Shown here: positions 1-64,000 of the stretch, piece by piece
How positions within the stretch are numbered: the first letter of the stretch is position 1
Layout: every line of letters begins with the position of its first letter
DNA from: Pseudomonadota bacterium
GTDB taxonomy: Bacteria > Pseudomonadota > Gammaproteobacteria > Steroidobacterales > Steroidobacteraceae
Reading direction: 5' to 3'
Assembly (NCBI GenBank): GCA_018241505.1
Contig: JAFEDS010000033.1
Span: 1 to 64,000, forward strand
Length of the DNA: 64,000 nt
Translations under genes and position numbers: made by a program
Notes under the pieces: generated by a model
What the model was told of the DNA's origin: nothing
Databases searched by the model: none
Seen by the model: only the letters and a program-made list of their open reading frames with translations

Positions 1-755
1 GGTCCAATGGGAGGAAATCGTGCATTGAATATGCGATCGCCAAAGGGTCGAAAATAGGGATCCGGCTACGGGCGTTGCACTTGGCATCCCGTTATGTCGG
101 ACTGTTCGCGATCGCGGGCATATACCTCACGCAGTGATACAAATAGCATCGACGAGCAGTATCTCGTCGCACAGAGGACATCTCTGTAGCGAGATTTCCT
201 GTTTTCCGAGCCGGTCCTGTGGCAAACAGAATGGCGTGTTCGAATCCGATAACAGGCAATTCTGCCGTTCCGAAATACATCTGGCACGTTTAGCAAAGCG
301 CTTCGTCTCGGAGCGCGTCACAATAATTCCGGGCGGGCCTTCTCGCTGCAGGTCTGGGCAGGACATCGCGCGCGTCGAAGTTCTCGGCGAATGCAGCGGC
401 GTGGTCCATGACGCGCGCTGTGCTGAAGAAGTACTCCACTCCCAGTGGCGGTTGTTCAGAGTGGTTAATCGCCGGCCAGCCGCCGTGCTGCTCGACCAAG
501 GTTCGCAGACGAGTCAGCGAGAGTCCAGTCCAAAACTAAAAAGTTTTCCGCCGCGCGCCAAGGCGCACCATCGACAACGCCAGGTAGTCGGGAGCGGTCG
601 TTGGGTTCGTGCTACGGCTATTATGTTGGATGAAGTAGCCAATACCGCTGGTGCTTGAGCGCGTTTACAGCTCACCTGCAATTCTCAGTGATAGTGAACC
701 GTAACAGCGCAGTTCGCCAGACTCGGGTTTGGGTATCCGGTGCGTTCGCGCCGAC
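1..755. other. Left-edge stretch without a confident gene
   Basis: No open frame here resembles a known family. Two minus-strand frames look faintly gene-like. One ends at 290 and reads LVEQHGGWPAINHSEQPP near its start. The other, 366 to 127, holds a CPLC pair suggestive of a zinc knuckle. Both are short, sit in different frames and could be pieces of one decayed gene next to the mobilization genes. The plus-strand frame 134-658 has no recognisable domain. Confidence 0.4.
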
Positions 756-2528
756 CTACAGCGGCCTCTTTGGCGCACGTCTGCGCGGGCGAGGGGTGGT
801 CGTGGTCAACGAAGGCGGAGTTCCGTGCACATCGCCAAAACTTGAGTTCCCAGCCTCGACCGTCGGAGGAGCAGCCTCTTGCGCGTCTTGCCTTTGTGCT
901 TGCGCCCGCGGTATGTCCGGATACCTGACCGGCACGAGCCTGACTCGCATCCAATCCGGCACCGAAGCCATCTTCAAAAACCCCTCCAGATCAGCCAACC
1001 GCTCAATCTCCGACACCATAACCGCCGGCTCAATCCTCACCTGTTCGCTCTTCGTAATAGACTCAAACCACTCCGTCACCCGTCGAGAAATCGATCGAGC
1101 CACATGCAACACCTCCCGCTGCCCGATCAATTTCGAGGCGAACTCCGATGTCCCTCCACGCTCGCTCGCGGAGCATCGCAATATCAAGGTGTTACCACAG
1201 TTTTCAACAATCGTGTCCGCCGACGCCTTCCCATACGTACCTGACACATGGGCAATCGACTGGAATCCAATGACGGCGCGCCCGCCAAATTTCCGCAAAC
1301 GCGCCAGAGCATCTTTCAACCCATCGATCTCGCCCAGTGCGTCCAGCTCATCCACTACGAACCACAGTCGTTGATCACCCTCCCGCCGGTCCATGGCCTC
1401 GAAAATGGCAATTCGCATCCACGCGGAAATGACGGACCGGAGCGCGGCGATTTCTCCGGCTTTGTATGGAATGAAGAGGGCGCCCCCTGCACCACCAGCG
1501 TGAGTAGCGGCACCGTTCCTTACCCAGTTCCGTACTGAGAAGGAAGGCGCCCGTTGCCGTGTGGTGTAGTAGAGAGCACGAACCGCCGTGATCGCCGTCC
1601 CTCGCACGGAGCCGAACATCCGCTCGTTTCCCGCTTCGAGTAATGGACCGGCCGTGGTCCCAGCTAGGAGCTTTCTCAGTTCCTCCACAGGCGCCTGGGT
1701 CAGGAAACGATATAGCTCCGCGTCGTCCGTCACTCCTAGCCCCAGTACTTGCTGTGTTACGGAAATGAAGAAGGTGCGGGCATGTTCACTCCACGTCCGG
1801 TCGGGATCGCCGCTGTCGGGAATCAATGAGCGAGCGAGCTGATCTACATCCTGATCTTTCGTTATCTCGGCTAGTGCATTCCACTTCACGGCTTCGGGCA
1901 TGAAGGGATTGAGAATCACATCGCCGCGAGTCTCGTTGTAGAAGTTGTTCAGATACCCGCCATCGGGATCGGCTATGACGGCCCGGTCGCCGCGGGCGAG
2001 GGCGGCATTCAGAATTTCGCGGATGGCCGTGCTCTTGCCGGTGCCGGTGGTACCGATGAATTTGAAGTGCTTCATTTCATCATCTTTGGCTATCGGTACT
2101 CCGGCGATTGAAAGTTGGCCCGGCTCGAGTCGACGGGTGGGGATTCCGGCTTCTTCCGGGGTTACGACCGCGCCCCGGCGGTGGGCGGAGCTGGGTTTGG
2201 AAGAACGAGTCAGTAAATAGGCGCTGCCGTACCCAATACAGATGGTGTTGAGAATGCCGCTGATGAGATCCATGAAACCTCCCTTTGGCAGCCCCGCTGC
2301 GTGGAGAATCACATGGAGCATCGTGTTGGCGATTCCAACTACGAGGACTCCCGGAATTGCCCAAAAAAGGGCCGACAGCAGTGTGGGCGTGGAAGCTTGC
2401 CTCTTGACCAAGCCCACAATCATCGGGACCAGGAAGATGAAATACGCTAGGAACAACCCCGGTGTGCCATGAGTGACTGCCGGGTGTGCGACTGGCAACT
2501 GTACGATTGGCATTGCTGCGATTGGCAT
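756..2528 (-). CDS. TraD/VirD4-like type IV coupling ATPase
   Basis: This 590-residue protein looks like a coupling protein that links a relaxase-DNA complex to a conjugation channel at the inner membrane. The first 105 residues hold about three hydrophobic segments, around 24-42, 52-77 and 88-105. A Walker A motif GTTGTGKST lies at 159-167 and a Walker B RLWFVVDELD at 387-396. The order matches the TraD/TrwB AAD-binding family (VirD4/FtsK superfamily). The C-terminal 60 residues are Pro/Thr/Arg-rich and probably disordered. It is third in a tight minus-strand set behind the relaxase at 3045 and the small gene at 2541. No mating-pair genes are in the window, so the set suggests an integrative mobilizable element or the edge of a larger one. 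Confidence 0.8.
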   Translation of the reverse strand: MPIAAMPIVQLPVAHPAVTHGTPGLFLAYFIFLVPMIVGLVKRQASTPTLLSALFWAIPGVLVVGIANTMLHVILHAAGLPKGGFMDLISGILNTICIGYGSAYLLTRSSKPSSAHRRGAVVTPEEAGIPTRRLEPGQLSIAGVPIAKDDEMKHFKFIGTTGTGKSTAIREILNAALARGDRAVIADPDGGYLNNFYNETRGDVILNPFMPEAVKWNALAEITKDQDVDQLARSLIPDSGDPDRTWSEHARTFFISVTQQVLGLGVTDDAELYRFLTQAPVEELRKLLAGTTAGPLLEAGNERMFGSVRGTAITAVRALYYTTRQRAPSFSVRNWVRNGAATHAGGAGGALFIPYKAGEIAALRSVISAWMRIAIFEAMDRREGDQRLWFVVDELDALGEIDGLKDALARLRKFGGRAVIGFQSIAHVSGTYGKASADTIVENCGNTLILRCSASERGGTSEFASKLIGQREVLHVARSISRRVTEWFESITKSEQVRIEPAVMVSEIERLADLEGFLKMASVPDWMRVRLVPVRYPDIPRAQAQRQDAQEAAPPTVEAGNSSFGDVHGTPPSLTTTTPRPRRRAPKRPL

Positions 2529-2540
2529 TTGATGGTCTCC

Positions 2541-3041
2541 CTATAAGCCGTGATCCATTCCGTCTTTTGTTTTGCTGCGATCCTCATCGAGACTGTTTGC
2601 GTCGGTTTGACTTTGTGCCTCGCGGTAGGCCTTCCAATTCTTAAGTGACTCTTCCGCCGTAGGGCCCAGGCCGTGGGTGGCTCGATACTCCCGCCAGTTT
2701 TTGAGAGAATCCTCAGGCGTTGGCGAGCGGGATGCCGTCGACTCTCGCTCCTTCTTGAGAGCTACCCGGTTCCGATAATTCACCCGCGCCTGCTCGCGCA
2801 ATTTCGCGCGCTCGGTCTCGCTCATGGATTGAAACCGGTCACGCCATCGTTCCCGACGTAACTCCAATCGGCTCTTCGTCGTGTTGTCGTCAACGCGCAC
2901 GAGTTTCCTCGACGACTCTCGGCGGCGCTGGTTGATCTCTTCTTTGTTTGTCCCGTATTTCTGACGACGGAGTTGATTCCGTTCGTCGCGATTGAGCGCG
3001 CCGTAGCGTATGGTCTTCGTGCGTTGGCTGTTTTCTCGCAT
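2541..3041 (-). CDS. Charged accessory protein between relaxase and coupling protein
   Basis: This 166-residue protein is very rich in Arg, Lys, Glu and Gln, with no membrane segment or signal peptide. Residues 1-100 are predicted mostly helical and basic, with many QLRRQK or RERWRDR type runs. The C-terminal third contains a direct duplication, PEDSLKNWREYRATHGLGPT followed by EESLKNWKAYREAQ. It sits 3 nt after the relaxase stop and 12 nt before the coupling-protein start, so it is co-transcribed with both. A DNA-binding or relaxosome accessory role is inferred from position and charge only. I do not recognise the family. Confidence 0.6.
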   Translation of the reverse strand: MRENSQRTKTIRYGALNRDERNQLRRQKYGTNKEEINQRRRESSRKLVRVDDNTTKSRLELRRERWRDRFQSMSETERAKLREQARVNYRNRVALKKERESTASRSPTPEDSLKNWREYRATHGLGPTAEESLKNWKAYREAQSQTDANSLDEDRSKTKDGMDHGL

Positions 3042-3044
3042 AGC

Positions 3045-3869
3045 CTACGATGCCAACAGTCGTTGCTTCCGAAGGACTCCGTCTAGCGCCTCGTTTCCCT
3101 TTGCGCGAGCTTCGGCGCGCTCTCTGTGTCTCGCGCGAATCTCATCCCCTGCACGTGTTCGTCCATGCTTCCTTTCGGCATAGAACACCTTCTGAGGCAG
3201 CGCAACGGTCGGATCGCGATTCAGCCCTTGCAGCCTGTAGCTGCGATGGTCGACACGATCGGTTATGCCAGCCTCCAACAAGGCGCCATTCGTGAGCTCG
3301 GCCCACCGCTCACGAATCCACAGCAGGTCGGTTTTCGATGGGCCGAGACCCCGTGCTCGCCGCTCAGTGCCGGATAGATCAAGAATGGTTCGCGTCCCCA
3401 GTCCCTTTGGATTGACTTCCCGAGTGGTCATTAGGAGATGCGCATGGTGGTGACGTTCATCGCTGCCTGCTCGTGGCTCATGGACCGCAAAGTCGACAGC
3501 GCCTCGGTACTTCGCTGCGAGCTCCACAGCAAATCTCCTGGCCAGCTCCGTACGCTTCGCCGCGCTGATCTCCGGCGGAAGAATCACCAGTACCTCTCGG
3601 CCCAGGCGCGAATTCCGGCGAGTGCCGGCCTTTTCCGCCGCGTTCCATAGCTTCGCTCGGTCACGGGCCCATTCCGTGTTCGGGTCCTTAGCCATGCCCT
3701 CGGGGAGGATGATTTCGCTATGAACGATGTCCTTCCGATCCGAGTAGTTGTACGACTCGCTGGTGCGTTCATCGCGGATCCGCTCGCCCGCGCGATATGC
3801 AGCCGCTCGAGTGATGCGGCTGCCCTTTGCCCGGGAAAAGATTTTCACCAACAGGAAATACTTCGCCAA
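3045..3869 (-). CDS. MobA/MobL-family relaxase
   Basis: This 274-residue protein matches the MobA/MobL relaxase family, which nicks one strand at an origin of transfer and stays attached through a tyrosine. The N-terminus MAKYFLLVKIFSRAKGSRI leads into AAAYRAGERI, where Tyr25 is a plausible nucleophile. A metal-binding histidine cluster HHHAH lies at 140-144. The helicase or primase extension of larger family members is absent, and the protein ends in a basic tail. The start is TTG, supported by GGAGGGG about 8 nt upstream. It heads the minus-strand operon with the 2541 and 756 genes. The RIT element sits 127 bp upstream of its start and may separate it from its promoter or oriT. Confidence 0.8.
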   Translation of the reverse strand: MAKYFLLVKIFSRAKGSRITRAAAYRAGERIRDERTSESYNYSDRKDIVHSEIILPEGMAKDPNTEWARDRAKLWNAAEKAGTRRNSRLGREVLVILPPEISAAKRTELARRFAVELAAKYRGAVDFAVHEPRAGSDERHHHAHLLMTTREVNPKGLGTRTILDLSGTERRARGLGPSKTDLLWIRERWAELTNGALLEAGITDRVDHRSYRLQGLNRDPTVALPQKVFYAERKHGRTRAGDEIRARHRERAEARAKGNEALDGVLRKQRLLAS

Positions 3870-3995
3870 GCGATTCGCCCCTCCATGGCTCCTGCGCGCT
3901 CGAGTCAGTGCGACCGGTGTTGTATCACCGTGAGATTCCGTTCATTGAATGTCGGTGTTGTTAGGATAGGAGCGCCGCACGCACAGTCAAGGCTT

Positions 3996-4015
3996 ATTAA
4001 TTGGGTATTTTTGGC
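3996..4015 (+). repeat. RIT left terminal inverted repeat
   Basis: ATTAATTGGGTATTTTTGGC is the exact reverse complement of 7616-7635. The match stops one base further out, at 3995 versus 7636. Confidence 0.9.
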
Positions 4016-4086
4016 AATAATAGAATCTGACGTGTCCTTCCTCTCTGCCCGAGCGCATACCGAATACCAACACACGGAGTTTCTGC

Positions 4087-4117
4087 CAAATTATGGGTGC
4101 GTTTCGATTATGGAAGG
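4087..4117 (+). repeat. RIT left subterminal repeats
   Basis: CAAATTATGG at 4087-4096 and ATTATGGAAGG at 4107-4117 both occur inverted in the overlapping right-side copy at 7563-7576. These are plausible recombinase-binding sites inside the ends. Confidence 0.6.
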
Positions 4118-4239
4118 GTCGGGAGACTGCTCAGTCGGCAACAAGTGATTTTCAGGGGCTGGGCCTCCAAGCCCTCCTATTTGCTGTCCATAATTGCTGA
4201 TGCTCTCCTACAGATGGGAGTTCAACTAAGGAGAGCAGC

Positions 4240-5493
4240 ATGTCGGACTGTAGTTTTCCGTGGACAAAGAAGCCTGCGCTGGAGGATGCCCTTGTAGCGA
4301 CGAGTGGGGTTTTTGCCGAGTACCTGGCGAAGCACGGCTATTGTGCGGCAGTCACATTGAAGTACTCGAGTGCCGCGGCTCATTTTCTCTATTGGATTAA
4401 AGATCGGCGGTGCCGCATCTCGGATATCGACGAGACGCTGGTCGATCTTTTTGTCAGCCGGCATTTGTCTGCCTGGCGTTGCCCACCCACTATACGTCGC
4501 GGTGGCCGTGCGTCTGTGCGGTACGCGCTCGTGCCGTTGCTGAAGATGCTCCGAGAGGAAGGTTGGATTGCTCCGATCGCGCCGCCACCCAGGAGCAGGG
4601 TCGAGGCAGAGCTGGTTGAGTTTGAGCGCCACCTACGAGAGGTCTGCGGCCTGGCTATTTCAACTCGCCGCGTCTATCTGCAGATCGTCCGAAGTATCTT
4701 GAGCGCGCATTTCAGTGCAAAGGCTTTCGATTTCACACAACTGACCGCACGTGATGTCCGTCGTGTTATCCAGCGACGCTTCTCCCACTGGCAACCTACT
4801 TCGCTGCGTTCGGTGGGAGTATCACTGCGCAGCTATTTCCGCTTCAAGGCCATCAACGGTGCCGCAGTTGATTCGTGCATGGCAGCTATCCCTCAGGTGG
4901 CGCGATGGCGCTTGGAAAGTCTTCCGGAGGTGCTCACCCCAGCCGAGGTGGCGCGTCTGTTAGCAGCATTTGATCGCACTTCGGCCAAAGGGCTCCGTGA
5001 CTATGCGATGGCACGTTGCTTGACGGATCTGGACCTTCGCGCCATCGAGGTCAGCCGGCTACAGCTGCAGGATGTCGATTGGAACCAAGGGACACTCGCG
5101 ATTCGCGGTAAGGGTCGCCGCGTGGATCTGATGCCCATGCCGAGGGAACTCGCCATCGCACTCGCTCAGTATCTACGTCACGGGCGCCCAACCAGCCACA
5201 GTCGCGCGCTGTTTCTGCGACGACGGGCGCCACGCGATCTGCCTCCAAAGACCAATGCGATCTACGCTGCACTCCTTGAGACTGCGCGTCGCTGCGGGCT
5301 GCAGGATCGCCTCAGCGGCACACGCCTCCTGCGGCATACGGTTGCCACTCGACTGGTGCAGCGCGGCGCCTCACTCAAGATTATCGCCGATCTCTTACGC
5401 CATCGCTGTTTGAACACGACGACGATCTACGCCAAGGTCGATTTGCCGGCGCTTGCGCGTGTGGCCCTACCGTGGCCGGGGAGGCGCCCATGA
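4240..5493 (+). CDS. ritA: Tyrosine recombinase, first RIT gene (RitA)
   Basis: This 417-residue site-specific recombinase has an N-terminal core-binding (SAM-like) region to about 220 and a C-terminal catalytic domain. Catalytic candidates are Arg267 (LDLRAIEV), Lys291 (RGKGRR), Arg365 (in TRLLRHT), His388 (LLRHRC) and Tyr397 (TTTIYAK). The His normally three residues before the second Arg is replaced by Arg362, a non-canonical box II. RIT elements always carry three different recombinases, so the enzymes probably act as a complex. The start is preceded by AAGGAGAG. The gene overlaps the next by ATGA at 5490-5493. Confidence 0.85.
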   Translation: MSDCSFPWTKKPALEDALVATSGVFAEYLAKHGYCAAVTLKYSSAAAHFLYWIKDRRCRISDIDETLVDLFVSRHLSAWRCPPTIRRGGRASVRYALVPLLKMLREEGWIAPIAPPPRSRVEAELVEFERHLREVCGLAISTRRVYLQIVRSILSAHFSAKAFDFTQLTARDVRRVIQRRFSHWQPTSLRSVGVSLRSYFRFKAINGAAVDSCMAAIPQVARWRLESLPEVLTPAEVARLLAAFDRTSAKGLRDYAMARCLTDLDLRAIEVSRLQLQDVDWNQGTLAIRGKGRRVDLMPMPRELAIALAQYLRHGRPTSHSRALFLRRRAPRDLPPKTNAIYAALLETARRCGLQDRLSGTRLLRHTVATRLVQRGASLKIIADLLRHRCLNTTTIYAKVDLPALARVALPWPGRRP

Positions 5494-6437
5494 GTGCACA
5501 TTGCACGATGCAGGACAAGGTCGCGACGTATCTGAGGGAACGTCACCAGGCGGGCTATAAAATGAGCGTGTTGGGATCACAGCTCAGGAGCTTTGCGCAC
5601 TTTGCTGACAATAGGGGCCATCGAGGTCCTCTCACCGTCGAACTGGCTCTGGACTGGGCGCGAGCCTCGCCCAGTAATACACGGCCGGGCGTAGCAGCGG
5701 GACGCTTAGCGCAGTTGCGAGCCTTCGCAAAATTCTGTCATGGACGGGACCCACGCAGTGAGATTCCGCCTGCGCAGTTCTTTGGCCCATACCTTCGACG
5801 CGTAACCCCTCACATCTACACCTCCCGGGAGGTTCGCTCCCTCATCAGCGCCGCCGCTGAGTGCCGGACGGTTGGATCCTTGCGCGCCCATAGCTACGCT
5901 ACCCTGTTTGGATTGCTCGCATCCACCGGTCTGCGACTATCGGAAGCCTTGGCCCTGGAACATCGTGACGTCGATCTCCAACAGGGGCTGCTACATATTC
6001 GGGTAGCGAAGTTTCACAAGGTCCGTTACGTACCGTTGCATCCCACTACCCGGCATGCCCTGCAGCGCTACGTGAGGCGATGCCAACGGCATATATCCAA
6101 CACAGCCACTCAGCGATTCTTTATCGGTCATGCAGGCCGCCCTCTGAGTCTGCGCAGTGTTCAAAACGTGTTCGAGCGGTTGCGCGAGAAGCTCGGCTGG
6201 CGCTCTCGTGGCGGGCACTCATCCCCTCGCATACACGATTTGCGTTTTACCTTTATCTGCAGGCGGCTCGAGCGTTGGTATGCGCAAGGACTGGACATCG
6301 ATCAACTAATGCTGTCTTTATATACCTATGTCGGACACGTCGATGTCACCTCGACATACTGGTATCTCACGGCCACTCCTGAGCTGATGAGGCTTGCTGC
6401 TCGGCGCGCTCAGACGGTCATGGAGGGTGCCTCATGA
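5490..6437 (+). CDS. ritB: Tyrosine recombinase, second RIT gene (RitB)
   Basis: This 315-residue phage-integrase-family protein has catalytic candidates Arg149 (TGLRLSEAL), Lys174 or Lys177, His249 and Arg252 (IHDLRFTF), His283 (YVGHVDV) and a Tyr at 290-292 (TYWYL). The residue after the second Arg is Phe where many relatives have His. I chose ATG 5490, which overlaps the previous stop as ATGA and follows GGGGAGG. A GTG at 5472 would add six residues. The 3' end overlaps the third recombinase by 4 nt, so all three are translationally coupled and made together. Confidence 0.85.
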   Translation: MSAHCTMQDKVATYLRERHQAGYKMSVLGSQLRSFAHFADNRGHRGPLTVELALDWARASPSNTRPGVAAGRLAQLRAFAKFCHGRDPRSEIPPAQFFGPYLRRVTPHIYTSREVRSLISAAAECRTVGSLRAHSYATLFGLLASTGLRLSEALALEHRDVDLQQGLLHIRVAKFHKVRYVPLHPTTRHALQRYVRRCQRHISNTATQRFFIGHAGRPLSLRSVQNVFERLREKLGWRSRGGHSSPRIHDLRFTFICRRLERWYAQGLDIDQLMLSLYTYVGHVDVTSTYWYLTATPELMRLAARRAQTVMEGAS

Positions 6438-7438
6438 GCGCTCCACTGACTGCGACCTTCGGCTCCTTGCTACAACAGTTCTTCGTCGAGCGCATGATCC
6501 AGCAGCGCCACGCGAGTGTCAGGACTATAGAGGCCTATCGCGACAGCTTCCGCCTGCTCCTTGCCTTCGCGCGGCAGCGTTTGCACAAGCGTCCCGCCGC
6601 TGTGGCGCTCGAGGATTTGAGCGCCTCTTTCATTCTGCAGTTTCTCGAGCATCTTGAGACTAATCGTCGCAATAGCGTCCGCAGCCGTAATGCGCGCTTC
6701 GCCGCCATTCGCTCCTTCATGCACTATGTTGGCTTCAAGGAGCCTGCGGCCTTAGCTTTGGTGCGTTCGGTGCTCGCAATTCCGATGAAGCGATTCGATC
6801 GGCCTCTCATCGGGTTTCTCTCCCGCGAGCACATGCAGGCGATCCTCAACGCTCCCAGTCCAGTGACTTGGTGCGGTCAACGCGACCGAGTCATGCTGGC
6901 CACTCTCTACAATACCGGTGCCCGCGTCTGCGAGCTCATCGGTATGCGCGTGGCCGATCTCTCCTTTGAGTCAGGTCCGGCAATTCACATCCGGGGAAAG
7001 GGACGAAAGGAGCGTTCAGTTCCGTTGTGGCCCAGCACCGCAAAGCAGCTCAGAGGCTGGCTATTGCAGTATCCGCGCGAGCCACATGAGCCGCTCTTTA
7101 TCAACCGCTCCGGCGGCGCGCTCACCCGGGTCGGCATTACCGAGCGACTCAAGATCGCCGCCGGTAGCATCACCCACCAGCATCCACACTGGGCTAAAAA
7201 ACGGATCTCGCCCCATGTGGTTCGTCATTCCTTGGCGATGCATCTTCTGCAGTCCGGCGTTGACATCACGGTCATCGCGCTGTGGCTCGGACACGAGAGT
7301 CCTGTTACCACGCACATGTATGTGGAAGCGGATCTTCAGATGAAACAGCGCGCGCTAGACTCGCTCCGAGCCCCGCGCAGTCCGTCCACGCGTTACCGTC
7401 CGCCAGATCAGTTACTTCGGTTCCTGCAAAGTCTGTAA
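6434..7438 (+). CDS. ritC: Tyrosine recombinase, third RIT gene (RitC)
   Basis: This 334-residue tyrosine recombinase has the full canonical catalytic set: Arg164 (TGARVCEL), Lys189 (RGKGRK), His261 and Arg264 (SPHVVRH), His287 (LGHESP) and Tyr296 (THMYVEAD). It is the most XerC/D-like of the three and the only one with an unmodified box II. The start overlaps the previous stop as ATGA. After its stop about 175 bp remain to the element end. This holds the subterminal repeats and the terminal hairpin and shows no further ORF. Confidence 0.87.
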   Translation: MSAPLTATFGSLLQQFFVERMIQQRHASVRTIEAYRDSFRLLLAFARQRLHKRPAAVALEDLSASFILQFLEHLETNRRNSVRSRNARFAAIRSFMHYVGFKEPAALALVRSVLAIPMKRFDRPLIGFLSREHMQAILNAPSPVTWCGQRDRVMLATLYNTGARVCELIGMRVADLSFESGPAIHIRGKGRKERSVPLWPSTAKQLRGWLLQYPREPHEPLFINRSGGALTRVGITERLKIAAGSITHQHPHWAKKRISPHVVRHSLAMHLLQSGVDITVIALWLGHESPVTTHMYVEADLQMKQRALDSLRAPRSPSTRYRPPDQLLRFLQSL

Positions 7439-7562
7439 TTATGGAATCCCTCTCAGCCGCATCAATTCATCCTGCAGCCACGACGATTTGACCGGTCAAC
7501 GCAGATCAGCGGGCGCCGCCGGCCGAAACAAACCGGCGGCGCTTGTTACTGTTGGAATAGAA

Positions 7563-7576
7563 CCTTCCATAATTTG
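7563..7576 (-). repeat. RIT right subterminal repeats
   Basis: CCTTCCATAAT (7563-7573) and the overlapping CCATAATTTG (7567-7576) are inverted copies of the left subterminal pair at 4087-4117. On the left the two motifs are separate; on the right they are merged. Confidence 0.6.
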
Positions 7577-7590
7577 CAGGCAACGATAAT

Positions 7591-7620
7591 TTGGCTTATA
7601 GGAAACATTCCATAAGCCAA
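7591..7620. repeat. Hairpin abutting the RIT right end
   Basis: TTGGCTTAT at 7591-7599 pairs with ATAAGCCAA at 7612-7620, extended by GGA/TCC past one unpaired A. The loop is about 5 nt. The right arm overlaps the inner end of the terminal repeat. Confidence 0.6.
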
Positions 7621-7635
7621 AAATACCCAATTAAT
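7616..7635 (-). repeat. RIT right terminal inverted repeat
   Basis: GCCAAAAATACCCAATTAAT is the exact inverse of 3996-4015. It marks the right boundary of the element. Confidence 0.9.
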
Positions 7636-7711
7636 CACTGATGACAAATGCCGCTGCAGGGCGCAAGTTGTCTCCAGGGAAGGTTAGCTGACCACGGAAG
7701 AGGATCCGACG

Positions 7712-7996
7712 ATGGAAGAGGACGCCGAAGCCTTGGAGAAGATGTATGCGGACATCCTGAGCGTGTATCCGCCCGGCCCGATGCGAGCCTTCTGGCTCGC
7801 TCAACTGCGACGAGCGGCCCTGCTGACCCGCTGCCCGCACTGGCCTCTGGGCCGCGAGCAATTCCTGATGAGCCTCTGTGATCCTTCACCCCGATCCGGC
7901 GGGACGGCTCTCAGCATCGCTGGCCAGTCGCGACCTGCCGGCCACACGCCGGCGCGGGGGTCGGTCACGAGCTGTGCCGTGTTCGGGAGGCGGTGA
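7712..7996 (+). CDS. Small unrecognised ORF right of the RIT element
   Basis: This frame encodes 94 residues starting MEEDAEALEKMYADILSVYP. The first 55 residues look protein-like (acidic start, then PMRAFWLAQLRRAALLTRC). The last 35 are low-complexity and may be read past a frameshift. It may be a fragment of the mobile element interrupted by the RIT insertion. I recognise no domain. The upstream GGAAGAGGA could serve as a ribosome site. Confidence 0.3.
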   Translation: MEEDAEALEKMYADILSVYPPGPMRAFWLAQLRRAALLTRCPHWPLGREQFLMSLCDPSPRSGGTALSIAGQSRPAGHTPARGSVTSCAVFGRR

Positions 7997-8018
7997 CCGC
8001 GGCCAAATGGACCCCCCC

Positions 8019-8050
8019 AAAAAAAATCGCCCCGGTTTTTACCCGGGGCG
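8019..8050 (-). terminator. Intrinsic terminator, minus strand
   Basis: CGCCCCGG at 8028-8035 pairs with CCGGGGCG at 8043-8050. Read on the minus strand the hairpin is followed by eight T (A-run 8019-8026). It would end a leftward transcript from about 8050-8480. Confidence 0.7.
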
Positions 8051-8482
8051 TCGGTCGCTTGCTTGTGTGTGGAGGAGCGTCTTGTTTTTATTATTCGAGG
8101 GCCTGGTGTCCGGTTTTGCATCCAGCGAATCCGAACCCATGCTTTCTTTTAAAACCCTAGCGTTCTGTTCTTCACCTCGCGGGTGTGTTTCCCGCTTGTG
8201 ATTGTTGTAATTGCAATGGCCGTGCCAGAGCCTCCGGCACCCCCTCCCATGTGACATGTTGTATCTGGGACGTGGTTCAAGTGTGACGCAATGCCCGGTA
8301 TGCAAGGCTTTCACCCCTGCCGCGGATCGGTCCGCGAGCTCCCACCGGGTCCGCGATCGGTCCGCCGATCAGGTGGTGTCAAGATCGTCGACACGTTTGC
8401 GCTCCATGCCCTCCCGCCCTACAGTGCCGCAGGGCACAAAGCATTGATCGCACAGTCGAATTTGGTTTTAACCGGGGTGTAA
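8051..8482 (-). other. Intergenic stretch, possible leftward untranslated RNA
   Basis: There is no convincing protein gene. The only minus-strand frame (8314 to 8039) ends inside the terminator stem, which is atypical for an mRNA. Two short inverted repeats lie here (GCGGG/CCCGC near 8177-8194 and GTGCC/GGCAC near 8223-8241), plus a repeated GATCGGTCCGC near 8325 and 8353. I looked for tmRNA, 6S, SRP and RNase P signatures and found none. The strong minus-strand terminator is the only reason to suspect a small RNA. Confidence 0.3.
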
Positions 8483-11083
8483 ATGAACTCGACATGGGTG
8501 AAGGCGCCGGCGCGCTTCGGATTTGCGCGGCTGCTGCTGAATGGCGTCCTTTTATTGCTCGCAGCCACGCGCTTGGCCGCTGCCGAAGATCCAATGCCGC
8601 GTCCACCGGAGCTCGAGCGCGATGTTCAGTTCTGGATCCGTGTTTACACGGAAGTCGATACGAACAGCGGCTTCATCCACGATGAGCACAATCTCGGGGT
8701 CGTCTACGAGAAGCTTCACTTTGCCCCGAATACTTCGCCGCGCGAGCGCGAGAAGATCGTCGACCAGGAGAAGGCGAAATACACAGCCGCGCTCCGTCGC
8801 ATCGCCGCCACGCCGGAAGGCGGTTCGCTCTCTGAAGACGACCAACGCATCAGGGATATGTGGGGCAGTGAGGGCACACCCTCACGCTTGCGTGACGCGA
8901 CCGACGAGATCCGCTTCCAGCTCGGTCAATCGGATCGCTTCCGCGCCGGCCTGATCCGCTCCGGCGCTTGGCAAACCCACATCGCCGAGACTCTCGCTAA
9001 CCTAGGTTTACCGCCAGAGCTCGCCGTACTTCCCCACGTTGAGTCCTCTTTTAATCCAGCCGCCTATTCAAAAGTAGGCGCCGCAGGCCTGTGGCAGTTC
9101 ATGCGCTCGACGGGTCGCCGGTATATGCGCATCGACAACGCTGTCGATGATCGCTTGGACCCATTTCGCGCGACCGAAGCCGCCGCGCAGCTACTCTCTT
9201 ATAACTATCGCCTGCTCGGAACTTGGCCACTGGCCCTTACCGCCTATAACCACGGCGCTGAGGGCATGCGCCGCGCGAAGGAAAGCTTGGGCACCGACGA
9301 CATCGTAAAGATCGTGCGCGGCTATCACAGCAAAACCTTTGGTTTCGCATCCCGCAACTTCTACGTCTCCTTCCTGGCCGCCCTGGAAATCGACAGAAAC
9401 CCCGAAAAGTATTTCCCGGGAGTGGAGCGGGGCACTGAGCTGAAATTCCAGGAAGTCATCGTCCCTGGCTTCGTGCAGATGTCATCGTTGTCACGCGCCC
9501 TCAAGATTGATCAGCAGAAATTGCGCGAGCTCAATCCCGCGCTCCTGCGCTCAGTCTGGGACGGCCAACGCCACGTCCCGAAGGCGTACCACCTGCGCCT
9601 CCCCATCGACGGCCAGAAGTGGACCAACGACATGCTGGCCGCTCGCCTGTCCCCGAACGAGCTCTTTGCGGGTCAGCCCGAACCCCGCCGTTACCGGGTG
9701 CGTCGGGGCGACACGATCGCCAACGTTGCAGATCGGTACGGCGTAACTCCCGAGGCCCTCGCGCGCCTCAATCGAATTCGAACCAGCGGTAGACTCAAAG
9801 TCGGTCGCGTAATCAACCTACCCGAATCCGGAGCTGGCTCAACTTCGGCGATCGCAGTAGCCGGTTCGCCCTCAGTCAGCACCAGCACCGCCACCACCCC
9901 AGCCACCAAAGCCCCAGCGAAAGCTCCGGTGGTAGTAGCGGCGAACGAACCCTCTGAAACTCCATCCGCCACAACGGGTATTGGTGTTCTCAACGGCGGG
10001 GTCGAAGGCACCGCAGCTCCCGCAACGAGCGCCAACAGCGCCGCCGCCGGCGCGGTACCTGGTACGAGCACCGACATCCTCAACGCCTTGGGTAATGCCG
10101 GCAATGCCCCATCATCCGGCACACCATCTGCCCCAGGCCCCCGTCGCGGCGTCGTCTCGTCACCCTCGGGCGTCTACGTGGTCCAGACGGGCGAGTCCCT
10201 CTCCGACATTGCGTCGAAGTTCGGCATGACCGAAGCCCAGCTCCTGCAGCTCAATGGAATTCGCAGCCGCGATTTCATCTTCGAAGGGCAGCAGATATTG
10301 GTGACCGCAACTCCACCTTCCGCGGTGGCTTCAACCGGCCGCCCGAACGCGCCTTCAGCCGGCGCCCCGGTCGCGAGTACTGCCGTCCCAAGCACGAACA
10401 AGCCGGGGGGCGCCGTCAAACCGGGCGCCCCAACGGCCGCCAACGAATCACCCGCACCCGTGGCTGCCTCTGGCGCGGTCCCAACGGAAGAGGCCGCACG
10501 CGAGAGCGTCGAGGAAGCCAAGGCCGTCGCGAAGGCCGAAGTACCCGCCGAGAGTGCACAGCCAGTCAGTGCGGCCCAAGCCGAAGACATCAGTCCGGCT
10601 CTTGGCCCATCTTCCGACAACCAGCAGAGTGCCGATCCGACGGACTACTCTGTTGCGAAGGACAATACGATCCGCGTAGCCGCGGCCGAAACGCTCGGCC
10701 ACTACGCCGAGTGGCTCGGTGTGTCGGCCGCAAAGATCCGCTCAATCAACAAAATGAAATTCGCGAAGCCGGTATTGATCGGCCACCGGCTCAAGCTGGA
10801 ATTCGTTCGCGTCTCCCGCGAAGAATTTGAGCAGAAGCGTCGCGAATACCACGTAGAGCTCCAGGCAACGTACTTCGCGGAGCATCGCATTGTTGGTACA
10901 GAGGTCTACATCGTGCGAAAAGGCGATGCCCTGTGGAACGTCACTCAGCGCTTCGATCAACTGCCTATCTGGCTGCTGCAACAGTACAACCCGGATGTGG
11001 ATCTGGCGGACTTGAAGCCGGGCATACAGATCGTGATGCCGCGCGTCGAGAACGTGGCAGCGAGTCCCGAAGCCAGCAATTGA
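8483..11083 (+). CDS. mltD: MltD-like lytic murein transglycosylase with four LysM modules
   Basis: This protein cleaves the glycan strands of peptidoglycan in the periplasm. The 866 residues begin with a signal peptide (hydrophobic LLLNGVLLLLAATRLAAA, about 17-34). An SLT (transglycosylase family 1) domain spans about 170-290, with the catalytic Glu near 187 in HVESSFNP and the family motifs GLWQFM and AYNHG. Four LysM repeats follow at about 403-447, 562-607, 719-770 and 806-855, separated by Ala/Pro/Thr-rich linkers. It is much longer than E. coli MltD (452 residues, two LysM) because of the linkers and extra repeats. The gene stands alone between the mobile DNA and the lasso cluster. Confidence 0.9.
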   Translation: MNSTWVKAPARFGFARLLLNGVLLLLAATRLAAAEDPMPRPPELERDVQFWIRVYTEVDTNSGFIHDEHNLGVVYEKLHFAPNTSPREREKIVDQEKAKYTAALRRIAATPEGGSLSEDDQRIRDMWGSEGTPSRLRDATDEIRFQLGQSDRFRAGLIRSGAWQTHIAETLANLGLPPELAVLPHVESSFNPAAYSKVGAAGLWQFMRSTGRRYMRIDNAVDDRLDPFRATEAAAQLLSYNYRLLGTWPLALTAYNHGAEGMRRAKESLGTDDIVKIVRGYHSKTFGFASRNFYVSFLAALEIDRNPEKYFPGVERGTELKFQEVIVPGFVQMSSLSRALKIDQQKLRELNPALLRSVWDGQRHVPKAYHLRLPIDGQKWTNDMLAARLSPNELFAGQPEPRRYRVRRGDTIANVADRYGVTPEALARLNRIRTSGRLKVGRVINLPESGAGSTSAIAVAGSPSVSTSTATTPATKAPAKAPVVVAANEPSETPSATTGIGVLNGGVEGTAAPATSANSAAAGAVPGTSTDILNALGNAGNAPSSGTPSAPGPRRGVVSSPSGVYVVQTGESLSDIASKFGMTEAQLLQLNGIRSRDFIFEGQQILVTATPPSAVASTGRPNAPSAGAPVASTAVPSTNKPGGAVKPGAPTAANESPAPVAASGAVPTEEAARESVEEAKAVAKAEVPAESAQPVSAAQAEDISPALGPSSDNQQSADPTDYSVAKDNTIRVAAAETLGHYAEWLGVSAAKIRSINKMKFAKPVLIGHRLKLEFVRVSREEFEQKRREYHVELQATYFAEHRIVGTEVYIVRKGDALWNVTQRFDQLPIWLLQQYNPDVDLADLKPGIQIVMPRVENVAASPEASN

Positions 11084-11121
11084 CGCGTAGCAGTCCTCAT
11101 GACGGAGGCTGCTTCGCGTCG

Positions 11122-11287
11122 CAACATGTTGTCTCATGGTCAGGTGACCTAACGATCTGCGCGCCTGCGCCGTGCTGCGGAACCAACATGTCTCGAGAAA
11201 TGCTCGATACTTATTGACACGGAAAAATTATGAGCGCAACTTGATCGCGGCGCTCGAGCGCCACGCCAACTGTTACCAACAACATGT
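11122..11287 (+). promoter_or_regulatory. Three CAACATGT boxes ahead of the lasso precursor
   Basis: CAACATGT occurs at 11122-11129 (within the palindrome CAACATGTTG), 11184-11191 and 11280-11287. All lie in the 217 bp between mltD and the precursor. A TTGACA at 11214-11219 could be a -35 element, but its -10 is weak. The boxes may be operator sites. Confidence 0.35.
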
Positions 11288-11300
11288 AAGGAACACACCC

Positions 11301-11417
11301 ATGGTTGTGAAACTCGGCAAGGTGACGCAGGAAACCAAGGATCAGAGTCCGTTTACAGCTCCATTGGATGGCAGCCCATTTCCTCCGCTGCTGTATTGGA
11401 GAATCGGGGCTCCCTGA
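11301..11417 (+). CDS. Lasso peptide precursor (A protein), atypical core
   Basis: A 38-residue peptide lies directly upstream of lasso B and C genes, with AAGGAA 7 nt before the ATG. The leader reads MVVKLGKVTQETK and matches the proteobacterial lasso leader pattern LG-x5-T-x, in which the penultimate Thr is recognised. This resembles the astexin type leader as I recall it. That places the core start at Asp14, giving a 25-residue core beginning DQSPFTAPLDGSPFPP and ending LLYWRIGAP. The only possible ring acceptor after position 1 is Asp at core position 10, and position 1 is Asp instead of Gly. Known rings are 7-9 residues, so either this is a 10-residue ring or the cleavage site differs (Ser16 would give a ring of 8). 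Confidence 0.7.
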   Translation: MVVKLGKVTQETKDQSPFTAPLDGSPFPPLLYWRIGAP

Positions 11418-11477
11418 CGCTAGTCACCTGGGAAGGCTCTGTCGGATTCGCCAGCGCTGACTTCGATAGGGATTCGG

Positions 11478-12209
11478 GTGCAGAAACCTGCCTATAGCTT
11501 TCCAGCCCATATCTATGTCTGCGTGATTCAGGATCAAGGCTTCTTCCTCGATCTGAAGCGCAATGACTATCTGTCGGCCCCCTTGCGTGATTTGCAGAGC
11601 CTCTCCACGTCTGTTCACGACTGGCCTTCTGAGTTATCTGCCGCCACCGCTCCGGCGGATGAGGTACAGCGCGACTCGACCATCGCGGAGCTGACTCAAA
11701 ACCACATTCTCGCAGAGAAGTCCAAACGGGGTCGTAAGCTGGAATCACTTCCAGGCCCGCCTGCCCGCAGAGTCCTCCTCGAGCACGCGCCGTCAGCCTA
11801 CCCTCCAGTTTTTCGCCCCCATTTGCTTTCTTTCCTGAAAGCGGCTGTGGTAGCGAGATACTTCCTCTCGGTACGTTCTCTCTATTCGATGATGTGTCGA
11901 ATCGAGCATCGTCGCGCGCGGCAAATCGCTGCCTGCCGCTCAGGTGATCTGCCTGCGATGCGGCGACTCGTTGAGATCTTCAGGCGCCTGCAGCCGCTGC
12001 TGCCCCCGACTGACACGCCCTGTCTGGTGAATTCCGTTACCCTGCTGGAGTTCCTTGCCGCGTACGGGCAGTTCCCCCGGTTGGTATTCGGTGTGCAAGC
12101 CCACCCCTTCAGTGCACACTGTTGGATACAACACGAAGATGTAGTCCTCAATTCCACCCTCGAGCACGTCCTTCAGTTCACACCCATGAATGGCGGCCGA
12201 GGCGCATAG
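11478..12209 (+). CDS. Lasso peptide B protein (RRE plus leader protease)
   Basis: The B protein recognises the precursor leader and cuts it off so the C enzyme can close the ring. The 243 residues begin with a short beta-rich region (about 5-80) in the position of the RRE/PqqD-like leader-binding domain. The transglutaminase-like cysteine protease domain ends the protein, with Cys182 in TPCLVNSVTLL and His214 in PFSAHCWIQ. This is the normal fused form of proteobacteria. The start is GTG 11478 after AGGGA. It begins 61 nt after the precursor stop and 9 nt before the C gene, so A-B-C form one transcript. Confidence 0.85.
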   Translation: MQKPAYSFPAHIYVCVIQDQGFFLDLKRNDYLSAPLRDLQSLSTSVHDWPSELSAATAPADEVQRDSTIAELTQNHILAEKSKRGRKLESLPGPPARRVLLEHAPSAYPPVFRPHLLSFLKAAVVARYFLSVRSLYSMMCRIEHRRARQIAACRSGDLPAMRRLVEIFRRLQPLLPPTDTPCLVNSVTLLEFLAAYGQFPRLVFGVQAHPFSAHCWIQHEDVVLNSTLEHVLQFTPMNGGRGA

Positions 12210-12218
12210 GAACCCCTC

Positions 12219-14015
12219 TTGTTTCGATATGTAGCGCTCCTATGGAATGCTGCGGCTGCGGAAGACTCGAGCGCAGCGGCTCATTATGCACAGCGGCTGC
12301 AGCACGATATGCCTGGATGGACCCAGGTCTACTCCAGAAGCGGGTTGGCCGTCTTCGTCACTGGAGTCGATCGGGGTGCCTGCACAATCTATGAATTGCG
12401 CGAGGGCGTGATCCTCGGAACGCTCTTTCGGCTGTGCGACACTGCGGAAGGAACTTTCCACCTCCACCTCGACGCCACACAACGCGCGGCAATCGTGAAG
12501 TCCGGCGGCCGGGAGCTGGTTGACGCCTATTGGGGCCGGTATGTTGCATTCCTCCACGATGAGCGCGCCGATGAAACGTTGATCCTGCGCGATCCCACGG
12601 GTGGCTTGCCCTGCCTGTGGGTTGATTCACAGGGTGTACGAATTTTCTGTTCGTTGTTTGAAGACTGTTTGCAGCTTGCTCCGCTTCGCATGTCAATCAA
12701 CTGGGCCATGGTTGCGATCCGTTTGAGTGTCGCTCTTCTGCACAGGGAGCAGTGTGAGCTGAACGAGGTATCGGAGCTTCGCGCGGGCGAATGCCTGCGC
12801 ATTGGCAGAGGTTCGTTCTCCAGAAGTTTCTACTGGAACCCCGTCAATATCGCCCAAACCACCCGTATAGAACACACCCCCCAGGCCACAGCCGAAGTTC
12901 GCCGCACCACACAAATGTGCGTGCGAGCCTGGGCTTCCCGCTATCGAGGAATCATTCAGTACCTCTCAGGCGGCCTGGACTCCGCGATCGTGCTGGCTGC
13001 TCTCGAAGGTGTGAAAAGCCAAATTCAGGTCTGTGCGTTGAACTACTACTCGCCCGGAGCGGACGGCGATGAGCGATCATACGCCCGTGCGGCTGCTGAG
13101 CGATTCGGCTGCGCGCTGGTAGAAGAGGAGCGCAGCGCGAGCGTAGATTTGCGCGGGATTCTCAAAGCTCGGAAAACGACTGGCCCACGGTCGCTGTTTG
13201 TTCGCTTGGAAGCCAGCCAGCACGAGGCGAGGGTGGCTTCGAGCACAGGAGCAGATGGGTTATTTAGTGGTGACGGTGGAGATGTTCTGTTCTTCAGAAC
13301 TCCCGGTGTCCTTGCGGCGGCCGACTTCGTTTGTGACCACGGTGTACGTCCCCGCGCCCTGGAGGTTGGACTCAACGCTGCCTGCCTGGACGAAGTGTCG
13401 TTCTGGACGGCCCTGAGAGACATGTGGCGTTTCGGCGTGAAGCGCGTGAAGCGACACCACCTCATCGAACGACGCATGGACTGGGGCGCGGTCAGTTCCG
13501 AAGTTGTGGAGGCCGTTACTCGCCGCGGCGATTTTGTCCATCCCTGGTTTCGGAATCGGGATGCGCTGCCGCCGGGCAAGCTGAGTCAGGCTTTCCTGCT
13601 GTCTTTCGCCTCGGACTTTGATGACCCGCTTGGAAATGACGATCAACCCGAGCACGCGTGCCCACTGTTATCCCAGCCGCTCGTGGAGTTGTGTCTGCGG
13701 ATTCCAACCTATGTACTGGCGCCCGGCCCTCAGGATCGGATGCTCGCGCGGCGCGCTTTTGCGGCCGATCTCCCCGAGCAGATTCTGCGGCGGCCCACCA
13801 AGGGCGGAATGGCTCGCCACGTGAAAGACGTAGTGGACAACAACCGGGCGTTCCTCCAGGAGTTCCTGTTGGACGGCGTGCTGGTAAAGCAACGTCTCCT
13901 GGACCGCAGAAAGCTGGTTGAAGCGTTGTCGAGTACGCCCACCCGCGACAAATATTGGGCGCCCGAGCTCTTCGAGTACTTAGGTGTAGAGAGCTGGGCG
14001 CGCTGCTGGGACTGA
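12219..14015 (+). CDS. Lasso peptide C protein (asparagine-synthetase-like macrolactam synthetase)
   Basis: This enzyme adenylates the side-chain carboxylate of a core Asp or Glu and joins it to the N-terminal amine, forming the lasso ring. The 598 residues have a degenerate N-terminal amidotransferase-like half that lacks the Cys2 nucleophile of true AsnB. An AsnB synthetase half follows, with the PP-loop SGGLDS at about 250-255 and a GADGLFSGDGGD motif near 350. The start is TTG 12219, nine nt after the B stop, with no good ribosome site, so coupling to B is likely. It converges on the FecR gene, which ends 17 bp away. The length is typical of the family. Confidence 0.87.
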   Translation: MFRYVALLWNAAAAEDSSAAAHYAQRLQHDMPGWTQVYSRSGLAVFVTGVDRGACTIYELREGVILGTLFRLCDTAEGTFHLHLDATQRAAIVKSGGRELVDAYWGRYVAFLHDERADETLILRDPTGGLPCLWVDSQGVRIFCSLFEDCLQLAPLRMSINWAMVAIRLSVALLHREQCELNEVSELRAGECLRIGRGSFSRSFYWNPVNIAQTTRIEHTPQATAEVRRTTQMCVRAWASRYRGIIQYLSGGLDSAIVLAALEGVKSQIQVCALNYYSPGADGDERSYARAAAERFGCALVEEERSASVDLRGILKARKTTGPRSLFVRLEASQHEARVASSTGADGLFSGDGGDVLFFRTPGVLAAADFVCDHGVRPRALEVGLNAACLDEVSFWTALRDMWRFGVKRVKRHHLIERRMDWGAVSSEVVEAVTRRGDFVHPWFRNRDALPPGKLSQAFLLSFASDFDDPLGNDDQPEHACPLLSQPLVELCLRIPTYVLAPGPQDRMLARRAFAADLPEQILRRPTKGGMARHVKDVVDNNRAFLQEFLLDGVLVKQRLLDRRKLVEALSSTPTRDKYWAPELFEYLGVESWARCWD

Positions 14016-14031
14016 AGTGCCGTCGCCTTCG

Positions 14032-15069
14032 CTACGAGTTATCCCGCAATCGAATCGTGATGATATTTTTCGCGCTGCTGGTGTCGACCACAATGCGTGC
14101 ATCGTCCCTCTTCAAGAAGTCGACCAGGGTCTCTGGATGGTCCGCGCTGTAGATGCCACCGACCGGTCGCGCACCGAGCTCTTTCCCTTCGACCACAATC
14201 TGGTCTTGATTGTAGCGATTGAACTCGGCAGCCACCTCCGTCAGGGACTCGCCGTTGAAAACGAGCCGGCGCTGCTGCCAGTTCTGCGCGAGCTGAACGT
14301 TCGGCGCGCTCTTGCGTACCCTTCCAGAGAGGTCGACGCTCGCGGTGTCGCCGGACTTCAGATAAAGATCGGGCTCCGGAGACTGCACACTTACTTCCCC
14401 CTTCACAACTTCGATCACTGTGCGAGCCGGCTGTCGGTAAACATCGAACTCCGTTCCCACCGCGTTGACGACAGTGGTCCCTGCCGAGACCCGGAATGGC
14501 CGCTTGATATCACGCTCGACTGTAAACAGGGCTTCCCCTTTCAGCAGTTCCACGTCGCGTCCCGACGCCGAGTATCGAACATTCACCTGGGAGTTGGTGT
14601 TGAGATGAACGAGTGAGCCGTCCTTGAGTTTGACCTTGCGCTGTTCGCCCACCGCGGTCGAATAAGTCTCGGCACCCAGCGTGATCGGAGCAACGAACAT
14701 AAAGAATCCACCCGCCACTACTACCACGACTGCGGCCGCAGCCGTCGCCCAGACCGTTGGGCGCCTCGGCCGCGTTCGAGCCGGTTTGACCGCGCCATCC
14801 GTGTTGTCGTGGCGCTCCAGAGTGAGCGGCACAACACGATCCTTCACTTCCGAAATCAATGCATCCACATCGATATCGAGCAGCGGATCCAGTGCTTTCA
14901 GGCGCGGTGCGATCGTCACGGCCAGCAGATACGCTTTGAGGTGCCTGCTCGACTCCATGAGCCAGGCTTTAAAGTGTGCATGACAGGCTCGTCCTTCGCT
15001 CTGCAACCTCATGCGCCACATGACGGCCTCTCGTGCGATGCGCAATTCGTCGGGGTCTAGGGCTTTCAT
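14032..15069 (-). CDS. FecR-type anti-sigma/sigma regulator
   Basis: This inner-membrane regulator carries a signal from an outer-membrane TonB receptor to an ECF sigma factor. The 345 residues show a cytoplasmic N-terminal domain of the DUF4880 type (about 5-65, with the AVMWRMRLQSEG region). One membrane segment (VWATAAAAVVVVVAGGFFMF) lies at about 105-125. A periplasmic FecR domain and a C-terminal DUF4974-like module (EVAAEFNRYNQDQIVVEG) follow. It starts 18 nt after the sigma factor stop, so the two are one operon. Its likely partner receptor is the STN-bearing protein at 15912. Together they match FecIRA surface signalling. Confidence 0.87.
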   Translation of the reverse strand: MKALDPDELRIAREAVMWRMRLQSEGRACHAHFKAWLMESSRHLKAYLLAVTIAPRLKALDPLLDIDVDALISEVKDRVVPLTLERHDNTDGAVKPARTRPRRPTVWATAAAAVVVVVAGGFFMFVAPITLGAETYSTAVGEQRKVKLKDGSLVHLNTNSQVNVRYSASGRDVELLKGEALFTVERDIKRPFRVSAGTTVVNAVGTEFDVYRQPARTVIEVVKGEVSVQSPEPDLYLKSGDTASVDLSGRVRKSAPNVQLAQNWQQRRLVFNGESLTEVAAEFNRYNQDQIVVEGKELGARPVGGIYSADHPETLVDFLKRDDARIVVDTSSAKNIITIRLRDNS

Positions 15070-15087
15070 GTCACATTCCCTCGTGTT

Positions 15088-15636
15088 TCAACGCCGGTTG
15101 GCGCCAACCTGGCAGCGCGCTTTGGCATCTGCCAGCCATTTCTTGATCGTATGCACCGAAGTACCCAGCTTTGCGGCGGCTTCCTCGTACGTATACCCGT
15201 AGCGCTCGCACAAAATGAGCGTAGTCAATAAATGTCGCGGCAGGCGCCTGGCGATGCGCGCGAGCTCCTGGTCCATCTCCGCTTCGCTCTGCGGTTCGTT
15301 GAGCCAGATGTCCCGGTCGAGCTCAAAAGACTTCTCCACATCCTCGGGCTCGTAGCTCAGCCACTTGCGCTCCCGATTGCTTTTCATGGCGAAATCGCAC
15401 GCCACGTTCCATGCGACTCCCAGAATGAATCGTTCCAGGTCCTCGATGGGCTCTCCCGGCAGCAGACGAAGTAGTCGCTCGTACGTCTCCTGGGAGATTT
15501 CCTCGATGTTGTGGCGCGGTACGCGTCGCATGCGCTTCCAGAGGTAGCGCTGTACGAGGTCGCCACATTTGGCCAGAACCGCCGCGAGCGATGCTGGAGG
15601 AATTCGCTTCGCGCCATCGTCACCTTCATTGCTCAT
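15088..15636 (-). CDS. FecI-like ECF sigma factor
   Basis: This 182-residue sigma-70 family ECF factor has region 2 at about 20-90, including IEEISQETYERLLRL and FILGVAWNVACDF. Region 4 lies at about 120-175 with a helix-turn-helix YTYEEAAAKLGTSVHTIKKWLADAKAR. It should direct RNA polymerase to the receptor promoter when released by FecR. It is divergent from the TonB receptor across a 275-bp spacer and is followed by its FecR. Control of the lasso operon itself by this sigma factor is possible but not shown by any motif I can identify. Confidence 0.87.
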   Translation of the reverse strand: MSNEGDDGAKRIPPASLAAVLAKCGDLVQRYLWKRMRRVPRHNIEEISQETYERLLRLLPGEPIEDLERFILGVAWNVACDFAMKSNRERKWLSYEPEDVEKSFELDRDIWLNEPQSEAEMDQELARIARRLPRHLLTTLILCERYGYTYEEAAAKLGTSVHTIKKWLADAKARCQVGANRR

Positions 15637-15911
15637 CGTAAGCCGGGTGTTTTTCTTCGTCGTCTAACAGGAAGACTGGTTCAAGGAACAAATCGGGTAA
15701 GAAATATCAATAGGAGACCGAACGAACCTCGGCCCGCGCCACGGCGGGTAACTTCCGTTACTACATTTGGCTCCTTTCAAAAAAATATTCCATACCCGAC
15801 TTTGCGGCGCCACAAGTCTTTATTGAAGTCAACAGTCAAAACATTGAATGACCACGTCACGACGGCTGGATGCTGGATGGGCGTTCACGACGGTTACATT
15901 GTGGAGTCCTG
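15637..15911. promoter_or_regulatory. Divergent promoter region, sigma factor versus TonB receptor
   Basis: This 275-bp spacer lies between two divergent starts and must hold promoters for both. An A/T-rich patch (AAAAAAATATTCC, 15779-15791) and an inverted repeat GTAAC-ttcc-GTTAC near 15750 are visible. GGAGT precedes the receptor ATG. I cannot define -35/-10 elements with confidence. Confidence 0.45.
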
Positions 15912-18539
15912 ATGAATTTGAGCCGCCAACTTGGGCTACTCGCCGTGCTTCTCTTCGGAAGCATCTCGGTGGCGCAAGCGCTCGATCCGTTGCAGAAATC
16001 GGCATTTATTGATCTCCCGGCGCAACCCCTGCCGCAATCACTCGAATATCTAGGCCGCCGATTGAGCATCGACATTCCCTGTAACCCCAAGAACTGTGGC
16101 CGGGTTCTAGCGCCACGCGTATTCGGAACGCAAACAGCCCGGCAGGCGCTGGATACCCTGCTGCACGGCTCGGGCCTTCACTACGAAGTTCTCGAAGACC
16201 AACGCTCAATCGGAATTTTCGCCTCGCCAAGTCAATCGATGGCAGAGCCTCCGGAGCATCCGAAGGTTACCCACCCGGCTCCTGCTGCAACTTCCGCCGA
16301 CACGGACAGACCTCCTGAAGAAGTCCTCGTCACTGGCTCATACATCAGCGGCCTCATCGACTATCACCCGCCGACAATCACCTATTCCCGGCGGGTTATC
16401 GAGGAATCCGGAGTGGGCTCGCTGGAGGAGTTTATTGCGCGCCTGCCTCAGAACCTGAATTCGAATAGCAGGGCGACCTATACGATCGGCGATGCCCAGA
16501 ACGCCGCGCGTGGCACCTCCGTCAATCTTCGAGGTCTCGGTGAGCGCGGCACGTTGGTCTTGATCGATGGCCACCGGGCCGCGGAGTCTGCGATGGGCAA
16601 TTTCGTCGACCTGTCTTTGATTCCGCTCGCCGCTATCGACCGCATCGAAGTCCTTTCCCAGGGTGCGGCCGCCATCTACGGTGCCGATGCCGTCGCGGGC
16701 GTCGTCAACATCGTTCTGCTCAAAGACTTCACCGGCGCCGAGTCCAGTGTTCGCGACACCTGGCCGTCTCACTCAGGTGCGCACGAGTTCTCAGCGGCTC
16801 AGACGGTGGGTGAGGACTGGGGCGGCGGGAATGTGGTGTCTTCATTTACCTACCGCCGGGCTGATCGGCTTCTGAGCATTGACCGGCCCTATAGCAATAC
16901 TCGGGGCTATACGCTACTTCCAGAGCTCACTGACTATGACGGCCACCTGTTTTTCCACCAGGATCTATGGTCGCACTTCCATGTTGACCTCGACGGTCTC
17001 TACAGTCATCGCCGTACCGATGATGACGCCGACTACATTTTGAACGGTGGGCGCGTCGGCCCTTATCAACAGCGGGGTTTCACGAACCAATACTATGTCG
17101 CTCCGACGTTCAAGTGGGCATCGGATTCTGGGTGGCATGCCGTCGCGGATTTCGATCTGTCCCAGAACCGATTCACCGAGACGACCACCTATGGCGCTGA
17201 AGCATTGTCCGGCGCGGCTATCTATTCAACACTGAGTGAGGCGCGCGTACGCACTGCGGACGGCCGGTTTGATGGGCCTGTCGCGCATCTGCGCACCGGC
17301 GACGTCATGATGGCGTTGGGTTTAGGTAAGCGTTGGGAGGATTACGATTCGTACGGCAGTGGTGTCGCTTCGGGCTCGTTGAGCCGGCACGTCGCTGCAG
17401 CACATGGAGAGTTGTATATTCCCGCTGTCAGCTCGTCCAATGCATTGCCGGGTCTGCAGAGACTGGATTTCTCCCTGTCCGTGCGCGCCGAACAGTATTC
17501 GGGAGCCGGCTACACACTCAATCCGAAGTATGACTTCCTGCTCCAACCCGTGGAGCATCTGAGCTTCCGCGGCTCCTATGGCACGTCCTATGCGACTGCC
17601 CGTTTCAGTCAAACTCTACTGGGCTACAATGTGTTGCTCATTCAGCCCATCAGCAGCGCTGCCTGTGCGTCCGGATCCTGCCTGGTGGCTGAGGAGTTTG
17701 GCGCCAATCCCAGCTATCGTCCCGAGCGCTCGAAGTCCTATACCGTTGGGTTTGAGTGGACCCCGGAGCGGCCGGCCGGATTTCGCATGCGCGCCAACTA
17801 CTATGCTTTCAACTATCGCGACCAGATCACGGCGCCACCGGACGCCGATACGCTGCTTGCGCACGCCGCCGCCTACTCGGGTATCGTCGTGCCAAACCCG
17901 ACTCCTGGCTTCCTCGACGGCGTCTTTGCGCGAGCCGCGACGTATCCCCAGGGAGTCGTGAATCTGGCCGGGCCGTACACCCTTGACTCAATCGACTACT
18001 ACATCGACCAGCGAACGCGAAATTTCGCCCGTCTGCTGGCGACCGGTGTCGACTTCGACCTGGCCTACGACCTTCCGAGCTCAATCGGTGTCTGGACTCT
18101 GGAGATGAATGGCACGCGGGTTATCAAGCTGGATGATCGCGCATCGCCTGTCGCCCCGGACGTCCCTGTCGTTGACACGTTCGCCCATCCGGTCTCCCGG
18201 CGTTACCAGGCACAGGTTGGCCTGCGAAGCCTGTTAGGAATCACTGCTCAGTTGCGCGCCGACTACTTCGGCCGATATACCAACAATCAAGTGAATCCCG
18301 CAGAGCCGGTACCCAGTTGGATCACCTTCGACGCAAGTCTCATGGTGCCGTTCGATCACTTTCTTTCAGCTCCGTTCCGCACAGCGCGTTTGGAGCTGAA
18401 CATCGAGAACTTCCTGAATCGCGACCCCCCGCACGTGCGAACCCCTTACGTACCCGACGGCTACGACCCGGTCCTCGCGAACGCCTTGGGCCGCGTCATA
18501 TCGCTGCGCTTCGTGGTAGGACTGCGAGGTAAATCATGA
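15912..18539 (+). CDS. TonB-dependent receptor with N-terminal STN signalling domain
   Basis: This 875-residue outer-membrane transporter is probably for the lasso peptide or a cognate siderophore-like ligand. The signal peptide MNLSRQLGLLAVLLFGSISVA precedes an STN (secretin/TonB N-terminal) domain at about 38-105 (LPAQPLPQSLEYLGRRLSI). A TonB box-like stretch PEEVLVTGSYI, a plug with GTSVNLRGLGERGTLVLIDG and a 22-strand-type barrel ending RVISLRFVVGL follow. The STN domain is the signature of receptors that signal through FecR/FecI, and both genes are adjacent and divergent. I chose ATG 15912, which gives a clean signal peptide, over an in-frame ATG 42 nt upstream. The stop overlaps the next gene as ATGA. 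Confidence 0.9.
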   Translation: MNLSRQLGLLAVLLFGSISVAQALDPLQKSAFIDLPAQPLPQSLEYLGRRLSIDIPCNPKNCGRVLAPRVFGTQTARQALDTLLHGSGLHYEVLEDQRSIGIFASPSQSMAEPPEHPKVTHPAPAATSADTDRPPEEVLVTGSYISGLIDYHPPTITYSRRVIEESGVGSLEEFIARLPQNLNSNSRATYTIGDAQNAARGTSVNLRGLGERGTLVLIDGHRAAESAMGNFVDLSLIPLAAIDRIEVLSQGAAAIYGADAVAGVVNIVLLKDFTGAESSVRDTWPSHSGAHEFSAAQTVGEDWGGGNVVSSFTYRRADRLLSIDRPYSNTRGYTLLPELTDYDGHLFFHQDLWSHFHVDLDGLYSHRRTDDDADYILNGGRVGPYQQRGFTNQYYVAPTFKWASDSGWHAVADFDLSQNRFTETTTYGAEALSGAAIYSTLSEARVRTADGRFDGPVAHLRTGDVMMALGLGKRWEDYDSYGSGVASGSLSRHVAAAHGELYIPAVSSSNALPGLQRLDFSLSVRAEQYSGAGYTLNPKYDFLLQPVEHLSFRGSYGTSYATARFSQTLLGYNVLLIQPISSAACASGSCLVAEEFGANPSYRPERSKSYTVGFEWTPERPAGFRMRANYYAFNYRDQITAPPDADTLLAHAAAYSGIVVPNPTPGFLDGVFARAATYPQGVVNLAGPYTLDSIDYYIDQRTRNFARLLATGVDFDLAYDLPSSIGVWTLEMNGTRVIKLDDRASPVAPDVPVVDTFAHPVSRRYQAQVGLRSLLGITAQLRADYFGRYTNNQVNPAEPVPSWITFDASLMVPFDHFLSAPFRTARLELNIENFLNRDPPHVRTPYVPDGYDPVLANALGRVISLRFVVGLRGKS

Positions 18540-19366
18540 ACAGACCCGCTGTATTGTCGTTCTGGCTCTGCGCGCTAGTCAGCTCGCGCGTATGCGCCCC
18601 CGATAGCCCTGAAGCATTGGGGTGGAAGACCTACGAAACACCAGTCGGTCCCGGCCAACATATCGAGCTGGCAGGCGGCGGCTCCGCCGACCTGAACACC
18701 GACAGCCAACTGCGAATCTCCACCGGAGCCCAAAGCCCCGCGCTGATCCTGGAGCGAGGCGAGGCATTCTTCCGCTCCCCCGGAAAACCCCTACACCTAA
18801 GTGTGGGCAACCTGTCCATCGACGCCGCCAAGGCGTCATTCAGCGTCCGCACCTACACCAGCGGTGACGTGGATGTGATGTCACTCGACGGAAAAATCCG
18901 CGTAGCTCTCTCACCCGCCGCACCTCCCACGCCTGCCATAGCACTCACATCGGCCACGTCCGCCGCACCCCGTTCCCCACAGACCTGGCTCGTGCCAGCC
19001 GGCCAAATTGCCTCAGCGCATCTGGGCAGCGTCTCTTTGCGCAAAGTCGGTCGCGCGACCATCCAAAGCAAGCTCCTATGGCGTGACGGAATGTTGGAGT
19101 TCGTCGGTGAGCCATTGGAGAACGTCGCCGCCGAATTCAACCGATACAGCCGAACCAGGCTCGTCATCGATGACGAATCAATCCGCAACCTCCGCGTAGG
19201 CGGACGCTTTTCCGCGTTCGACCTCGACAGCCTCGTTGCCACAGTTAGCAGGGTCTTCGCCCTACAACCGCAACCACGCCAAACACCTTCAGGCCCAGTA
19301 GTGGGCCTGCGCCTGAGCCGCGCAATCCCCAACACGATTGATCCACGCGTGGCTGCTAAGCAATGA
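18536..19366 (+). CDS. Second FecR-like protein, exported and lacking the cytoplasmic domain
   Basis: The 276 residues begin with a signal-peptide-like segment (MNRPAVLSFWLCALVSSRVCA), not the DUF4880 cytoplasmic module and membrane anchor of ordinary FecR. The rest is FecR-like: a beta-rich region with ADLNTDSQLRISTGA and GEAFFRS. It ends in a DUF4974-like module FVGEPLENVAAEFNRYSRTR, closely resembling that of the neighbouring FecR (VAAEFNRYNQDQ). It is translationally coupled to the receptor (ATGA) and to the next gene. With no sigma-contacting domain it cannot control a sigma factor directly. It may compete with or tune the full-length FecR in the periplasm. That is inference. Confidence 0.7.
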   Translation: MNRPAVLSFWLCALVSSRVCAPDSPEALGWKTYETPVGPGQHIELAGGGSADLNTDSQLRISTGAQSPALILERGEAFFRSPGKPLHLSVGNLSIDAAKASFSVRTYTSGDVDVMSLDGKIRVALSPAAPPTPAIALTSATSAAPRSPQTWLVPAGQIASAHLGSVSLRKVGRATIQSKLLWRDGMLEFVGEPLENVAAEFNRYSRTRLVIDDESIRNLRVGGRFSAFDLDSLVATVSRVFALQPQPRQTPSGPVVGLRLSRAIPNTIDPRVAAKQ

Positions 19367-19896
19367 GCCAGCCAGAACCGCTGGAAGCCCAGCCCAAGTT
19401 GCCATCCGAAGCCGCTCTCGATCTACTGGCAAAATGCCGAAACACTCTCTGTGAGTTCGACAACACCGGCGCGTACGAAGAAGCGGACCTGGCCCATGTA
19501 GCCGCGCGCATCCGCAAGATCGCCGCGGTGCTCGTCCGCGGCGCGCACCTATCATCGGTGCTGCTGAACATCGACGACGCCCTACAGACTTCCGCGGAGG
19601 ACCGCAAAGTCGAAAAGACTCTAGAGACTGTTTTCCCCGGCCCCTTCCTGTTGAGCCGCGCCAAAAGACTGATCCGCGTCGCCGACGGTCTACGCGACGA
19701 TTTCGCTCTCGGCAGATTGGGTCCCGTACCGTCAGAGTTCCCACAAGATAACGACCAGGGCGAACCCCCACCACTCGCCAAATGGGCCACCTGGTGCTGG
19801 TCCAACCGCCGAAAACGAACCGGCCTCGTAATCCTGATACTGCTGATAGCCGCAGTCTGGTGCCTGTTGACGTTTTATCCGCGCCTATCGTCGTGA
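19363..19896 (+). CDS. Tail-anchored hypothetical protein in the receptor operon
   Basis: The 177-residue protein is mainly helical and soluble for the first 150 residues and ends in a single membrane segment (TGLVILILLIAAVWCLLTFY, about 153-172). A basic NRRKRT precedes it, suggesting a cytoplasmic N-terminus. No family is recognised. The start overlaps the preceding FecR-like stop by 4 nt, so receptor, second FecR and this protein form one coupled unit. A role in signalling or in TonB-linked uptake is suggested by context only. Confidence 0.6.
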   Translation: MSQPEPLEAQPKLPSEAALDLLAKCRNTLCEFDNTGAYEEADLAHVAARIRKIAAVLVRGAHLSSVLLNIDDALQTSAEDRKVEKTLETVFPGPFLLSRAKRLIRVADGLRDDFALGRLGPVPSEFPQDNDQGEPPPLAKWATWCWSNRRKRTGLVILILLIAAVWCLLTFYPRLSS

Positions 19897-20236
19897 GGGC
19901 CGCTCCGAGATTTCGCGTTCTGCCTACACGTCGTTAAGCGACGTACTTAGCCGACGTCAGATTCACCGGGCGGTGGGTGTAAGCCGATAATTCTGATTCG
20001 TGCGCGAGCGCGACAGCATCTGTAGTCGCTACCGTGTATCGGGTGAATCTCCTCCGTCTTCGCATAACGGCTTAAAGTCCTTAGATATCCAGTCTAGTTA
20101 TCAAAATCTGAAGCGCATACTCAAAGGACTATTGGAAGGACGATGATGTGAGGCTGACTAGTGTCCATGGCAATCGGTGCATCTGTGATGCAACCTTCGT
20201 ACGTTGAGACTCGGCGCTCCTGAGGGAGGGAGCCCT
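19897..20236. other. Intergenic stretch
   Basis: This 340-bp stretch has no supported gene. A weak CGTCG/CGACG hairpin lies near 19931-19945 and may end the receptor operon. The right part must contain the promoter for the small ORFs that follow, and GAGGGAGGGAG lies just before the first start. Confidence 0.4.
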
Positions 20237-20380
20237 TTGTCGGGCTGGAAACGCCGTGAATACAACGGATCATTCCGGCGATCCGTACTGCAGCTATTTG
20301 GCCACCTGCTCGGAACTGCATTTATTTACATCAGTTTATTCGCTACGGCATGGGTGATAGGCTATTTTCCGCTTGGCTGA
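20237..20380 (+). CDS. Tiny membrane ORF, first of three before the HAD gene
   Basis: This frame encodes 47 residues from TTG 20237, just after GAGGGAGGGAG. An in-frame TTG at 20204 would give 58. The sequence starts basic (SGWKRREYNGSFRR) and then forms one hydrophobic helix (AFIYISLFATAWVIGYF). The following ORF overlaps it by 31 nt in the -1 frame. The two together read like one two-helix protein, so a frameshifted single gene is the main alternative. Confidence 0.4.
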   Translation: MSGWKRREYNGSFRRSVLQLFGHLLGTAFIYISLFATAWVIGYFPLG

Positions 20381-20520
20381 ACATTATCCATCCCTTTGGA
20401 GATGACACTTTCAAGTTTGTGTCCAAGATAGAGCAAACCATCTTTTATAGTGATGCTGCATTGTGCGGATTTGCGTCTCTCGTGGCTATGTGGCGCTTTT
20501 GTAAGGATATAACGCGATGA
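20350..20520 (+). CDS. Tiny ORF, second of three before the HAD gene
   Basis: This encodes 56 residues, MGDRLFSAWLNIIHPFGDDT and on, with a hydrophobic stretch near the C-terminus (SDAALCGFASLVAMWRF). It overlaps the first ORF by 31 nt and the next by ATGA at 20517. It may be the second half of a frameshifted two-helix protein. No family is recognised. Confidence 0.4.
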   Translation: MGDRLFSAWLNIIHPFGDDTFKFVSKIEQTIFYSDAALCGFASLVAMWRFCKDITR

Positions 20521-20696
20521 ACACCAAAATTATTTCCCCGATAGCGGAAGGGTTCTGTGAAAGCATTTACTTGGTTATTCGCCTTTGCGTCGGCATAGTG
20601 ACTGCGATCGCTGATATTTCTGCTGCTTTCATCAATCATGGGATGTTGCGGCCGCCTTCAAACAACGACGCCCCGTCTCACGTCAATCGAAAATGA
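20517..20696 (+). CDS. Tiny ORF, third of three before the HAD gene
   Basis: This encodes 59 residues starting MNTKIISPIAEGFCESIYLV, with a mildly hydrophobic helix (IYLVIRLCVGIVTAIADISAAF, about 17-38) and a polar tail. Its start overlaps the previous stop as ATGA, and its stop overlaps the HAD start as ATGATGA. The consecutive 4-nt overlaps argue that it is translated. Confidence 0.45.
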   Translation: MNTKIISPIAEGFCESIYLVIRLCVGIVTAIADISAAFINHGMLRPPSNNDAPSHVNRK

Positions 20697-21394
20697 TGAT
20701 CAACAAGCCAGTTCCAGCAGGACGTGCAGTCTTCTTCGACGTAGATGGCGTCCTGCTGGACTCCCTGTCACAACACCTCGACTTCTGCTCCATCAAGGCC
20801 ACCGAATACCGCCTCAACTTACCAATCCCCTCGCCGCAAGAATTTCGGCGCAGGGTGGCACTAGGCACCCAAGTCGGCCCAATGGCCAAATTCTTCCTGG
20901 CAGTGGGTTTCCCTTCCGACTACATCGAACGCGCGGTACCGGAGTACGAAAGTGAGTTTTCCCAGCGCTTCAAACCAAAGCAATTTCCCGGCGTGCCCGA
21001 TCTTCTCAACTCTCTAACAACCGCCGGCCTGCATCTCGGCATAGTGACATCAAATGTAAGGAAGAATGTAGAGACCGCCCTCCACAATGTTCTGCCTCTA
21101 TTCGACCCAAACTGCCTGTTCTTTTTCGATCGAGCGGCCTCGAGAAACAGCAAGCACCAGTGCCTGTCTGAAGGCGCAACCGTGCTCGGTCTTTCCCCCA
21201 ATCAATGCATTTACGTCGGTGACCAACCAACCGATGCCGCTGCCGCCCAGGCCGCCGCCGTACGGTTTCTCGGCGTTACCTACGGCTGGTCAGCGCATTT
21301 CCCAGATAGCTCAACTGAAGTTGCTGAGACTGTTCCGGACATAGGAAAACGGCTGCTCGCACTTCAAAGATCAACCGCGTCCCTGCGAGACTAA
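20693..21394 (+). CDS. HAD-superfamily phosphatase, phosphoglycolate-phosphatase-like
   Basis: This 233-residue hydrolase should remove phosphate from a small metabolite in the cytoplasm. All four HAD motifs are visible: DVDGV with nucleophile Asp16 and acid Asp18, motif II Thr119-Ser120, motif III Lys154 and motif IV GDQPTD at 176-181. A C1-type helical cap lies between motifs I and II. The substrate cannot be told from sequence. It is fourth in a chain of overlapping ORFs on the plus strand and converges on the minus-strand gene at 21371, with a 24-bp overlap of coding ends. Confidence 0.8.
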   Translation: MMINKPVPAGRAVFFDVDGVLLDSLSQHLDFCSIKATEYRLNLPIPSPQEFRRRVALGTQVGPMAKFFLAVGFPSDYIERAVPEYESEFSQRFKPKQFPGVPDLLNSLTTAGLHLGIVTSNVRKNVETALHNVLPLFDPNCLFFFDRAASRNSKHQCLSEGATVLGLSPNQCIYVGDQPTDAAAAQAAAVRFLGVTYGWSAHFPDSSTEVAETVPDIGKRLLALQRSTASLRD

Positions 21395-21919
21395 CCGATA
21401 CATCTCCACCAGCCAGGGCCAAGCGGAATAACATCCTCCGAGGATACTCGTCCATAAATAGAGCCCGAATATTTTCGGAACCACCACCCTGTAATGGCGG
21501 CTTGCGGGCCCTTTGTCCTTCGCAGCCCTGGTAACAGTCCATTCGTGAATTCCGTCGTCCTTCATGAGGCCCTCCACCTTCATCAGGAGCTCGGAGTCAC
21601 AATCAACGAGATCCATATTGCGTAAGTCGAGCGTTTTGAAAAAATGGGTCAAAAACCCCCCAGCAACCGCCAGCCCGACGCCAAGAAGCGCTCGGTCACC
21701 CGGAGTGATATCGGACGACGTTGCGATGTGAGCAAAACCCGTAATCACCACGGCAATCGCCAGAAAATAATAGTTCACAGAGGCAATCCGCTGCCCGGCG
21801 TGATAAATAAACAGGCCTCTCGCGTGCTCCAGAGCCCATTTCAGGCGTTCGTCATCCGTGGCGCCGCTGCTGCCGGCTCCTGAAGAAGAATCGGCAGGTT
21901 CTTTGCTCTCATCCATCAC
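21371..21919 (-). CDS. Three-helix membrane protein downstream of the STAND ATPase
   Basis: The 182-residue protein has a Ser/Gly-rich acidic N-terminus and a conserved-looking helix ERLKWALEHARGLFIYHAGQR. Membrane segments lie at about 48-66 (NYYFLAIAVVITGFAHI), 78-95 (LLGVGLAVAGGFLTHFF) and near the C-terminus (FGLYLWTSILGGCYSAWPW). The shape resembles the SLATT-type membrane proteins found beside NTPases in conflict systems, but I do not see a diagnostic motif. It starts 78 nt after the STAND gene stop on the same strand, so a functional pair is likely. Confidence 0.6.
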   Translation of the reverse strand: MMDESKEPADSSSGAGSSGATDDERLKWALEHARGLFIYHAGQRIASVNYYFLAIAVVITGFAHIATSSDITPGDRALLGVGLAVAGGFLTHFFKTLDLRNMDLVDCDSELLMKVEGLMKDDGIHEWTVTRAAKDKGPASRHYRVVVPKIFGLYLWTSILGGCYSAWPWLVEMYRLVSQGRG

Positions 21920-21997
21920 TCACTCCTCACTTCTGCATTCACACACAGCCCCGAGAACACACCACTCAGAGTCAGAATGAACAGTTCCCGGCGCCGA

Positions 21998-24900
21998 TCA
22001 ATGCGTAATGCGACCAAACAGAGTCAGGTTGCGCCAGTTAGGGCTCGACTTTGCGGTTCGGACATTTCCCTTAGTGAGAGCGCCACATCTATTTTCTGGA
22101 AAGAAGCCTAACAAAGGGGCCGCGATACCTCTTCGCCAGTCGAGAATCTCTCCTTCGGCAGTCCAAATCAGCATTCGGTCGCACTTCGGGTCATAGGAGG
22201 ACCAGATCATGTTACTCCCCAGGTCTCCCAGAGGGCCCAACTTTTGCCCGTCCAGTGACCAACCGAAGAGCTGCCCGCCGCGCCGCCGTCCGATGACTGC
22301 CTTCTGATTGTGACTGAAGTTGAATGAGGTAAATCCTGAACCTTTAAACTGCAGAACCAGGTCTGCCGTCCGGGACGAAGTAGTTATCCGCCAAAGCTCA
22401 CCTCGACCTTCCTTGGTTGTACGTAGCAGATGGTCCCCCTGCTCGTTGATGATCACCCGATCAGTCGAAGCCAATCCGAGTCCGGCAACTTTGAAAAATG
22501 CGTCCCGGTTCGGTAGCCATATGCCGGCATCGCTTCCTCCTTCGAGCGTCCAAACGAATGCGCCGTCGACTCTGGGTGCAACGTTCTGCGCCGTAATCGG
22601 ATCTGAAAACTTTCCGGCCACCGGGTCAATGGGCCAAATCACCGTTTTCGTCGGCTCGTCTTGCCGAAGAAGAAAGTGATTGGGTGTCAACAACATTTGC
22701 ACCAGGCCCGGCTGGAGGGTCAGTGTCTTGGGCCAATCGGCCACTTTGTCGGGACAGGCGCCTGCATATTTAATCGACTCTACAGATGCGGAGATCGTAT
22801 GCAGTTGCTGTTGCGATGGAGAATAGAGCGCCGCATACACCATGCCGTTTAGCTCCAGTACTCCAATCAGTACCACCGATCCTTCAGTGCTGAAATCGCA
22901 GAGCAGGTTCTGCATGTCTGCGCGCCAAAGCGTGATACGCGCGTGTCCGTCCGGGCTTCGCGCCAGCCACCCTTTGCTGCCGGCGGTGAAAAACATGCTA
23001 TCTTGCACGGGAGCGTGCGATCCGGAGCCGGTCGCCGGGCTTCCGCTCGGAGCGATGCTCTGCCGCGTAATCTCACGATAGGAGTCAGTGGCCGGAAAGA
23101 AAATCCCCATACACGATGTTGATGACTCCTGGCATTGGAAGTCCTCGAAAACAACCCCGCCGCTGGGATCCGGCGGCTGCAATAGCGATATTGAGAAGCC
23201 TGGACCTGGCCTCGCGGCAACCGGGATGATGTGGCTCCAGTCGGCAGTCTTTCCTCCTGCCATGCGCTTCAACTCTCCGTTCCCGGGCTTATAGGACCAA
23301 AGATAGAACCTGGCGCTTGGAGCAGGCGACCACAATGACGTGAGATAATTCGATACGATGCTCGATTCACTGCCACTGTATTCGCCTATTTCCTGCCCAC
23401 TCTCAGCATCCCAAACACTAACTGCGCGATTTTCCGGATGATTGTAGTCGCCTTCACTCGCAACAATGATTCGAGAACCTGAGTCGCTTGCCATGCCCCA
23501 TGCTGAAAGTCCGGCTTCGGACGGGTTGGTATCCCCTCCAACAATGGAAGCGTTGCCCATCGAGCGCCAAACATGCCACTCTGTCCCGAGCATGAGTACT
23601 GAAACGATCGCAAGTGCGCCTACGAGAACGTTCAAGCCAATCGGTTTTCCATACCCAATGACTATGCTCCTGAATAGGAGTTTCCGCGTGTCTGCCGCTT
23701 CCAACACATGCTTTGGTGCGCCGCGCTTGATATCACGCAATCTGGCAAGAGGAATGACGGTCTTTTTATTGACGACCATCTTCGCTAGATAGAAGTCGAG
23801 CTCAGCCATGGAGCTTTCACGTCGCGTCTCTGCGTCTTCGGTAGCGAGCTTTATTGGTTCAACGAAGTAGTCGTGGATGAGAGACCACCTCGGCAGCTCA
23901 GCCGTACCAAGTCGGACTAGAATATAGGCGTCTGCCAGATTGGTTAGGATGGCCTGAACCGCTTCGCTTGTCGCTGCTTTCCCGGCGCCTGCCGCAACGC
24001 GTTCGACGAGTTCGTTCAAGGTGAGCGGGTCGCGGGATTTCTTGTTGTTGGGAATGTCGCAAAGCTGCCTCAATATGGAGCGTGTCAACTCTGGAGGACC
24101 TGCCAGTGCCATGGTCTCCGTCAGAAAAGCGGCGCGCAGGCCGGTCGCGCGGCCGCGCTCCCGGTAGCGATCGATGGTCATCTGCCGACGCAGCGAATCG
24201 CAGACAATCTGCAGATCAGGTGGCCTGACTTCTCCATTGGTAGCTAAATCCTCGGCGATCTCATCACAAAGCACCTTGCTGCACGCAATCCCGTCCCGCA
24301 GAGCACACTCTTCGATGACCGCAGCGGCTTCGGTGGCGTCGAAGTTTCGAACATTGAATATATCCTCGGCCAGTGTGATTCGAAGGTTCAAAGCTCGCGC
24401 TACATCCTGCAAGTCCGACAGATACTCCTTGCGTATGCCGATCACTATTTTCCAGTCGGAGGCCAATGCAGTCGCGATTGCGTCGCCCATCGAACGTCGG
24501 CTGTCGGAGTCTGTGAGTTGTAGGAGTGCCTCTTCGAATTGGTCCAGGATCAACAGCGTTCCAACATCTTCATCTTTACTTTCGCGCTGTACTCCTTGTA
24601 TGACGAGTTGCCAAATTTGTTCTGCCGCTTTTCCGGCGCTCCGCCTGGAAAGTCGCATGGTGCTGCGTTCGTAAATCGAATACCTGTCTACCCGCGCCAC
24701 GGCAAATCCCGCGGCTCTCATGGGTTCGGTCAATGCACAGTCGATGAGAGAGCTCTTACCGGCCCCGCTATCTCCGGTAACAACGCAGATTCTGAAATTG
24801 GCGGACTTGACCTTGTTCAACAAGGCACCTGCCAGAACGCGACGCGACTTACCCGGTAATGTCTCGCCCGTGTGAAAGCGCTTGAGCCCTCGAAATGCGG

Positions 24901-25210
24901 CGCCTTCCTGGGATTGCGAACCCGCAGAGGGGGTTGTTTTTGAGGCGCTCGAGCGTTTGAAGGTTACGAGCGCCGCAATAGTCAAAAGTAGCCCGGTGAT
25001 AGTTGCCGCAAGGTATTTGGCCCAAAGGGGCGGGACTTGAAGAGTTGCCGCGGCGCTCAGTACGCTGGCAAAGACGAGCCCAACAATGGATTGTGTTTCT
25101 TGCAGGGTGTTCTTGATTTTGTTCAAGTCCAGGGAGTCAAACATCGTTTTCGACGGCGAAGCTGGTGTTACGCGTGCAGGTTCTTCTGGTGTTGGGGTGG
25201 GGGAATTCAT
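21998..25210 (-). CDS. Membrane-bound STAND ATPase with C-terminal propeller-like region
   Basis: This 1070-residue signal-transduction ATPase has two membrane helices at about 43-59 and 66-83. A P-loop NTPase follows with Walker A GDSGAGKSS (146-154) and Walker B LLILDQFEE (219-227), in the style of the nSTAND1 group. A helical winged-type region follows, then a third membrane segment near 560-580 (LNVLVGALAIVSVLMLG). The last 450 residues are beta-rich with WD40-like blades (AVSVWDAESGQEIGEY, LWRADMQNLLCDF), which probably sense a ligand. ATG 25210 after CCAGGAA was preferred over one 75 nt upstream. Such proteins often act in defence or programmed death. That role is inferred. Confidence 0.75.
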   Translation of the reverse strand: MNSPTPTPEEPARVTPASPSKTMFDSLDLNKIKNTLQETQSIVGLVFASVLSAAATLQVPPLWAKYLAATITGLLLTIAALVTFKRSSASKTTPSAGSQSQEGAAFRGLKRFHTGETLPGKSRRVLAGALLNKVKSANFRICVVTGDSGAGKSSLIDCALTEPMRAAGFAVARVDRYSIYERSTMRLSRRSAGKAAEQIWQLVIQGVQRESKDEDVGTLLILDQFEEALLQLTDSDSRRSMGDAIATALASDWKIVIGIRKEYLSDLQDVARALNLRITLAEDIFNVRNFDATEAAAVIEECALRDGIACSKVLCDEIAEDLATNGEVRPPDLQIVCDSLRRQMTIDRYRERGRATGLRAAFLTETMALAGPPELTRSILRQLCDIPNNKKSRDPLTLNELVERVAAGAGKAATSEAVQAILTNLADAYILVRLGTAELPRWSLIHDYFVEPIKLATEDAETRRESSMAELDFYLAKMVVNKKTVIPLARLRDIKRGAPKHVLEAADTRKLLFRSIVIGYGKPIGLNVLVGALAIVSVLMLGTEWHVWRSMGNASIVGGDTNPSEAGLSAWGMASDSGSRIIVASEGDYNHPENRAVSVWDAESGQEIGEYSGSESSIVSNYLTSLWSPAPSARFYLWSYKPGNGELKRMAGGKTADWSHIIPVAARPGPGFSISLLQPPDPSGGVVFEDFQCQESSTSCMGIFFPATDSYREITRQSIAPSGSPATGSGSHAPVQDSMFFTAGSKGWLARSPDGHARITLWRADMQNLLCDFSTEGSVVLIGVLELNGMVYAALYSPSQQQLHTISASVESIKYAGACPDKVADWPKTLTLQPGLVQMLLTPNHFLLRQDEPTKTVIWPIDPVAGKFSDPITAQNVAPRVDGAFVWTLEGGSDAGIWLPNRDAFFKVAGLGLASTDRVIINEQGDHLLRTTKEGRGELWRITTSSRTADLVLQFKGSGFTSFNFSHNQKAVIGRRRGGQLFGWSLDGQKLGPLGDLGSNMIWSSYDPKCDRMLIWTAEGEILDWRRGIAAPLLGFFPENRCGALTKGNVRTAKSSPNWRNLTLFGRITH

Positions 25211-25297
25211 GTGAACATTCCTGGTGGCGAATTCCTGAAGGAAATGAACAGGCCTCATGCATGCCCGAAGTTTCAGGCGTTGCATAGGAGTGCTACA

Positions 25298-25504
25298 TCA
25301 TGTCAAAACACCGGGGATCCAGCCCCATGGACTCGGACACGCGCATTGAAACCCGGGCGGGCCGGGTTGCGGTGCCCAACACCAGAATCGAGGCGTGGCG
25401 CAAATACTTCCGGGCGGATGGGGAGGCATCTGGGCGTTCGCGGCAGGCGCCATTGCTCCGGAGGCGAGCAGAAGCGCAAGGCGGATGACGACTTTGGCTT
25501 TCAT
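25298..25504 (-). CDS. Small secreted protein with four cysteines
   Basis: The 68 residues begin with a clear signal peptide (MKAKVVIRLALLLASGAMAPAANAQ). The mature part of about 43 residues is rich in Pro, Trp and Cys (ICATPRFWCW and FQCACPSPWGW). Four cysteines could form two disulfides. GGAG lies 11 nt before the ATG. It lies 87 nt upstream of the STAND gene on the same strand and could share its transcript. I know no family for it. Confidence 0.5.
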   Translation of the reverse strand: MKAKVVIRLALLLASGAMAPAANAQMPPHPPGSICATPRFWCWAPQPGPPGFQCACPSPWGWIPGVLT

Positions 25505-25890
25505 GCCTGGAATCTCCGTGCGGATGTCAGCAGTTCCCTATGAAGTTCTTTTAGTACATCCCGATCAATGGGCAAATGCTTCGAGGATCGGCACGCGCGA
25601 TTTCAGATTACATCCCGTTTCTCGTGCCAACAGGCATTGTCGTCCGTCACACGTCTTTATGCCTTCGCGGGCGCGACACTTTGAGGACTTTCCCCGCGAA
25701 TACCTAGAGAGTATGCATCGATACTAACGCTTAGGCTATAGCGTCCCCGTCGTTGGCCGAACAATCGGAATGCTCCAATCAAACATGCTGCATCGCAGCG
25801 TTGTCGCCGACATGTAGCGGCGCGCGTTCGGGTGGAATTTCGGGCCTTGATGGTCCCGCGAAGCGCTTAAAACGCTATTCGTAAGCTCCC
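25505..25890. other. Intergenic stretch
   Basis: About 385 bp lie between the small secreted protein and the PLD gene. Open frames on both strands are short and without recognisable content. No clear terminator or repeat was seen. Confidence 0.4.
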
Positions 25891-27303
25891 CTACAGAGAA
25901 AGCCGATATGCATACGGTGACGCCCAATCCCGTTCAAACACCCCCTGCAGCTCCCTCACCAACCTGGGATGATCGCTGTTGAAGCTACACCCCGCCGTAG
26001 CAGCAAAATAATCCCAAGTCATATTGGAGGTCCCCACGTTGACCCGCCGATCGGTCACTATGTACTTCGTATGATTGACCCGGCTGTGCCCCGGAAACCT
26101 TCGATTCACGCCCGTAGTGTCATCCCACCCCGGCACAATGAACTGCTTGATCTCCAACTGCCCCGCGCTCATGAAGCGATCCTGCCGCCCCGCATCCGCC
26201 GCCTGCTGCAAGGCAACCAACAACGGCGCAATGAGCGCCGAGCTATGCGCCCACCTGCTGACCAGCACCCGCACATACACCTTCCGCGTGAGCACCGCTG
26301 ACAGAATTGCATCAATGAGATCAGGCCACCACACCGGCGTGTCAGTCGGAATCCTCTCTCCACCCTCGAGCGGCGAAACACCGCTCCCCGCTCGACTGAA
26401 AAGCCCAACAGGCGCGAAGTCCATCACGCTGATGCAGACAGAGCGACGTGCATCGTGGATCGTATGAACGAGTCCACTGCCATCGTAACTCCGCCCCGGA
26501 CCCAGCACCTCCGCAGGGCAGCCGGTCAGGAATATCCCGCCGCTCTCCCCGTTGAGGCTGACCTCCAGGGGCGCGCCGATATTGTGACTCGTGCCGTATT
26601 CAATCGCGTCAAGAGGCGAGGGCGCCCGCTTTCCTTCAGGAACCAGTGTTGACCAGTTAGGCACAGTCCTGGTTACACGCGCTGAAGGATCAAACACTTC
26701 GATGCCGCTGGGCGTCAGGCCACTGAACCGGCACCATCCCTCGAAATACCTGGCAGCGTCTTGTGCCACCTCCGGGCAATTCTCGACCGCAACGCCCAGC
26801 TCCTTCACCTGTGTAATCGACTTCCAGTCCATGTTCACGGACCCGAGATAGATGTGCAGGCCGTCAAAAATCCACAGCTTCTGGTGCATGATTCCAGAGC
26901 CGCCGTACCAGCTTCCCATGACCACTTCGAACACTGTGACCGCTTCCGGATATGCCTCCCGCAAAGTGGTCGATTCCGGCTTCGAGCTGCTGGAAAAACC
27001 GGGGCTCTCCAGAATGCGTATGCGCACACCACGCGCTGCAGCCTCACGTAAGGCATCGAACAATGCGCGTCCGGCACCAGCGCCCATCTTGACGAACTGC
27101 TCATCCTTGAATCCGGACTCATCAACACTCTGCGGATCTGGCAACAACGCCCAGTACATGGCGGTAAGGTCGATGCTGGTCCGCGCCCGCCGCGTGAGTG
27201 CTACGAGCACATCTTCCGTATAACGGACACCCGGTGTGCCCCTCAGGTCTTCGAGCCCCTTGGGAATTGATTCGACCAGGTACGCACGGGCCTCGTTTTC
27301 CAT
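25891..27303 (-). CDS. PLD3/PLD4-like phospholipase D-superfamily phosphodiesterase
   Basis: This 470-residue protein has two HKD half-sites: His140-Lys142-Asp147 in HQKLWIFDGLHIYLGS and His411-Lys413-Asp418 in HTKYIVTDRRVNVGTSN. Spacing and flanking sequence (YLGSVNMDWKS, VNVGTSNMTWDYF) resemble the PLD3/PLD4 branch, whose animal members are 5' exonucleases, so the substrate may be nucleic acid and not lipid. No signal peptide is visible. ATG 27303 lies 5 nt after the stop of the MBL gene; a longer frame extends upstream but overlaps that gene. It is last of three genes in the minus-strand operon. Confidence 0.8.
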   Translation of the reverse strand: MENEARAYLVESIPKGLEDLRGTPGVRYTEDVLVALTRRARTSIDLTAMYWALLPDPQSVDESGFKDEQFVKMGAGAGRALFDALREAAARGVRIRILESPGFSSSSKPESTTLREAYPEAVTVFEVVMGSWYGGSGIMHQKLWIFDGLHIYLGSVNMDWKSITQVKELGVAVENCPEVAQDAARYFEGWCRFSGLTPSGIEVFDPSARVTRTVPNWSTLVPEGKRAPSPLDAIEYGTSHNIGAPLEVSLNGESGGIFLTGCPAEVLGPGRSYDGSGLVHTIHDARRSVCISVMDFAPVGLFSRAGSGVSPLEGGERIPTDTPVWWPDLIDAILSAVLTRKVYVRVLVSRWAHSSALIAPLLVALQQAADAGRQDRFMSAGQLEIKQFIVPGWDDTTGVNRRFPGHSRVNHTKYIVTDRRVNVGTSNMTWDYFAATAGCSFNSDHPRLVRELQGVFERDWASPYAYRLSL

Positions 27304-27307
27304 GAGG

Positions 27308-28732
27308 TCATTCCGGGAAAACGTAATCGATGTAGATCTCGCCCTGCGAAAAATTCGCCGGTAGGCTGTCCAATTCCTGATGCGCTTCGGGGCTTGCCCG
27401 CGCGCTACCCGCCGCAATCCAGTCGCTGCGGACCAACTTCCCATTGAGTTGCTTCTCGAGTGCGTCCATGAGCTTGGTGCGCGGCACTTCCGTTCCCTTG
27501 GCGATGCTTCCGTAAGTTCGCTTCGCACTCGGAAAGCCCGTCTCGGTCGAACACATCGCCGCGCAGCGCGGGTTCAGCGCCTGCGCCGCAGGTATGGGCG
27601 TGGCATTCGTGCTGCCGTGGTGACCCACCTTGTAGAAGTCGATTGAGCCCAGGATGTTCTTAGCGGGCGCGGTAATGCCCGGGGCCTGTCCCATAACCGG
27701 CTTGCCGTACAGCCAGTACTCCCAGTTTCCCCACTGGGCGTCGCCGACAAACAGAAGCTTCTTGCCCCGACAGGTAAACAGCAACACGAGGCTTTGATTG
27801 TTCAGCGTGCCATCGAGTGCGTCCGCAGTGGCCGCCAGCGCATTGGGTTGCACTTCATGCAGCCGTGCTTCGAATTCCCGTGCAGTGCCGCGCTGGTGGT
27901 GTTTTATCTGCTCAGCGGTCTGATAGGGGTAAAAGACCTCCTTTGGATAGTCGCTGGCGCTTCCCATCCATTTTCCGAACGGGTTCAAATCATTCGCCAC
28001 CGTGGGGTCTTCCTCGGAGGCAGCGGCCAGATATTGCTCCGTCCGGTTGTCGCTGGCCGAATAGGCGCCTTTCGCTGATTTGGGAGGCGGCCCCAACACC
28101 TTCACCGTCAAGACATCTTTCAGAGAGTCGGGCAAGGTCGGATTGTCATCCGCCTCATAGTAGTAAACAGGCGGTTTGTTCTTGAAGCCCTCTGTCAGGA
28201 GTTGCAACGCCTTGGCGTTGCCGCCTCCATTGAGGCCGAGTGCGTTGTGCACCTTGTCGAGCGCCTGTTGCCCTTCGTGGTCGTCGTCCGCGCTCTCCTT
28301 CAGTTGCAGCGACAGCCGGTTCGCCAATGAAGTCACTTGCTGCCGGAATTTGACTGTGCTGCTGTCCTTCGGGTCCAACCGGTTGGTTATCCAAACAGCA
28401 CCGACCTCGCACTTCGCGAAGTCGGCATAGTGAGAGGCGAAGCCGGACAAATGGTCTGCGTGATAATGGGTCGCGACCACGAGCGCAAACTTTCCGCCGG
28501 TGGTGCTCATCAGGTCCTTCACACAGTCATCCATGCTCCCGATATTCCCGGCATGCACGCCGCAGTCGATGAGAATGTGTTGCGGGCCTGCAGGGGAGGG
28601 CACCGTCAGCAAGAAGAAATCCCCGAATCCCACTCGATACATGCGCACCCGGAGGGAATTCCCGCCCGGATTCTTGCGCCCGGAGCCTGCGGGGGTCTTT
28701 GCGGGAGCTCGTTTCTTTTTCGCGCTACTCAT
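27308..28732 (-). CDS. ComEC/Rec2-type MBL-fold metallohydrolase
   Basis: The 474-residue protein has a metallo-beta-lactamase fold. The zinc motif THYHADH lies at 88-94, with LIDCGVHAG before it and LLFVGDAQWGNW and KVGHHGSTN in the C-terminal half. This matches soluble relatives of the ComEC beta-lactamase domain, often nucleases or phosphodiesterases. The first 25 residues are unusually basic (SSAKKKRAPAKTPAGSGRK), look disordered and are not a signal peptide. It overlaps the metallopeptidase stop by 4 nt and precedes the PLD gene by 4 nt, so three enzymes are produced together. The substrate is unknown. Confidence 0.75.
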   Translation of the reverse strand: MSSAKKKRAPAKTPAGSGRKNPGGNSLRVRMYRVGFGDFFLLTVPSPAGPQHILIDCGVHAGNIGSMDDCVKDLMSTTGGKFALVVATHYHADHLSGFASHYADFAKCEVGAVWITNRLDPKDSSTVKFRQQVTSLANRLSLQLKESADDDHEGQQALDKVHNALGLNGGGNAKALQLLTEGFKNKPPVYYYEADDNPTLPDSLKDVLTVKVLGPPPKSAKGAYSASDNRTEQYLAAASEEDPTVANDLNPFGKWMGSASDYPKEVFYPYQTAEQIKHHQRGTAREFEARLHEVQPNALAATADALDGTLNNQSLVLLFTCRGKKLLFVGDAQWGNWEYWLYGKPVMGQAPGITAPAKNILGSIDFYKVGHHGSTNATPIPAAQALNPRCAAMCSTETGFPSAKRTYGSIAKGTEVPRTKLMDALEKQLNGKLVRSDWIAAGSARASPEAHQELDSLPANFSQGEIYIDYVFPE

Positions 28733-30708
28733 GAAGAGATCCCCATGTGCAGAAGACCGAAGTCCGCCTGGAAATGCTTCGCATCGTCGGTCTTGCCGTT
28801 GCCCAGCCCCCTGGCCGCGTAATATTCACGTTGCCGCGCCTCACGCTGCTTCCCCGATTCCCCGGTCAGCGGCTTCCTGATCGCGAACCGCACATGAGGT
28901 TCACTGGCATTGCCGAATTTCACCTTGGGTGACGAGATGATGAGGGTTACCCCGCCTCTGAAGGGAAAGGTTCCCAGCTCCGGCAAGTCCGGATCGAAGG
29001 GCACGAGCTTGGTTTGTACGAGCTCGACCACCATGTCGATGCGTAACCTTCCGTCTGCCCCGGTTCGAAATACCGTATGGAAGGACGGCGAGTAGGGCTT
29101 GGCATGCTCCGGCAACCCCCGATCACCATCAAAACCCAACCTTGCCGCGTTGGCGTCTGCGTACTGCCGCAACACATCGCCGTTGATTTTGCTCTGTTCC
29201 AGCGTCGACCCGTTTGGATCGGCAAACACCAGCCCCGGCACCGGGGGCAGTGCGTCGGGGTCCGGAGGCCTGGGAAGGTGTGGCCAACACAGAGCATCCC
29301 TGGAGAAGTAACTGGCGCCCTCCGGAAAAATCCCACGCACTCGAAATGCCTGCATCAGGGCATCACAGAATCCCTCATCGTCCCGCGGCATCAGATCCGC
29401 CACCACGGTAATCAGTGCGCGCAGATAGTCGCCAAAGGTGAGATCGACGGGCGGGCAATAGTCCACCGCGCGGGCACAGATCCGGAAGAACTCCGCCGCG
29501 GTCCTGGAAGCGGCCTCGGCAACCGACCGGGCTAACGGCCCCGGGAGCTCATCTGCGTTCGGATTGCCCCCGCCGGCGCGATAGATGCGGAACAGATCGG
29601 AGGTCCGTTGCACGTAGATGGTGAAGTACGCATCGAACACCGCGGACACCAGGATGGACCCTCGAAAATGCACGTCATTCACGCGCGTGTTGATGTCGTG
29701 AGGATTGGCCGGATGGTCCAGGGCGGATCGAAGTCCCCGATTGATACCCGTCGCTTCGCCAAATTGCTGGGCAAGATCAATCAGGGGATTGCGCTTCCTG
29801 ACTTCACCCGCCAGCACGGCATCGCTATCCCGATCGCGTTTGCTGTCGGCCGCGCCCCCCGAGAGCGGTGCAGCCATGTCGGGCTTCAACTCGAACTGGT
29901 AAAGACGGCCGCCGGTCTTTTGAATGGTGTCCAGCAGCACTTCCGGATGGGAGAAATGGCTGAAGAGTGCGGACAGATCGGCAAACGCTTCATGGAAGGC
30001 CAGCACGTCGGGATTCGTGGGCTCCGTAAAGAAGGCGCGGATGCCATCGATGACTGCGTGCGTGACTTCGTGTGCGATGATGTCATGGGACAGACAAGTA
30101 AACACACACTGTCCCGGCAGATTTCGCCCCTGGTTGTTTTTGTTGGCGGCAAAATAACCAAACAGGATGCCTTTCGCCTCCGAGCTGTAGAAGGCGTTCG
30201 CCTGGACCATGGCATGGGGGAACAGGTTCAGGATCCAGATGTCATCGCCTTTTTTCCAGGTGTCGGCTTCATCCGGGCCCCCGCCCCGAAAGCGATCCGC
30301 CCGATGCCAATGGATCGAGCGCCCGAGGGCCTGCTCGAATCGCTCAATGGTCTCCATGGCGACCGCGTAAACCATCTGCTGGTGAAACTGCGGGTTGGAT
30401 TCTGAGGGGTCGAGACCGCCACGAGCGAGGACGCGATAGTCGTTGAGATCCACCGGCGGGTAGTAGCGCTGCTTGGCGCCATCGTAGTCAATGACCGCGA
30501 TTTTGCTTCCGCAGGGTCCGGGCTTCAGGTCATCATCCCAGGCCACCTCAATGTTCATGATGTTGCCGATGTAGTTTCCGGCGCTCGGATCCAACGCATA
30601 GGCTTTCAACGACCTTATGCGCGGTTTCGGAAGTTTCATCGCAGTTGTGGCGGCTCGTGACGCCGGACGCTTCTTCGTCTTGGTGTTCTTTGGATCGTCC
30701 TTGCCCAT
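28729..30708 (-). CDS. Thermolysin-like (gluzincin) zinc metallopeptidase
   Basis: The 659-residue protein contains HEVTH at 213-217 and HEAFAD at 239-244, where Glu240 is the third zinc ligand. This is the gluzincin arrangement of M4-like peptidases. Substrate-side features such as FAANKNNQG and NDVHFRGSILVSAVFDAY follow. There is no secretion signal or pro-domain. Instead the N-terminus is Lys/Arg-rich (KDDPKNTKTKKRPASRAA). ATG 30708 was chosen after AAGGCGGT; a longer frame upstream looks non-coding. It is first in the minus-strand operon with the MBL and PLD genes and divergent from the cytochrome operon. Its target is unknown. Confidence 0.78.
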   Translation of the reverse strand: MGKDDPKNTKTKKRPASRAATTAMKLPKPRIRSLKAYALDPSAGNYIGNIMNIEVAWDDDLKPGPCGSKIAVIDYDGAKQRYYPPVDLNDYRVLARGGLDPSESNPQFHQQMVYAVAMETIERFEQALGRSIHWHRADRFRGGGPDEADTWKKGDDIWILNLFPHAMVQANAFYSSEAKGILFGYFAANKNNQGRNLPGQCVFTCLSHDIIAHEVTHAVIDGIRAFFTEPTNPDVLAFHEAFADLSALFSHFSHPEVLLDTIQKTGGRLYQFELKPDMAAPLSGGAADSKRDRDSDAVLAGEVRKRNPLIDLAQQFGEATGINRGLRSALDHPANPHDINTRVNDVHFRGSILVSAVFDAYFTIYVQRTSDLFRIYRAGGGNPNADELPGPLARSVAEAASRTAAEFFRICARAVDYCPPVDLTFGDYLRALITVVADLMPRDDEGFCDALMQAFRVRGIFPEGASYFSRDALCWPHLPRPPDPDALPPVPGLVFADPNGSTLEQSKINGDVLRQYADANAARLGFDGDRGLPEHAKPYSPSFHTVFRTGADGRLRIDMVVELVQTKLVPFDPDLPELGTFPFRGGVTLIISSPKVKFGNASEPHVRFAIRKPLTGESGKQREARQREYYAARGLGNGKTDDAKHFQADFGLLHMGISS

Positions 30709-31097
30709 GCGACCGCCTTCGTGAGTTGGAGAGATGCCGACTCCACTTTCAGTGGCAGGATTCGAGTGATTATGAAACCCACTATAGCGCGGCGATTTTT
30801 CGCTTCGCAATCTCGATAATGCGCCCATCGCTTTTATCGATTTGCGTCCGACGTGTTGCATCGCGCCACCGACCGAGCCGCATGTAACAACCAACTCGTT
30901 AGGAGCCGATAACAACACCGGCACAAAAATTTATGGCCGCGGCGATTGCCAAGCCGTAATTTACCGGCGCATACTGATTGTTAGAAGAAGAGCGGTGATT
31001 CGCTGCACCACGAGACGGCGAACACGAGGAATGTGAGGCGGGGGGTAATCATCAGGAAGAGCAGCCGCAATCCACGCTGAGACTCGAGGTGACGATC
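30709..31097. promoter_or_regulatory. Divergent promoter region between the two enzyme operons
   Basis: About 390 bp separate the metallopeptidase and cytochrome starts. It must drive both operons. No confident -35/-10 pair, operator palindrome or ORF was recognised. GAGGTGA precedes the cytochrome ATG. Confidence 0.4.
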
Positions 31098-32714
31098 ATG
31101 GGCCATGGCCGGTCATTCGTCGCAGTGCTCGCATCTGCGATCGTCTTGATTTCGTTGACAACATTCCCGACTCCGTCGTCGTCCCAACCGGCAGCGTCTG
31201 GGACGACAGCGGCGCCTGCGGCAACTGCGCCGGGCTTGAAGTGCACGCCCGCCGCGGTGCGCAGTAGCCCCCCCAACCCCGATCCTCTGCAAGGCCAGAA
31301 GGATCCGTTCGTGGGAAGCCTGGTTGGCGCAACCCTTCCTCCCGGAATCCTTCCCATCAGCGACGCCACCCGGCAATCCATCATTGGCGTAGGTATGCCG
31401 TGTCAGGAGCAGGTGAGCCCGGGCGGACAGGAAAAGGTCGGGCTCGACAACCTGCAACGCGGTTTCGATTTCTATTCCTGGCGCACCTTCATTGCCATGA
31501 ACTCACCTGCCGACGGCACCTCCATTGTGCAGTCGCAACCTGACACGCCGACCCGCTGGGAAGACATGGACAGCTTCAAGCAATTGCTGGATGTCATGCT
31601 GCCAGCCAGCCAGGCGCCCCCCAAATGGCCGGCGGACCGGGCCGGCATGGAGGCGGAGCGTGAGCGCCTGGTGCCGCAGGAATGCCGCGATCTGCACAAG
31701 GCGCAGCCTCACAGCATGATTGTGAAAATGATTGAGGAAAGCTTCAACGAGCCCTTCAAGACCGGGCCGTTGATTGACCAGCAAGGTCACTACGCCATCT
31801 TCGATATCCTGATGAACCGGCAGATGTTCAACTACATCCTGTTGAATCATCTGAATACCAAGGCCGGGCAGGCGGCCAATGCCACTCTCGCGGTGGATTT
31901 TCCGGCCGGTCAGAATGCGACCAGCGAGCTCGGTGCCTTCATGCTGAAGGTATCCTGGCGGATCCTCTCGGACAGTGAGATCCAGGCCAAGGACTTCCAC
32001 ATGGTGAAGGCTCTCGTTCTGACCCCGCCCAGCCCGAAGGGGCGGCAATGTCTGTCCGAAACCTTAGGGCTCGTTGGGTTTCACGCCGTACATAAAACGG
32101 CCAGTCGCCCACAGTGGATCTGGACGTCCTTCGAGCATGTCAGGAACGTGCCGGCCCGGGACGAGGTCACCGCCCATAAGCTCCTCGCTTCCTACAATTT
32201 CTTCAGTGCCAACTGCAAGGGCGCTTGTACCGAGAACGCCACGCCACCCACCCCCTGGGATCCCGATCCGGCCCTGAAATTGAAGTTCCGCGCCGACGAC
32301 TCGTTCAAGAGCCAGATTGTCCGCGAAACCCCGCTGACCAATGCGGCGAAGAACATGAACACCGTCTTTCACAGCATGTTGTCCAACACCGTCTGGAAGA
32401 ACTACATGCTGCTCAGCACACAGTGGCCCAGCGAGTTCAGTTGCACCAAGTTGCAGTCGACCAGTGCCGCTGCCCCGAGCCCGAAGACTGATTTTATGAA
32501 ACAACCCGATATGACCTGCTCGCCGGCGCCGACCTACCTGGCGAATTCCACGCTCGAGACCTATAGCCAGGGAGACATTCCGCTCGCCTCGTCGAGTTGC
32601 ATTGCCTGTCACAGCAATGCCGTGGGCTTTCAACGCAGCGCCTCGAATCCACAGCCGGGCCGGCCGAACCTGAACCAGTCCGATTTCACGTTCATGCTGG
32701 AGAAAGCACAGTAG
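31098..32714 (+). CDS. Exported c-type cytochrome subunit of the GMC dehydrogenase operon
   Basis: The 538-residue periplasmic protein has a signal peptide (SFVAVLASAIVLISLTTFPTPSSS) and a single heme c site CIACH at 501-505, near the C-terminus. The large middle part has no family I can name. It includes FDFYSWRTFIAMN and a likely interaction region. In fructose, sorbitol and gluconate dehydrogenases the electron-accepting subunit carries three hemes, so a single-heme partner is unusual. It is first of four plus-strand genes with spacing under 15 nt. ATG 31098 fits GAGGTGA better than the in-frame GTG nine nt upstream. Confidence 0.7.
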   Translation: MGHGRSFVAVLASAIVLISLTTFPTPSSSQPAASGTTAAPAATAPGLKCTPAAVRSSPPNPDPLQGQKDPFVGSLVGATLPPGILPISDATRQSIIGVGMPCQEQVSPGGQEKVGLDNLQRGFDFYSWRTFIAMNSPADGTSIVQSQPDTPTRWEDMDSFKQLLDVMLPASQAPPKWPADRAGMEAERERLVPQECRDLHKAQPHSMIVKMIEESFNEPFKTGPLIDQQGHYAIFDILMNRQMFNYILLNHLNTKAGQAANATLAVDFPAGQNATSELGAFMLKVSWRILSDSEIQAKDFHMVKALVLTPPSPKGRQCLSETLGLVGFHAVHKTASRPQWIWTSFEHVRNVPARDEVTAHKLLASYNFFSANCKGACTENATPPTPWDPDPALKLKFRADDSFKSQIVRETPLTNAAKNMNTVFHSMLSNTVWKNYMLLSTQWPSEFSCTKLQSTSAAAPSPKTDFMKQPDMTCSPAPTYLANSTLETYSQGDIPLASSSCIACHSNAVGFQRSASNPQPGRPNLNQSDFTFMLEKAQ

Positions 32715-32724
32715 GGGAAATTCG

Positions 32725-33429
32725 ATGGATCGACCTCGCGAACGCAATCCGCGCGCCACTCAGCCTCTCAACCCGCCACCAACCCTATCGCGTCGTGCCG
32801 TGGTCGCCGGAACGGTGGCAACGACGGCAGTGGCGGCAGTCCTGCCTCTTTCCAACTCCGCCCAGGCGCAGGCGCCTGACCCGCAATCGTCGCAGGACAT
32901 GATGGCCTTCCTGTTGCTTTCAGAAGCACTGACAGGAGTGGACAAGCAGATTCTGGCCCCCGAATTCTCAAAGGGCACGGGCGACATCCTGGACGCCGAT
33001 CCGGGCATCGACCCGATCAATGTCAAGAGCACCTATTTCAAATGGCTGGCTGCACACGCGGCGCCCGCCTCGTTTGCCAAGGTGTTGCAGATTGCGAAGG
33101 ACAACCGCACGGCTCCTGACAAGATCATCGCCGCAGTCACCGCTGGCGACGACGACACAAAGTTCCTCGGCCGCAGCATTGTCCTGCTGTGGTATCTCGG
33201 CTCGTGGTATGACCCGGCCGATCTGAAGAGATTTGCCACCGCACCGGCGCCGGTCCCCGGACCGATCCCGTCGCAAGTTGTTTCGGCCAAAGCCTACACA
33301 CAGGGATTGGCCTGGCAGGTCGTGGGCGCGCACCCGATGGGCTATAGCAATCTGCAGTTTGGGTATTGGTCGCGTGAGCCGAGCGACCCGAATGATCCGA
33401 ACGACCCCTTCCGCCCCAAGCAGTCCTGA
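32725..33429 (+). CDS. Tat-exported small subunit of a membrane-type sugar/alcohol dehydrogenase
   Basis: The 234 residues carry a Tat signal (LSRRAVVAGTVATTAVAAVL, from about 21) typical of the gamma subunit of fructose, sorbitol and gluconate dehydrogenases. The mature part is helical and ends in AYTQGLAWQVVGAHPMGYSN, a conserved-looking feature of these subunits, followed by an acidic DPNDPNDP tail. Such subunits fold with the FAD protein and ride it through the Tat system, since the flavoprotein lacks its own signal. It lies 10 nt after the cytochrome and 12 nt before the GMC gene. Confidence 0.75.
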   Translation: MDRPRERNPRATQPLNPPPTLSRRAVVAGTVATTAVAAVLPLSNSAQAQAPDPQSSQDMMAFLLLSEALTGVDKQILAPEFSKGTGDILDADPGIDPINVKSTYFKWLAAHAAPASFAKVLQIAKDNRTAPDKIIAAVTAGDDDTKFLGRSIVLLWYLGSWYDPADLKRFATAPAPVPGPIPSQVVSAKAYTQGLAWQVVGAHPMGYSNLQFGYWSREPSDPNDPNDPFRPKQS

Positions 33430-33441
33430 GGGAGCCGGTGT

Positions 33442-35346
33442 ATGACTGACACTTCCATCCGGTGCGACGTGGCAATCGTCGGCTCCGGATTCGCGGGATC
33501 GTTCATTGCCAATGAATTGAGCAAGCAGGGCGTCAAAGTCGTCATTCTCGAGGCCGGCCCGGGCGTTCAACCGAATTTCAACGCCTTCATGAAGACCTTC
33601 TATGAGGCCAATGCCAAGGTTCCGGAAAGCCCTTATCCACCCGCGGTTCTCGCCCGGGGCAAGTTGATTGACCCGAAGAATGTGGCCGCGGGCAGGCCAT
33701 CGGCCCTGACCACCGGCGGCCATAGTTGGAAGGATCCGAGCCAGGCCTATCTGGATCAGAGCACGAGCCCGCGTCCGTTCAAAAGCACGTACGAGCGCCT
33801 TGCCGGCGGTACCTCCCACTGGATGGGGCTCACGCCGCGAATGGTCCCGAACGACTTTCGCATGAAAACCGCCTACGGCAAGGGGCAGGCCAACTTTCCG
33901 TTGCCCGACTGGCCGATCGACTACCAAACCATCGAGCCTTTCTACGAAAGGGCGGAAGCGGAGCTTGGTGTGGCTGCCGATGTTGCTGAGCAGCACTTTG
34001 CGAATATGACTTTCTCCGCCGGCTATGCGTACCCCATGCCGAAGATGCCACCGTCGTTGTTTGATCAACGCGTGGCTGCGGCGGTTGCGCATTTGACGGA
34101 CGATCAGACGCGATTTCTCGGTATGGGCGCTCCCATAACGGGTCTGAAGGTGGTCAGCCAACCGGCGGCTCGCAATTCCCAACCGTATCGCAATCGTCGC
34201 GCCTGCGCCGGCAATACCAACTGCATTCCCATCTGCCCCATCCAGGCCAAATACGACCCCACGATTACCCTGAATGAGGCGACCAACAACGGCACGCGCC
34301 TGATCGACCACGCCGTCGCCAATGAAATCCTGCTGCAGAACGATCGCGTCAGCGGCATCAATTTCATCACTTACGGTCACGAGGGCGGGCCGAAGACCGG
34401 CAGCGGTCGCCTCGAAGCCACTGTGTATGTCATCGCCGCCAACGGCATCGAAACGCCGCGGCTGCTGCTCATGTCAAAGAATGGCGGGCGCACACCCAAC
34501 GGCGTAGCCAACAGCAGCGACATGGTCGGCCGCAACCTCATGGACCATCCCCAATACCTGGCGTGGGGACTTCTGCCCAAGCCCGTATTTCCCTACCGCG
34601 GTCCCCTCGTGACCTCGTCCATAGGCGAGATCTGCGACGGTCCCTTCCGCTCCCAGCGCGCCGCCTTTCGGGTCAGCTTGGGCAATGAAGGCTGGAATTC
34701 CCTGGTCGGCAGCGGTCAATTCGGCCCGGATCCGCACGTCACCACGCTCGATCTGGTCAATGGCATGAACTGCAGTGGTCTCAACGGACCGTCGGGCAAG
34801 AGCCGTGCGCTGTTCGGTAACGATCTCAAAGGCACCCTGAACAATCTGGTCACCCGGCAATTCAGGATTGCATTCCCGGTCGAGCAGAGCCCGGATCCCA
34901 ACAATCGAGTGACTCTGTCAACTTCCGTGGACGCATTGAACCTGCCTCGCCCAAAGATCAACTACGACATTTCCGAGTACACCCGCAGAGGGGTGGCCAT
35001 CGCCTTTCAAATGAAGAACCTGATTTTCAAACAGCTTCAGGCAGTTGACTTCACGGCGCGCGCTCCCGGTGATCCCGCGGGTTTTGACGAGACGATTGAG
35101 GGTAAACAGGTCCAACTGACTTATGGTGGCGCCGGTCACGTCATGGGCACGTATCGCATGGGCCTCGATTCGAAGACATCCGTCGTCGATGCCTGGCAGC
35201 GCTCGCATGATCACCCCAACCTGTACCTGGTCGGAAGCGGAACATTTCCGACAGTAGGTACCTCGAATCCAACCCTCACGTTAACAGCCCTGGCCCTGCG
35301 GACGGTGCAGGACATCGTCCTGAAGCTCCGGGTGGTCAAATCATGA
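33442..35346 (+). CDS. GMC-family FAD-dependent dehydrogenase, large subunit
   Basis: This 634-residue flavoprotein oxidises an alcohol or sugar and passes electrons to the cytochrome. An FAD-binding GSGFAGS lies at 14-20 with ILEAGP after it. The region near 255-265 has three Cys (CAGNTNC and IPIC), as in the Fe-S-bearing subunits of gluconate and fructose dehydrogenases. The C-terminal GMC signature is present (GHVMGTYRMG near 565, then NLYLVGSGTFPTVGTSNPT). No signal peptide, consistent with export with the Tat subunit. Its stop overlaps the DNase II start by 4 nt, tying an oxidoreductase to a nuclease in one operon. Confidence 0.85.
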   Translation: MTDTSIRCDVAIVGSGFAGSFIANELSKQGVKVVILEAGPGVQPNFNAFMKTFYEANAKVPESPYPPAVLARGKLIDPKNVAAGRPSALTTGGHSWKDPSQAYLDQSTSPRPFKSTYERLAGGTSHWMGLTPRMVPNDFRMKTAYGKGQANFPLPDWPIDYQTIEPFYERAEAELGVAADVAEQHFANMTFSAGYAYPMPKMPPSLFDQRVAAAVAHLTDDQTRFLGMGAPITGLKVVSQPAARNSQPYRNRRACAGNTNCIPICPIQAKYDPTITLNEATNNGTRLIDHAVANEILLQNDRVSGINFITYGHEGGPKTGSGRLEATVYVIAANGIETPRLLLMSKNGGRTPNGVANSSDMVGRNLMDHPQYLAWGLLPKPVFPYRGPLVTSSIGEICDGPFRSQRAAFRVSLGNEGWNSLVGSGQFGPDPHVTTLDLVNGMNCSGLNGPSGKSRALFGNDLKGTLNNLVTRQFRIAFPVEQSPDPNNRVTLSTSVDALNLPRPKINYDISEYTRRGVAIAFQMKNLIFKQLQAVDFTARAPGDPAGFDETIEGKQVQLTYGGAGHVMGTYRMGLDSKTSVVDAWQRSHDHPNLYLVGSGTFPTVGTSNPTLTLTALALRTVQDIVLKLRVVKS

Positions 35347-36617
35347 CAGTCTCCGCGCTCGACGAACGAGGCCAGCCGGTCGATTGGTTCTTCATCTACA
35401 AAGTCCCGCAACTCGCGGCGGGTGCCAACACCGATATGACCACGGGCTACGAGTACGTTTACTACGACTCGCGCATTGATGAGCAGAAAACGGCGAACAA
35501 ACGCAATATTGACAAGTCACCTTTCGTATTGAACAGCGAGCAGGGCGCGCTCAATGAGACGCTCAATGCAGTGTTTGACAATCCAGAGGACACGACGGGT
35601 TGGATTCTCTATAACGACGAGAAGCCGGGAGATGTCACTGGCAAGGACAACGGCGCTCTTGGCCATACCAAGGGCGTGCTGGCCTTCGATACGAAGACCA
35701 AGACCGGCTATTGGCTGCTGCATTCCTGGCCGAAATTTGCGGAGCCGAAAGCCAAAGGCGATCCGACACCCAAGTTTGGGCAGACCTATCTGTGTCTGTC
35801 CCTGACGTTCGACACCTTGGAGAAGATTGCCGCGCAGATGATCGACCGCCAACAGCCCCAGACCTATCTCAATCGAGTCGATTGCCTCGCCAACAACAAG
35901 GCCAGTCCTCTCTACAAGCTCTCGCAGACCATCAATCCGAATGCCGTCGGCGCTTCCGGCACGCTTGACCTGAAGACCGCGGGCGGAATGGCATTCAAGG
36001 TGATTGCCAAGAACCGTTTGTGGAACCAGGACTTCTGGAACGGACTCGTAGGTCCCACTCTCGGTGACGACATGGACGTCGACACCTGGATACGAGGCGC
36101 GGTACCGCCGGTGGCCGACACCGACGGTGTCCACAAGACCTTCGACATCAAGTACATCAACCTGGGCCCCCTGGGCATCCACATGGCGTGGCCCGAAACA
36201 CACGACCACGCGAAGTGGGGTATCACCACCCATTCGAACTGGATCTGCGTCGGGGACATCAATCGCATGATTTCGCAGCGCAAGCGCGGCGGCGGCACCA
36301 TTGCATTTCAAAACCAAACGCTGTGGCAGGGCCTGTCAAAAACCGACCTCCTGCTGGCGCCCCCAGGCCTGACGCGCGACAACGCCCGCGGTCTCATCCA
36401 CTCCACCCACTTCGACCCGCACGACCAACTCGGCTCCTCCCCGCAACCCAAGATCCACTCGATGTCACACCTGCCCCCGCGCACCGGCGTGCCTTTCCGC
36501 GGCAAACCCATGCCGCTCGACCCGGACCCAGCTCAGCCGACCCGGCCACTGAGCCCGCGTGCTAATCGTTCGCGCCCGAAGAAGAGCGCCAAAAAGAGCT
36601 CGACCAGGAAAAAGTAG
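35343..36617 (+). CDS. Deoxyribonuclease II homologue
   Basis: The 424-residue protein matches DNase II. DWFFIYK lies near the N-terminus. A first HxK site sits in GHTKGVLAFD (His108, Lys110), followed by GYWLLHSWPKF. A second HxK site sits in THDHAKWGI (His289, Lys291), with the family tail WICVGDINRMISQRKRGGG. DNase II makes metal-independent cuts in DNA through these histidines and is mainly known from animals, with scattered bacterial copies. No signal peptide is visible. The C-terminus is a Pro/Lys/Arg tail ending KKSAKKSSTRKK. The ATG overlaps the GMC stop. Export, if any, is unexplained. Confidence 0.85.
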   Translation: MTVSALDERGQPVDWFFIYKVPQLAAGANTDMTTGYEYVYYDSRIDEQKTANKRNIDKSPFVLNSEQGALNETLNAVFDNPEDTTGWILYNDEKPGDVTGKDNGALGHTKGVLAFDTKTKTGYWLLHSWPKFAEPKAKGDPTPKFGQTYLCLSLTFDTLEKIAAQMIDRQQPQTYLNRVDCLANNKASPLYKLSQTINPNAVGASGTLDLKTAGGMAFKVIAKNRLWNQDFWNGLVGPTLGDDMDVDTWIRGAVPPVADTDGVHKTFDIKYINLGPLGIHMAWPETHDHAKWGITTHSNWICVGDINRMISQRKRGGGTIAFQNQTLWQGLSKTDLLLAPPGLTRDNARGLIHSTHFDPHDQLGSSPQPKIHSMSHLPPRTGVPFRGKPMPLDPDPAQPTRPLSPRANRSRPKKSAKKSSTRKK

Positions 36618-36661
36618 CCGGCAGACTGATTCAGTTGTGAGCCGCACATCCTTGTGCACAC

Positions 36662-37087
36662 CTATTGCGGCACCCGCGTAACCTGCGCATACGTAGCCTT
36701 CCAACCCCCATCCCTCTTAGCCCAAACATACGCAACCCGCAGCACCCGCGTCTGATGCTTCCCATCCTGCGTCCAGCTCAAATGCACGAGCCCACCAATC
36801 ACCGCCCCGTCACCCCAAACTTTCCGCACCGGCTGTTCGATCACGTAAGGATCAATCTTGAATCCCGGCAGGTTGAAGTCAGCGAGGAACTGCTGTTTGT
36901 TTTCCACAGTGCCGTTCGAATTCACCAGCACATAGTCGTCGGCGACGAGCCGCTCGAGAGTCGGAATGTCGTTGCTGAACTGCGCCTGATCGTAGGCGTG
37001 AGCTGCATTCACCAGATCGGCCGGCAGCTCCACTGCGTGCGCCGGCGTCGCTGCGCTCAGTACGAGTATTGTGGCGGCAAGTTTCAT
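36662..37087 (-). CDS. Exported NTF2-like (DUF4440-type) protein
   Basis: The 141-residue protein has a signal peptide (MKLAATILVLSAATPAHA). The NTF2/SnoaL-like fold is indicated by AHAYDQAQFSNDIPTLERLVADDYVLVNSNGTV and the strand pair RVLRVAYVWAKRDGGWKATYAQV. These small cone-shaped proteins often bind hydrophobic ligands or act as simple periplasmic enzymes. No catalytic set can be named. ATG 37087 was preferred over 37120 because it starts the signal peptide cleanly. It stands alone on the minus strand and converges on the DNase II gene. Confidence 0.7.
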   Translation of the reverse strand: MKLAATILVLSAATPAHAVELPADLVNAAHAYDQAQFSNDIPTLERLVADDYVLVNSNGTVENKQQFLADFNLPGFKIDPYVIEQPVRKVWGDGAVIGGLVHLSWTQDGKHQTRVLRVAYVWAKRDGGWKATYAQVTRVPQ

Positions 37088-37234
37088 GTTGGTTGGCCCT
37101 GAACCTGTAACCGCCGGCAACAGTGCACAAACTGAAGCCAGTCACAAAAGAGCCAATCCAGCCGAAGTCACATCACCACTTCGAAAGAACTTTTCGATTC
37201 GTAGTGCGCCGCGGCGGGCGGCGAGGCGAGTCCC

Positions 37235-37867
37235 TCACCGCCGCTGAAACGCATCCAACGAAGCCAAACTCTTCCTCCCCCCCGTGGACGAAAACTGCTC
37301 CGCCGCCCCATCCGCCGCCTGCGCCTCCAACGAAACCGCCTCGGCCTCCGCCAGACACTTCAACCCGTCCTCCGACAGCTTGAAATACCACTGCGTCCCC
37401 CAAGGCACCGGCGCACTATAAGGCGCCCGCGACAAACTCAACTTCGACAGATCAACCTGGATGGCCTTCCCATCCGCGCCAATCCCAAAATTGCCACCTT
37501 TCCCCGTCTCAACAGACGCAGTTGACCCGGGCTCCTGGCTCAACGGCTGCAGATTCAACTCCTGCCCGTTGCACTTCACGCGCGGCTGTGTCAGTTGCCC
37601 CTGCGCCTGCGGCGTCGACACCCACAGGAACAACTCCCGGCTTCCCATCCTGTTGGTCTCAAACGGCGCAATATATGCAAACGGATCCGTCTGCTTCGCC
37701 CGCGAATTCTGTGAAAACAGCTCAACCGGCTGACTGAGCACGGTGATCGTGGTAGCCGTATCCGGATCCAGCTTCTCAGCCACCGGCTCCGTGACCGGCA
37801 TGGAGGCACACCCAGCCATCACCACCGCGACTAGTCCAGCGCCCGCGAGACCCTTCAATTTGTTCAT
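37235..37867 (-). CDS. Lipoprotein of unknown function
   Basis: The 210 residues begin MNKLKGLAGAGLVAVVMAGCAS, a lipoprotein signal with lipobox MAGC. The next residue is Ala, not Asp, so outer-membrane sorting is expected. The mature protein has a repeated sheet-like pattern (ELFLWVSTPQAQGQLTQPRVKCNGQELNLQP) and a second Cys near the C-terminus. No family is recognised. The start at 37867 follows GGGGATGGGA; in-frame ATGs 6 and 12 nt upstream are also possible. It is divergent from the L,D-transpeptidase across about 190 bp, so a cell-envelope role is plausible. Confidence 0.6.
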   Translation of the reverse strand: MNKLKGLAGAGLVAVVMAGCASMPVTEPVAEKLDPDTATTITVLSQPVELFSQNSRAKQTDPFAYIAPFETNRMGSRELFLWVSTPQAQGQLTQPRVKCNGQELNLQPLSQEPGSTASVETGKGGNFGIGADGKAIQVDLSKLSLSRAPYSAPVPWGTQWYFKLSEDGLKCLAEAEAVSLEAQAADGAAEQFSSTGGRKSLASLDAFQRR

Positions 37868-38058
37868 TCCCATCCCCATAAAAGCCGAACCTGGACCGTG
37901 ACCCTCGGTCGAACGAGTGAGCACCGCCTCAGGTTCCCCCCTTGCTTGTGCTCCGACCGGGCCTTTTCTTTTAGTACTTGTGACCAATGTACATCGCCTC
38001 GTAAACCATTGAGCCCTATAATCTGCTATACGTGTGCAAGTGCTTGTTTGACCACACA

Positions 38059-38604
38059 ATGAAGTTCATTTCAGGAAGGTGTTTAATTGTCGCTGCCCTG
38101 GCCCTGGCGCCTCTTGTGGCCCAGGCGGACACCCTGCCGCAGGTGTCCCAGGTGGCCATGCGCTCGACCGATAACCTTCCCGTCGTCGACAAAGTCGTGG
38201 TTCATAAGGCCGAACGTAAGCTCGAGCTGCTCCAGCACGGCACTGTGGTGCGTACTTATAAGATCGCCCTGGGGCTGAACCCCATCGGCACCAAGGAACG
38301 CTCCGGCGACTTCCGTACCCCCGAAGGCTCCTATCGCCTCAACCGCCGCAATCCCCGCAGCGACTTCTTCCTCTCAATGCAGGTTTCGTACCCCAATGAG
38401 GCGGATTTGAAGCACGCCAAGCGAAATCACTGGGATACCGGCGGCTCGATCATGATCCACGGCCTGCCCAACCAGTTGAAGCACGATCCGAGCTACTATG
38501 AGAGCCGCGATTGGACGGATGGCTGCATTGCCGTATCAAATTCCGACATGCTCGAGATCTGGCTGCTGGTGCCGGACAACGCTCCGATCGAAATCCTGCC
38601 GTAA
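38059..38604 (+). CDS. L,D-transpeptidase (YkuD family)
   Basis: This 181-residue periplasmic enzyme cross-links peptidoglycan or attaches proteins to it by L,D-transpeptidation. A signal peptide (RCLIVAALALAPLVAQA) precedes the YkuD domain. The catalytic motif is complete: His134-Gly135 in IMIHGLPN and Cys156 in RDWTDGCIAVSN. GDFRTPEGSYRLNRRNP earlier in the domain is also typical. The length is that of a single-domain ErfK-like protein without LysM. ATG 38059 was chosen because it starts the signal peptide. It precedes ppnN by 70 nt. Confidence 0.85.
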   Translation: MKFISGRCLIVAALALAPLVAQADTLPQVSQVAMRSTDNLPVVDKVVVHKAERKLELLQHGTVVRTYKIALGLNPIGTKERSGDFRTPEGSYRLNRRNPRSDFFLSMQVSYPNEADLKHAKRNHWDTGGSIMIHGLPNQLKHDPSYYESRDWTDGCIAVSNSDMLEIWLLVPDNAPIEILP

Positions 38605-38674
38605 CGCGCAGTCTCCCCACTCCCGCATCTTGGGCGCCCCAGACGGCAGCCCAGTGCCATTCACTTAGACAATC

Positions 38675-40060
38675 ATGGACACCTCAGTATTAGTTTCAGA
38701 ATTCGTTGACGCCCGGGTCGGTCCCCGCGGCTCGCTCGAAAACCTCTCCCAGGACGAGATTGGCAAGCTCCTGGACACCGGGCAGGGCGGTCTCTACCCC
38801 CTGTTCCGCAAGTGCGCCCTCGCGGTCTTGAACAGCGGTGCCGGCACCGATAACGCCAAGGAAATCTTCGATCGCTACAAGGACTTCGACGTCGCGATCC
38901 TCCGCCAGGCCTGGGGCGTGAAGCTCGAAATGCACAACGCGCCCGCCGCTGCCTTCGTCGACGGCCAGATGATCCGCGGTATCAAGGAACACCTGTTTGC
39001 TGTGCTGCGCGATGTGGTCTTCATTTCAAACGAGATCATCGCCAGCGGCCGATTTGACCTCAACGACTCGGCATCCATCACCAACGCCGTTTTCCACGTC
39101 CTGCGCAACTCGCGCGTCTTGGACTACAAAGCACGTCCAAATCTGGTTGTGTGTTGGGGCGGTCACTCCATAGGCAGTGACGAGTACAAGTACACAAAGA
39201 AAGTAGGGTACGAGATGGGCCTGCGCGGGCTGGATGTCTGCACCGGCTGCGGTCCCGGCGCCATGAAAGGTCCCATGAAAGGCGCGACCATCGGCCACGC
39301 CAAGCAACGCATCGAAGGCGGCCGCTACATCGGCGTCACCGAGCCCGGCATCATTGCCGCCGAGCCCCCGAACCCTATCGTCAACCAACTCGTGATCCTG
39401 CCCGATATCGAAAAGCGCCTCGAGGCCTTTGTGCGCCTGGCGCACGGCATTGTGGTATTCCCAGGAGGCGCGGGCACCGCGGAAGAGATCCTGTATCTCA
39501 TTGGCATGCTGCTCGACCCCGCGAACCAAGATCAGCCTTTTCCCATTGTTTTCACGGGCCCCAAGGAAAGCGCTGCCTATTTCGATCACATCAAAATGTT
39601 CATCGAGGCAACCCTCGGTGCGGAGGCCTCGAAGCGCTTCACCGTGATCATCGACGACCCGGCCGAGGTCGCGCGCTACATGGTGCGCCACATGGCGGTG
39701 GTGCGCGAATTCCGCCGCCACAACAGCGATTCATACAACTTCAACTGGCTGCTGTCCGTCAAACCTGACTTCCAACATCCATTCGAAGTCACCCACGAAT
39801 CCATGCGCGCCATCGAGCTCGATCGCAAGCAACCGACGCACGAGCTCGCCGCCAACTTGCGCCGGCTTTTCTCAGGAATCGTCACCGGCAACGTGAAGGA
39901 ATCCGGCATCAAGGCCATAGAAAAACACGGTCCGTACGAAATTGCCGGCGACCCGCAAATCATGAAATTGCTGGACGATCTGCTCGCGGCCTTTGTCGCG
40001 CAGCGACGTATGAAATTGCCTGGAACGACCTACAAACCTGTATACAGACTGGTTGCCTGA
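38675..40060 (+). CDS. ppnN: Nucleotide 5'-monophosphate nucleosidase PpnN (YgdH)
   Basis: This 461-residue cytosolic enzyme hydrolyses purine and pyrimidine monophosphates to base and ribose 5-phosphate. The LOG-family Rossmann core is central: CWGGHSIGSDEYKY, then GCGPGAMKGPMKGA and the PGGAGTAEEILYL motif that binds the nucleotide phosphate and carries the catalytic Glu. The N- and C-terminal extensions match the PpnN class and not the short LOG type. In E. coli the enzyme is controlled by (p)ppGpp; that cannot be read from this sequence. A hairpin at 40085 follows the gene. Confidence 0.9.
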   Translation: MDTSVLVSEFVDARVGPRGSLENLSQDEIGKLLDTGQGGLYPLFRKCALAVLNSGAGTDNAKEIFDRYKDFDVAILRQAWGVKLEMHNAPAAAFVDGQMIRGIKEHLFAVLRDVVFISNEIIASGRFDLNDSASITNAVFHVLRNSRVLDYKARPNLVVCWGGHSIGSDEYKYTKKVGYEMGLRGLDVCTGCGPGAMKGPMKGATIGHAKQRIEGGRYIGVTEPGIIAAEPPNPIVNQLVILPDIEKRLEAFVRLAHGIVVFPGGAGTAEEILYLIGMLLDPANQDQPFPIVFTGPKESAAYFDHIKMFIEATLGAEASKRFTVIIDDPAEVARYMVRHMAVVREFRRHNSDSYNFNWLLSVKPDFQHPFEVTHESMRAIELDRKQPTHELAANLRRLFSGIVTGNVKESGIKAIEKHGPYEIAGDPQIMKLLDDLLAAFVAQRRMKLPGTTYKPVYRLVA

Positions 40061-40084
40061 AGGCTGAAAACCAGCGTCAAAAAA

Positions 40085-40106
40085 GCGACGTTACACATAA
40101 CGTCGC
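40085..40106 (-). terminator. Intrinsic terminator, minus strand, downstream of ppnN
   Basis: GCGACGTTA pairs with TAACGTCGC around a 4-nt loop. The T-run (six) appears only on the minus strand (A-run 40079-40084). It would stop leftward transcripts, such as one reading through from the ParA gene. On the plus strand it may still act as a 3' stabilising hairpin for ppnN. Confidence 0.55.
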
Positions 40107-40241
40107 GCACATTTCTCACCTGACTGCATTATTGCGTTAGCCATATCGCAGCGTCCGCTCGCTGCGACATGCGTGTGAACCAGTACCTCCATAGTTTCTG
40201 CCCACAACGTACTCTCACTCTCAATCATTTAGGGAGTGCGT

Positions 40242-40526
40242 ATGAGCAGTTCAGACAGGGGCAGAAGTGACATACCGGGCTTGCGTCCGGATCTCACTCC
40301 CTCTGCCAAGACCCCAGGTCCCGCGGACGTCGCCGACCCGTATGCAAATTGGCTCGATCGAATGCAGAAGGCGCGTGCGCGCCATGCAGCGATCACCAAG
40401 AATTTGTACACGTGGTCCAACTACAAGAATTGGGCGGACCGCATGAAAGACTCGTTCGAGGACGAGCCGTCCGCCAAGCCGGAACCCGGCCACGGCGTCT
40501 CCCGCGCGCCCGGACTCAAGCGCTAG
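40242..40526 (+). CDS. Small hypothetical protein convergent with ParA
   Basis: The 94-residue protein starts MSSSDRGRSDIPGLRPDLTP. It has a central helical part (YANWLDRMQKARARHAAITK, then NYKNWADRMKDSF) with a repeated NW-x2-RM pattern. Its ends look disordered. AGGGAG lies 5 nt before ATG 40242; a GTG 6 nt upstream is in frame. Its stop overlaps the ParA stop by 4 nt on the opposite strand. No family is recognised. Confidence 0.5.
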   Translation: MSSSDRGRSDIPGLRPDLTPSAKTPGPADVADPYANWLDRMQKARARHAAITKNLYTWSNYKNWADRMKDSFEDEPSAKPEPGHGVSRAPGLKR

Positions 40527-41224
40527 GCCCCAACAATCGCCGGTGTCGGCGGCCCATGCGCCGACTCCCGCGGGGCGGGTGCCTTGTCGAGCCACTGCAC
40601 GAGCGGCTCCCATTGCTCCACATCTTCACGGGCAATGTAGCTCTTCATCTCGTGTACGCCGATGCCATGCTCCGCCGCCCGCGCGTAATTCTGCGAGTCG
40701 CGGATGGTCGCAACTATCGGGATTCCCAGTGTCTGCAGGAAGCGGATCAACGCCTGATAGGTGAGGGTATTGCGCCGGATGCGGTTGGCCACGACCCCGA
40801 TCCGGTCGTCCTCGCGACGAATCTTCGCAACCAGCAACAAATCGCGAATGGTGCGCGAGCACGTATGGATGTCTATATCCGACGGCAGCACCGGCACCAG
40901 GATCTTGTGAGCATCCCGCGTCACTTCCGGGAACTGCTTTGAATCTACGGCCGCCGGTGTATCGATAATGACGTGTGTAGAATCCTCCGGCACGCGTAAT
41001 TGAAACGCGCGTGTCGTACGACTGTCTTTTTCAAATGCTGCAATGACCTGAATCGGTGCCTGAGACGGCTGCCGCTTCTTCACCCAACGCAGCGAGGACC
41101 CCTGCGGATCGAAATCCATGAGCACAGGCTTCTGCTGCTGCGAGGCGTAGTAGCCCGCCAGGTTGATTGCGATGGTCGTCTTGCCGGATCCCCCTTTGGG
41201 ATTCAGGACGACGATACGCTGCAT
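40523..41224 (-). CDS. Orphan ParA-family ATPase
   Basis: The 233-residue protein is a deviant Walker ATPase with PKGGSGKTTIAINLAG at its N-terminus, MDFDPQGSS as the second switch region and IIDTPA as Walker B. Such proteins position chromosomes, plasmids or large complexes on the nucleoid or membrane. There is no ParB next to it, so it may place a cellular machine and not DNA. The twitching genes nearby are not adjacent. ATG 41224 follows AAGGGTG; a GTG two codons earlier is possible. A leftward terminator for it may be the hairpin at 40085. Confidence 0.8.
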   Translation of the reverse strand: MQRIVVLNPKGGSGKTTIAINLAGYYASQQQKPVLMDFDPQGSSLRWVKKRQPSQAPIQVIAAFEKDSRTTRAFQLRVPEDSTHVIIDTPAAVDSKQFPEVTRDAHKILVPVLPSDIDIHTCSRTIRDLLLVAKIRREDDRIGVVANRIRRNTLTYQALIRFLQTLGIPIVATIRDSQNYARAAEHGIGVHEMKSYIAREDVEQWEPLVQWLDKAPAPRESAHGPPTPAIVGA

Positions 41225-41370
41225 GGGCACCCTTGTTTAACAGTAACCGACCCGGTTCTGCAGGAGCGTACGCACCCTCTGTAGCCACCGCAAGGCACTG
41301 CATCGAGCTATTCGATACCTGTGATACCGAGCACGCCAACTGTCACACACCCCCCGTACTCTGCCGCCCC

Positions 41371-41535
41371 ATGGAATTTCTACTGCTCTGGTGGGACAAC
41401 CTCGACGATCTCACCCACGCCTGTCGTCACCTGGCGACCTCAGCCCTGTCCGAAGTAGCGGATGCCGCGAAGACCCCCTTCGCAGCCGCCACCACTTTCA
41501 TGACGACCTGGCTGCTGATGGCCCTGCACCGCTGA
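41371..41535 (+). CDS. 54-residue hypothetical microprotein
   Basis: This encodes MEFLLLWWDNLDDLTHACRH and on. The first half has a WWDNLDDLTHACRHL helix; the C-terminal part ends in a hydrophobic helix (TFMTTWLLMALHR). Codon use looks like real genes nearby. It is between the divergent parA promoter and htpG. No family is recognised and there is no strong ribosome site, so it may be spurious. Confidence 0.35.
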   Translation: MEFLLLWWDNLDDLTHACRHLATSALSEVADAAKTPFAAATTFMTTWLLMALHR

Positions 41536-41674
41536 CGATCTAACACCGAAGACCCCGCTTCCTGCGTCCCGCTCCCGCGCGTACGCAAATACCCCTTGAA
41601 TTTTCTGCGTGGATTCCCAAGATCCCGGAGGTTCCAACGCCAGGAAAGGCATTACACCTAGGGGATTTGCAGTC

Positions 41675-43591
41675 ATGTCCGAAGCAGCCGAAACCACAGC
41701 AGAAAAGCCGACCGAAAAACAGACATTGGGTTTCCAAGCCGAAGTCCGCGATCTGTTGAAACTGATGATCCACTCCCTGTACTCCCACAGGGAAATTTTC
41801 CTCCGCGAGCTCATCTCCAACGCCTCCGACGCCAACGATCGGCTGCGCTTCGCGGCAATTGCCGACCCTACGCTTCTGTCCGACGGCACCGACCTCGACA
41901 TCAAAATCGACGCGGATTCCAAGGCCGGCACCATCACCATCCGGGATAGCGGCATCGGCATGAGCCGCGAGGACGCAATTGCCAACCTCGGCACGATTGC
42001 CCGCTCCGGCACCGCCGAGTTCTTCAAATCCCTCTCCGGTGATCAGCAGAAGGACTCCGCTCTCATCGGCCAGTTCGGCGTCGGGTTCTATTCGGCGTTC
42101 ATTGTCTCCGACAAGGTAACGGTGGTGACCCGCCGCGCCGGCTCTCCCGCCGAATCCGGCGTGAAATGGGAGTCCAGCGCTGAAGGCGATTTCACGGTAG
42201 AGACACTGAACGTCCCCGAGCGCGGCACCGCTGTCACGCTGCACCTCAAGGAAGACGCGAAGGAATTCGCCGACGGCTGGCGCCTGCGCTCCCTGATCCG
42301 AAAATACTCAGACCATATCGGCTTCCCCGTCCGCATGAAGAAGGAAGGCGAAGCTAATCTGGACTACGAAGCAGTCAACGAGGCGAAAGCCCTGTGGACG
42401 CTGCCCCGCACCGAAATCAAGGACGAGGAATACAAGCAGTTCTATCAGCACATCGGCCACGACTACACCGACCCGCTGGCCTGGAGTCACAACAAGGTCG
42501 AAGGCAAGCGCGAATACACCAGCCTCCTGTACATCCCTGGCCGCGCGCCCTTTGATTTGTGGCAGCGCGATGCGGCTCGCGGACTGAAGCTCTATGTGCG
42601 CCGCGTCTTCATCATGGATGACGCCGAGCAGTTCCTGCCGCAGTACCTGCGGTTCGTCAAAGGCATCGTCGACTCGAGCGATCTGCCGCTCAACGTGTCC
42701 CGTGAGCTGCTGCAACAGGATCCGGAAGTCGATGCCATCAAGGGCGGCCTCACCAAGCGCGTCCTCGACATGCTCTCCAAGCTCATGAAGGATGACGCGG
42801 AGAAGTACGCCACGTTCTGGAAGGAGTTCGGTGCGGTCCTCAAGGAAGGCCTGGTCCAGGACCATGCCAACAAGGACAAGATCCTGCCGTTGCTGCGCTT
42901 TGCCAGCACCAACGATCCGGACAACAAGCCCACCACGACTCTGGCGCAGTACGTGGAGCGCATGAAGCCCGATCAGGAACGCATTTATTTCATCATTGCC
43001 GAGAGCCTCGAAGCGGCGCGTTCCAGCCCCTACATTGAACAGTTGAAGGAACGCGGTCTCGAAGTGCTGCTCATGGCCGAGCGCATTGACGAGTGGGTCA
43101 TGGACCACCTCGATGAGTTTGAAGGCAAGAAGTTCAAGAACGCCTCGCGCGGCGATCTCGAGCTCGGAAAGCTCGAGAACGAGGACGACAAGAAGAAGCA
43201 GGAAGAGGTCAAGAAAGAGACTGAAGGTCTCACCAAGCGCATCAAGGACGCGTTGGGCGAGCGTGTGGAGGAGGTGCGGACCAGCGCGCGGTTGCGTGAA
43301 TCGCCGGCCATTCTCGTGCTGAAAGAGCACGACATGGGGGCGAGCATGCGGCGCATTATGGCCGCTGCGGGCCAGAAGGTTCCTGAGTCGAAGCCCGCGC
43401 TCGAGATCAATGCCAGCCATCCGATTGTGAAGTACCTCGACAGCGAGCCCGATGAGGAACACTTCAAGGAGTTGTCACAGCTCCTGTTCGATCAGGCGTC
43501 GCTCGCGGAAGGCGGTCAGATTTCGAACCCCGCCGACTACGTGCAGCGCCTGAACCGCCTGCTCGTGCGCCTCGCGGGAGCGTCCCATTAA
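41675..43591 (+). CDS. htpG: Hsp90-family chaperone HtpG
   Basis: This 638-residue cytosolic ATP-dependent chaperone has the GHKL ATPase domain at the N-terminus: [18 protein letters not shown], then [14 protein letters not shown] and [15 protein letters not shown]. The middle domain contains [10 protein letters not shown] and [11 protein letters not shown]. The C-terminal dimerisation domain follows. Length and order match E. coli HtpG (624). ATG 41675 follows AGGGGA; an in-frame ATG 66 nt upstream would add an unconserved extension. Confidence 0.95.
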
Positions 43592-43634
43592 CGTACGCCG
43601 CTATGCACGTCGCGGCGCGCGCCGCTACGCACAT

Positions 43635-44126
43635 GTGAAATTGACACTGGCTGCTGCGCTGCTGACCGCAGCCAGCAGCCTGCCTCTCGTAGCCAAGCGC
43701 TTGCCGGATACGCCGGCAGCGACCGCGACCCCGACGGCAACCGCCGTCAACCAGGAGAATAAGATGACTGCTACCGTGCCTACCGAGCTCGTAATAACAG
43801 ACGTGAAGAAGGGCACGGGCCCCGCCATCACCGCCGGTCAGACTGCTGTAGTTCACTACACAGGCTGGTTGTACTCACCGGACGCGAAGGACCACAAGGG
43901 CAAGAAGTTCGACAGCTCCCGCGACCGCAATGACCCTTTCAGTTTCAGCGTCGGTGGCGGCGAGGTCATTGGCGGTTGGGACCAGGGTGTGGTCGGAATG
44001 CAGGCCGGCGGTCACCGTACGCTCGTGATTCCGCCGTCACTCGGCTACGGCGCCCGCGGGGCAGGCGGCGTCATCCCCGGCAACGCCACGCTGTTGTTTG
44101 ATATCGAGCTTTTGAAGATCCAATAA
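43635..44126 (+). CDS. FKBP-type peptidyl-prolyl isomerase, start ambiguous
   Basis: An FKBP domain speeds proline isomerisation during folding. The core from about 50 has VVHYTGWLY, KFDSSRDRNDPFSF, VIGGWDQGVVGMQAGGHR, IPPSLGYGARGAGGVIPGNATLLFDIELL, a complete single-domain set. Two starts are possible. GTG 43635 adds a 43-residue leader with a signal-peptide-like KLTLAAALLTAASSLPLVA. ATG 43764 has a strong AGGAG at the right distance and would give a 120-residue cytosolic form. Which is used, or both, decides the compartment. Confidence 0.85.
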   Translation: MKLTLAAALLTAASSLPLVAKRLPDTPAATATPTATAVNQENKMTATVPTELVITDVKKGTGPAITAGQTAVVHYTGWLYSPDAKDHKGKKFDSSRDRNDPFSFSVGGGEVIGGWDQGVVGMQAGGHRTLVIPPSLGYGARGAGGVIPGNATLLFDIELLKIQ

Positions 44127-44214
44127 TGAAAAACCCGGCAAGGTATCGCTCCTTGCCGGGTTGAATAGCCCTCGCGGGCTAAATCGCAAGGCCGCCGCAA
44201 GGCGGCCTTTGCTT
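44127..44214. terminator. Three hairpins between convergent FKBP and HU genes
   Basis: A 12-bp stem (44132-44162, AACCCGGCAAGG / CCTTGCCGGGTT) is followed by five T on the minus strand and so terminates the HU transcript. A small TAGCCC/GGGCTA hairpin lies at 44166-44181. A third, GGCCGCC/GGCGGCC (about 44188-44209), is followed by TTTGCTTT on the plus strand and can end FKBP. Confidence 0.65.
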
Positions 44215-44223
44215 TAGTGAATC

Positions 44224-44538
44224 TTAATTGTTCACCATGGCCTTGAGGCTCTTCAAGGGCAGCACGCGAACCTTCTTGCTCGCCGGCTTGGCCTTGAACG
44301 TCATCTTCTCGCCCGTGAACGGGTTGATGCCCTCGCGCGCCTTGGTGGCGGGCTTCTTCACAACCTTCAACTTCATGAGCCCGGGCATTGTGAACAGCCC
44401 ATTGCCGCGCAGGCTCTTGCGGATCACGCCGCTCAATGAATCGAACACAGAGGAAACCTGCTTGCGTGACAGGGCCGTGTCTTTGGAGATCTGAGTCAGG
44501 ACTTCCGACTTCGTCGGTGCGCCACCTTTTTTCGCCAT
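44224..44538 (-). CDS. HU/IHF-family DNA-binding protein
   Basis: The 104-residue nucleoid protein has the HU/IHF fold: two helices (KSEVLTQISKDTALSRKQVSSVFDSLSGVI), a short sheet, the DNA-binding arm region REGINPFTGEKMTFKAKPASKK and a C-terminal helix. The N-terminal MAKKGGAPT and Lys-rich arm are somewhat longer than in HU (90 residues). It bends or wraps DNA without strong sequence preference. It is a lone minus-strand gene ending at the hairpin cluster. Confidence 0.85.
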   Translation of the reverse strand: MAKKGGAPTKSEVLTQISKDTALSRKQVSSVFDSLSGVIRKSLRGNGLFTMPGLMKLKVVKKPATKAREGINPFTGEKMTFKAKPASKKVRVLPLKSLKAMVNN

Positions 44539-44788
44539 ATTCCGCTACTCCTGGAAATTTAGTATCTGAGCGCGGTGCCGCCGCGCAAGTGAATCGCCGC
44601 GAAAAATAGCACAGTGCACAGCGAGCGCAAGTGTTTTTTTGATTCGAGTTGGTTCGAAAATGCCTTTTTTTTCAGGGTTTCCTCAAACCCGGGGCGCCGG
44701 CAACCGCACCCACAGCGCCTCTTCACACTTGTAGCAACAGCGTTTCCGCGGCTGTGAGCGTGGCTCCGGACGCTGGAAAAACAGGGGT

Positions 44789-45316
44789 TTACGGCAACAG
44801 CCGCAGAATGACCTGAATCGCGATCATGGCCCACAGGGGCGACAGATCGATGCCGGCGATAGGTGGAATCAGTCTGCGGAAAGGACGCAGGATCGGTTCA
44901 CACAGACTTGCCAGAAGCGACTGCAGCGGTGAATAACCGCCGGGTGCAACGAGGCTGAGCAATGCGTACAGCAAAATCGCGTAGAAATAAGTGTTCAGCA
45001 GGGCCTGCAGCAGGTCCACAGCAACGCTGGTCAGCCAAACTTCCACTGCAGGTGTGCCGTAACCGGTCAGTGCGAAGAGAATGCCGCGCCGGATGATCTC
45101 GACCAGCAGTACCGCGATCACCGAGGCGGTGTCGACTTTGCCGATGGGCGGCAGTACGCGCCGCAGCGGCAAAATCAGGGGATTGGTGATCTTCACAATC
45201 GCCTGCGCAATCGGGTTGCGGAAGTCAGCACGCGCCCACTGCAACAAAAGTCGTGCCAATACGACGAACAAGGCCAGCGACAGCAGCGTATCGACTAAAT
45301 ATATGAGCGCGGTCAT
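44789..45316 (-). CDS. YggT-family membrane protein
   Basis: The 175-residue inner-membrane protein has two YGGT repeats. Each has a hydrophobic helix pair followed by a conserved ILRPFRRLIPP (or ILPLRRVLPP) stretch, ending VILRLL. The family is small and functionally vague, with links to proline metabolism, osmotic tolerance and cell division. It follows proC on the minus strand, the normal neighbour in gammaproteobacteria. Confidence 0.85.
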   Translation of the reverse strand: MTALIYLVDTLLSLALFVVLARLLLQWARADFRNPIAQAIVKITNPLILPLRRVLPPIGKVDTASVIAVLLVEIIRRGILFALTGYGTPAVEVWLTSVAVDLLQALLNTYFYAILLYALLSLVAPGGYSPLQSLLASLCEPILRPFRRLIPPIAGIDLSPLWAMIAIQVILRLLP

Positions 45317-45349
45317 GTCGTTTTCCGAAAAAGAGGTGGGCGAGTTGAA

Positions 45350-46189
45350 TCAGGATGCGCCGAATTGCTCCGCCAGCTCGCGACCGCGGCGGGTTGCGGC
45401 TTCGAGCGCCCGCGCGACAATGGCGCGCAAGTCCGCTGATTCCAGGGATTTGACGGCTGCCTCTGTCGTTCCGCCCTTGGAAGTGACTTCCGCGCGCATC
45501 TTCGCGAGATCGCCGTCACCCGTTTGCATCCCTGAATACGCGAGTTGGCCCGCACCATGCAGCGTTGCGATCGCCAACCGCCGTGCCGCGGTCGGCTCGA
45601 GGCCCAGGTCGGTGGCGCCCTGCGTCAGCAGCTCCGCCAGCAGAAAGAAATACGCAGGTCCGCTCCCCGACAGAGCAGTGACCACGTCGAGATGGTCTTC
45701 CTCGCTGACCCATACAACTTCGCCAACGGCCTGCATCACCTTCTCGGCGATACTGCGCTGCGCGTTGGAGACGCTGGCCGGGGCGTAAAGGCCGGTCGCG
45801 CCAGCGCCGACCAGCGCCGGTCTGTTAGGCATGGCGCGTACGACCGGTACACCAGCGCCACACCAGCCTTCCAGTGCCATGGTCCGGATGCCCGCGGCGA
45901 TCGATATAACCAGCGGTCGGGTCCGTTGTAGCAATGGTTTGAGCGGTGCCAGCACCTCTCCCGCGATCTGCGGCTTGACGGCCACGACAATCACCGACGC
46001 CGTCTCGGCCGCGGCTGCGTTGTTGTCCGTTGCCTGGATGCCAAAGTCAGCCGCCAGCGACAGCCGTGCCGCCGCGAAACTCTCACCGACCGAGATGTGT
46101 TCCGGGCGGGTGCCGCGGCGGAGCAGGCCGCCGATGAGTGCGCGGCCCATGTTGCCGCCGCCTAGAAATGCGAGTTGCCCGTTGCTCAT
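45350..46189 (-). CDS. proC: Pyrroline-5-carboxylate reductase ProC
   Basis: This 279-residue enzyme reduces pyrroline-5-carboxylate to proline with NAD(P)H in the cytoplasm. The N-terminal Rossmann motif LAFLGGGNMGRALIGGLL binds the cofactor. VVAVKPQ, RAMPNRPALVGAG and the C-terminal SGSGPAYFFLLAE and TSKGGTTEAAVKSLE blocks are those of the family. The length is close to E. coli ProC (269). ATG 46189 was chosen; the open frame to 46396 has no homology. It lies between yggS and yggT. Confidence 0.92.
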   Translation of the reverse strand: MSNGQLAFLGGGNMGRALIGGLLRRGTRPEHISVGESFAAARLSLAADFGIQATDNNAAAAETASVIVVAVKPQIAGEVLAPLKPLLQRTRPLVISIAAGIRTMALEGWCGAGVPVVRAMPNRPALVGAGATGLYAPASVSNAQRSIAEKVMQAVGEVVWVSEEDHLDVVTALSGSGPAYFFLLAELLTQGATDLGLEPTAARRLAIATLHGAGQLAYSGMQTGDGDLAKMRAEVTSKGGTTEAAVKSLESADLRAIVARALEAATRRGRELAEQFGAS

Positions 46190-46209
46190 GTGAGACCGAT
46201 TGTAACTAT

Positions 46210-46944
46210 TTACTGCGGCGGCGCCGTATTTGTTGCACGCGGGCGCTCGCCAAAGAGCGCCGTTCCAATCCGGACGATGGTGGCGCCTTCCGCAATGGCC
46301 GCCTCGAAGTCGCCGCTCATTCCCATGGACAACGTATCGAGTCCGGCGCCTCCCGAATTGAGTTCCTCCAGCGCCCGGCGCATGGCCGCAAACCACATAC
46401 GCTGGCGCGCAGGATCGTCTTCATCGGGGGGTATACACATCAACCCACGCAGCTTCAGGCGCGGTAAAACGGCCACGGCGGCCGCCAGGGCCGGCAATTC
46501 CGTTACCGTGACGCCTCCCTTGGACGCTTCACCGCCAATGTTGACCTGCAGGCAGACATTCAAAGGCGGAGCATGGAATGGCCGCTGCTCTGACAGGCGC
46601 TCCGCGATCTTCAGGCGCTCGATGCCGTGGACCCAGTCAAAATGGCTGGCAATCACCTTGGTTTTGTTGGCCTGCAGGCGCCCAATGAAGTGCCAGGTCA
46701 GGCCTGGATTCTGACTGACCTCCCGCAGTTCCTCGATCTTCCCCAGCGCCTCCTGAAAATAACTCTCACCAATGTCCCGAACGCCTGCCTCGGCAACCTG
46801 GCGGATGCTGTTGGCCGAATGACCCTTGCTTACGGCGAGAAGTGTGACGGAGTCGACACTTCTACCGGCGGCGCGCGCGGCCGATTCAATGCGATTTCGG
46901 ATGTCTCGAACGTGCTGCAGCGAATTCTGCGGAACCATTAACAT
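46210..46944 (-). CDS. PLP homeostasis protein YggS
   Basis: This 244-residue pyridoxal-phosphate-binding protein buffers PLP and affects amino-acid metabolism. The PLP lysine is expected at Lys40 in LLAVSKGHS. HFIGRLQANK, CLQVNIGGEASKGG and LSMGMSGDFEAAIAEGATIVRIGTALFG are the family blocks. It is a TIM barrel without a known reaction. It is divergent from pilT, with its start 106 nt from the pilT start, the same order as in Pseudomonas. Confidence 0.9.
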   Translation of the reverse strand: MLMVPQNSLQHVRDIRNRIESAARAAGRSVDSVTLLAVSKGHSANSIRQVAEAGVRDIGESYFQEALGKIEELREVSQNPGLTWHFIGRLQANKTKVIASHFDWVHGIERLKIAERLSEQRPFHAPPLNVCLQVNIGGEASKGGVTVTELPALAAAVAVLPRLKLRGLMCIPPDEDDPARQRMWFAAMRRALEELNSGGAGLDTLSMGMSGDFEAAIAEGATIVRIGTALFGERPRATNTAPPQ

Positions 46945-47050
46945 ATTGGATACGGAACCCCTCCGTTATACTCCTGTTGCGCTCAGATGCAGGTTTAGTG
47001 CGTCGCTTGCCGACACCTGCCTCGAGCCCCCTCGCGCTCTAGGAGCTTCC

Positions 47051-48091
47051 ATGGCTGTCGACATCGCGCAACTCTTGGCATTCGCCGTCAAGAACAATGC
47101 GTCTGACCTGCACCTGTCCGCCGGCGTCCCGCCCATGATACGGGTCGACGGTGACATGAAGCGCATCAACATGCCTGCCCTTGCCCACAAGGAAGTGCAC
47201 AGCATGGTCTACGACATCATGAACGACAAGCAACGGAAGGCTTACGAAGAGTTCTTCGAGACCGACTTTTCGTTCGAAATACCCAAGCTGGCGCGCTTCC
47301 GCGTCAACGCCTTCAATCAGAACCGCGGCGCCGGCGCCGTGTTCCGCAACATCCCTTCCGTCATCATGTCCCTGGACGACCTGGGTTCGCCCAAGATCTT
47401 TCGCGACCTGTGCATGTTGCCCCGTGGCCTGGTCCTCGTCACCGGTCCCACCGGTTCCGGCAAGTCCACCACCCTGGCGGGCATGGTCAATCACTGTAAT
47501 GACAACCGGCCCGATCACATCATCACCATCGAAGACCCGATCGAATTCGTACACGAGTCCAAGCGCTGCCTGGTGAACCAGCGCGAAGTCCACCGCGATA
47601 CCCTCGGCTTCACCGAAGCCTTGCGATCCGCCTTGCGTGAGGACCCGGACGTCGTGCTGGTCGGCGAAATGCGCGACCTGGAAACCATCCGACTCGCCCT
47701 GACCGCCGCCGAAACCGGCCACTTGGTGTTCGGCACCCTGCACACCAGCTCCGCCGCCAAGACCATCGACCGTATCGTCGACGTGTTCCCCGCGGCTGAA
47801 AAAGACATGGTGCGCTCGATGTTGTCCGAATCGCTGCGCGCGGTCATCTCACAGACGCTGTTGAAGAAGATCGGCGGTGGCCGCGTGGCGGCGCACGAGA
47901 TCATGATTGGCACGCCCGCCATCAGAAACCTGATCCGCGAGGGCAAAATCGCCCAGATGTATTCGGCGATCCAGACCGGCCAGGCTGCCGGCATGCAGAC
48001 ACTCGACCAGTGTCTGACCGAGCTCATGAGCAAGGGCCTGGTGAGTAAGGAAGAAGCTCGCTACAAGGCCCAAAACAAAGACGCGTTGTAA
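47051..48091 (+). CDS. pilT: Type IV pilus retraction ATPase PilT
   Basis: This 346-residue cytoplasmic hexameric ATPase depolymerises the type IV pilus for twitching. The N-terminal PAS-like part (NNASDLHLSAGVPPMIRVDGD) precedes the RecA-like domain: Walker A GPTGSGKSTT, Asp box TIEDPIEF, Walker B EDPDVVLVGEMRDLETI and the His box AAETGHLVFGTLHT. The AIRNLIREGKIAQMYSAIQTG element near the end is typical PilT. AGGAGC lies 4 nt before ATG 47051. It is first of three related genes. Confidence 0.95.
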   Translation: MAVDIAQLLAFAVKNNASDLHLSAGVPPMIRVDGDMKRINMPALAHKEVHSMVYDIMNDKQRKAYEEFFETDFSFEIPKLARFRVNAFNQNRGAGAVFRNIPSVIMSLDDLGSPKIFRDLCMLPRGLVLVTGPTGSGKSTTLAGMVNHCNDNRPDHIITIEDPIEFVHESKRCLVNQREVHRDTLGFTEALRSALREDPDVVLVGEMRDLETIRLALTAAETGHLVFGTLHTSSAAKTIDRIVDVFPAAEKDMVRSMLSESLRAVISQTLLKKIGGGRVAAHEIMIGTPAIRNLIREGKIAQMYSAIQTGQAAGMQTLDQCLTELMSKGLVSKEEARYKAQNKDAL

Positions 48092-48103
48092 AAGGCGGGA
48101 TCC

Positions 48104-49261
48104 ATGGATCGCGACCAGGCTATCAAGCTCATGCAGGATCTTCTCCGTCGTGTGACCGAGAAGAAGGCCTCCGATTTGTTCGTGACCGCAGGCTTCCCGC
48201 CTGCGATCAAAATCGACGGCGAAGTGCGTCCGCAAAGTGAGCGCGCACTCACCCCCGAACAATCCGCCACCCTGGTCCGCGCGATCATGAACGATCGTCA
48301 GACCAAGGAGTTCGACGCCTCCAAGGAGTGTAACTTCGCCATCGCGCCGCCTGGCATCGGCCGGTTCCGCGTGAGCGCGTTCGTCCAACAAGGCGCCGTC
48401 GGCTGCGTCATTCGCCTCATCAACGCCAAGATCCCGAGCTTTGAAGAGCTCGATTTGCCGCCCATTCTCAAGGAAGTTGTGCTCTCAAAGCGCGGCCTCG
48501 TCATCCTGGTGGGCGGTACCGGCTCCGGTAAGTCGACCTCGCTGGCGGCGATGATCGGCTACCGTAATGAAAAGACCCGCGGCCACATCGTTACCATCGA
48601 AGACCCGGTTGAGTACGTCCATCAACACAAGGGTTGCGTCATCACGCACCGCGAGGTGGGCGTCGATACCGACTCTTGGCATACGGCTCTCAAGAACACC
48701 CTGCGTCAGGCGCCCGATGTCATCCTCATTGGCGAAATCCGGGACCGCGAGACCATGGAGTACGGCGTTCAGTTCGCCGAAACAGGACACCTGGTGTTGG
48801 CGACCCTGCACGCCAACAGCGCCAACCAGGCCCTCGACCGTATCATCAACTTCTTCCCTGACGAGCGTCGCGAGCAGCTCCTGATGGACCTGTCGCTGAA
48901 CATCCGCGCCCTGATCTCCCAGCGTTTGATCCCCAGGGAGTCCGGCTCCGGCCGCATTGCCTCCATGGAGATTATGCTCAATTCGCCCCTGATCCAGGAC
49001 CTGATCTTCAAAGGCGAGGTGGCCAAGATCAAGGAAGTCATGTCGCGCAGCACCCGCCTCGGCATGAAGACGTTTGACCAGTCCCTGTACGAGTTGTACG
49101 AAACCGGATTCATCTCCTATGAGGACGCCTTGCGCAACGCCGACTCCAAGAACGAGCTGCGCCTGCGCATCAAGCTGGAAAGCAAGCGCGAGGCAAAGAA
49201 TATCGACGACGGCGGCGCGCTCCAGATTGTGGATGAAGGCGACGAAGGCCGGTCGCTGTAG
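48104..49261 (+). CDS. pilU: PilU, accessory retraction ATPase
   Basis: This 385-residue PilT paralogue boosts pilus retraction force. It is close to P. aeruginosa PilU by recall: SDLFVTAGFPPAIKIDGE, ECNFAIAPPGIGRFRVSAF, GGTGSGKSTSLAAMIGYRN, YVHQHKGCVITHREVGVDTDSW, TLRQAPDVILIGEIRDRETM. A C-terminal tail of about 30 acidic residues follows the conserved ADSKNELRLRIKLES. It starts 12 nt after pilT, so both are co-transcribed. Confidence 0.92.
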   Translation: MDRDQAIKLMQDLLRRVTEKKASDLFVTAGFPPAIKIDGEVRPQSERALTPEQSATLVRAIMNDRQTKEFDASKECNFAIAPPGIGRFRVSAFVQQGAVGCVIRLINAKIPSFEELDLPPILKEVVLSKRGLVILVGGTGSGKSTSLAAMIGYRNEKTRGHIVTIEDPVEYVHQHKGCVITHREVGVDTDSWHTALKNTLRQAPDVILIGEIRDRETMEYGVQFAETGHLVLATLHANSANQALDRIINFFPDERREQLLMDLSLNIRALISQRLIPRESGSGRIASMEIMLNSPLIQDLIFKGEVAKIKEVMSRSTRLGMKTFDQSLYELYETGFISYEDALRNADSKNELRLRIKLESKREAKNIDDGGALQIVDEGDEGRSL

Positions 49262-49272
49262 GAGCGCTTCCC

Positions 49273-50445
49273 ATGGATTCCAACTCACCGGCGGCCAAGA
49301 GTTCCTCAGCGCCGAAAGCCAGCCTGGATGCCACGGGCCCCCAGGCGCATCTGCCCCAGGTTGACGCCGCCGGCAGCGGTCACCCGACCCTCAACACCAA
49401 GCCGCTGTTCAAATTGATGGTGGAGAAGAAGGCCTCCGACCTGTTCTTCACCTCCAACGCGCCCATCAAGATCAAGATCGAAGGCCAGATCCTGCCCGTC
49501 AACAAGCAGATCCTGACCCCCGAGACCGTGCGCCAGACCGCCTTCGCGCTCATGACCCCTGAGCAGCGCGAGCACTTCGTGAACGAGTTTGAGCTCGACT
49601 TCGCGATCTCCGAACCCGGCCTGGGCCGCTTCCGCGTCAACGTCTTCATGCAGCGTGGCTTCCCGGCCATGGTGCTCCGCTACATCACCGCCGACATGCC
49701 CCGGATCGAGTCCCTCGGCCTCCCGCCGATCATGTCCGACCTGGTGCTCATGAAGCGCGGTTTGATTCTGATGGTCGGCTCCACCGGCTCAGGCAAATCC
49801 ACCTCGCTGGCGGCAATGATCAATTACCGCAACGAGAACGCCTCCGACCACATCGTTACCATCGAAGACCCGATCGAATTCCTGCACACCAACAAGCGTT
49901 CCATCGTGAACCAGCGCGAAGTGGGCATCGACACCAAGTCCTACAACCGCGCCCTGCGCGGTGTGGTCCGCGCCGCCCCCGACGTCATCCTCATCGGCGA
50001 GATCCGCGACCGTGAGAGTATGGAGGCGGCGATCAACCTCGCAGGCACAGGACACCTGGTGCTCGCCACCCTCCACGCGAACAACTGCGCGGAGTCCCTG
50101 GACCGCATCATCAACATGTTTCCGCGCGAACAGCATAGCCAGATCTTCCTCGACATGTCCCAGTACCTGCGCGCCATCCTGGCGCAGCGCCTGGTGATGG
50201 GCCGGGACGGCAAACGTTGCGCCGCTATCGAGGTGATGATCAACACCCCGCACATCTCGGAGCTCATCAAGAAGGGCGACGTGATGGCCATCAAGGAAGC
50301 CATCGCTTCCTCCGGCGAGCGCGGCATCCAAAGCTTCGATGTCTCGCTGCGCGATCTCTTCAAGACCGGACGCATTGAGCTGGAAGAAGCGCTCGGTGCC
50401 GCCGACTCGCGCGCCAACCTGGAAGCCAAAATCAACTTCGGCTGA
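49273..50445 (+). CDS. Third PilT/PilU-family ATPase
   Basis: This 390-residue paralogue is nearer PilU than PilT: SDLFFTSNAPIKIKIEGQ, GSTGSGKSTSLAAMINYRN, IEDPIEFLHTNKRSIVNQRE, AAPDVILIGEIRDRESM and LAGTGHLVLATLHANN. Walker and Asp/His boxes are intact, so it should hydrolyse ATP. The first 45 residues (SPAAKSSSAPKAS and on) are a disordered extension lacking in PilU. It starts 11 nt after pilU and ends the operon. Many genomes have only PilT and PilU here. A third could tune retraction or serve another pilus. Confidence 0.88.
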   Translation: MDSNSPAAKSSSAPKASLDATGPQAHLPQVDAAGSGHPTLNTKPLFKLMVEKKASDLFFTSNAPIKIKIEGQILPVNKQILTPETVRQTAFALMTPEQREHFVNEFELDFAISEPGLGRFRVNVFMQRGFPAMVLRYITADMPRIESLGLPPIMSDLVLMKRGLILMVGSTGSGKSTSLAAMINYRNENASDHIVTIEDPIEFLHTNKRSIVNQREVGIDTKSYNRALRGVVRAAPDVILIGEIRDRESMEAAINLAGTGHLVLATLHANNCAESLDRIINMFPREQHSQIFLDMSQYLRAILAQRLVMGRDGKRCAAIEVMINTPHISELIKKGDVMAIKEAIASSGERGIQSFDVSLRDLFKTGRIELEEALGAADSRANLEAKINFG

Positions 50446-50517
50446 CATGTGTCCGCTGCGCCGCGGACTCTTCGATCCTGGGCTGAACAGATGCGAGCGA
50501 ATGTGCTCGTAGGCTGC

Positions 50518-50916
50518 TTACGTGCTTCGGCGGAGGTCCTTCAACGCATTCCAACGACTTTGTCCAGGCAATCTGTACTCCCAGAATGTCCACCCATTGA
50601 CTGGATTTCGAGTAATACGCATTGCTGCCGCTGACGGACTGTTGAATCGCTCGTCGTTGTAAATGAGTGCGCCAGAATCGACTCGTGCCAAATGAATTTG
50701 GCCCTTATATGTCGCTCGCAGTTCCGTGCCCGCGGGCAACCGCACGCCTTTGGTGACCCAATCCTCAGGGCGTGGACTATTTGATTTCACGGCGGCCGCA
50801 CTCTGAGGTGGCAGGCGCAGTAGCTGCCGAAGCACGTCATTCTCGCTTACGTCTTCGGTCGGGCGCCTGGCGATGAGGGCCTTATAGACTTCAAAATCGA
50901 CGTCGATGCTTGGCAT
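50518..50916 (-). CDS. SeqA-N-like plus RAMA-like DNA-binding protein
   Basis: The 132-residue protein has two parts. Residues 1-38 (MPSIDVDFEVYKALIARRPT, then SENDVLRQLLRL) resemble the ribbon-helix-helix dimerisation end of SeqA. Residues 50-130 (WVTKGVRLPAGTELRATYKG, FNSPSAAAMRITRNPVNGWTFWEY) match the RAMA domain associated with restriction-modification enzymes and possibly modified-base reading. No catalytic motif is seen. It is divergent from the XRE gene across a palindromic operator, so it may be controlled by that repressor. The identification is by pattern and moderately sure. Confidence 0.6.
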   Translation of the reverse strand: MPSIDVDFEVYKALIARRPTEDVSENDVLRQLLRLPPQSAAAVKSNSPRPEDWVTKGVRLPAGTELRATYKGQIHLARVDSGALIYNDERFNSPSAAAMRITRNPVNGWTFWEYRLPGQSRWNALKDLRRST

Positions 50917-50933
50917 AGTGTGAGAATTCTAGC

Positions 50934-50959
50934 ACTAATAGCGCTATTGAACTATTAGT
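50934..50959. promoter_or_regulatory. Nested palindromic operator between RAMA-like and XRE genes
   Basis: ACTAATAG (50934-50941) and CTATTAGT (50952-50959) are perfect inverted repeats around a 10-nt centre. Overlapping them, AATAGCGCTATT (50937-50948) is a perfect 12-bp palindrome. Its place in the 104-bp divergent spacer suggests binding by the XRE protein. Confidence 0.6.
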
Positions 50960-51020
50960 TTAGATGGAGCCCTCAGTTTGCAATCTTGATCCATTGGATG
51001 TTTAATAAATTTAACATCAG

Positions 51021-51533
51021 GTGGCTCCAATGAAGCTCGAGGAAATTGGTCACGAAATCAGGCGCTCGAGGCTGAGCCTTGGCCTTACCCAAGGCGAGCT
51101 GGCGGCTGCATCAAATGTCACCCGAACTACTCTCAGCCAGCTCGAGAATGGAGTCATCAAGGACTTGGGGATTCGCAAAGTCGAAGCTATCCTCGAGCAG
51201 CTTGGTTTAACGTTTTTGATAGATCGAACGTCGGGGAAAAAGCCTCCAGATTTTCTTCGCCTGGCGAGCACGGCGGCTAGTGTGAGTTTTAAAACTCCAA
51301 TCTCCGCCGATGAGCTAAGACGGATTCTTCTCACTGGTAAAGTTCCAGCAGACCGTCGAGCTCAGATGCGAGCTCTGTTGGAAGAGTCTCCGAAAACACT
51401 GTTAAATGGACTGATCCAACAGATGCGTCGCTCAACAGACCCCGGCAAGCTGGAAAGAAATTTGGCCAGGATTTTGGCTGCCCTCGGCTTGCCGGATGAT
51501 TCAGGCCAATGGTTGGCGAGACCTGGTGGCTGA
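51021..51533 (+). CDS. XRE/HipB-like antitoxin
   Basis: This 170-residue protein has an N-terminal helix-turn-helix (IRRSRLSLGLTQGELAAASNVTRTTLSQLENG). The rest is helical and may bind a toxin. GTGGCTCC-like sequence precedes ATG 51021; a second ATG lies three codons in. It is followed by an overlapping start for a nucleotidyltransferase toxin whose reading frame is broken. Such XRE plus AbiEii/AbiGii-type pairs are known toxin-antitoxin modules. The antitoxin now seems to be an orphan and may persist as a repressor of the divergent gene. Confidence 0.7.
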   Translation: MAPMKLEEIGHEIRRSRLSLGLTQGELAAASNVTRTTLSQLENGVIKDLGIRKVEAILEQLGLTFLIDRTSGKKPPDFLRLASTAASVSFKTPISADELRRILLTGKVPADRRAQMRALLEESPKTLLNGLIQQMRRSTDPGKLERNLARILAALGLPDDSGQWLARPGG

Positions 51534-52030
51534 TCCAGATCTAACTACTTGGGAAACCCTGTTCCAACGAGCGCTCATTCTGATCGATGATGCTCGCTCT
51601 TCATCAATGATCCACAGTTTCTCGGTTATCTGAGCCCTCGACTGAGTACGGCTGCGGAGTCACTCACGTCCGACTATTCCGAAGACACCAACTTTGTAAA
51701 GCTCGCCTTTCCTGAGGGCGAAATAGACTTCGTGGCTGCGCCTCCAATTACATCGACTCCGGCGCAGCCGGAAATACTCTTCGGCCGGGAGTTTCTTGTG
51801 GAAACGTCGGCGGAAATTGTAGGTAAGAAGATCTGGCATCGAGGACCGCAGATCACGGCACGCGATATCTTTGATTTTGCCATGGTCGCCGAGCGGGAGC
51901 CGGAGGTGATGCAGGAGATCGCGGACATTCTGCGAACTCGGCGTGAGGCAGTCTTGGATCGTATTGGCAAGCACGAGCAATGGCTACGCTCAAGAGGGCT
52001 TAATTCGGAAAGTATCTCCAAATCGCGCCG
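51526..52030 (+). pseudogene. Decayed AbiEii/AbiGii-type nucleotidyltransferase toxin
   Basis: The start GTG 51526 overlaps the antitoxin stop and reads VADPDLTTWETLFQRALILI in one frame. Homology then jumps to another frame at 51600, where FINDPQFLGYLSPRLSTAAE and TNFVKLAFPEGEIDFVAAP continue to about 52030. The stretch that should hold the catalytic GGG and D-x-D motifs is missing between the two. The 3' end is cut off at the convergent pyrK-like gene. With the active site deleted, a frameshift and no own stop, it is inactive. Open reading to 53492 is accidental. Confidence 0.7.
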
Positions 52031-52037
52031 GCTGACC

Positions 52038-52919
52038 TCACCCCCCAAACACCGCATACCCATCAAACACCGGCCCATCCACACAAACCCGCTTCATAGC
52101 CGGCCCATCCGCCGTCTGCACCGCGACAGTGCACCCCGCGCACCCACCCACAGCACAGGCCATAAACTCTTCCAGCGAAACCTGACACGGCACCCCATAC
52201 GCCCGTGCCACCTTCACTGTGGCCTCCAGCATCGGCGTAGGCCCGCAAGCAAAAACCTCCACCTCCTGCAGCACAGACGGTTCCAGCGTCCTCAGCCACG
52301 AATCAGCGAGCTGAGTAACAAACCCATCAAAGCACCCAGGAAAATCCGACCGCGTAGCGAGCCGGCTGGCGACCCCCCACTCATCCAGCAAAGGCATGCA
52401 AGCAATGCTGCCATCGGGAATCCCGCTAACAAATATCTTCGAAGGCCGCGTCCGGAAGGGAAAAGGAATCTCCGACCCCATCAGCACCAACGGCTGCCAT
52501 CGGGCATCCGTGCGCGCCCGCAGCCGATCAGCCAGAAACACCATCGGCGGTATCCCAACACCACCGCCAATCAGCAGCGCCCGCGGCCGCTCCGGATGGG
52601 GCGTAAACCCGATCCCGATGGGCCCCAACGTGCTGATCTTCTCGCCAACCTTACGCGCGGCGAGATGCTGCAGTCCCGGCCCCTGCACCTTGTAGAGAAT
52701 CTCAACCCAACCCTTCTCCGCGTCCACGCGCATGATCGACAACGGCCGTCGCATGGGAATGGCGGGATCACATGTCAGGTGAACGAAGCTCCCAGGCACC
52801 GCGTGGGCAGCGCACTTGGGCGCCTCAACCCGCAGCACCATCTGCTCGCCATCAAAAGCGGTGTGCTGAAGCACCACCGCATCCTCGAGGAAAATAGTCC
52901 CGCGATTGTTCTTACTCAT
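52038..52919 (-). CDS. PyrK-like dihydroorotate dehydrogenase electron-transfer subunit
   Basis: This 293-residue flavoprotein passes electrons from dihydroorotate oxidation to NAD in class 1B systems. The ferredoxin-reductase-like FAD region includes PMRRPLSIMRVD and GPGLQHLA, followed by the NAD part GGGVGIPPMVFLADRL. A C-terminal 2Fe-2S site CAVGGCAGC with a last Cys in RVCVDGP is typical of PyrK. It starts 3 nt after pyrB. Most gammaproteobacteria use the quinone-linked class 2 PyrD with no PyrK, so this is uncommon. The partner PyrD is not in the window. Confidence 0.8.
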   Translation of the reverse strand: MSKNNRGTIFLEDAVVLQHTAFDGEQMVLRVEAPKCAAHAVPGSFVHLTCDPAIPMRRPLSIMRVDAEKGWVEILYKVQGPGLQHLAARKVGEKISTLGPIGIGFTPHPERPRALLIGGGVGIPPMVFLADRLRARTDARWQPLVLMGSEIPFPFRTRPSKIFVSGIPDGSIACMPLLDEWGVASRLATRSDFPGCFDGFVTQLADSWLRTLEPSVLQEVEVFACGPTPMLEATVKVARAYGVPCQVSLEEFMACAVGGCAGCTVAVQTADGPAMKRVCVDGPVFDGYAVFGG

Positions 52920-52922
52920 GCC

Positions 52923-53906
52923 TCAGTCGTCGCCCTCAATGCTGCCGCCGCGCGACCCAATCACATCCGCCAATACCGCCATGCGAACCGCCACCCCATT
53001 GCGCACCTGATCGCGAATCACCGACTGCGGCCCGTCAGCCACATCGGACGCAATCTCAATCCCCCGATTCATAGGCTGCGGATGCATGACAATGGCATCC
53101 GGCTTCGCGTGCGCCAACTGCTCCGCGGTCAATCCATACTGCGCAAAGTACCGATCCGCATCAGGCAAATCCGCCTGCCCCATGCGTTCCCTCTGAATGC
53201 GCAACATCATCACAACATCCACCCCACGAACCCCGTCGGTGAGCGACGTATGCCGCGCACACCCCGCAAACTCATCGTCTGCCGGCATCAATGCGGGTGG
53301 TGCAATGATCCGAATATCGGGCGCCCCCAAAGTCCGAAACGCATGGAACGACGATCGCGCGACGCGCGAATGACGGATGTCGCCAACGATAGCGATCGAC
53401 AGCCCTTCAAACCGCCGCTTGTATTGCCGAACAGTCAGCGCGTCGAGCAACCCCTGCGTGGGATGCGACACATGAGCCTCACCAGCGGATAGCACGCTGA
53501 CATGTGGCGCAACATTCGCAGCTACGAGACCGGGCACACCAGGCTCAGCATCCCGAATCACCATCACATCAACGTGAAGGGATTGCAGCGTGTAAACCGT
53601 ATCCAACATGCTCTCGCCCTTGGTGCGAGAAGAGAGCTGCATTTCCAGATTCACGACATCTGCGCCGAGCCGCTTGGCAGCCAATTCGAATGACACGCGA
53701 GTGCGAGTGGAGGGTTCGGTAAACAGATTGGCGACCGTGACACCGCGAAGACCATCCCCAATGGGCGGCGCCACACCCAGCGGTCGAACGAACGTTTGCG
53801 CCTTGTTCAGCAGCCGCTCAATCTCGGCCCGCGACAACGCCTCCAGCGTCAGCAAATGGCGCAGAGATCCATCCGATCGCCGCTGGTCAACCTCTGTATC
53901 ACTCAT
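52923..53906 (-). CDS. pyrB: Aspartate carbamoyltransferase catalytic chain
   Basis: This 327-residue enzyme joins carbamoyl phosphate and aspartate, the second step of pyrimidine synthesis. The carbamoyl-phosphate motif STRTR (in FTEPSTRTRVSFE, about 65-75) and HPTQ (AHVSHPTQGLLDALT) are intact. The aspartate-side block and the C-terminal DAIVMHPQPMNRGIEI are also present. No regulatory chain PyrI is adjacent, as in Pseudomonas-type enzymes. It overlaps ruvX by 4 nt and precedes the PyrK-like gene by 3 nt in a minus-strand operon. Confidence 0.93.
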   Translation of the reverse strand: MSDTEVDQRRSDGSLRHLLTLEALSRAEIERLLNKAQTFVRPLGVAPPIGDGLRGVTVANLFTEPSTRTRVSFELAAKRLGADVVNLEMQLSSRTKGESMLDTVYTLQSLHVDVMVIRDAEPGVPGLVAANVAPHVSVLSAGEAHVSHPTQGLLDALTVRQYKRRFEGLSIAIVGDIRHSRVARSSFHAFRTLGAPDIRIIAPPALMPADDEFAGCARHTSLTDGVRGVDVVMMLRIQRERMGQADLPDADRYFAQYGLTAEQLAHAKPDAIVMHPQPMNRGIEIASDVADGPQSVIRDQVRNGVAVRMAVLADVIGSRGGSIEGDD

Positions 53907-54367
53907 TTGATCAAACCCTCACCGGCGAACCAACGCTCCAGAATCACTGCGGCCGCGGCACTATCGATGTCCTCGCGCCGGATCCGCTTTCGGCGCTCGC
54001 CACTGGCGCGCTGAGCTTTCAACGCTTCGTTCGCTTCCAGGGAAGACCAGCGCTCGTCCACCATGTTGACCGGTAACCCGAAGCGCTTTTCGAGCTCGGC
54101 GGCGAAGCGGCGCGCTGCGGGCGCTATCGTGCCCGGAGTGCCGTCCGCATTATACGGTGCTCCGACAATGAGAATTCGAGGACGAAGCGAGCGCAGCTCG
54201 CGCTCGATCGCGGTCCAATCAGGTCCACTGTGAGAGACGGCGACCGCAGAACGCGGCGCCGCGGTGCGAGTGAGGGTATCGCCGGAGGCGAGCCCTATCC
54301 GTTTGAATCCGAAGTCAAACGCTAGAACAATCGAAACGCTCGGGCCCGCCGATACGCCCTCAGGCAT
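53903..54367 (-). CDS. ruvX: RuvX/YqgF pre-16S rRNA nuclease
   Basis: This 154-residue RNase H-fold nuclease matures the 5' end of 16S rRNA. AFDFGFKRIGLASGD near the start has the first catalytic Asp. IVGAPYNADGTPG, VDERWSSLEA and the final DIDSAAAAVILERW carry the other acids. ATG 54367 overlaps the YqgE stop by 8 nt. It is between yqgE and pyrB, the usual order in Pseudomonas-like genomes. Confidence 0.9.
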   Translation of the reverse strand: MPEGVSAGPSVSIVLAFDFGFKRIGLASGDTLTRTAAPRSAVAVSHSGPDWTAIERELRSLRPRILIVGAPYNADGTPGTIAPAARRFAAELEKRFGLPVNMVDERWSSLEANEALKAQRASGERRKRIRREDIDSAAAAVILERWFAGEGLIK

Positions 54368-54998
54368 GCCCTGCCACAAGCGAAAGCCGCTCGACATCAA
54401 TCCCCATCAACCGCCACGCCCCATGCCACCGCTCTTCGAACGGAAGTTCGAACACAACGCGAGCGTCCACAGGCATCGTGAGCCAGGCGTTCTCGCGCAT
54501 CTCACGCTCCAACTGCCCGGACTCCCACCCAGCGTATCCAAGCGCGATGAAGGCGTCAGTGGGGCCTTCGCCCTTAGCCATCGCGGCCAGGACGTCGCGA
54601 GAAGTCGTCACCTGGATGCTGTCAGACACTTTGTGAGTGTGGTCCCACTTGCCGCCCGGACGATGCAATACGAACCCGCGATCCGTATTCACCGGACCGC
54701 CGCGCAGGACCGGCAGCTCCGCAATCGAATCATTCGTCGGCTCGAGCTTCATCTGCGAGAGCACGTCCGACAATTTCATGGGCAGCGGCTTATTCAAGAC
54801 AATCGCCAACGCACCCTTGTCCGAATGCTCACAAATCAACGCGACGGTCTGGGAGAAGTTGGGATCGGCGAGGGAGGGCATGGCGATCAACAAATGATTC
54901 GTCAGGCTCGCGCTGGGATCGGTGCTCGCCTCGGTGTCCTGCACATCGGTCAGCGGGGGTCCGCCGAGGATGCTGCTCCTGCTTTCTTTATCACCCAT
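54360..54998 (-). CDS. YqgE/AlgH family protein (UPF0301)
   Basis: The 212-residue cytosolic protein contains the family blocks HLLIAMPSLADPNFSQTVALICEHSDKGALAIVLNKP, then VLRGGPVNTDRGFVLH and ALGYAGWESGQLEREM. Its function is unknown; the AlgH name comes from Pseudomonas. The first 30 residues are an unconserved Ser/Asp-rich extension, so a later start is possible. It is coupled to ruvX. Confidence 0.88.
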   Translation of the reverse strand: MGDKESRSSILGGPPLTDVQDTEASTDPSASLTNHLLIAMPSLADPNFSQTVALICEHSDKGALAIVLNKPLPMKLSDVLSQMKLEPTNDSIAELPVLRGGPVNTDRGFVLHRPGGKWDHTHKVSDSIQVTTSRDVLAAMAKGEGPTDAFIALGYAGWESGQLEREMRENAWLTMPVDARVVFELPFEERWHGAWRLMGIDVERLSLVAGHA

Positions 54999-55029
54999 AC
55001 CCTCAGTATGCGGACGGCGGGCGGCTTGC

Positions 55030-55932
55030 TCAAGGAACTGTCGAGACGGCCCCGCCTTTCAGGCGTCCCCCGACGAACTGCCACTCGTAGGCAAAGCGCA
55101 ACACGCGGTAATCGTGGGCCAATTCCGGCGGGAACGGATCGAAAGGGCTTGCCAGCTTCAATATCTCCAAGGCCGCGTTATCGAGCTCCGGATAGCCGCT
55201 CGAGGTGCGGATGACGGCCCTGTCGAGCTTTCCGCTGGAATCGATGCCCACCTCAATGACCGGACTGGCCTTCACGCCCAATGTGCGCGCCGCGGTCGGA
55301 TAGTGGATCGTGCCGACCTTCTCCACCTTGCGGCGCCAGGAATCGAGGTAGGGCGCCAGCGTAGCGGCCCGCGTATCTGGGGTAATCCACAGCTCGTCCC
55401 GCTTGGGCCCGCGCAGGGTCGCAGGCCCGTTCTCGTCCTCAGGCCCGGGCTGATTAGAATTCTGCTCCTGCAGCAGCAGCGGTCTGTTCTGCGCCACGCC
55501 GGCATTTCCGTTGTCCGCCAAATAGCGCACTTCCGCATGCCAGGCCGTTGTCGAAATGACGCGGTCGGCCCGATTGCCGGCCACCTCGCCTCGCTCCGAC
55601 AAAGAATCTCCCCCCTCCATACCCTCATGCGCTGGAATCGGGATCGAAGAGGAGGGGTTACGTGGGGCGACGGATTCCTGGGTGTTTCCGGACCCCAGTT
55701 GCGTGCGCTGCGCGAGATACGTTGCCGAATCGTTGCGCTCCGCCTCCGGAACTTCGTCAGAGACGAGCAGCACCTGTAGCCCAGGGGCCGATTTAGTGCC
55801 GCCAATCGCTGAGTTGAACGTCAGCCCCAATATGATGATCCCGTGCAAGAGCGCCGCCAGGAACAGCATCGTCAGCAACCGATCACGTGTCGGTGCCTTT
55901 CCTTCCCGCAGCGCTAGGGCACGAGGCGGCAT
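55030..55932 (-). CDS. tonB: TonB-family energy transducer
   Basis: The 300-residue inner-membrane protein spans the periplasm to power outer-membrane receptors. A single N-terminal helix (LLTMLFLAALLHGIIILGL, about 19-38) is followed by a long polar linker (no classic Pro-Lys repeat). The C-terminal TonB domain has HYPTAARTLGVKASPVIEVGIDSSG and SGYPELDNAALEILK. Genes in this spot between gshB and yqgE are conserved in Pseudomonas (TonB3, linked to twitching). It could also serve the receptor at 15912. Confidence 0.82.
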   Translation of the reverse strand: MPPRALALREGKAPTRDRLLTMLFLAALLHGIIILGLTFNSAIGGTKSAPGLQVLLVSDEVPEAERNDSATYLAQRTQLGSGNTQESVAPRNPSSSIPIPAHEGMEGGDSLSERGEVAGNRADRVISTTAWHAEVRYLADNGNAGVAQNRPLLLQEQNSNQPGPEDENGPATLRGPKRDELWITPDTRAATLAPYLDSWRRKVEKVGTIHYPTAARTLGVKASPVIEVGIDSSGKLDRAVIRTSSGYPELDNAALEILKLASPFDPFPPELAHDYRVLRFAYEWQFVGGRLKGGAVSTVP

Positions 55933-55936
55933 AACG

Positions 55937-56914
55937 CTACGCTCGACGTTCCGCGCGCGCTTTCAGCCGGCGCTCAATGGCCTGCATCAGCAGATCGCCG
56001 ATGTTGAGACCGAATTGCTTATCCAACTCGCGAATGCCGGTAGGGCTCGTCACATTGATTTCAGTCACGTAATCGCCAATCACATCGAGCCCCACGAACA
56101 TCATCCCCTTGGCTGCCAACTCCGGCCCGATCTGACCGGCGAGCCAACGATCACGCTCGTTCAGCGGTCGGCCCACGCCGGTCGCGCCCGCAGCGAGATT
56201 ACCCCGATTGTCGTTATCCGAGGGTATCCGCGCGAGTGCATACGGCACAGGCTCGCCATCAATCAGCAGCACCCGCGAGTCACCCGTCTTGACGATATCC
56301 GGGATGTATCGCTGTGTAATCGCATAGCGGTGTCCGTAGTCAGTCAACGTCTCGAACACGACATTCATGTTTTTGTCATGCCGCTCCAGCACGAAGATGG
56401 ACCGTCCGCCCATGCCGTCGAGCGGCTTGCACACGATCTTCCCGTGCAGGGCCAGAAACGCCTCCATGTCTTTCATGTCGCGAGTAATGAGCGTTGGCGC
56501 GCAACATTGCGGAAACCATGCCGTGTAGACTTTCTCATTCATGTCGCGCAGGCCCTGCGGCCGGTTGACGACGAGACAGCCCTCCATTTCGGCTCGCTCG
56601 AGAATGTAGGTGCTGTAGATGTATTCTGTGTCGAAAGGCGGGTCTTTCCTCATGAGAATGGCGTCGAGTTGACCCAATCTCTCCAGGTGAGGTTCTCCTA
56701 ACGTGAACCAGTCGTTGGCGTCGGGGCGGACAGTGAGGTTTCTACCGACCCCGAAGGCCACGCCGTCGCGCAGGGTCAGGTGACTCTGTTCGAAGTAGGT
56801 GAGATGGAAGCCGCGAGCGGCAGCAGCAAGGAGCATGGCGAGAGTGGAGTCCTTGGCCCACTTGATGTGGCCAATGGGATCCATCACGACACCGAGACGT
56901 ATGGGTTCAGTCAT
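55937..56914 (-). CDS. gshB: Glutathione synthetase
   Basis: This 325-residue ATP-grasp enzyme adds glycine to gamma-glutamylcysteine in the last step of glutathione synthesis. The N-terminal MDPIGHIKWAKDSTLAM, central FDTEYIYSTYILE, ATP-grasp KPLDGMGGRSIF and C-terminal DVIGDYVTEINVTSPTGIRE blocks are all present. The length equals the E. coli enzyme (316) within a few residues. It ends 4 nt from the tonB start and is divergent from pilG. Confidence 0.95.
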   Translation of the reverse strand: MTEPIRLGVVMDPIGHIKWAKDSTLAMLLAAAARGFHLTYFEQSHLTLRDGVAFGVGRNLTVRPDANDWFTLGEPHLERLGQLDAILMRKDPPFDTEYIYSTYILERAEMEGCLVVNRPQGLRDMNEKVYTAWFPQCCAPTLITRDMKDMEAFLALHGKIVCKPLDGMGGRSIFVLERHDKNMNVVFETLTDYGHRYAITQRYIPDIVKTGDSRVLLIDGEPVPYALARIPSDNDNRGNLAAGATGVGRPLNERDRWLAGQIGPELAAKGMMFVGLDVIGDYVTEINVTSPTGIRELDKQFGLNIGDLLMQAIERRLKARAERRA

Positions 56915-57077
56915 TACATTTCCTCGACAGGAGGTCTGATTATGCTCACGTCAGCGCGAATATGTCCGCCCCGGCGTCCCCGCCCGCCGACCTTCGAAAA
57001 ACGTGACGCGCATGGCATAGCAGGGGGTGTACCGATATGTTAAAACGCGAGCTGCGCTTGTCTGTGCTCCCCACACT

Positions 57078-57506
57078 ATGCAGCCAAGCAAAGGTAAGGA
57101 GTTGCCCCACACCGTGACCGGCAGCAACACGAAGCTCCAGGGCTTGAAGGTCCTGGTGATCGACGACAGCAAGACGATCCGCCGTACGGCCGAGACCCTC
57201 CTGGCGAAAGAGGGGTGCGAGGTCTTTACGGCCATTGATGGGTTCGATGCCCTCGCGAAAATCGCGGATCATCAGCCTGACATCGTGTTCGTCGACATCA
57301 TGATGCCGCGCCTCGACGGTTATCAGACCTGCTCGCTCATCAAGCACAACAAGGTTTTCCGCTCCATTCCCGTCATCATGCTGTCCTCCAAGGATGGCCT
57401 GTTCGATCGCGCGCGAGGCCGGATCGTCGGCTCCGAGCACTATCTGACCAAGCCGTTCACGAAAGACGAGCTCCTGAGCGCCATCGAGACGCATATCGGG
57501 AGATGA
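57078..57506 (+). CDS. pilG: Twitching response regulator PilG
   Basis: This 142-residue single-domain CheY-like regulator belongs to the Pil-Chp pathway that controls pilus extension. The phospho-acceptor is Asp73 (FVDIMMPRLDGYQTC), with acidic pair Asp29-Asp30 (VIDDSKTIRRTAETLL) and a LTKPF lysine. It is very like P. aeruginosa PilG. The start is uncertain: ATG 57078 has no clear ribosome site. GTG 57114, behind AAGGAG, would give 130 residues, nearer the Pseudomonas length. Confidence 0.9.
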   Translation: MQPSKGKELPHTVTGSNTKLQGLKVLVIDDSKTIRRTAETLLAKEGCEVFTAIDGFDALAKIADHQPDIVFVDIMMPRLDGYQTCSLIKHNKVFRSIPVIMLSSKDGLFDRARGRIVGSEHYLTKPFTKDELLSAIETHIGR

Positions 57507-57510
57507 TGGA

Positions 57511-57876
57511 ATGCCGCTGATATTGATCGTCGACGACTCTCCCACCGAAGTGCACGTCATGCAGAAGGCGCTCGAGAAGCACGGCTATCGCACGGCTGCG
57601 GCGGCCGACGGCGCTGAGGGTGTACGTCTCGCGCGCGAGATGAGTCCCGACCTGATTTTCATGGATATCGTCATGCCCGGCATGAACGGTTACCAGGCCA
57701 CCCGGGCCCTGGCGAACGATCCGAAGACCCGCACGATTCCCATCATCATGGTGACTTCGAAGGGCCAGGAGACCGATCGCATCTGGGGGCTGCGCCAGGG
57801 TGCCATTGATTACATGGTGAAGCCGGTGTCGCCCGACCAGCTCGTCGCCAAGGCCCAGGCGACGTTGTCCGCATGA
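57511..57876 (+). CDS. pilH: Twitching response regulator PilH
   Basis: This 121-residue CheY-like regulator works with PilG, probably on retraction or as a phosphate sink. The acceptor is Asp52 (FMDIVMPGMNGYQATR), the acidic pair Asp8-Asp9 and the lysine in MVKPVSPDQL. It starts 4 nt after pilG and overlaps pilI by ATGA, showing a coupled operon. Confidence 0.92.
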   Translation: MPLILIVDDSPTEVHVMQKALEKHGYRTAAAADGAEGVRLAREMSPDLIFMDIVMPGMNGYQATRALANDPKTRTIPIIMVTSKGQETDRIWGLRQGAIDYMVKPVSPDQLVAKAQATLSA

Positions 57877-58430
57877 CTGCTTCACTCAAGTCCTTACGCG
57901 ATCGCCCCTTTGAGCTGCTGGCCGAGCTGGAAAGGCGCGGCCGCGCGGTTTCGGCCCAGGTCGCCCAGGAAGGCTCCTCCGGCAAGGAATGGGTTGGAGT
58001 TGCGCTGCGGATGGCCGGGGACCTTTACCTGGTTGCCCGCGAGGAAACGCGCGAGGTGTTGGGTGTACCCACGAGCATGACTCGCGTCCCCGGCGCCAAG
58101 AACTGGATAAAGGGACTTGCGAATGTTCGAGGAACTCTTCTGCCGATCATTGATCTGCGCCTTTTTCTGGGAAGTGGCATGACGCCGCTGAGCCGGAACA
58201 CGCGCATCGTGGTGGTGAACCACCGCGAAATCCCTGCAGGGCTCCTGGTAGATGAAGTGCTCGGTTTCCGACGCTTCGCCGAGGGTGAGTTTTCTGGCGA
58301 TGCACCACCGACGGTTGCGCGCTGCGAGCGATACCTGGCGGGCGCGTTCAAGCGCGCCAATGAACAGTGGCCCGTGCTCAATCTTCGCGCCGTGCTCGAG
58401 AGTACGGCCTTCTCCGAGGCCGCAGCATGA
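57873..58430 (+). CDS. pilI: CheW-like coupling protein PilI
   Basis: This 185-residue CheW-domain protein links the receptor PilJ to the kinase ChpA. The CheW fold is seen in [27 protein letters not shown] and [16 protein letters not shown], followed by [24 protein letters not shown]. The N-terminal 35 residues are specific to PilI. Both ends overlap neighbours by 4 nt. Confidence 0.9.
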
Positions 58431-60484
58431 GCTCCGTCGGAACACCCAAAATCGGCGGGAATCTCACGATCCTCCTGGCCGCGGTGGCCGGACTGGTGCT
58501 GGCCAGTGTCATCGCCTACTACTTCGTCGGCGGCCGCAGCGCCGCGCCAGCGGCTCCAACGGTCCCCGTGGACTCTCTGTATGGACTGGCCATCGACGCT
58601 GAGAATGCCGTCGGTGGTGAGCCTGCAGCCATCACCGCTTTCCAGAACCAGTTGGGTCAACTCAAGGATGAGGCCGCTCATGATACAGGCGCGCCCTATA
58701 CAAAGGATCCGCGTTTCGGCCGTCTCTTGACCAACGCCGGGGCCGTGTTGACGGCGCAAAGCTCCTTGGCTGATGCCAGCTCGGCAGCGCGCGACACCCG
58801 CATTCTGGTCCCCAAGTTATTGGCTGAAGTTTCATCGGTTGCGAGCGGCTTGTCGGGCCCCAGCCTGGAGAATGCAACACGCGCCCTCGAGCGGTTTGAG
58901 TTGCGCGCTCAACGCCTGCAGCTCGACGTCACTGCGCTGGCTGCCGGGGCCGCGAATCCCAGCCAGGCAGCTCAGCGTCTGGCTGAAAGCGCTGACTATC
59001 TTGGTCAGGTGATACAGGGTTTGATGGGCACGAGCCCCAGCCTCGGTCTTCCGCGTCTGACCGGTGCAGAGGGCGAGAAACGCCTCAAGACTCTCGACAA
59101 TCTGTACACAGAATTGAACGCTGCGGTGCGCCGTGCCGTTGCCGCCGCTCCTGCATTGCCCGCTGCTCAGGCTGCAGCGCGAGCTGTAACAACTGACGCC
59201 CGTGCTCTCGCTGCCGAAGGTGCGTCAACGGCTCCGGTCGCTGAGACCAGCAAGGTTCCAAAGTGGATTCCCGTGGTGATTGCGGTGCTCGCGCTGTTGG
59301 TCGTACTGGCGTGCATCGTGGCCGCCGCACGCCTGCGCCAGACTGTTGACCATCAACGGTTGGCTGTAGAGACGCAACGCAAGGAAAACGACCGCAACCA
59401 GCAGGCGATTCTCCGATTGCTCGACGAACTGTCGAGCCTCGCAGATGGCGATCTCACCGTGCAGGCAACGGTTACGGAAGACATTACCGGCGCAATCGCC
59501 GACTCTATCAACTATGCAGTCGACGCTCTGCGCGGACTGGTGACCACCATCAACCAGTCAGCCATCCAATTGGACAGCGCAACCCGGCAAACGCAGGCCC
59601 TCTCCGGACACCTGGCGAAAGCCAGCGGCGCGCAATCCAAGCAGATCGCCTCCGCTACGGAGTCCGCGGGCGGAATGGCCTCGTCGGCTGAGGAAGTGTC
59701 TGGCAACGCTGAGCGTGCGGCGGACGTCGCGAGGCACTCGGTGGAAGTGGCGCACAAGGGCGGCGACGCTGTGCGACGCACTATCGATGGTATGAACACA
59801 ATCCGTGAGACGATCCAGGAGACGTCGAAGCGCATCAAGCGCCTGGGTGAGAGCTCGCAGGAAATCGGCAACATCGTTGAGCTGATCAATGACATTGCCG
59901 AGCAGACGAATATTCTGGCGTTGAATGCCTCCATTCAGGCTTCGATGGCCGGTGAGGCGGGGCGTGGATTTGCGGTGGTTGCGGACGAGGTGCAACGGCT
60001 CGCGGAGCGGGCTGCGAATGCGACCAAGCAAATCGAGGTGCTGGTTCGCACGATTCAAACGGATACGAACGAGGCGGTTGTCTCCATGGAGCGGAGCACG
60101 ACCGATGTCGTGGGTGGAGCGTTGCTTGCTGAGAACGCGGGTGCCGCTCTGGAGGAGATCGAGCAGGTGTCGAATCAGATAGCCAGCCTGGTGCAGAACA
60201 TATCCGGCAGCTCCCGTCAGCAGACGGGCGCCGCGCAGAACATTGCTCGCAACATGCAGGTTCTGAAGGAGATCAGTGCACAGACGGCCGAGTCGACCCA
60301 TGCCACGTCGGCCGCTATCGCGAAGTTGGCCGAGTTGTCCGCGGGCCTGCGAAAAGCCGCCGCCGGATTCCGCTTGCCGGGCACGACTGCCGAGCCCATT
60401 GGCGCGACCGGTGCTTTCAAACGCCTGGACGAAAACAAAGCTGCTGCCCCTGTACGCCCGGTTTCGGCGTACGGCGGCACCTGA
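58427..60484 (+). CDS. pilJ: Methyl-accepting chemotaxis protein PilJ
   Basis: This 685-residue inner-membrane sensor has membrane helices at about 13-35 and 280-303 enclosing a periplasmic PilJ-type ligand domain. A HAMP-like region follows, then the MCP signalling coiled coil with the hairpin [31 protein letters not shown] near 490. In Pseudomonas it responds to surface contact and pilin. ATG 58427 overlaps the pilI stop as ATGA. The residues ASMAGEAG (commonly AARAGEQG) show mild divergence at the tip. Confidence 0.93.
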
Positions 60485-60502
60485 ACCCGCTCGAGAGTTT
60501 TC

Positions 60503-63500
60503 ATGCCGGAAGTCGCTTCCCAGACGCTGGATTTCGTCGGCCGCGAGCTGAATGTCACGCTCGCGGAGGCGCGTACGGCGCTCGAAAACTACGTCGAGCA
60601 ACCTGACAACATCAACCTGCTCGAACGCTGTACCCAGGAGCTTCACCAGGTCCAGGGTGTGCTGCGGGTGCTGGAAATCTACGGCGCCGCGCTGTTGGCC
60701 GAGGAAATGGAGCAGGTGGCGAGCTACCTGTTGCAGACCGCTTCCGAGCGCAAGAGCCAGGCGGAGAGCCTCGATGCGCTGATGCGCGCGATGGTGCAGT
60801 TGCCGAGTTATCTGGAGCGCGTCCTGGCCGGTGGCCGCGACCTGGCGCTCGTGTTGCTGCCTCTGTTGAATGATCTTCGGGCCGTGCGCGGCAGCGCGCT
60901 GTTGTCCGAAGGTACCTTGCTGCTGCTCAACCTGAAGTCCGACAAACAGGCCCAACCCGTCGCAGCCGCCCCCGGCGAACCGCCGTTGACGGTCGAGCAA
61001 TGGGGTCGCCGCCTGCGCGCGCGATTCCAGGTGGGCCTCATCGGTTGGATCCGCGGTGAGCGCGTTGAGCAGAATCTCGACATTCTGGCGGCGGTTGCCC
61101 AGAAGCTCGAACAGATTGCGACCCGCCAGCCGGTGTTTCAGTTGTGGTGGGTGACTGGGGCGGTTATTGAGGCGTTGCAGGAGAACGGGCTGGAAGGCGG
61201 CGTGTCCGTCAAACGCCTGTTGGGCTTGGGCGATCGTGAAATCCGCCGCTTGTATGAGCAGGGTGAAGCGCGTTACGCGCAAACGCCCGCCGTTGAGCTG
61301 CTGAATAACTTGTTGTATTACGTCGGCCGCGCCGAATCGAACGGCCCGCGAGTACAGGCTGTCAGGGCCTCCTTCCGGTTGCAGGAGCTGCTTCCGGTCG
61401 ACGAAAGCATCGAGCAGGAGCGCGAGAACCTGTCTGCGCCGAGCGTCAAGCTCATGCAGACCGTGGCTGTCGCGATCCGCGAAGACCTGTCGAAGGTCAA
61501 GGACGTTCTGGATATCTTCGTCCGCCGCGGCGCGGGCCAGCCGAAGGAGCTCGCTCCCCAGGTGGAGATGCTCCGCAAGATCGGCGACACCCTGGGCGTG
61601 TTGGGTCTGGGCGAGCTGCGCGGCAACGTTCAGGTTGAGACCGAACGCCTGGAAAAGATTGTCGACGGAACACTGCCCGCCGACGAATCCACGCTCGTTC
61701 AGATCGCCGCCACTCTCATTGGGGTGGAGGACAAACTCGACAGCCAGCTCGTCGGCCTGATCCGGCCGAAGCAGGCGACCGATCTCGAAGAGGACGAGGA
61801 CAACGATTTCCAACAGGTACAGGCCGCGGTACTGCGCGAATGTATCCTGAACCTCGCGCGCATCAAGGAATCCATCAGCCAGAATGTCGGTGGCACCTTG
61901 GACGCCGCCGGCCTCGATGCCTGGCAGGAGTTGATGCGCGGACTCAAGGCCGGCCTGCTCATGTTGGGCAAGGCTCGCGCGGTTGAGGTCATTGAGGGCA
62001 TCACCGGTCAGTTGAAGCGGGTAATGCAGCCGGGCGGGCAGGGTCTGCCACCCGGGTTCATGGACCGCCTTGCGGATGCGATTGTCAGTGTTGAGTACTA
62101 CATGGAGACGCTGCAGGCCGGCCGCAGCGACCCGTGGTACATGCTCGACAACGCCCAGGCGTGCGTGCAGGCGCTGGAGCAACAGGCGACTCCGGTCGTC
62201 CCGACGCTGCCACCCGTTGAGCCGTCCGCCTACGCCAAGACCCTGCAGATTTCGCCGAAGGTCGTGTTTGGAGCGGAATCCGACCCAGCTTCGACCCTGG
62301 TCGGCGCCCAAACACAGGCGCATACACGTACCAGCGTGCCGCTGACCGAAACAGCCGACCCCGAGCTGGTGAAGTTGTTTATTGAGGAAGCGCACGAAGA
62401 GCTGGCCAAGATCAAAAAGTTCTTCCCGGCCTGGGATCTGAATCCCATGGAGCGCGAGGCCCTGGTCACGGTGCGCCGCTCCTTCCACACCCTGAAAGGC
62501 AGCGGCCGCATGGTCGGCGCCCGCGAGCTGGGTGAGTTCGCCTGGTCCATTGAGAATTTGTTGAATCGCGTGTTGGACAACACGCTGACGCGCTCACCGG
62601 CGATTGTGGATGTGTTGCGCGACTCCGTGAACGCGCTGCCGGAGATGATTGAGCAGCTCGAGACCGGCCGCGCGCCGCGCATCGATCCGGCCGCGATCGC
62701 TGCGCGAGCTAACGCGCTTGCTTCAGGTAAGCCGGCGTCTGCCGCTGGCGCTGCGCCTGCTAGTGGCACGCTCACGGCCGCAATTCCGTCTCTCAGCGGC
62801 GCGACGGAAAAGACGCAAGTCATTCCGCCGCCGGCCGCCGCCTCCGCGGGTGGCGGGTCGTCCGCCGGGCACGATGCGAGGCACGGCGCTGCCACCGCCG
62901 GCCACGGCCCTGGCGCCGCCGGCCACGCCCCTGCCACCGCCGGCCACGGTGCCGCCGATTCGTTGACCGCCACTGTCAGCGCCACCAACGTGGTGCCGAT
63001 GCCCGTTGCGCCAAAGTCGGGCGCGGCCGCTCCCACGCCGCCCGTGGCTCCCGTTGCTCCCGGCGTCACGCCACCGAAGGGCCCCACGTTCGCCCAAAGC
63101 GTAACCGCCTCCGACTTCGCTCATACACAGACAATTGTCAGCGCTCAGCCGCCCCAGTCCCTGCAAGGGCGGGACGCACAGCCGTCGATTGCGGAACCCT
63201 TCAGCGCCGATGCCAAGTACAGCGCTGACTTCAGTTCAGAAGGCGATTTGGACCTCGAATTCCCGGGGCCGACCGAAGCGCAACCCGAAACTGAATCCGC
63301 CCCGACCGGGGACAGCCTCACCGCCGATCTCAACAACCTCGACCTGCTGCTGCCCGAAGAGCCGTCTGCTGAAGCGCCCTCGGCTGAAGCGTCGTTTGTG
63401 TTGGGGGAGAATTTTCTATCGGGTGATGGTGAGGGCGAAGGTATCGTTGGCTCCGCCGGGCACGCCGCTAGCGCTGCCCCCGCTGCTGGCGCAGACGCCG

Positions 63501-64000
63501 ACCACGGCGCTTCTGACCATGATGCCTCCGCATCCGCTGACCGCGCTGCCCATGGTGTCGGTGCCCACGGTGCTTCTGACCATGATGCCTCCGCAGCCGC
63601 CGACCCCGCTGCTCATGGTGCCGGTGCCCACGGCGCTGCTGACTATGGCGGCGCTGATGCTGCCCACGCGGCTCCAACTCACGGTGATGCGGCCCATGGT
63701 GCTGCGGCTCGCGGCGATGCGCTCCACGGTACCGCTGGTGCCGCCGCGGCTGCCGCTGCTTCGAATGTCAGCGCTGCTGACCATGGTGCCGCCGCGGCCG
63801 CTGGCCGTGCCGCTCACGAAGCTGCAACTCACGGTGATGGGACGCTCGGCTCCACTGGTGCCGCCACCCATGGCGCCCCCGGCGACGCCCATGCCCCAGT
63901 CGCCCACAGCGCTGTCGACCACCGTGTCGCTGACCACGGCGCCCAGGTCGAAGATCCAGTAGCCGCGCAGTCCGGCCCCGATGATGTCCTACGTGACATC
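60503..64000 (+). CDS. chpA: ChpA/PilL hybrid histidine kinase, 3' end outside window
   Basis: This is the start of the large Pil-Chp kinase: 1166 codons visible with no stop. The N-terminal 600 residues are helical FimL/Hpt-like modules (ERCTQELHQVQGVLRVLEIYG). An active Hpt domain lies at about 620-720 with the phospho-His662 in RRSFHTLKGSGR. After about 785 the sequence becomes an Ala/His/Gly/Asp-rich linker. It includes AGHDARHGAATAGHG at 786-816, and about 20 His in residues 980-1155 with a tandem 21-residue repeat. The kinase core, CheW and receiver domains should follow outside. There is no pilK between pilJ and this gene. Confidence 0.9.
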   Translation, partial: MPEVASQTLDFVGRELNVTLAEARTALENYVEQPDNINLLERCTQELHQVQGVLRVLEIYGAALLAEEMEQVASYLLQTASERKSQAESLDALMRAMVQLPSYLERVLAGGRDLALVLLPLLNDLRAVRGSALLSEGTLLLLNLKSDKQAQPVAAAPGEPPLTVEQWGRRLRARFQVGLIGWIRGERVEQNLDILAAVAQKLEQIATRQPVFQLWWVTGAVIEALQENGLEGGVSVKRLLGLGDREIRRLYEQGEARYAQTPAVELLNNLLYYVGRAESNGPRVQAVRASFRLQELLPVDESIEQERENLSAPSVKLMQTVAVAIREDLSKVKDVLDIFVRRGAGQPKELAPQVEMLRKIGDTLGVLGLGELRGNVQVETERLEKIVDGTLPADESTLVQIAATLIGVEDKLDSQLVGLIRPKQATDLEEDEDNDFQQVQAAVLRECILNLARIKESISQNVGGTLDAAGLDAWQELMRGLKAGLLMLGKARAVEVIEGITGQLKRVMQPGGQGLPPGFMDRLADAIVSVEYYMETLQAGRSDPWYMLDNAQACVQALEQQATPVVPTLPPVEPSAYAKTLQISPKVVFGAESDPASTLVGAQTQAHTRTSVPLTETADPELVKLFIEEAHEELAKIKKFFPAWDLNPMEREALVTVRRSFHTLKGSGRMVGARELGEFAWSIENLLNRVLDNTLTRSPAIVDVLRDSVNALPEMIEQLETGRAPRIDPAAIAARANALASGKPASAAGAAPASGTLTAAIPSLSGATEKTQVIPPPAAASAGGGSSAGHDARHGAATAGHGPGAAGHAPATAGHGAADSLTATVSATNVVPMPVAPKSGAAAPTPPVAPVAPGVTPPKGPTFAQSVTASDFAHTQTIVSAQPPQSLQGRDAQPSIAEPFSADAKYSADFSSEGDLDLEFPGPTEAQPETESAPTGDSLTADLNNLDLLLPEEPSAEAPSAEASFVLGENFLSGDGEGEGIVGSAGHAASAAPAAGADADHGASDHDASASADRAAHGVGAHGASDHDASAAADPAAHGAGAHGAADYGGADAAHAAPTHGDAAHGAAARGDALHGTAGAAAAAAASNVSAADHGAAAAAGRAAHEAATHGDGTLGSTGAATHGAPGDAHAPVAHSAVDHRVADHGAQVEDPVAAQSGPDDVLRDI
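63509..63634 (+). repeat. 63-bp tandem repeat inside the chpA linker
   Basis: Two in-frame copies (63509-63571 and 63572-63634) encode ASDHDASASADRAAHGVGAH plus G, and a near-identical unit. GCTTCTGACCATGATGCC begins both. A degenerate third copy follows. Confidence 0.8.

Follow-up and report, generated by a model that had tools for sequence, protein, structure and literature searches.

Does a bacterial DNase II gene that shares bases with a dehydrogenase gene work together with the dehydrogenase, or do the two merely meet at one site? The question is raised by a 64,000-nucleotide stretch of a Steroidobacteraceae genome (assembly GCA_018241505.1, contig JAFEDS010000033.1; hereafter the window), for which a sequence-only reading had proposed that a DNase II and a co-translated redox complex form a system for attacking or scavenging DNA outside the cell. 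The genes directly concerned are the following.

31089..32714, forward strand: cytochrome-like CxxCH protein with a hydrophobic N-terminus and one CxxCH; homologues are named 'cytochrome C' or hypothetical
32725..33429, forward strand: FAD-SLDH-type small subunit (PF12318), whose leader contains a sequence resembling a twin-arginine motif, SRRAVVAG
33442..35346, forward strand: large subunit of a GMC FAD dehydrogenase (Pfam families PF05199 and PF00732)
35343..36617, forward strand: DNase II (PF03265) of 424 amino acids, leaderless, with two HxK motifs and a Lys/Arg-rich C-terminal tail

Judged by its sequence, the product of the open reading frame at 35343–36617 is almost certainly a DNase II. 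PF03265 is the single Pfam family on it (residues 6–333, E=2e-75, profile positions 3–318 of 326), and the score of 254 bits against a cut-off of 23 bits bears out both the original call and the profile check suggested with it. Residues 1–357 match the 'Putative deoxyribonuclease-2' of B. thailandensis (5i3e/5unb; E=4.5e-135, phmmer against PDB sequences). The two HxK sites named in the sequence-only reading are present, as HTK at 108–110 (GHTKG) and HAK at 289–291 (DHAKW), and the nine aligned DNase II rows, window included, agree without exception in H108, K110, H289 and K291. A structure model computed from seven sequences has only low confidence (mean pLDDT of 57); its PDB matches at E<=0.001 are three 5i3e/5unb chains only, 55–57% identical, a result already carried by sequence similarity alone.

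The window protein can be placed, as a bacterial DNase II without a leader, in the structural type of the Burkholderia enzyme. It is rare, yet its kind is already known, since a bacterial member with a crystal structure exists, and the idea that a DNase II in bacteria is in itself unexpected is not supported. A study of the DNase II of T. spiralis and B. pseudomallei reportedly appeared in 2003, a DNase II phylogeny is said to have followed in 2008, and the crystal structure of the B. thailandensis enzyme has reportedly been published as well. Enzymes of the DNase II activity class are metal-independent, work at acid pH and leave a 3' phosphate; by family membership, the window protein is a putative metal-independent acid endonuclease of the PLD superfamily that would use the two HxK histidines. 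It shares with the B. thailandensis enzyme (5i3e, 5unb) the match over residues 1–357 and both HxK motifs, but differs from it in having about 67 extra C-terminal residues with a Lys/Arg-rich end and in being encoded by a gene that closes a GMC operon. With animal lysosomal DNase II it has in common the Pfam family PF03265 and the two HxK motifs, but not the signal peptide, which PMC9208542 gives as predicted in all DNase2 and DNase2b sequences studied there.

The four genes from 31089 onwards run in one direction, with DNase II last. Their cytochrome-like, small-subunit and GMC make-up is that of a membrane-linked sugar or alcohol dehydrogenase, and the nearest solved relatives of the window GMC are an FAD glucose dehydrogenase (6a2u) and a fructose dehydrogenase (7w2j). 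The trio thus has the composition of a three-subunit GMC dehydrogenase, with a GMC subunit, a predicted Tat small subunit and a putative haem c subunit encoded in one operon. We take the arginine pair of the leader SRRAVVAG to be a twin-arginine motif, and haem binding by the cytochrome-like protein is predicted from its CxxCH (CIACH, from residue 504). A homologous GMC subunit, a small subunit of the FAD-SLDH family and a CxxCH protein are common to the window trio and the FAD glucose and fructose dehydrogenase complexes, whereas the CxxCH protein of the window stands apart in having no match in the Pfam search and no solved relative in the PDB at E below 0.5. The GMC and small-subunit genes named in the sequence-only reading are confirmed, as is the overlap at the junction: the GMC frame ends at 35346 and DNase II begins at 35343, the ATG and the stop codon sharing four bases. 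Such an overlap is a very common form of gene coupling in bacteria and so by itself says little on function. DNase II and the cytochrome-like gene agree in GC3 (0.767 and 0.766), so that composition bears no mark of recent insertion.

We compared ten other DNase II loci, six of them from a genome scan with exact 8-residue patterns, which finds close relatives only (L002–L007), together with a B. pyrrocinia plasmid (L010) and three sampled genomes (L041, L043 and L048). None of the ten contained relatives of the trio in tblastn searches (E<=1e-3) whose queries were the three window proteins, a test that sees relatives of the window GMC and not every GMC protein. The upstream flank was about 5.5 kb or more at nine of these loci and only 32 bases at L005, and the downstream flanks measured between about 1.8 kb (L002) and 12 kb. 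GMC relatives do occur in three of the five wholly searchable DNase II genomes (best 35% identity, E=6.8e-26), and those of two genomes (G458 and G459) lie on contigs other than the DNase II contig. Seen from the side of the dehydrogenase, DNase II is absent from all three other trio loci, in Bradyrhizobium quebecense (L018), Azospirillum ramasamyi (L019) and one further genome (G1240, L039). Among plasmid records, DNase II was found in 1 and relatives of the window GMC in 571; the cytochrome-like protein occurs in 19, five of which were opened, and the trio is present in two of these five. Among genomes, G1190 gave a weak match to the cytochrome-like protein. Elsewhere DNase II has other partners: tyrosinase, PNP-domain, metallophosphoesterase, ferritin-like and R-body genes in B. 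pyrrocinia, and in genome G1582 a preceding glutathione synthetase gene that overlaps it by 8 bases and a following glutamate-cysteine ligase family gene, which indicates that tight coupling is not special to GMC. A literature search returned no paper joining 'GMC oxidoreductase' with 'DNase II'. The pairing is a single case, confined to the window among the loci compared, and is very probably accidental or very local; the idea that DNase II and the redox complex make up a system is not supported by this comparison of neighbours, the very check by which the sequence-only reading had proposed to be judged.

Its extracellular part fares no better. The window DNase II starts directly at its domain with the first ATG/GTG/TTG of the frame, and none of the 44 sense codons that separate it from the preceding in-frame stop is ATG, GTG or TTG. 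Its first 45 residues hold no hydrophobic leader: the best 12-residue Kyte-Doolittle mean is 0.92 there and 0.26–0.63 in eight homologous rows, compared with 2.6–2.8 in two other bacterial DNase II proteins, one of them from the same genus, which have clear leaders. Four of the eight homologous rows (L003, L006, L007 and L048) likewise have no upstream in-frame start; L002 and L004 could start further upstream, but without gaining a hydrophobic leader, L005 is truncated where its contig ends, and for L010, with three possible upstream starts, the annotated one was used. According to a Trichinella DNase II paper (PMC4148230), the B. pseudomallei enzyme is among those without a predicted signal peptide. 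The missing leader makes a cytoplasmic location of the window DNase II likely, and to act outside the cell the enzyme would have to be freed by lysis or carried by a partner. A secreted DNA-attack or scavenging complex is consequently unsupported.

The gene is also uncommon. PF03265 matches were obtained in 2 of 60 relatives (window genome included) and in 1 of 349, 2 of 247, 1 of 194 and 2 of 148 genomes of four further sets, in each of which one match is the centre genome, chosen for having the gene; without the window and centre genomes, there remain 3 matches in 993 genome searches, in which a genome may have been counted twice. With the window protein as query, 1 of 398 genomes of its phylum matched, namely the window genome itself. 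The proteins related to it come from a Pedosphaera MAG (69% identity), a Melioribacter MAG (67%), an Acidobacteriota MAG (63%), Undibacterium (59%), B. pyrrocinia (58%), a Burkholderiales MAG (55%) and Desulfobulbus (43%). DNase II was not found in phage records or in viral contigs. This lineage is thus thinly scattered over several bacterial phyla, with differing partners, and the scatter suggests lateral transfer, subject to the usual caution on MAG binning. A DNase II with a leader is encoded in the same genus as the window genome, near an S1/P1 nuclease, and this position speaks for a digestive function, in that branch at least.

On its other side the dehydrogenase operon faces a second, divergent set of genes.

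28729..30924, reverse strand: M4-like metallopeptidase with HEVTH and HEAFAD motifs; the true start is probably near 30708 (MGKDDPKN)
27308..28732, reverse strand: MBL-fold hydrolase whose start overlaps the M4 stop, with similarity to the PADLOC LmuA, RTasMBL and Avs1a models
25891..27528, reverse strand: PLD-superfamily protein with two HxKx4D motifs; the true start is probably near 27303
21998..25285, reverse strand: nSTAND1 NTPase (PF20703), encoded on the same strand as the PLD gene and some 600 bp past it; at most a candidate member of the module

The M4-like/MBL/PLD operon thus stands head-to-head with the GMC–DNase II operon, and the two arms are associated beyond the window. Of the trios found, the closest lies on a plasmid of Bradyrhizobium typed as conjugative and is followed on the same strand by PLD, M4 and MBL genes, in the order cytochrome-like, small subunit, GMC, PLD, M4, MBL (67, 63, 66, 68, 54 and 57% identical to their window counterparts, respectively), and this stretch contains no DNase II. 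Of the four trio loci known here, two show this association with M4/MBL/PLD. We considered whether the PLD gene after the Bradyrhizobium GMC takes the place of DNase II and discarded the idea, as the window has its own orthologue (68%) in the other arm. Assignment to AVAST through the nSTAND1 gene is not claimed either, its PADLOC matches being only weak (Avs4 6e-4, mad3 3e-3); a literature search returned no paper joining 'nSTAND1' with 'GMC oxidoreductase'. PADLOC gave no match for the window DNase II, cytochrome-like protein, small subunit or M4 protein, and weak matches only for the GMC (E 0.002–0.004). Neither the M4 nor the cytochrome-like protein of the window found a match in viral contigs, in which profile scans for MBL and for M4 picked up two weak loci apiece. 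In PDB profile searches M4 found nothing and MBL gave weak partial matches.

The peptidase and the MBL protein recur together widely. An M4-like peptidase is present in all 34 plasmid records with the MBL, many of which are near-duplicates and do not amount to 34 independent cases, and the best M4 and MBL places lie within 3 kb in 31 of the 34; the count takes in all 34 MBL records and 37 of 58 M4 records, the 21 left out covering at most 23% of the query. Two of the remaining three records have adjacent M4–MBL pairs at other places (two each, L054 and L055), and the third (NZ_CP013572.1) has the same match coordinates as the R. phaseoli record. The third partner of the pair varies (patatin, DUF2235, a fused S8 domain, AAA ATPase, PLD). 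CBASS, SIR2, TIR, DarT or AbiEii genes lie nearby in four of ten annotated loci; the other six are without such named defence genes, and one of them is set among oxidase and Calvin-cycle genes. All eight M4 proteins have HExTH with an HE motif 21 residues on, as in M4-like zincins, and against Pfam the same eight gave fused S8 domains in two, one weak BcsR match and otherwise nothing; none of the four M4 proteins scanned had a PADLOC match. The PADLOC models LmuA and RTasMBL were matched by all eight MBLs tested and Avs1a by four of the eight; for the window MBL only the LmuA match is long, that to Avs1a covering 68 of 392 profile positions. However, a Hymenobacter plasmid MBL without an M4 partner, the one informative control protein, also matches LmuA (7e-9) and RTasMBL (3e-4), so the PADLOC similarity is not specific to M4-paired MBLs, and this lowers the chances both of a defence role for DNase II and of the immune-module proposal set out below. 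A second control, presumed to be an MBL, gave no match.

How, then, is the presence of DNase II at this locus best explained? That it belongs to an exported redox complex, folding in the cytoplasm and being carried out by the Tat route with the small subunit so as to attack or scavenge DNA outside, agrees with its overlap with the GMC gene, with the twin arginines ahead of the hydrophobic stretch of the small subunit, and with the habit of related dehydrogenases of exporting the GMC subunit together with the small subunit. The absence of trio relatives from all ten other DNase II loci, and of DNase II from all three other trio loci, nonetheless makes such carriage highly unlikely, and an attractive link between DNase II and the redox complex is thereby removed as unsupported. 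A stand-alone acid nuclease with a nutritional or housekeeping task, set free when cells lyse or working on salvaged DNA within the cell, would owe its place in the operon to chance. The thin scatter over several phyla with differing neighbours would fit, as would the nucleoside-phosphorylase superfamily protein and the metallophosphoesterase encoded downstream of DNase II in B. pyrrocinia and the S1/P1 nuclease near the leadered protein of the same genus; the window enzyme is leaderless, though, and salvage-like neighbours are not common to DNase II loci, and we regard this explanation as rather unlikely. Concern about the assembly or its binning arises from its 46 contigs, an estimated contamination of 5.67% and a genome larger than all 36 listed members of the genus, but the junction is a clean 4-base overlap within one contig and the GC and GC3 of DNase II match those of neighbouring genes, which leaves an artefact extremely improbable.

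The explanation that we prefer, and to which we give slightly less than an even chance, is that a leaderless DNase II, overlapped with a three-gene GMC operon and head-to-head with M4/MBL/PLD genes, belongs to the accessory cargo of a mobile island of the conflict type (anti-phage or similar). As such cargo, DNase II would add a DNA-destroying effector that stays quiet at neutral pH and would act when the cell fails or acidifies. The genomic context tentatively hints at a defence-related effector, a role that we hold possible but doubtful, and the link between DNase II and the island rests on one locus, as no DNase II was found beside the M4–MBL pair at the other loci examined.

The M4–MBL pair is more unusual than DNase II and deserves more attention. 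A 2025 study (PMC12799240) shows that in Hachiman, AVAST and Canu systems the MBL nuclease is a pro-enzyme cleaved open by a trypsin- or caspase-like partner, reports protease–MBL pairs also in Lamassu and DRT systems, and places MBL nuclease homologues beside proteases of other families as well; the terms metalloprotease, metallopeptidase and thermolysin do not occur in its main text. It was the one relevant work returned by literature searches for an M4/MBL defence pair. An MBL gene beside a protease gene is what the loci studied here have in common with the Hachiman HamM, AVAST Avs1a and CanC pairs (PMC12799240). The protease here is M4-like, whereas those are trypsin- or caspase-like. The MBLs here match the LmuA and RTasMBL models in all eight cases and Avs1a in four, and the control MBL matches LmuA and RTasMBL too. 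By analogy, the M4–MBL pair is a natural candidate for a further class of protease-activated pro-nuclease, and the neighbouring protease and nuclease genes may be a bacterial immune module. A more specific proposal, which we advance with reserve and consider conceivable though less than probable, is a so far undescribed immune module that would pair an M4-like metalloprotease with a gated MBL pro-nuclease, add a third, exchangeable part of lipase, PLD or serine-protease kind (patatin, DUF2235, an S8 fusion or PLD), and have gathered an exported dehydrogenase and a cytoplasmic acid DNase at one site, several DNA- and membrane-attacking enzymes being stacked in the window. If the peptidase–MBL module is indeed immune, the principle of the protease-activated nuclease would extend to a further class of protease. 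A single-sequence model of the MBL reached a pLDDT of 33 only; in the MBL sequences, a long and variable stretch of 235–284 residues separates the DAQ motif from the first zinc motif.

Beyond the window, DNase II genes occur beside a range of other neighbours. In a genome of the window's genus (L041, 9051-12740), a leader-bearing DNase II gene adjoins a Tle1-like gene (PF09994) on the same strand, with an S1/P1 nuclease gene beside it on the opposite strand, and at a further locus (L048, 9147-12539) the DNase II gene is flanked by a glutathione synthetase gene, which precedes and overlaps it by 8 bases, and by a glutamate-cysteine ligase family gene, which follows it. The DNase II gene of the Burkholderia pyrrocinia plasmid (L010, 8791-24454) stands in a run with genes for a tyrosinase, a PNP-domain protein, a metallophosphoesterase, a ferritin-like protein and three RebB R-body proteins. 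Distant homologues of the one-CxxCH protein of the window (31089-32714, plus strand) are found on three plasmid records (L020, L021 and L022), with SagB/TOMM genes alongside, with a molybdopterin enzyme and PLD/DUF2278 genes close by, or with a tyrosinase in the vicinity.

On the minus strand of the window, the M4-like peptidase, MBL and PLD genes form a tight operon (25891-30924). Many plasmids carry the M4-MBL pair again, and the lipase or protease that accompanies it is exchangeable. The window's own genome has a second M4-like gene (L040, 10458-18088), which is 38% identical and has no MBL match nearby; a patatin-domain gene lies about 2.7 kb away.

Lys-rich tails are C-terminal in the DNase II proteins of the window (35343-36617) and of L004, another DNase II locus (9956-11203), and N-terminal in the window MBL (27308-28732) and M4 (28729-30924) proteins and in the MBL protein of the Bradyrhizobium quebecense plasmid (L018, 19768-21330).

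The nSTAND1 NTPase gene (21998-25285, minus strand) has a GC3 of 0.60, below that of the genes of both window operons, and is followed by one further ORF:

21371-21919, ORF without a Pfam match, next after the nSTAND1 NTPase gene
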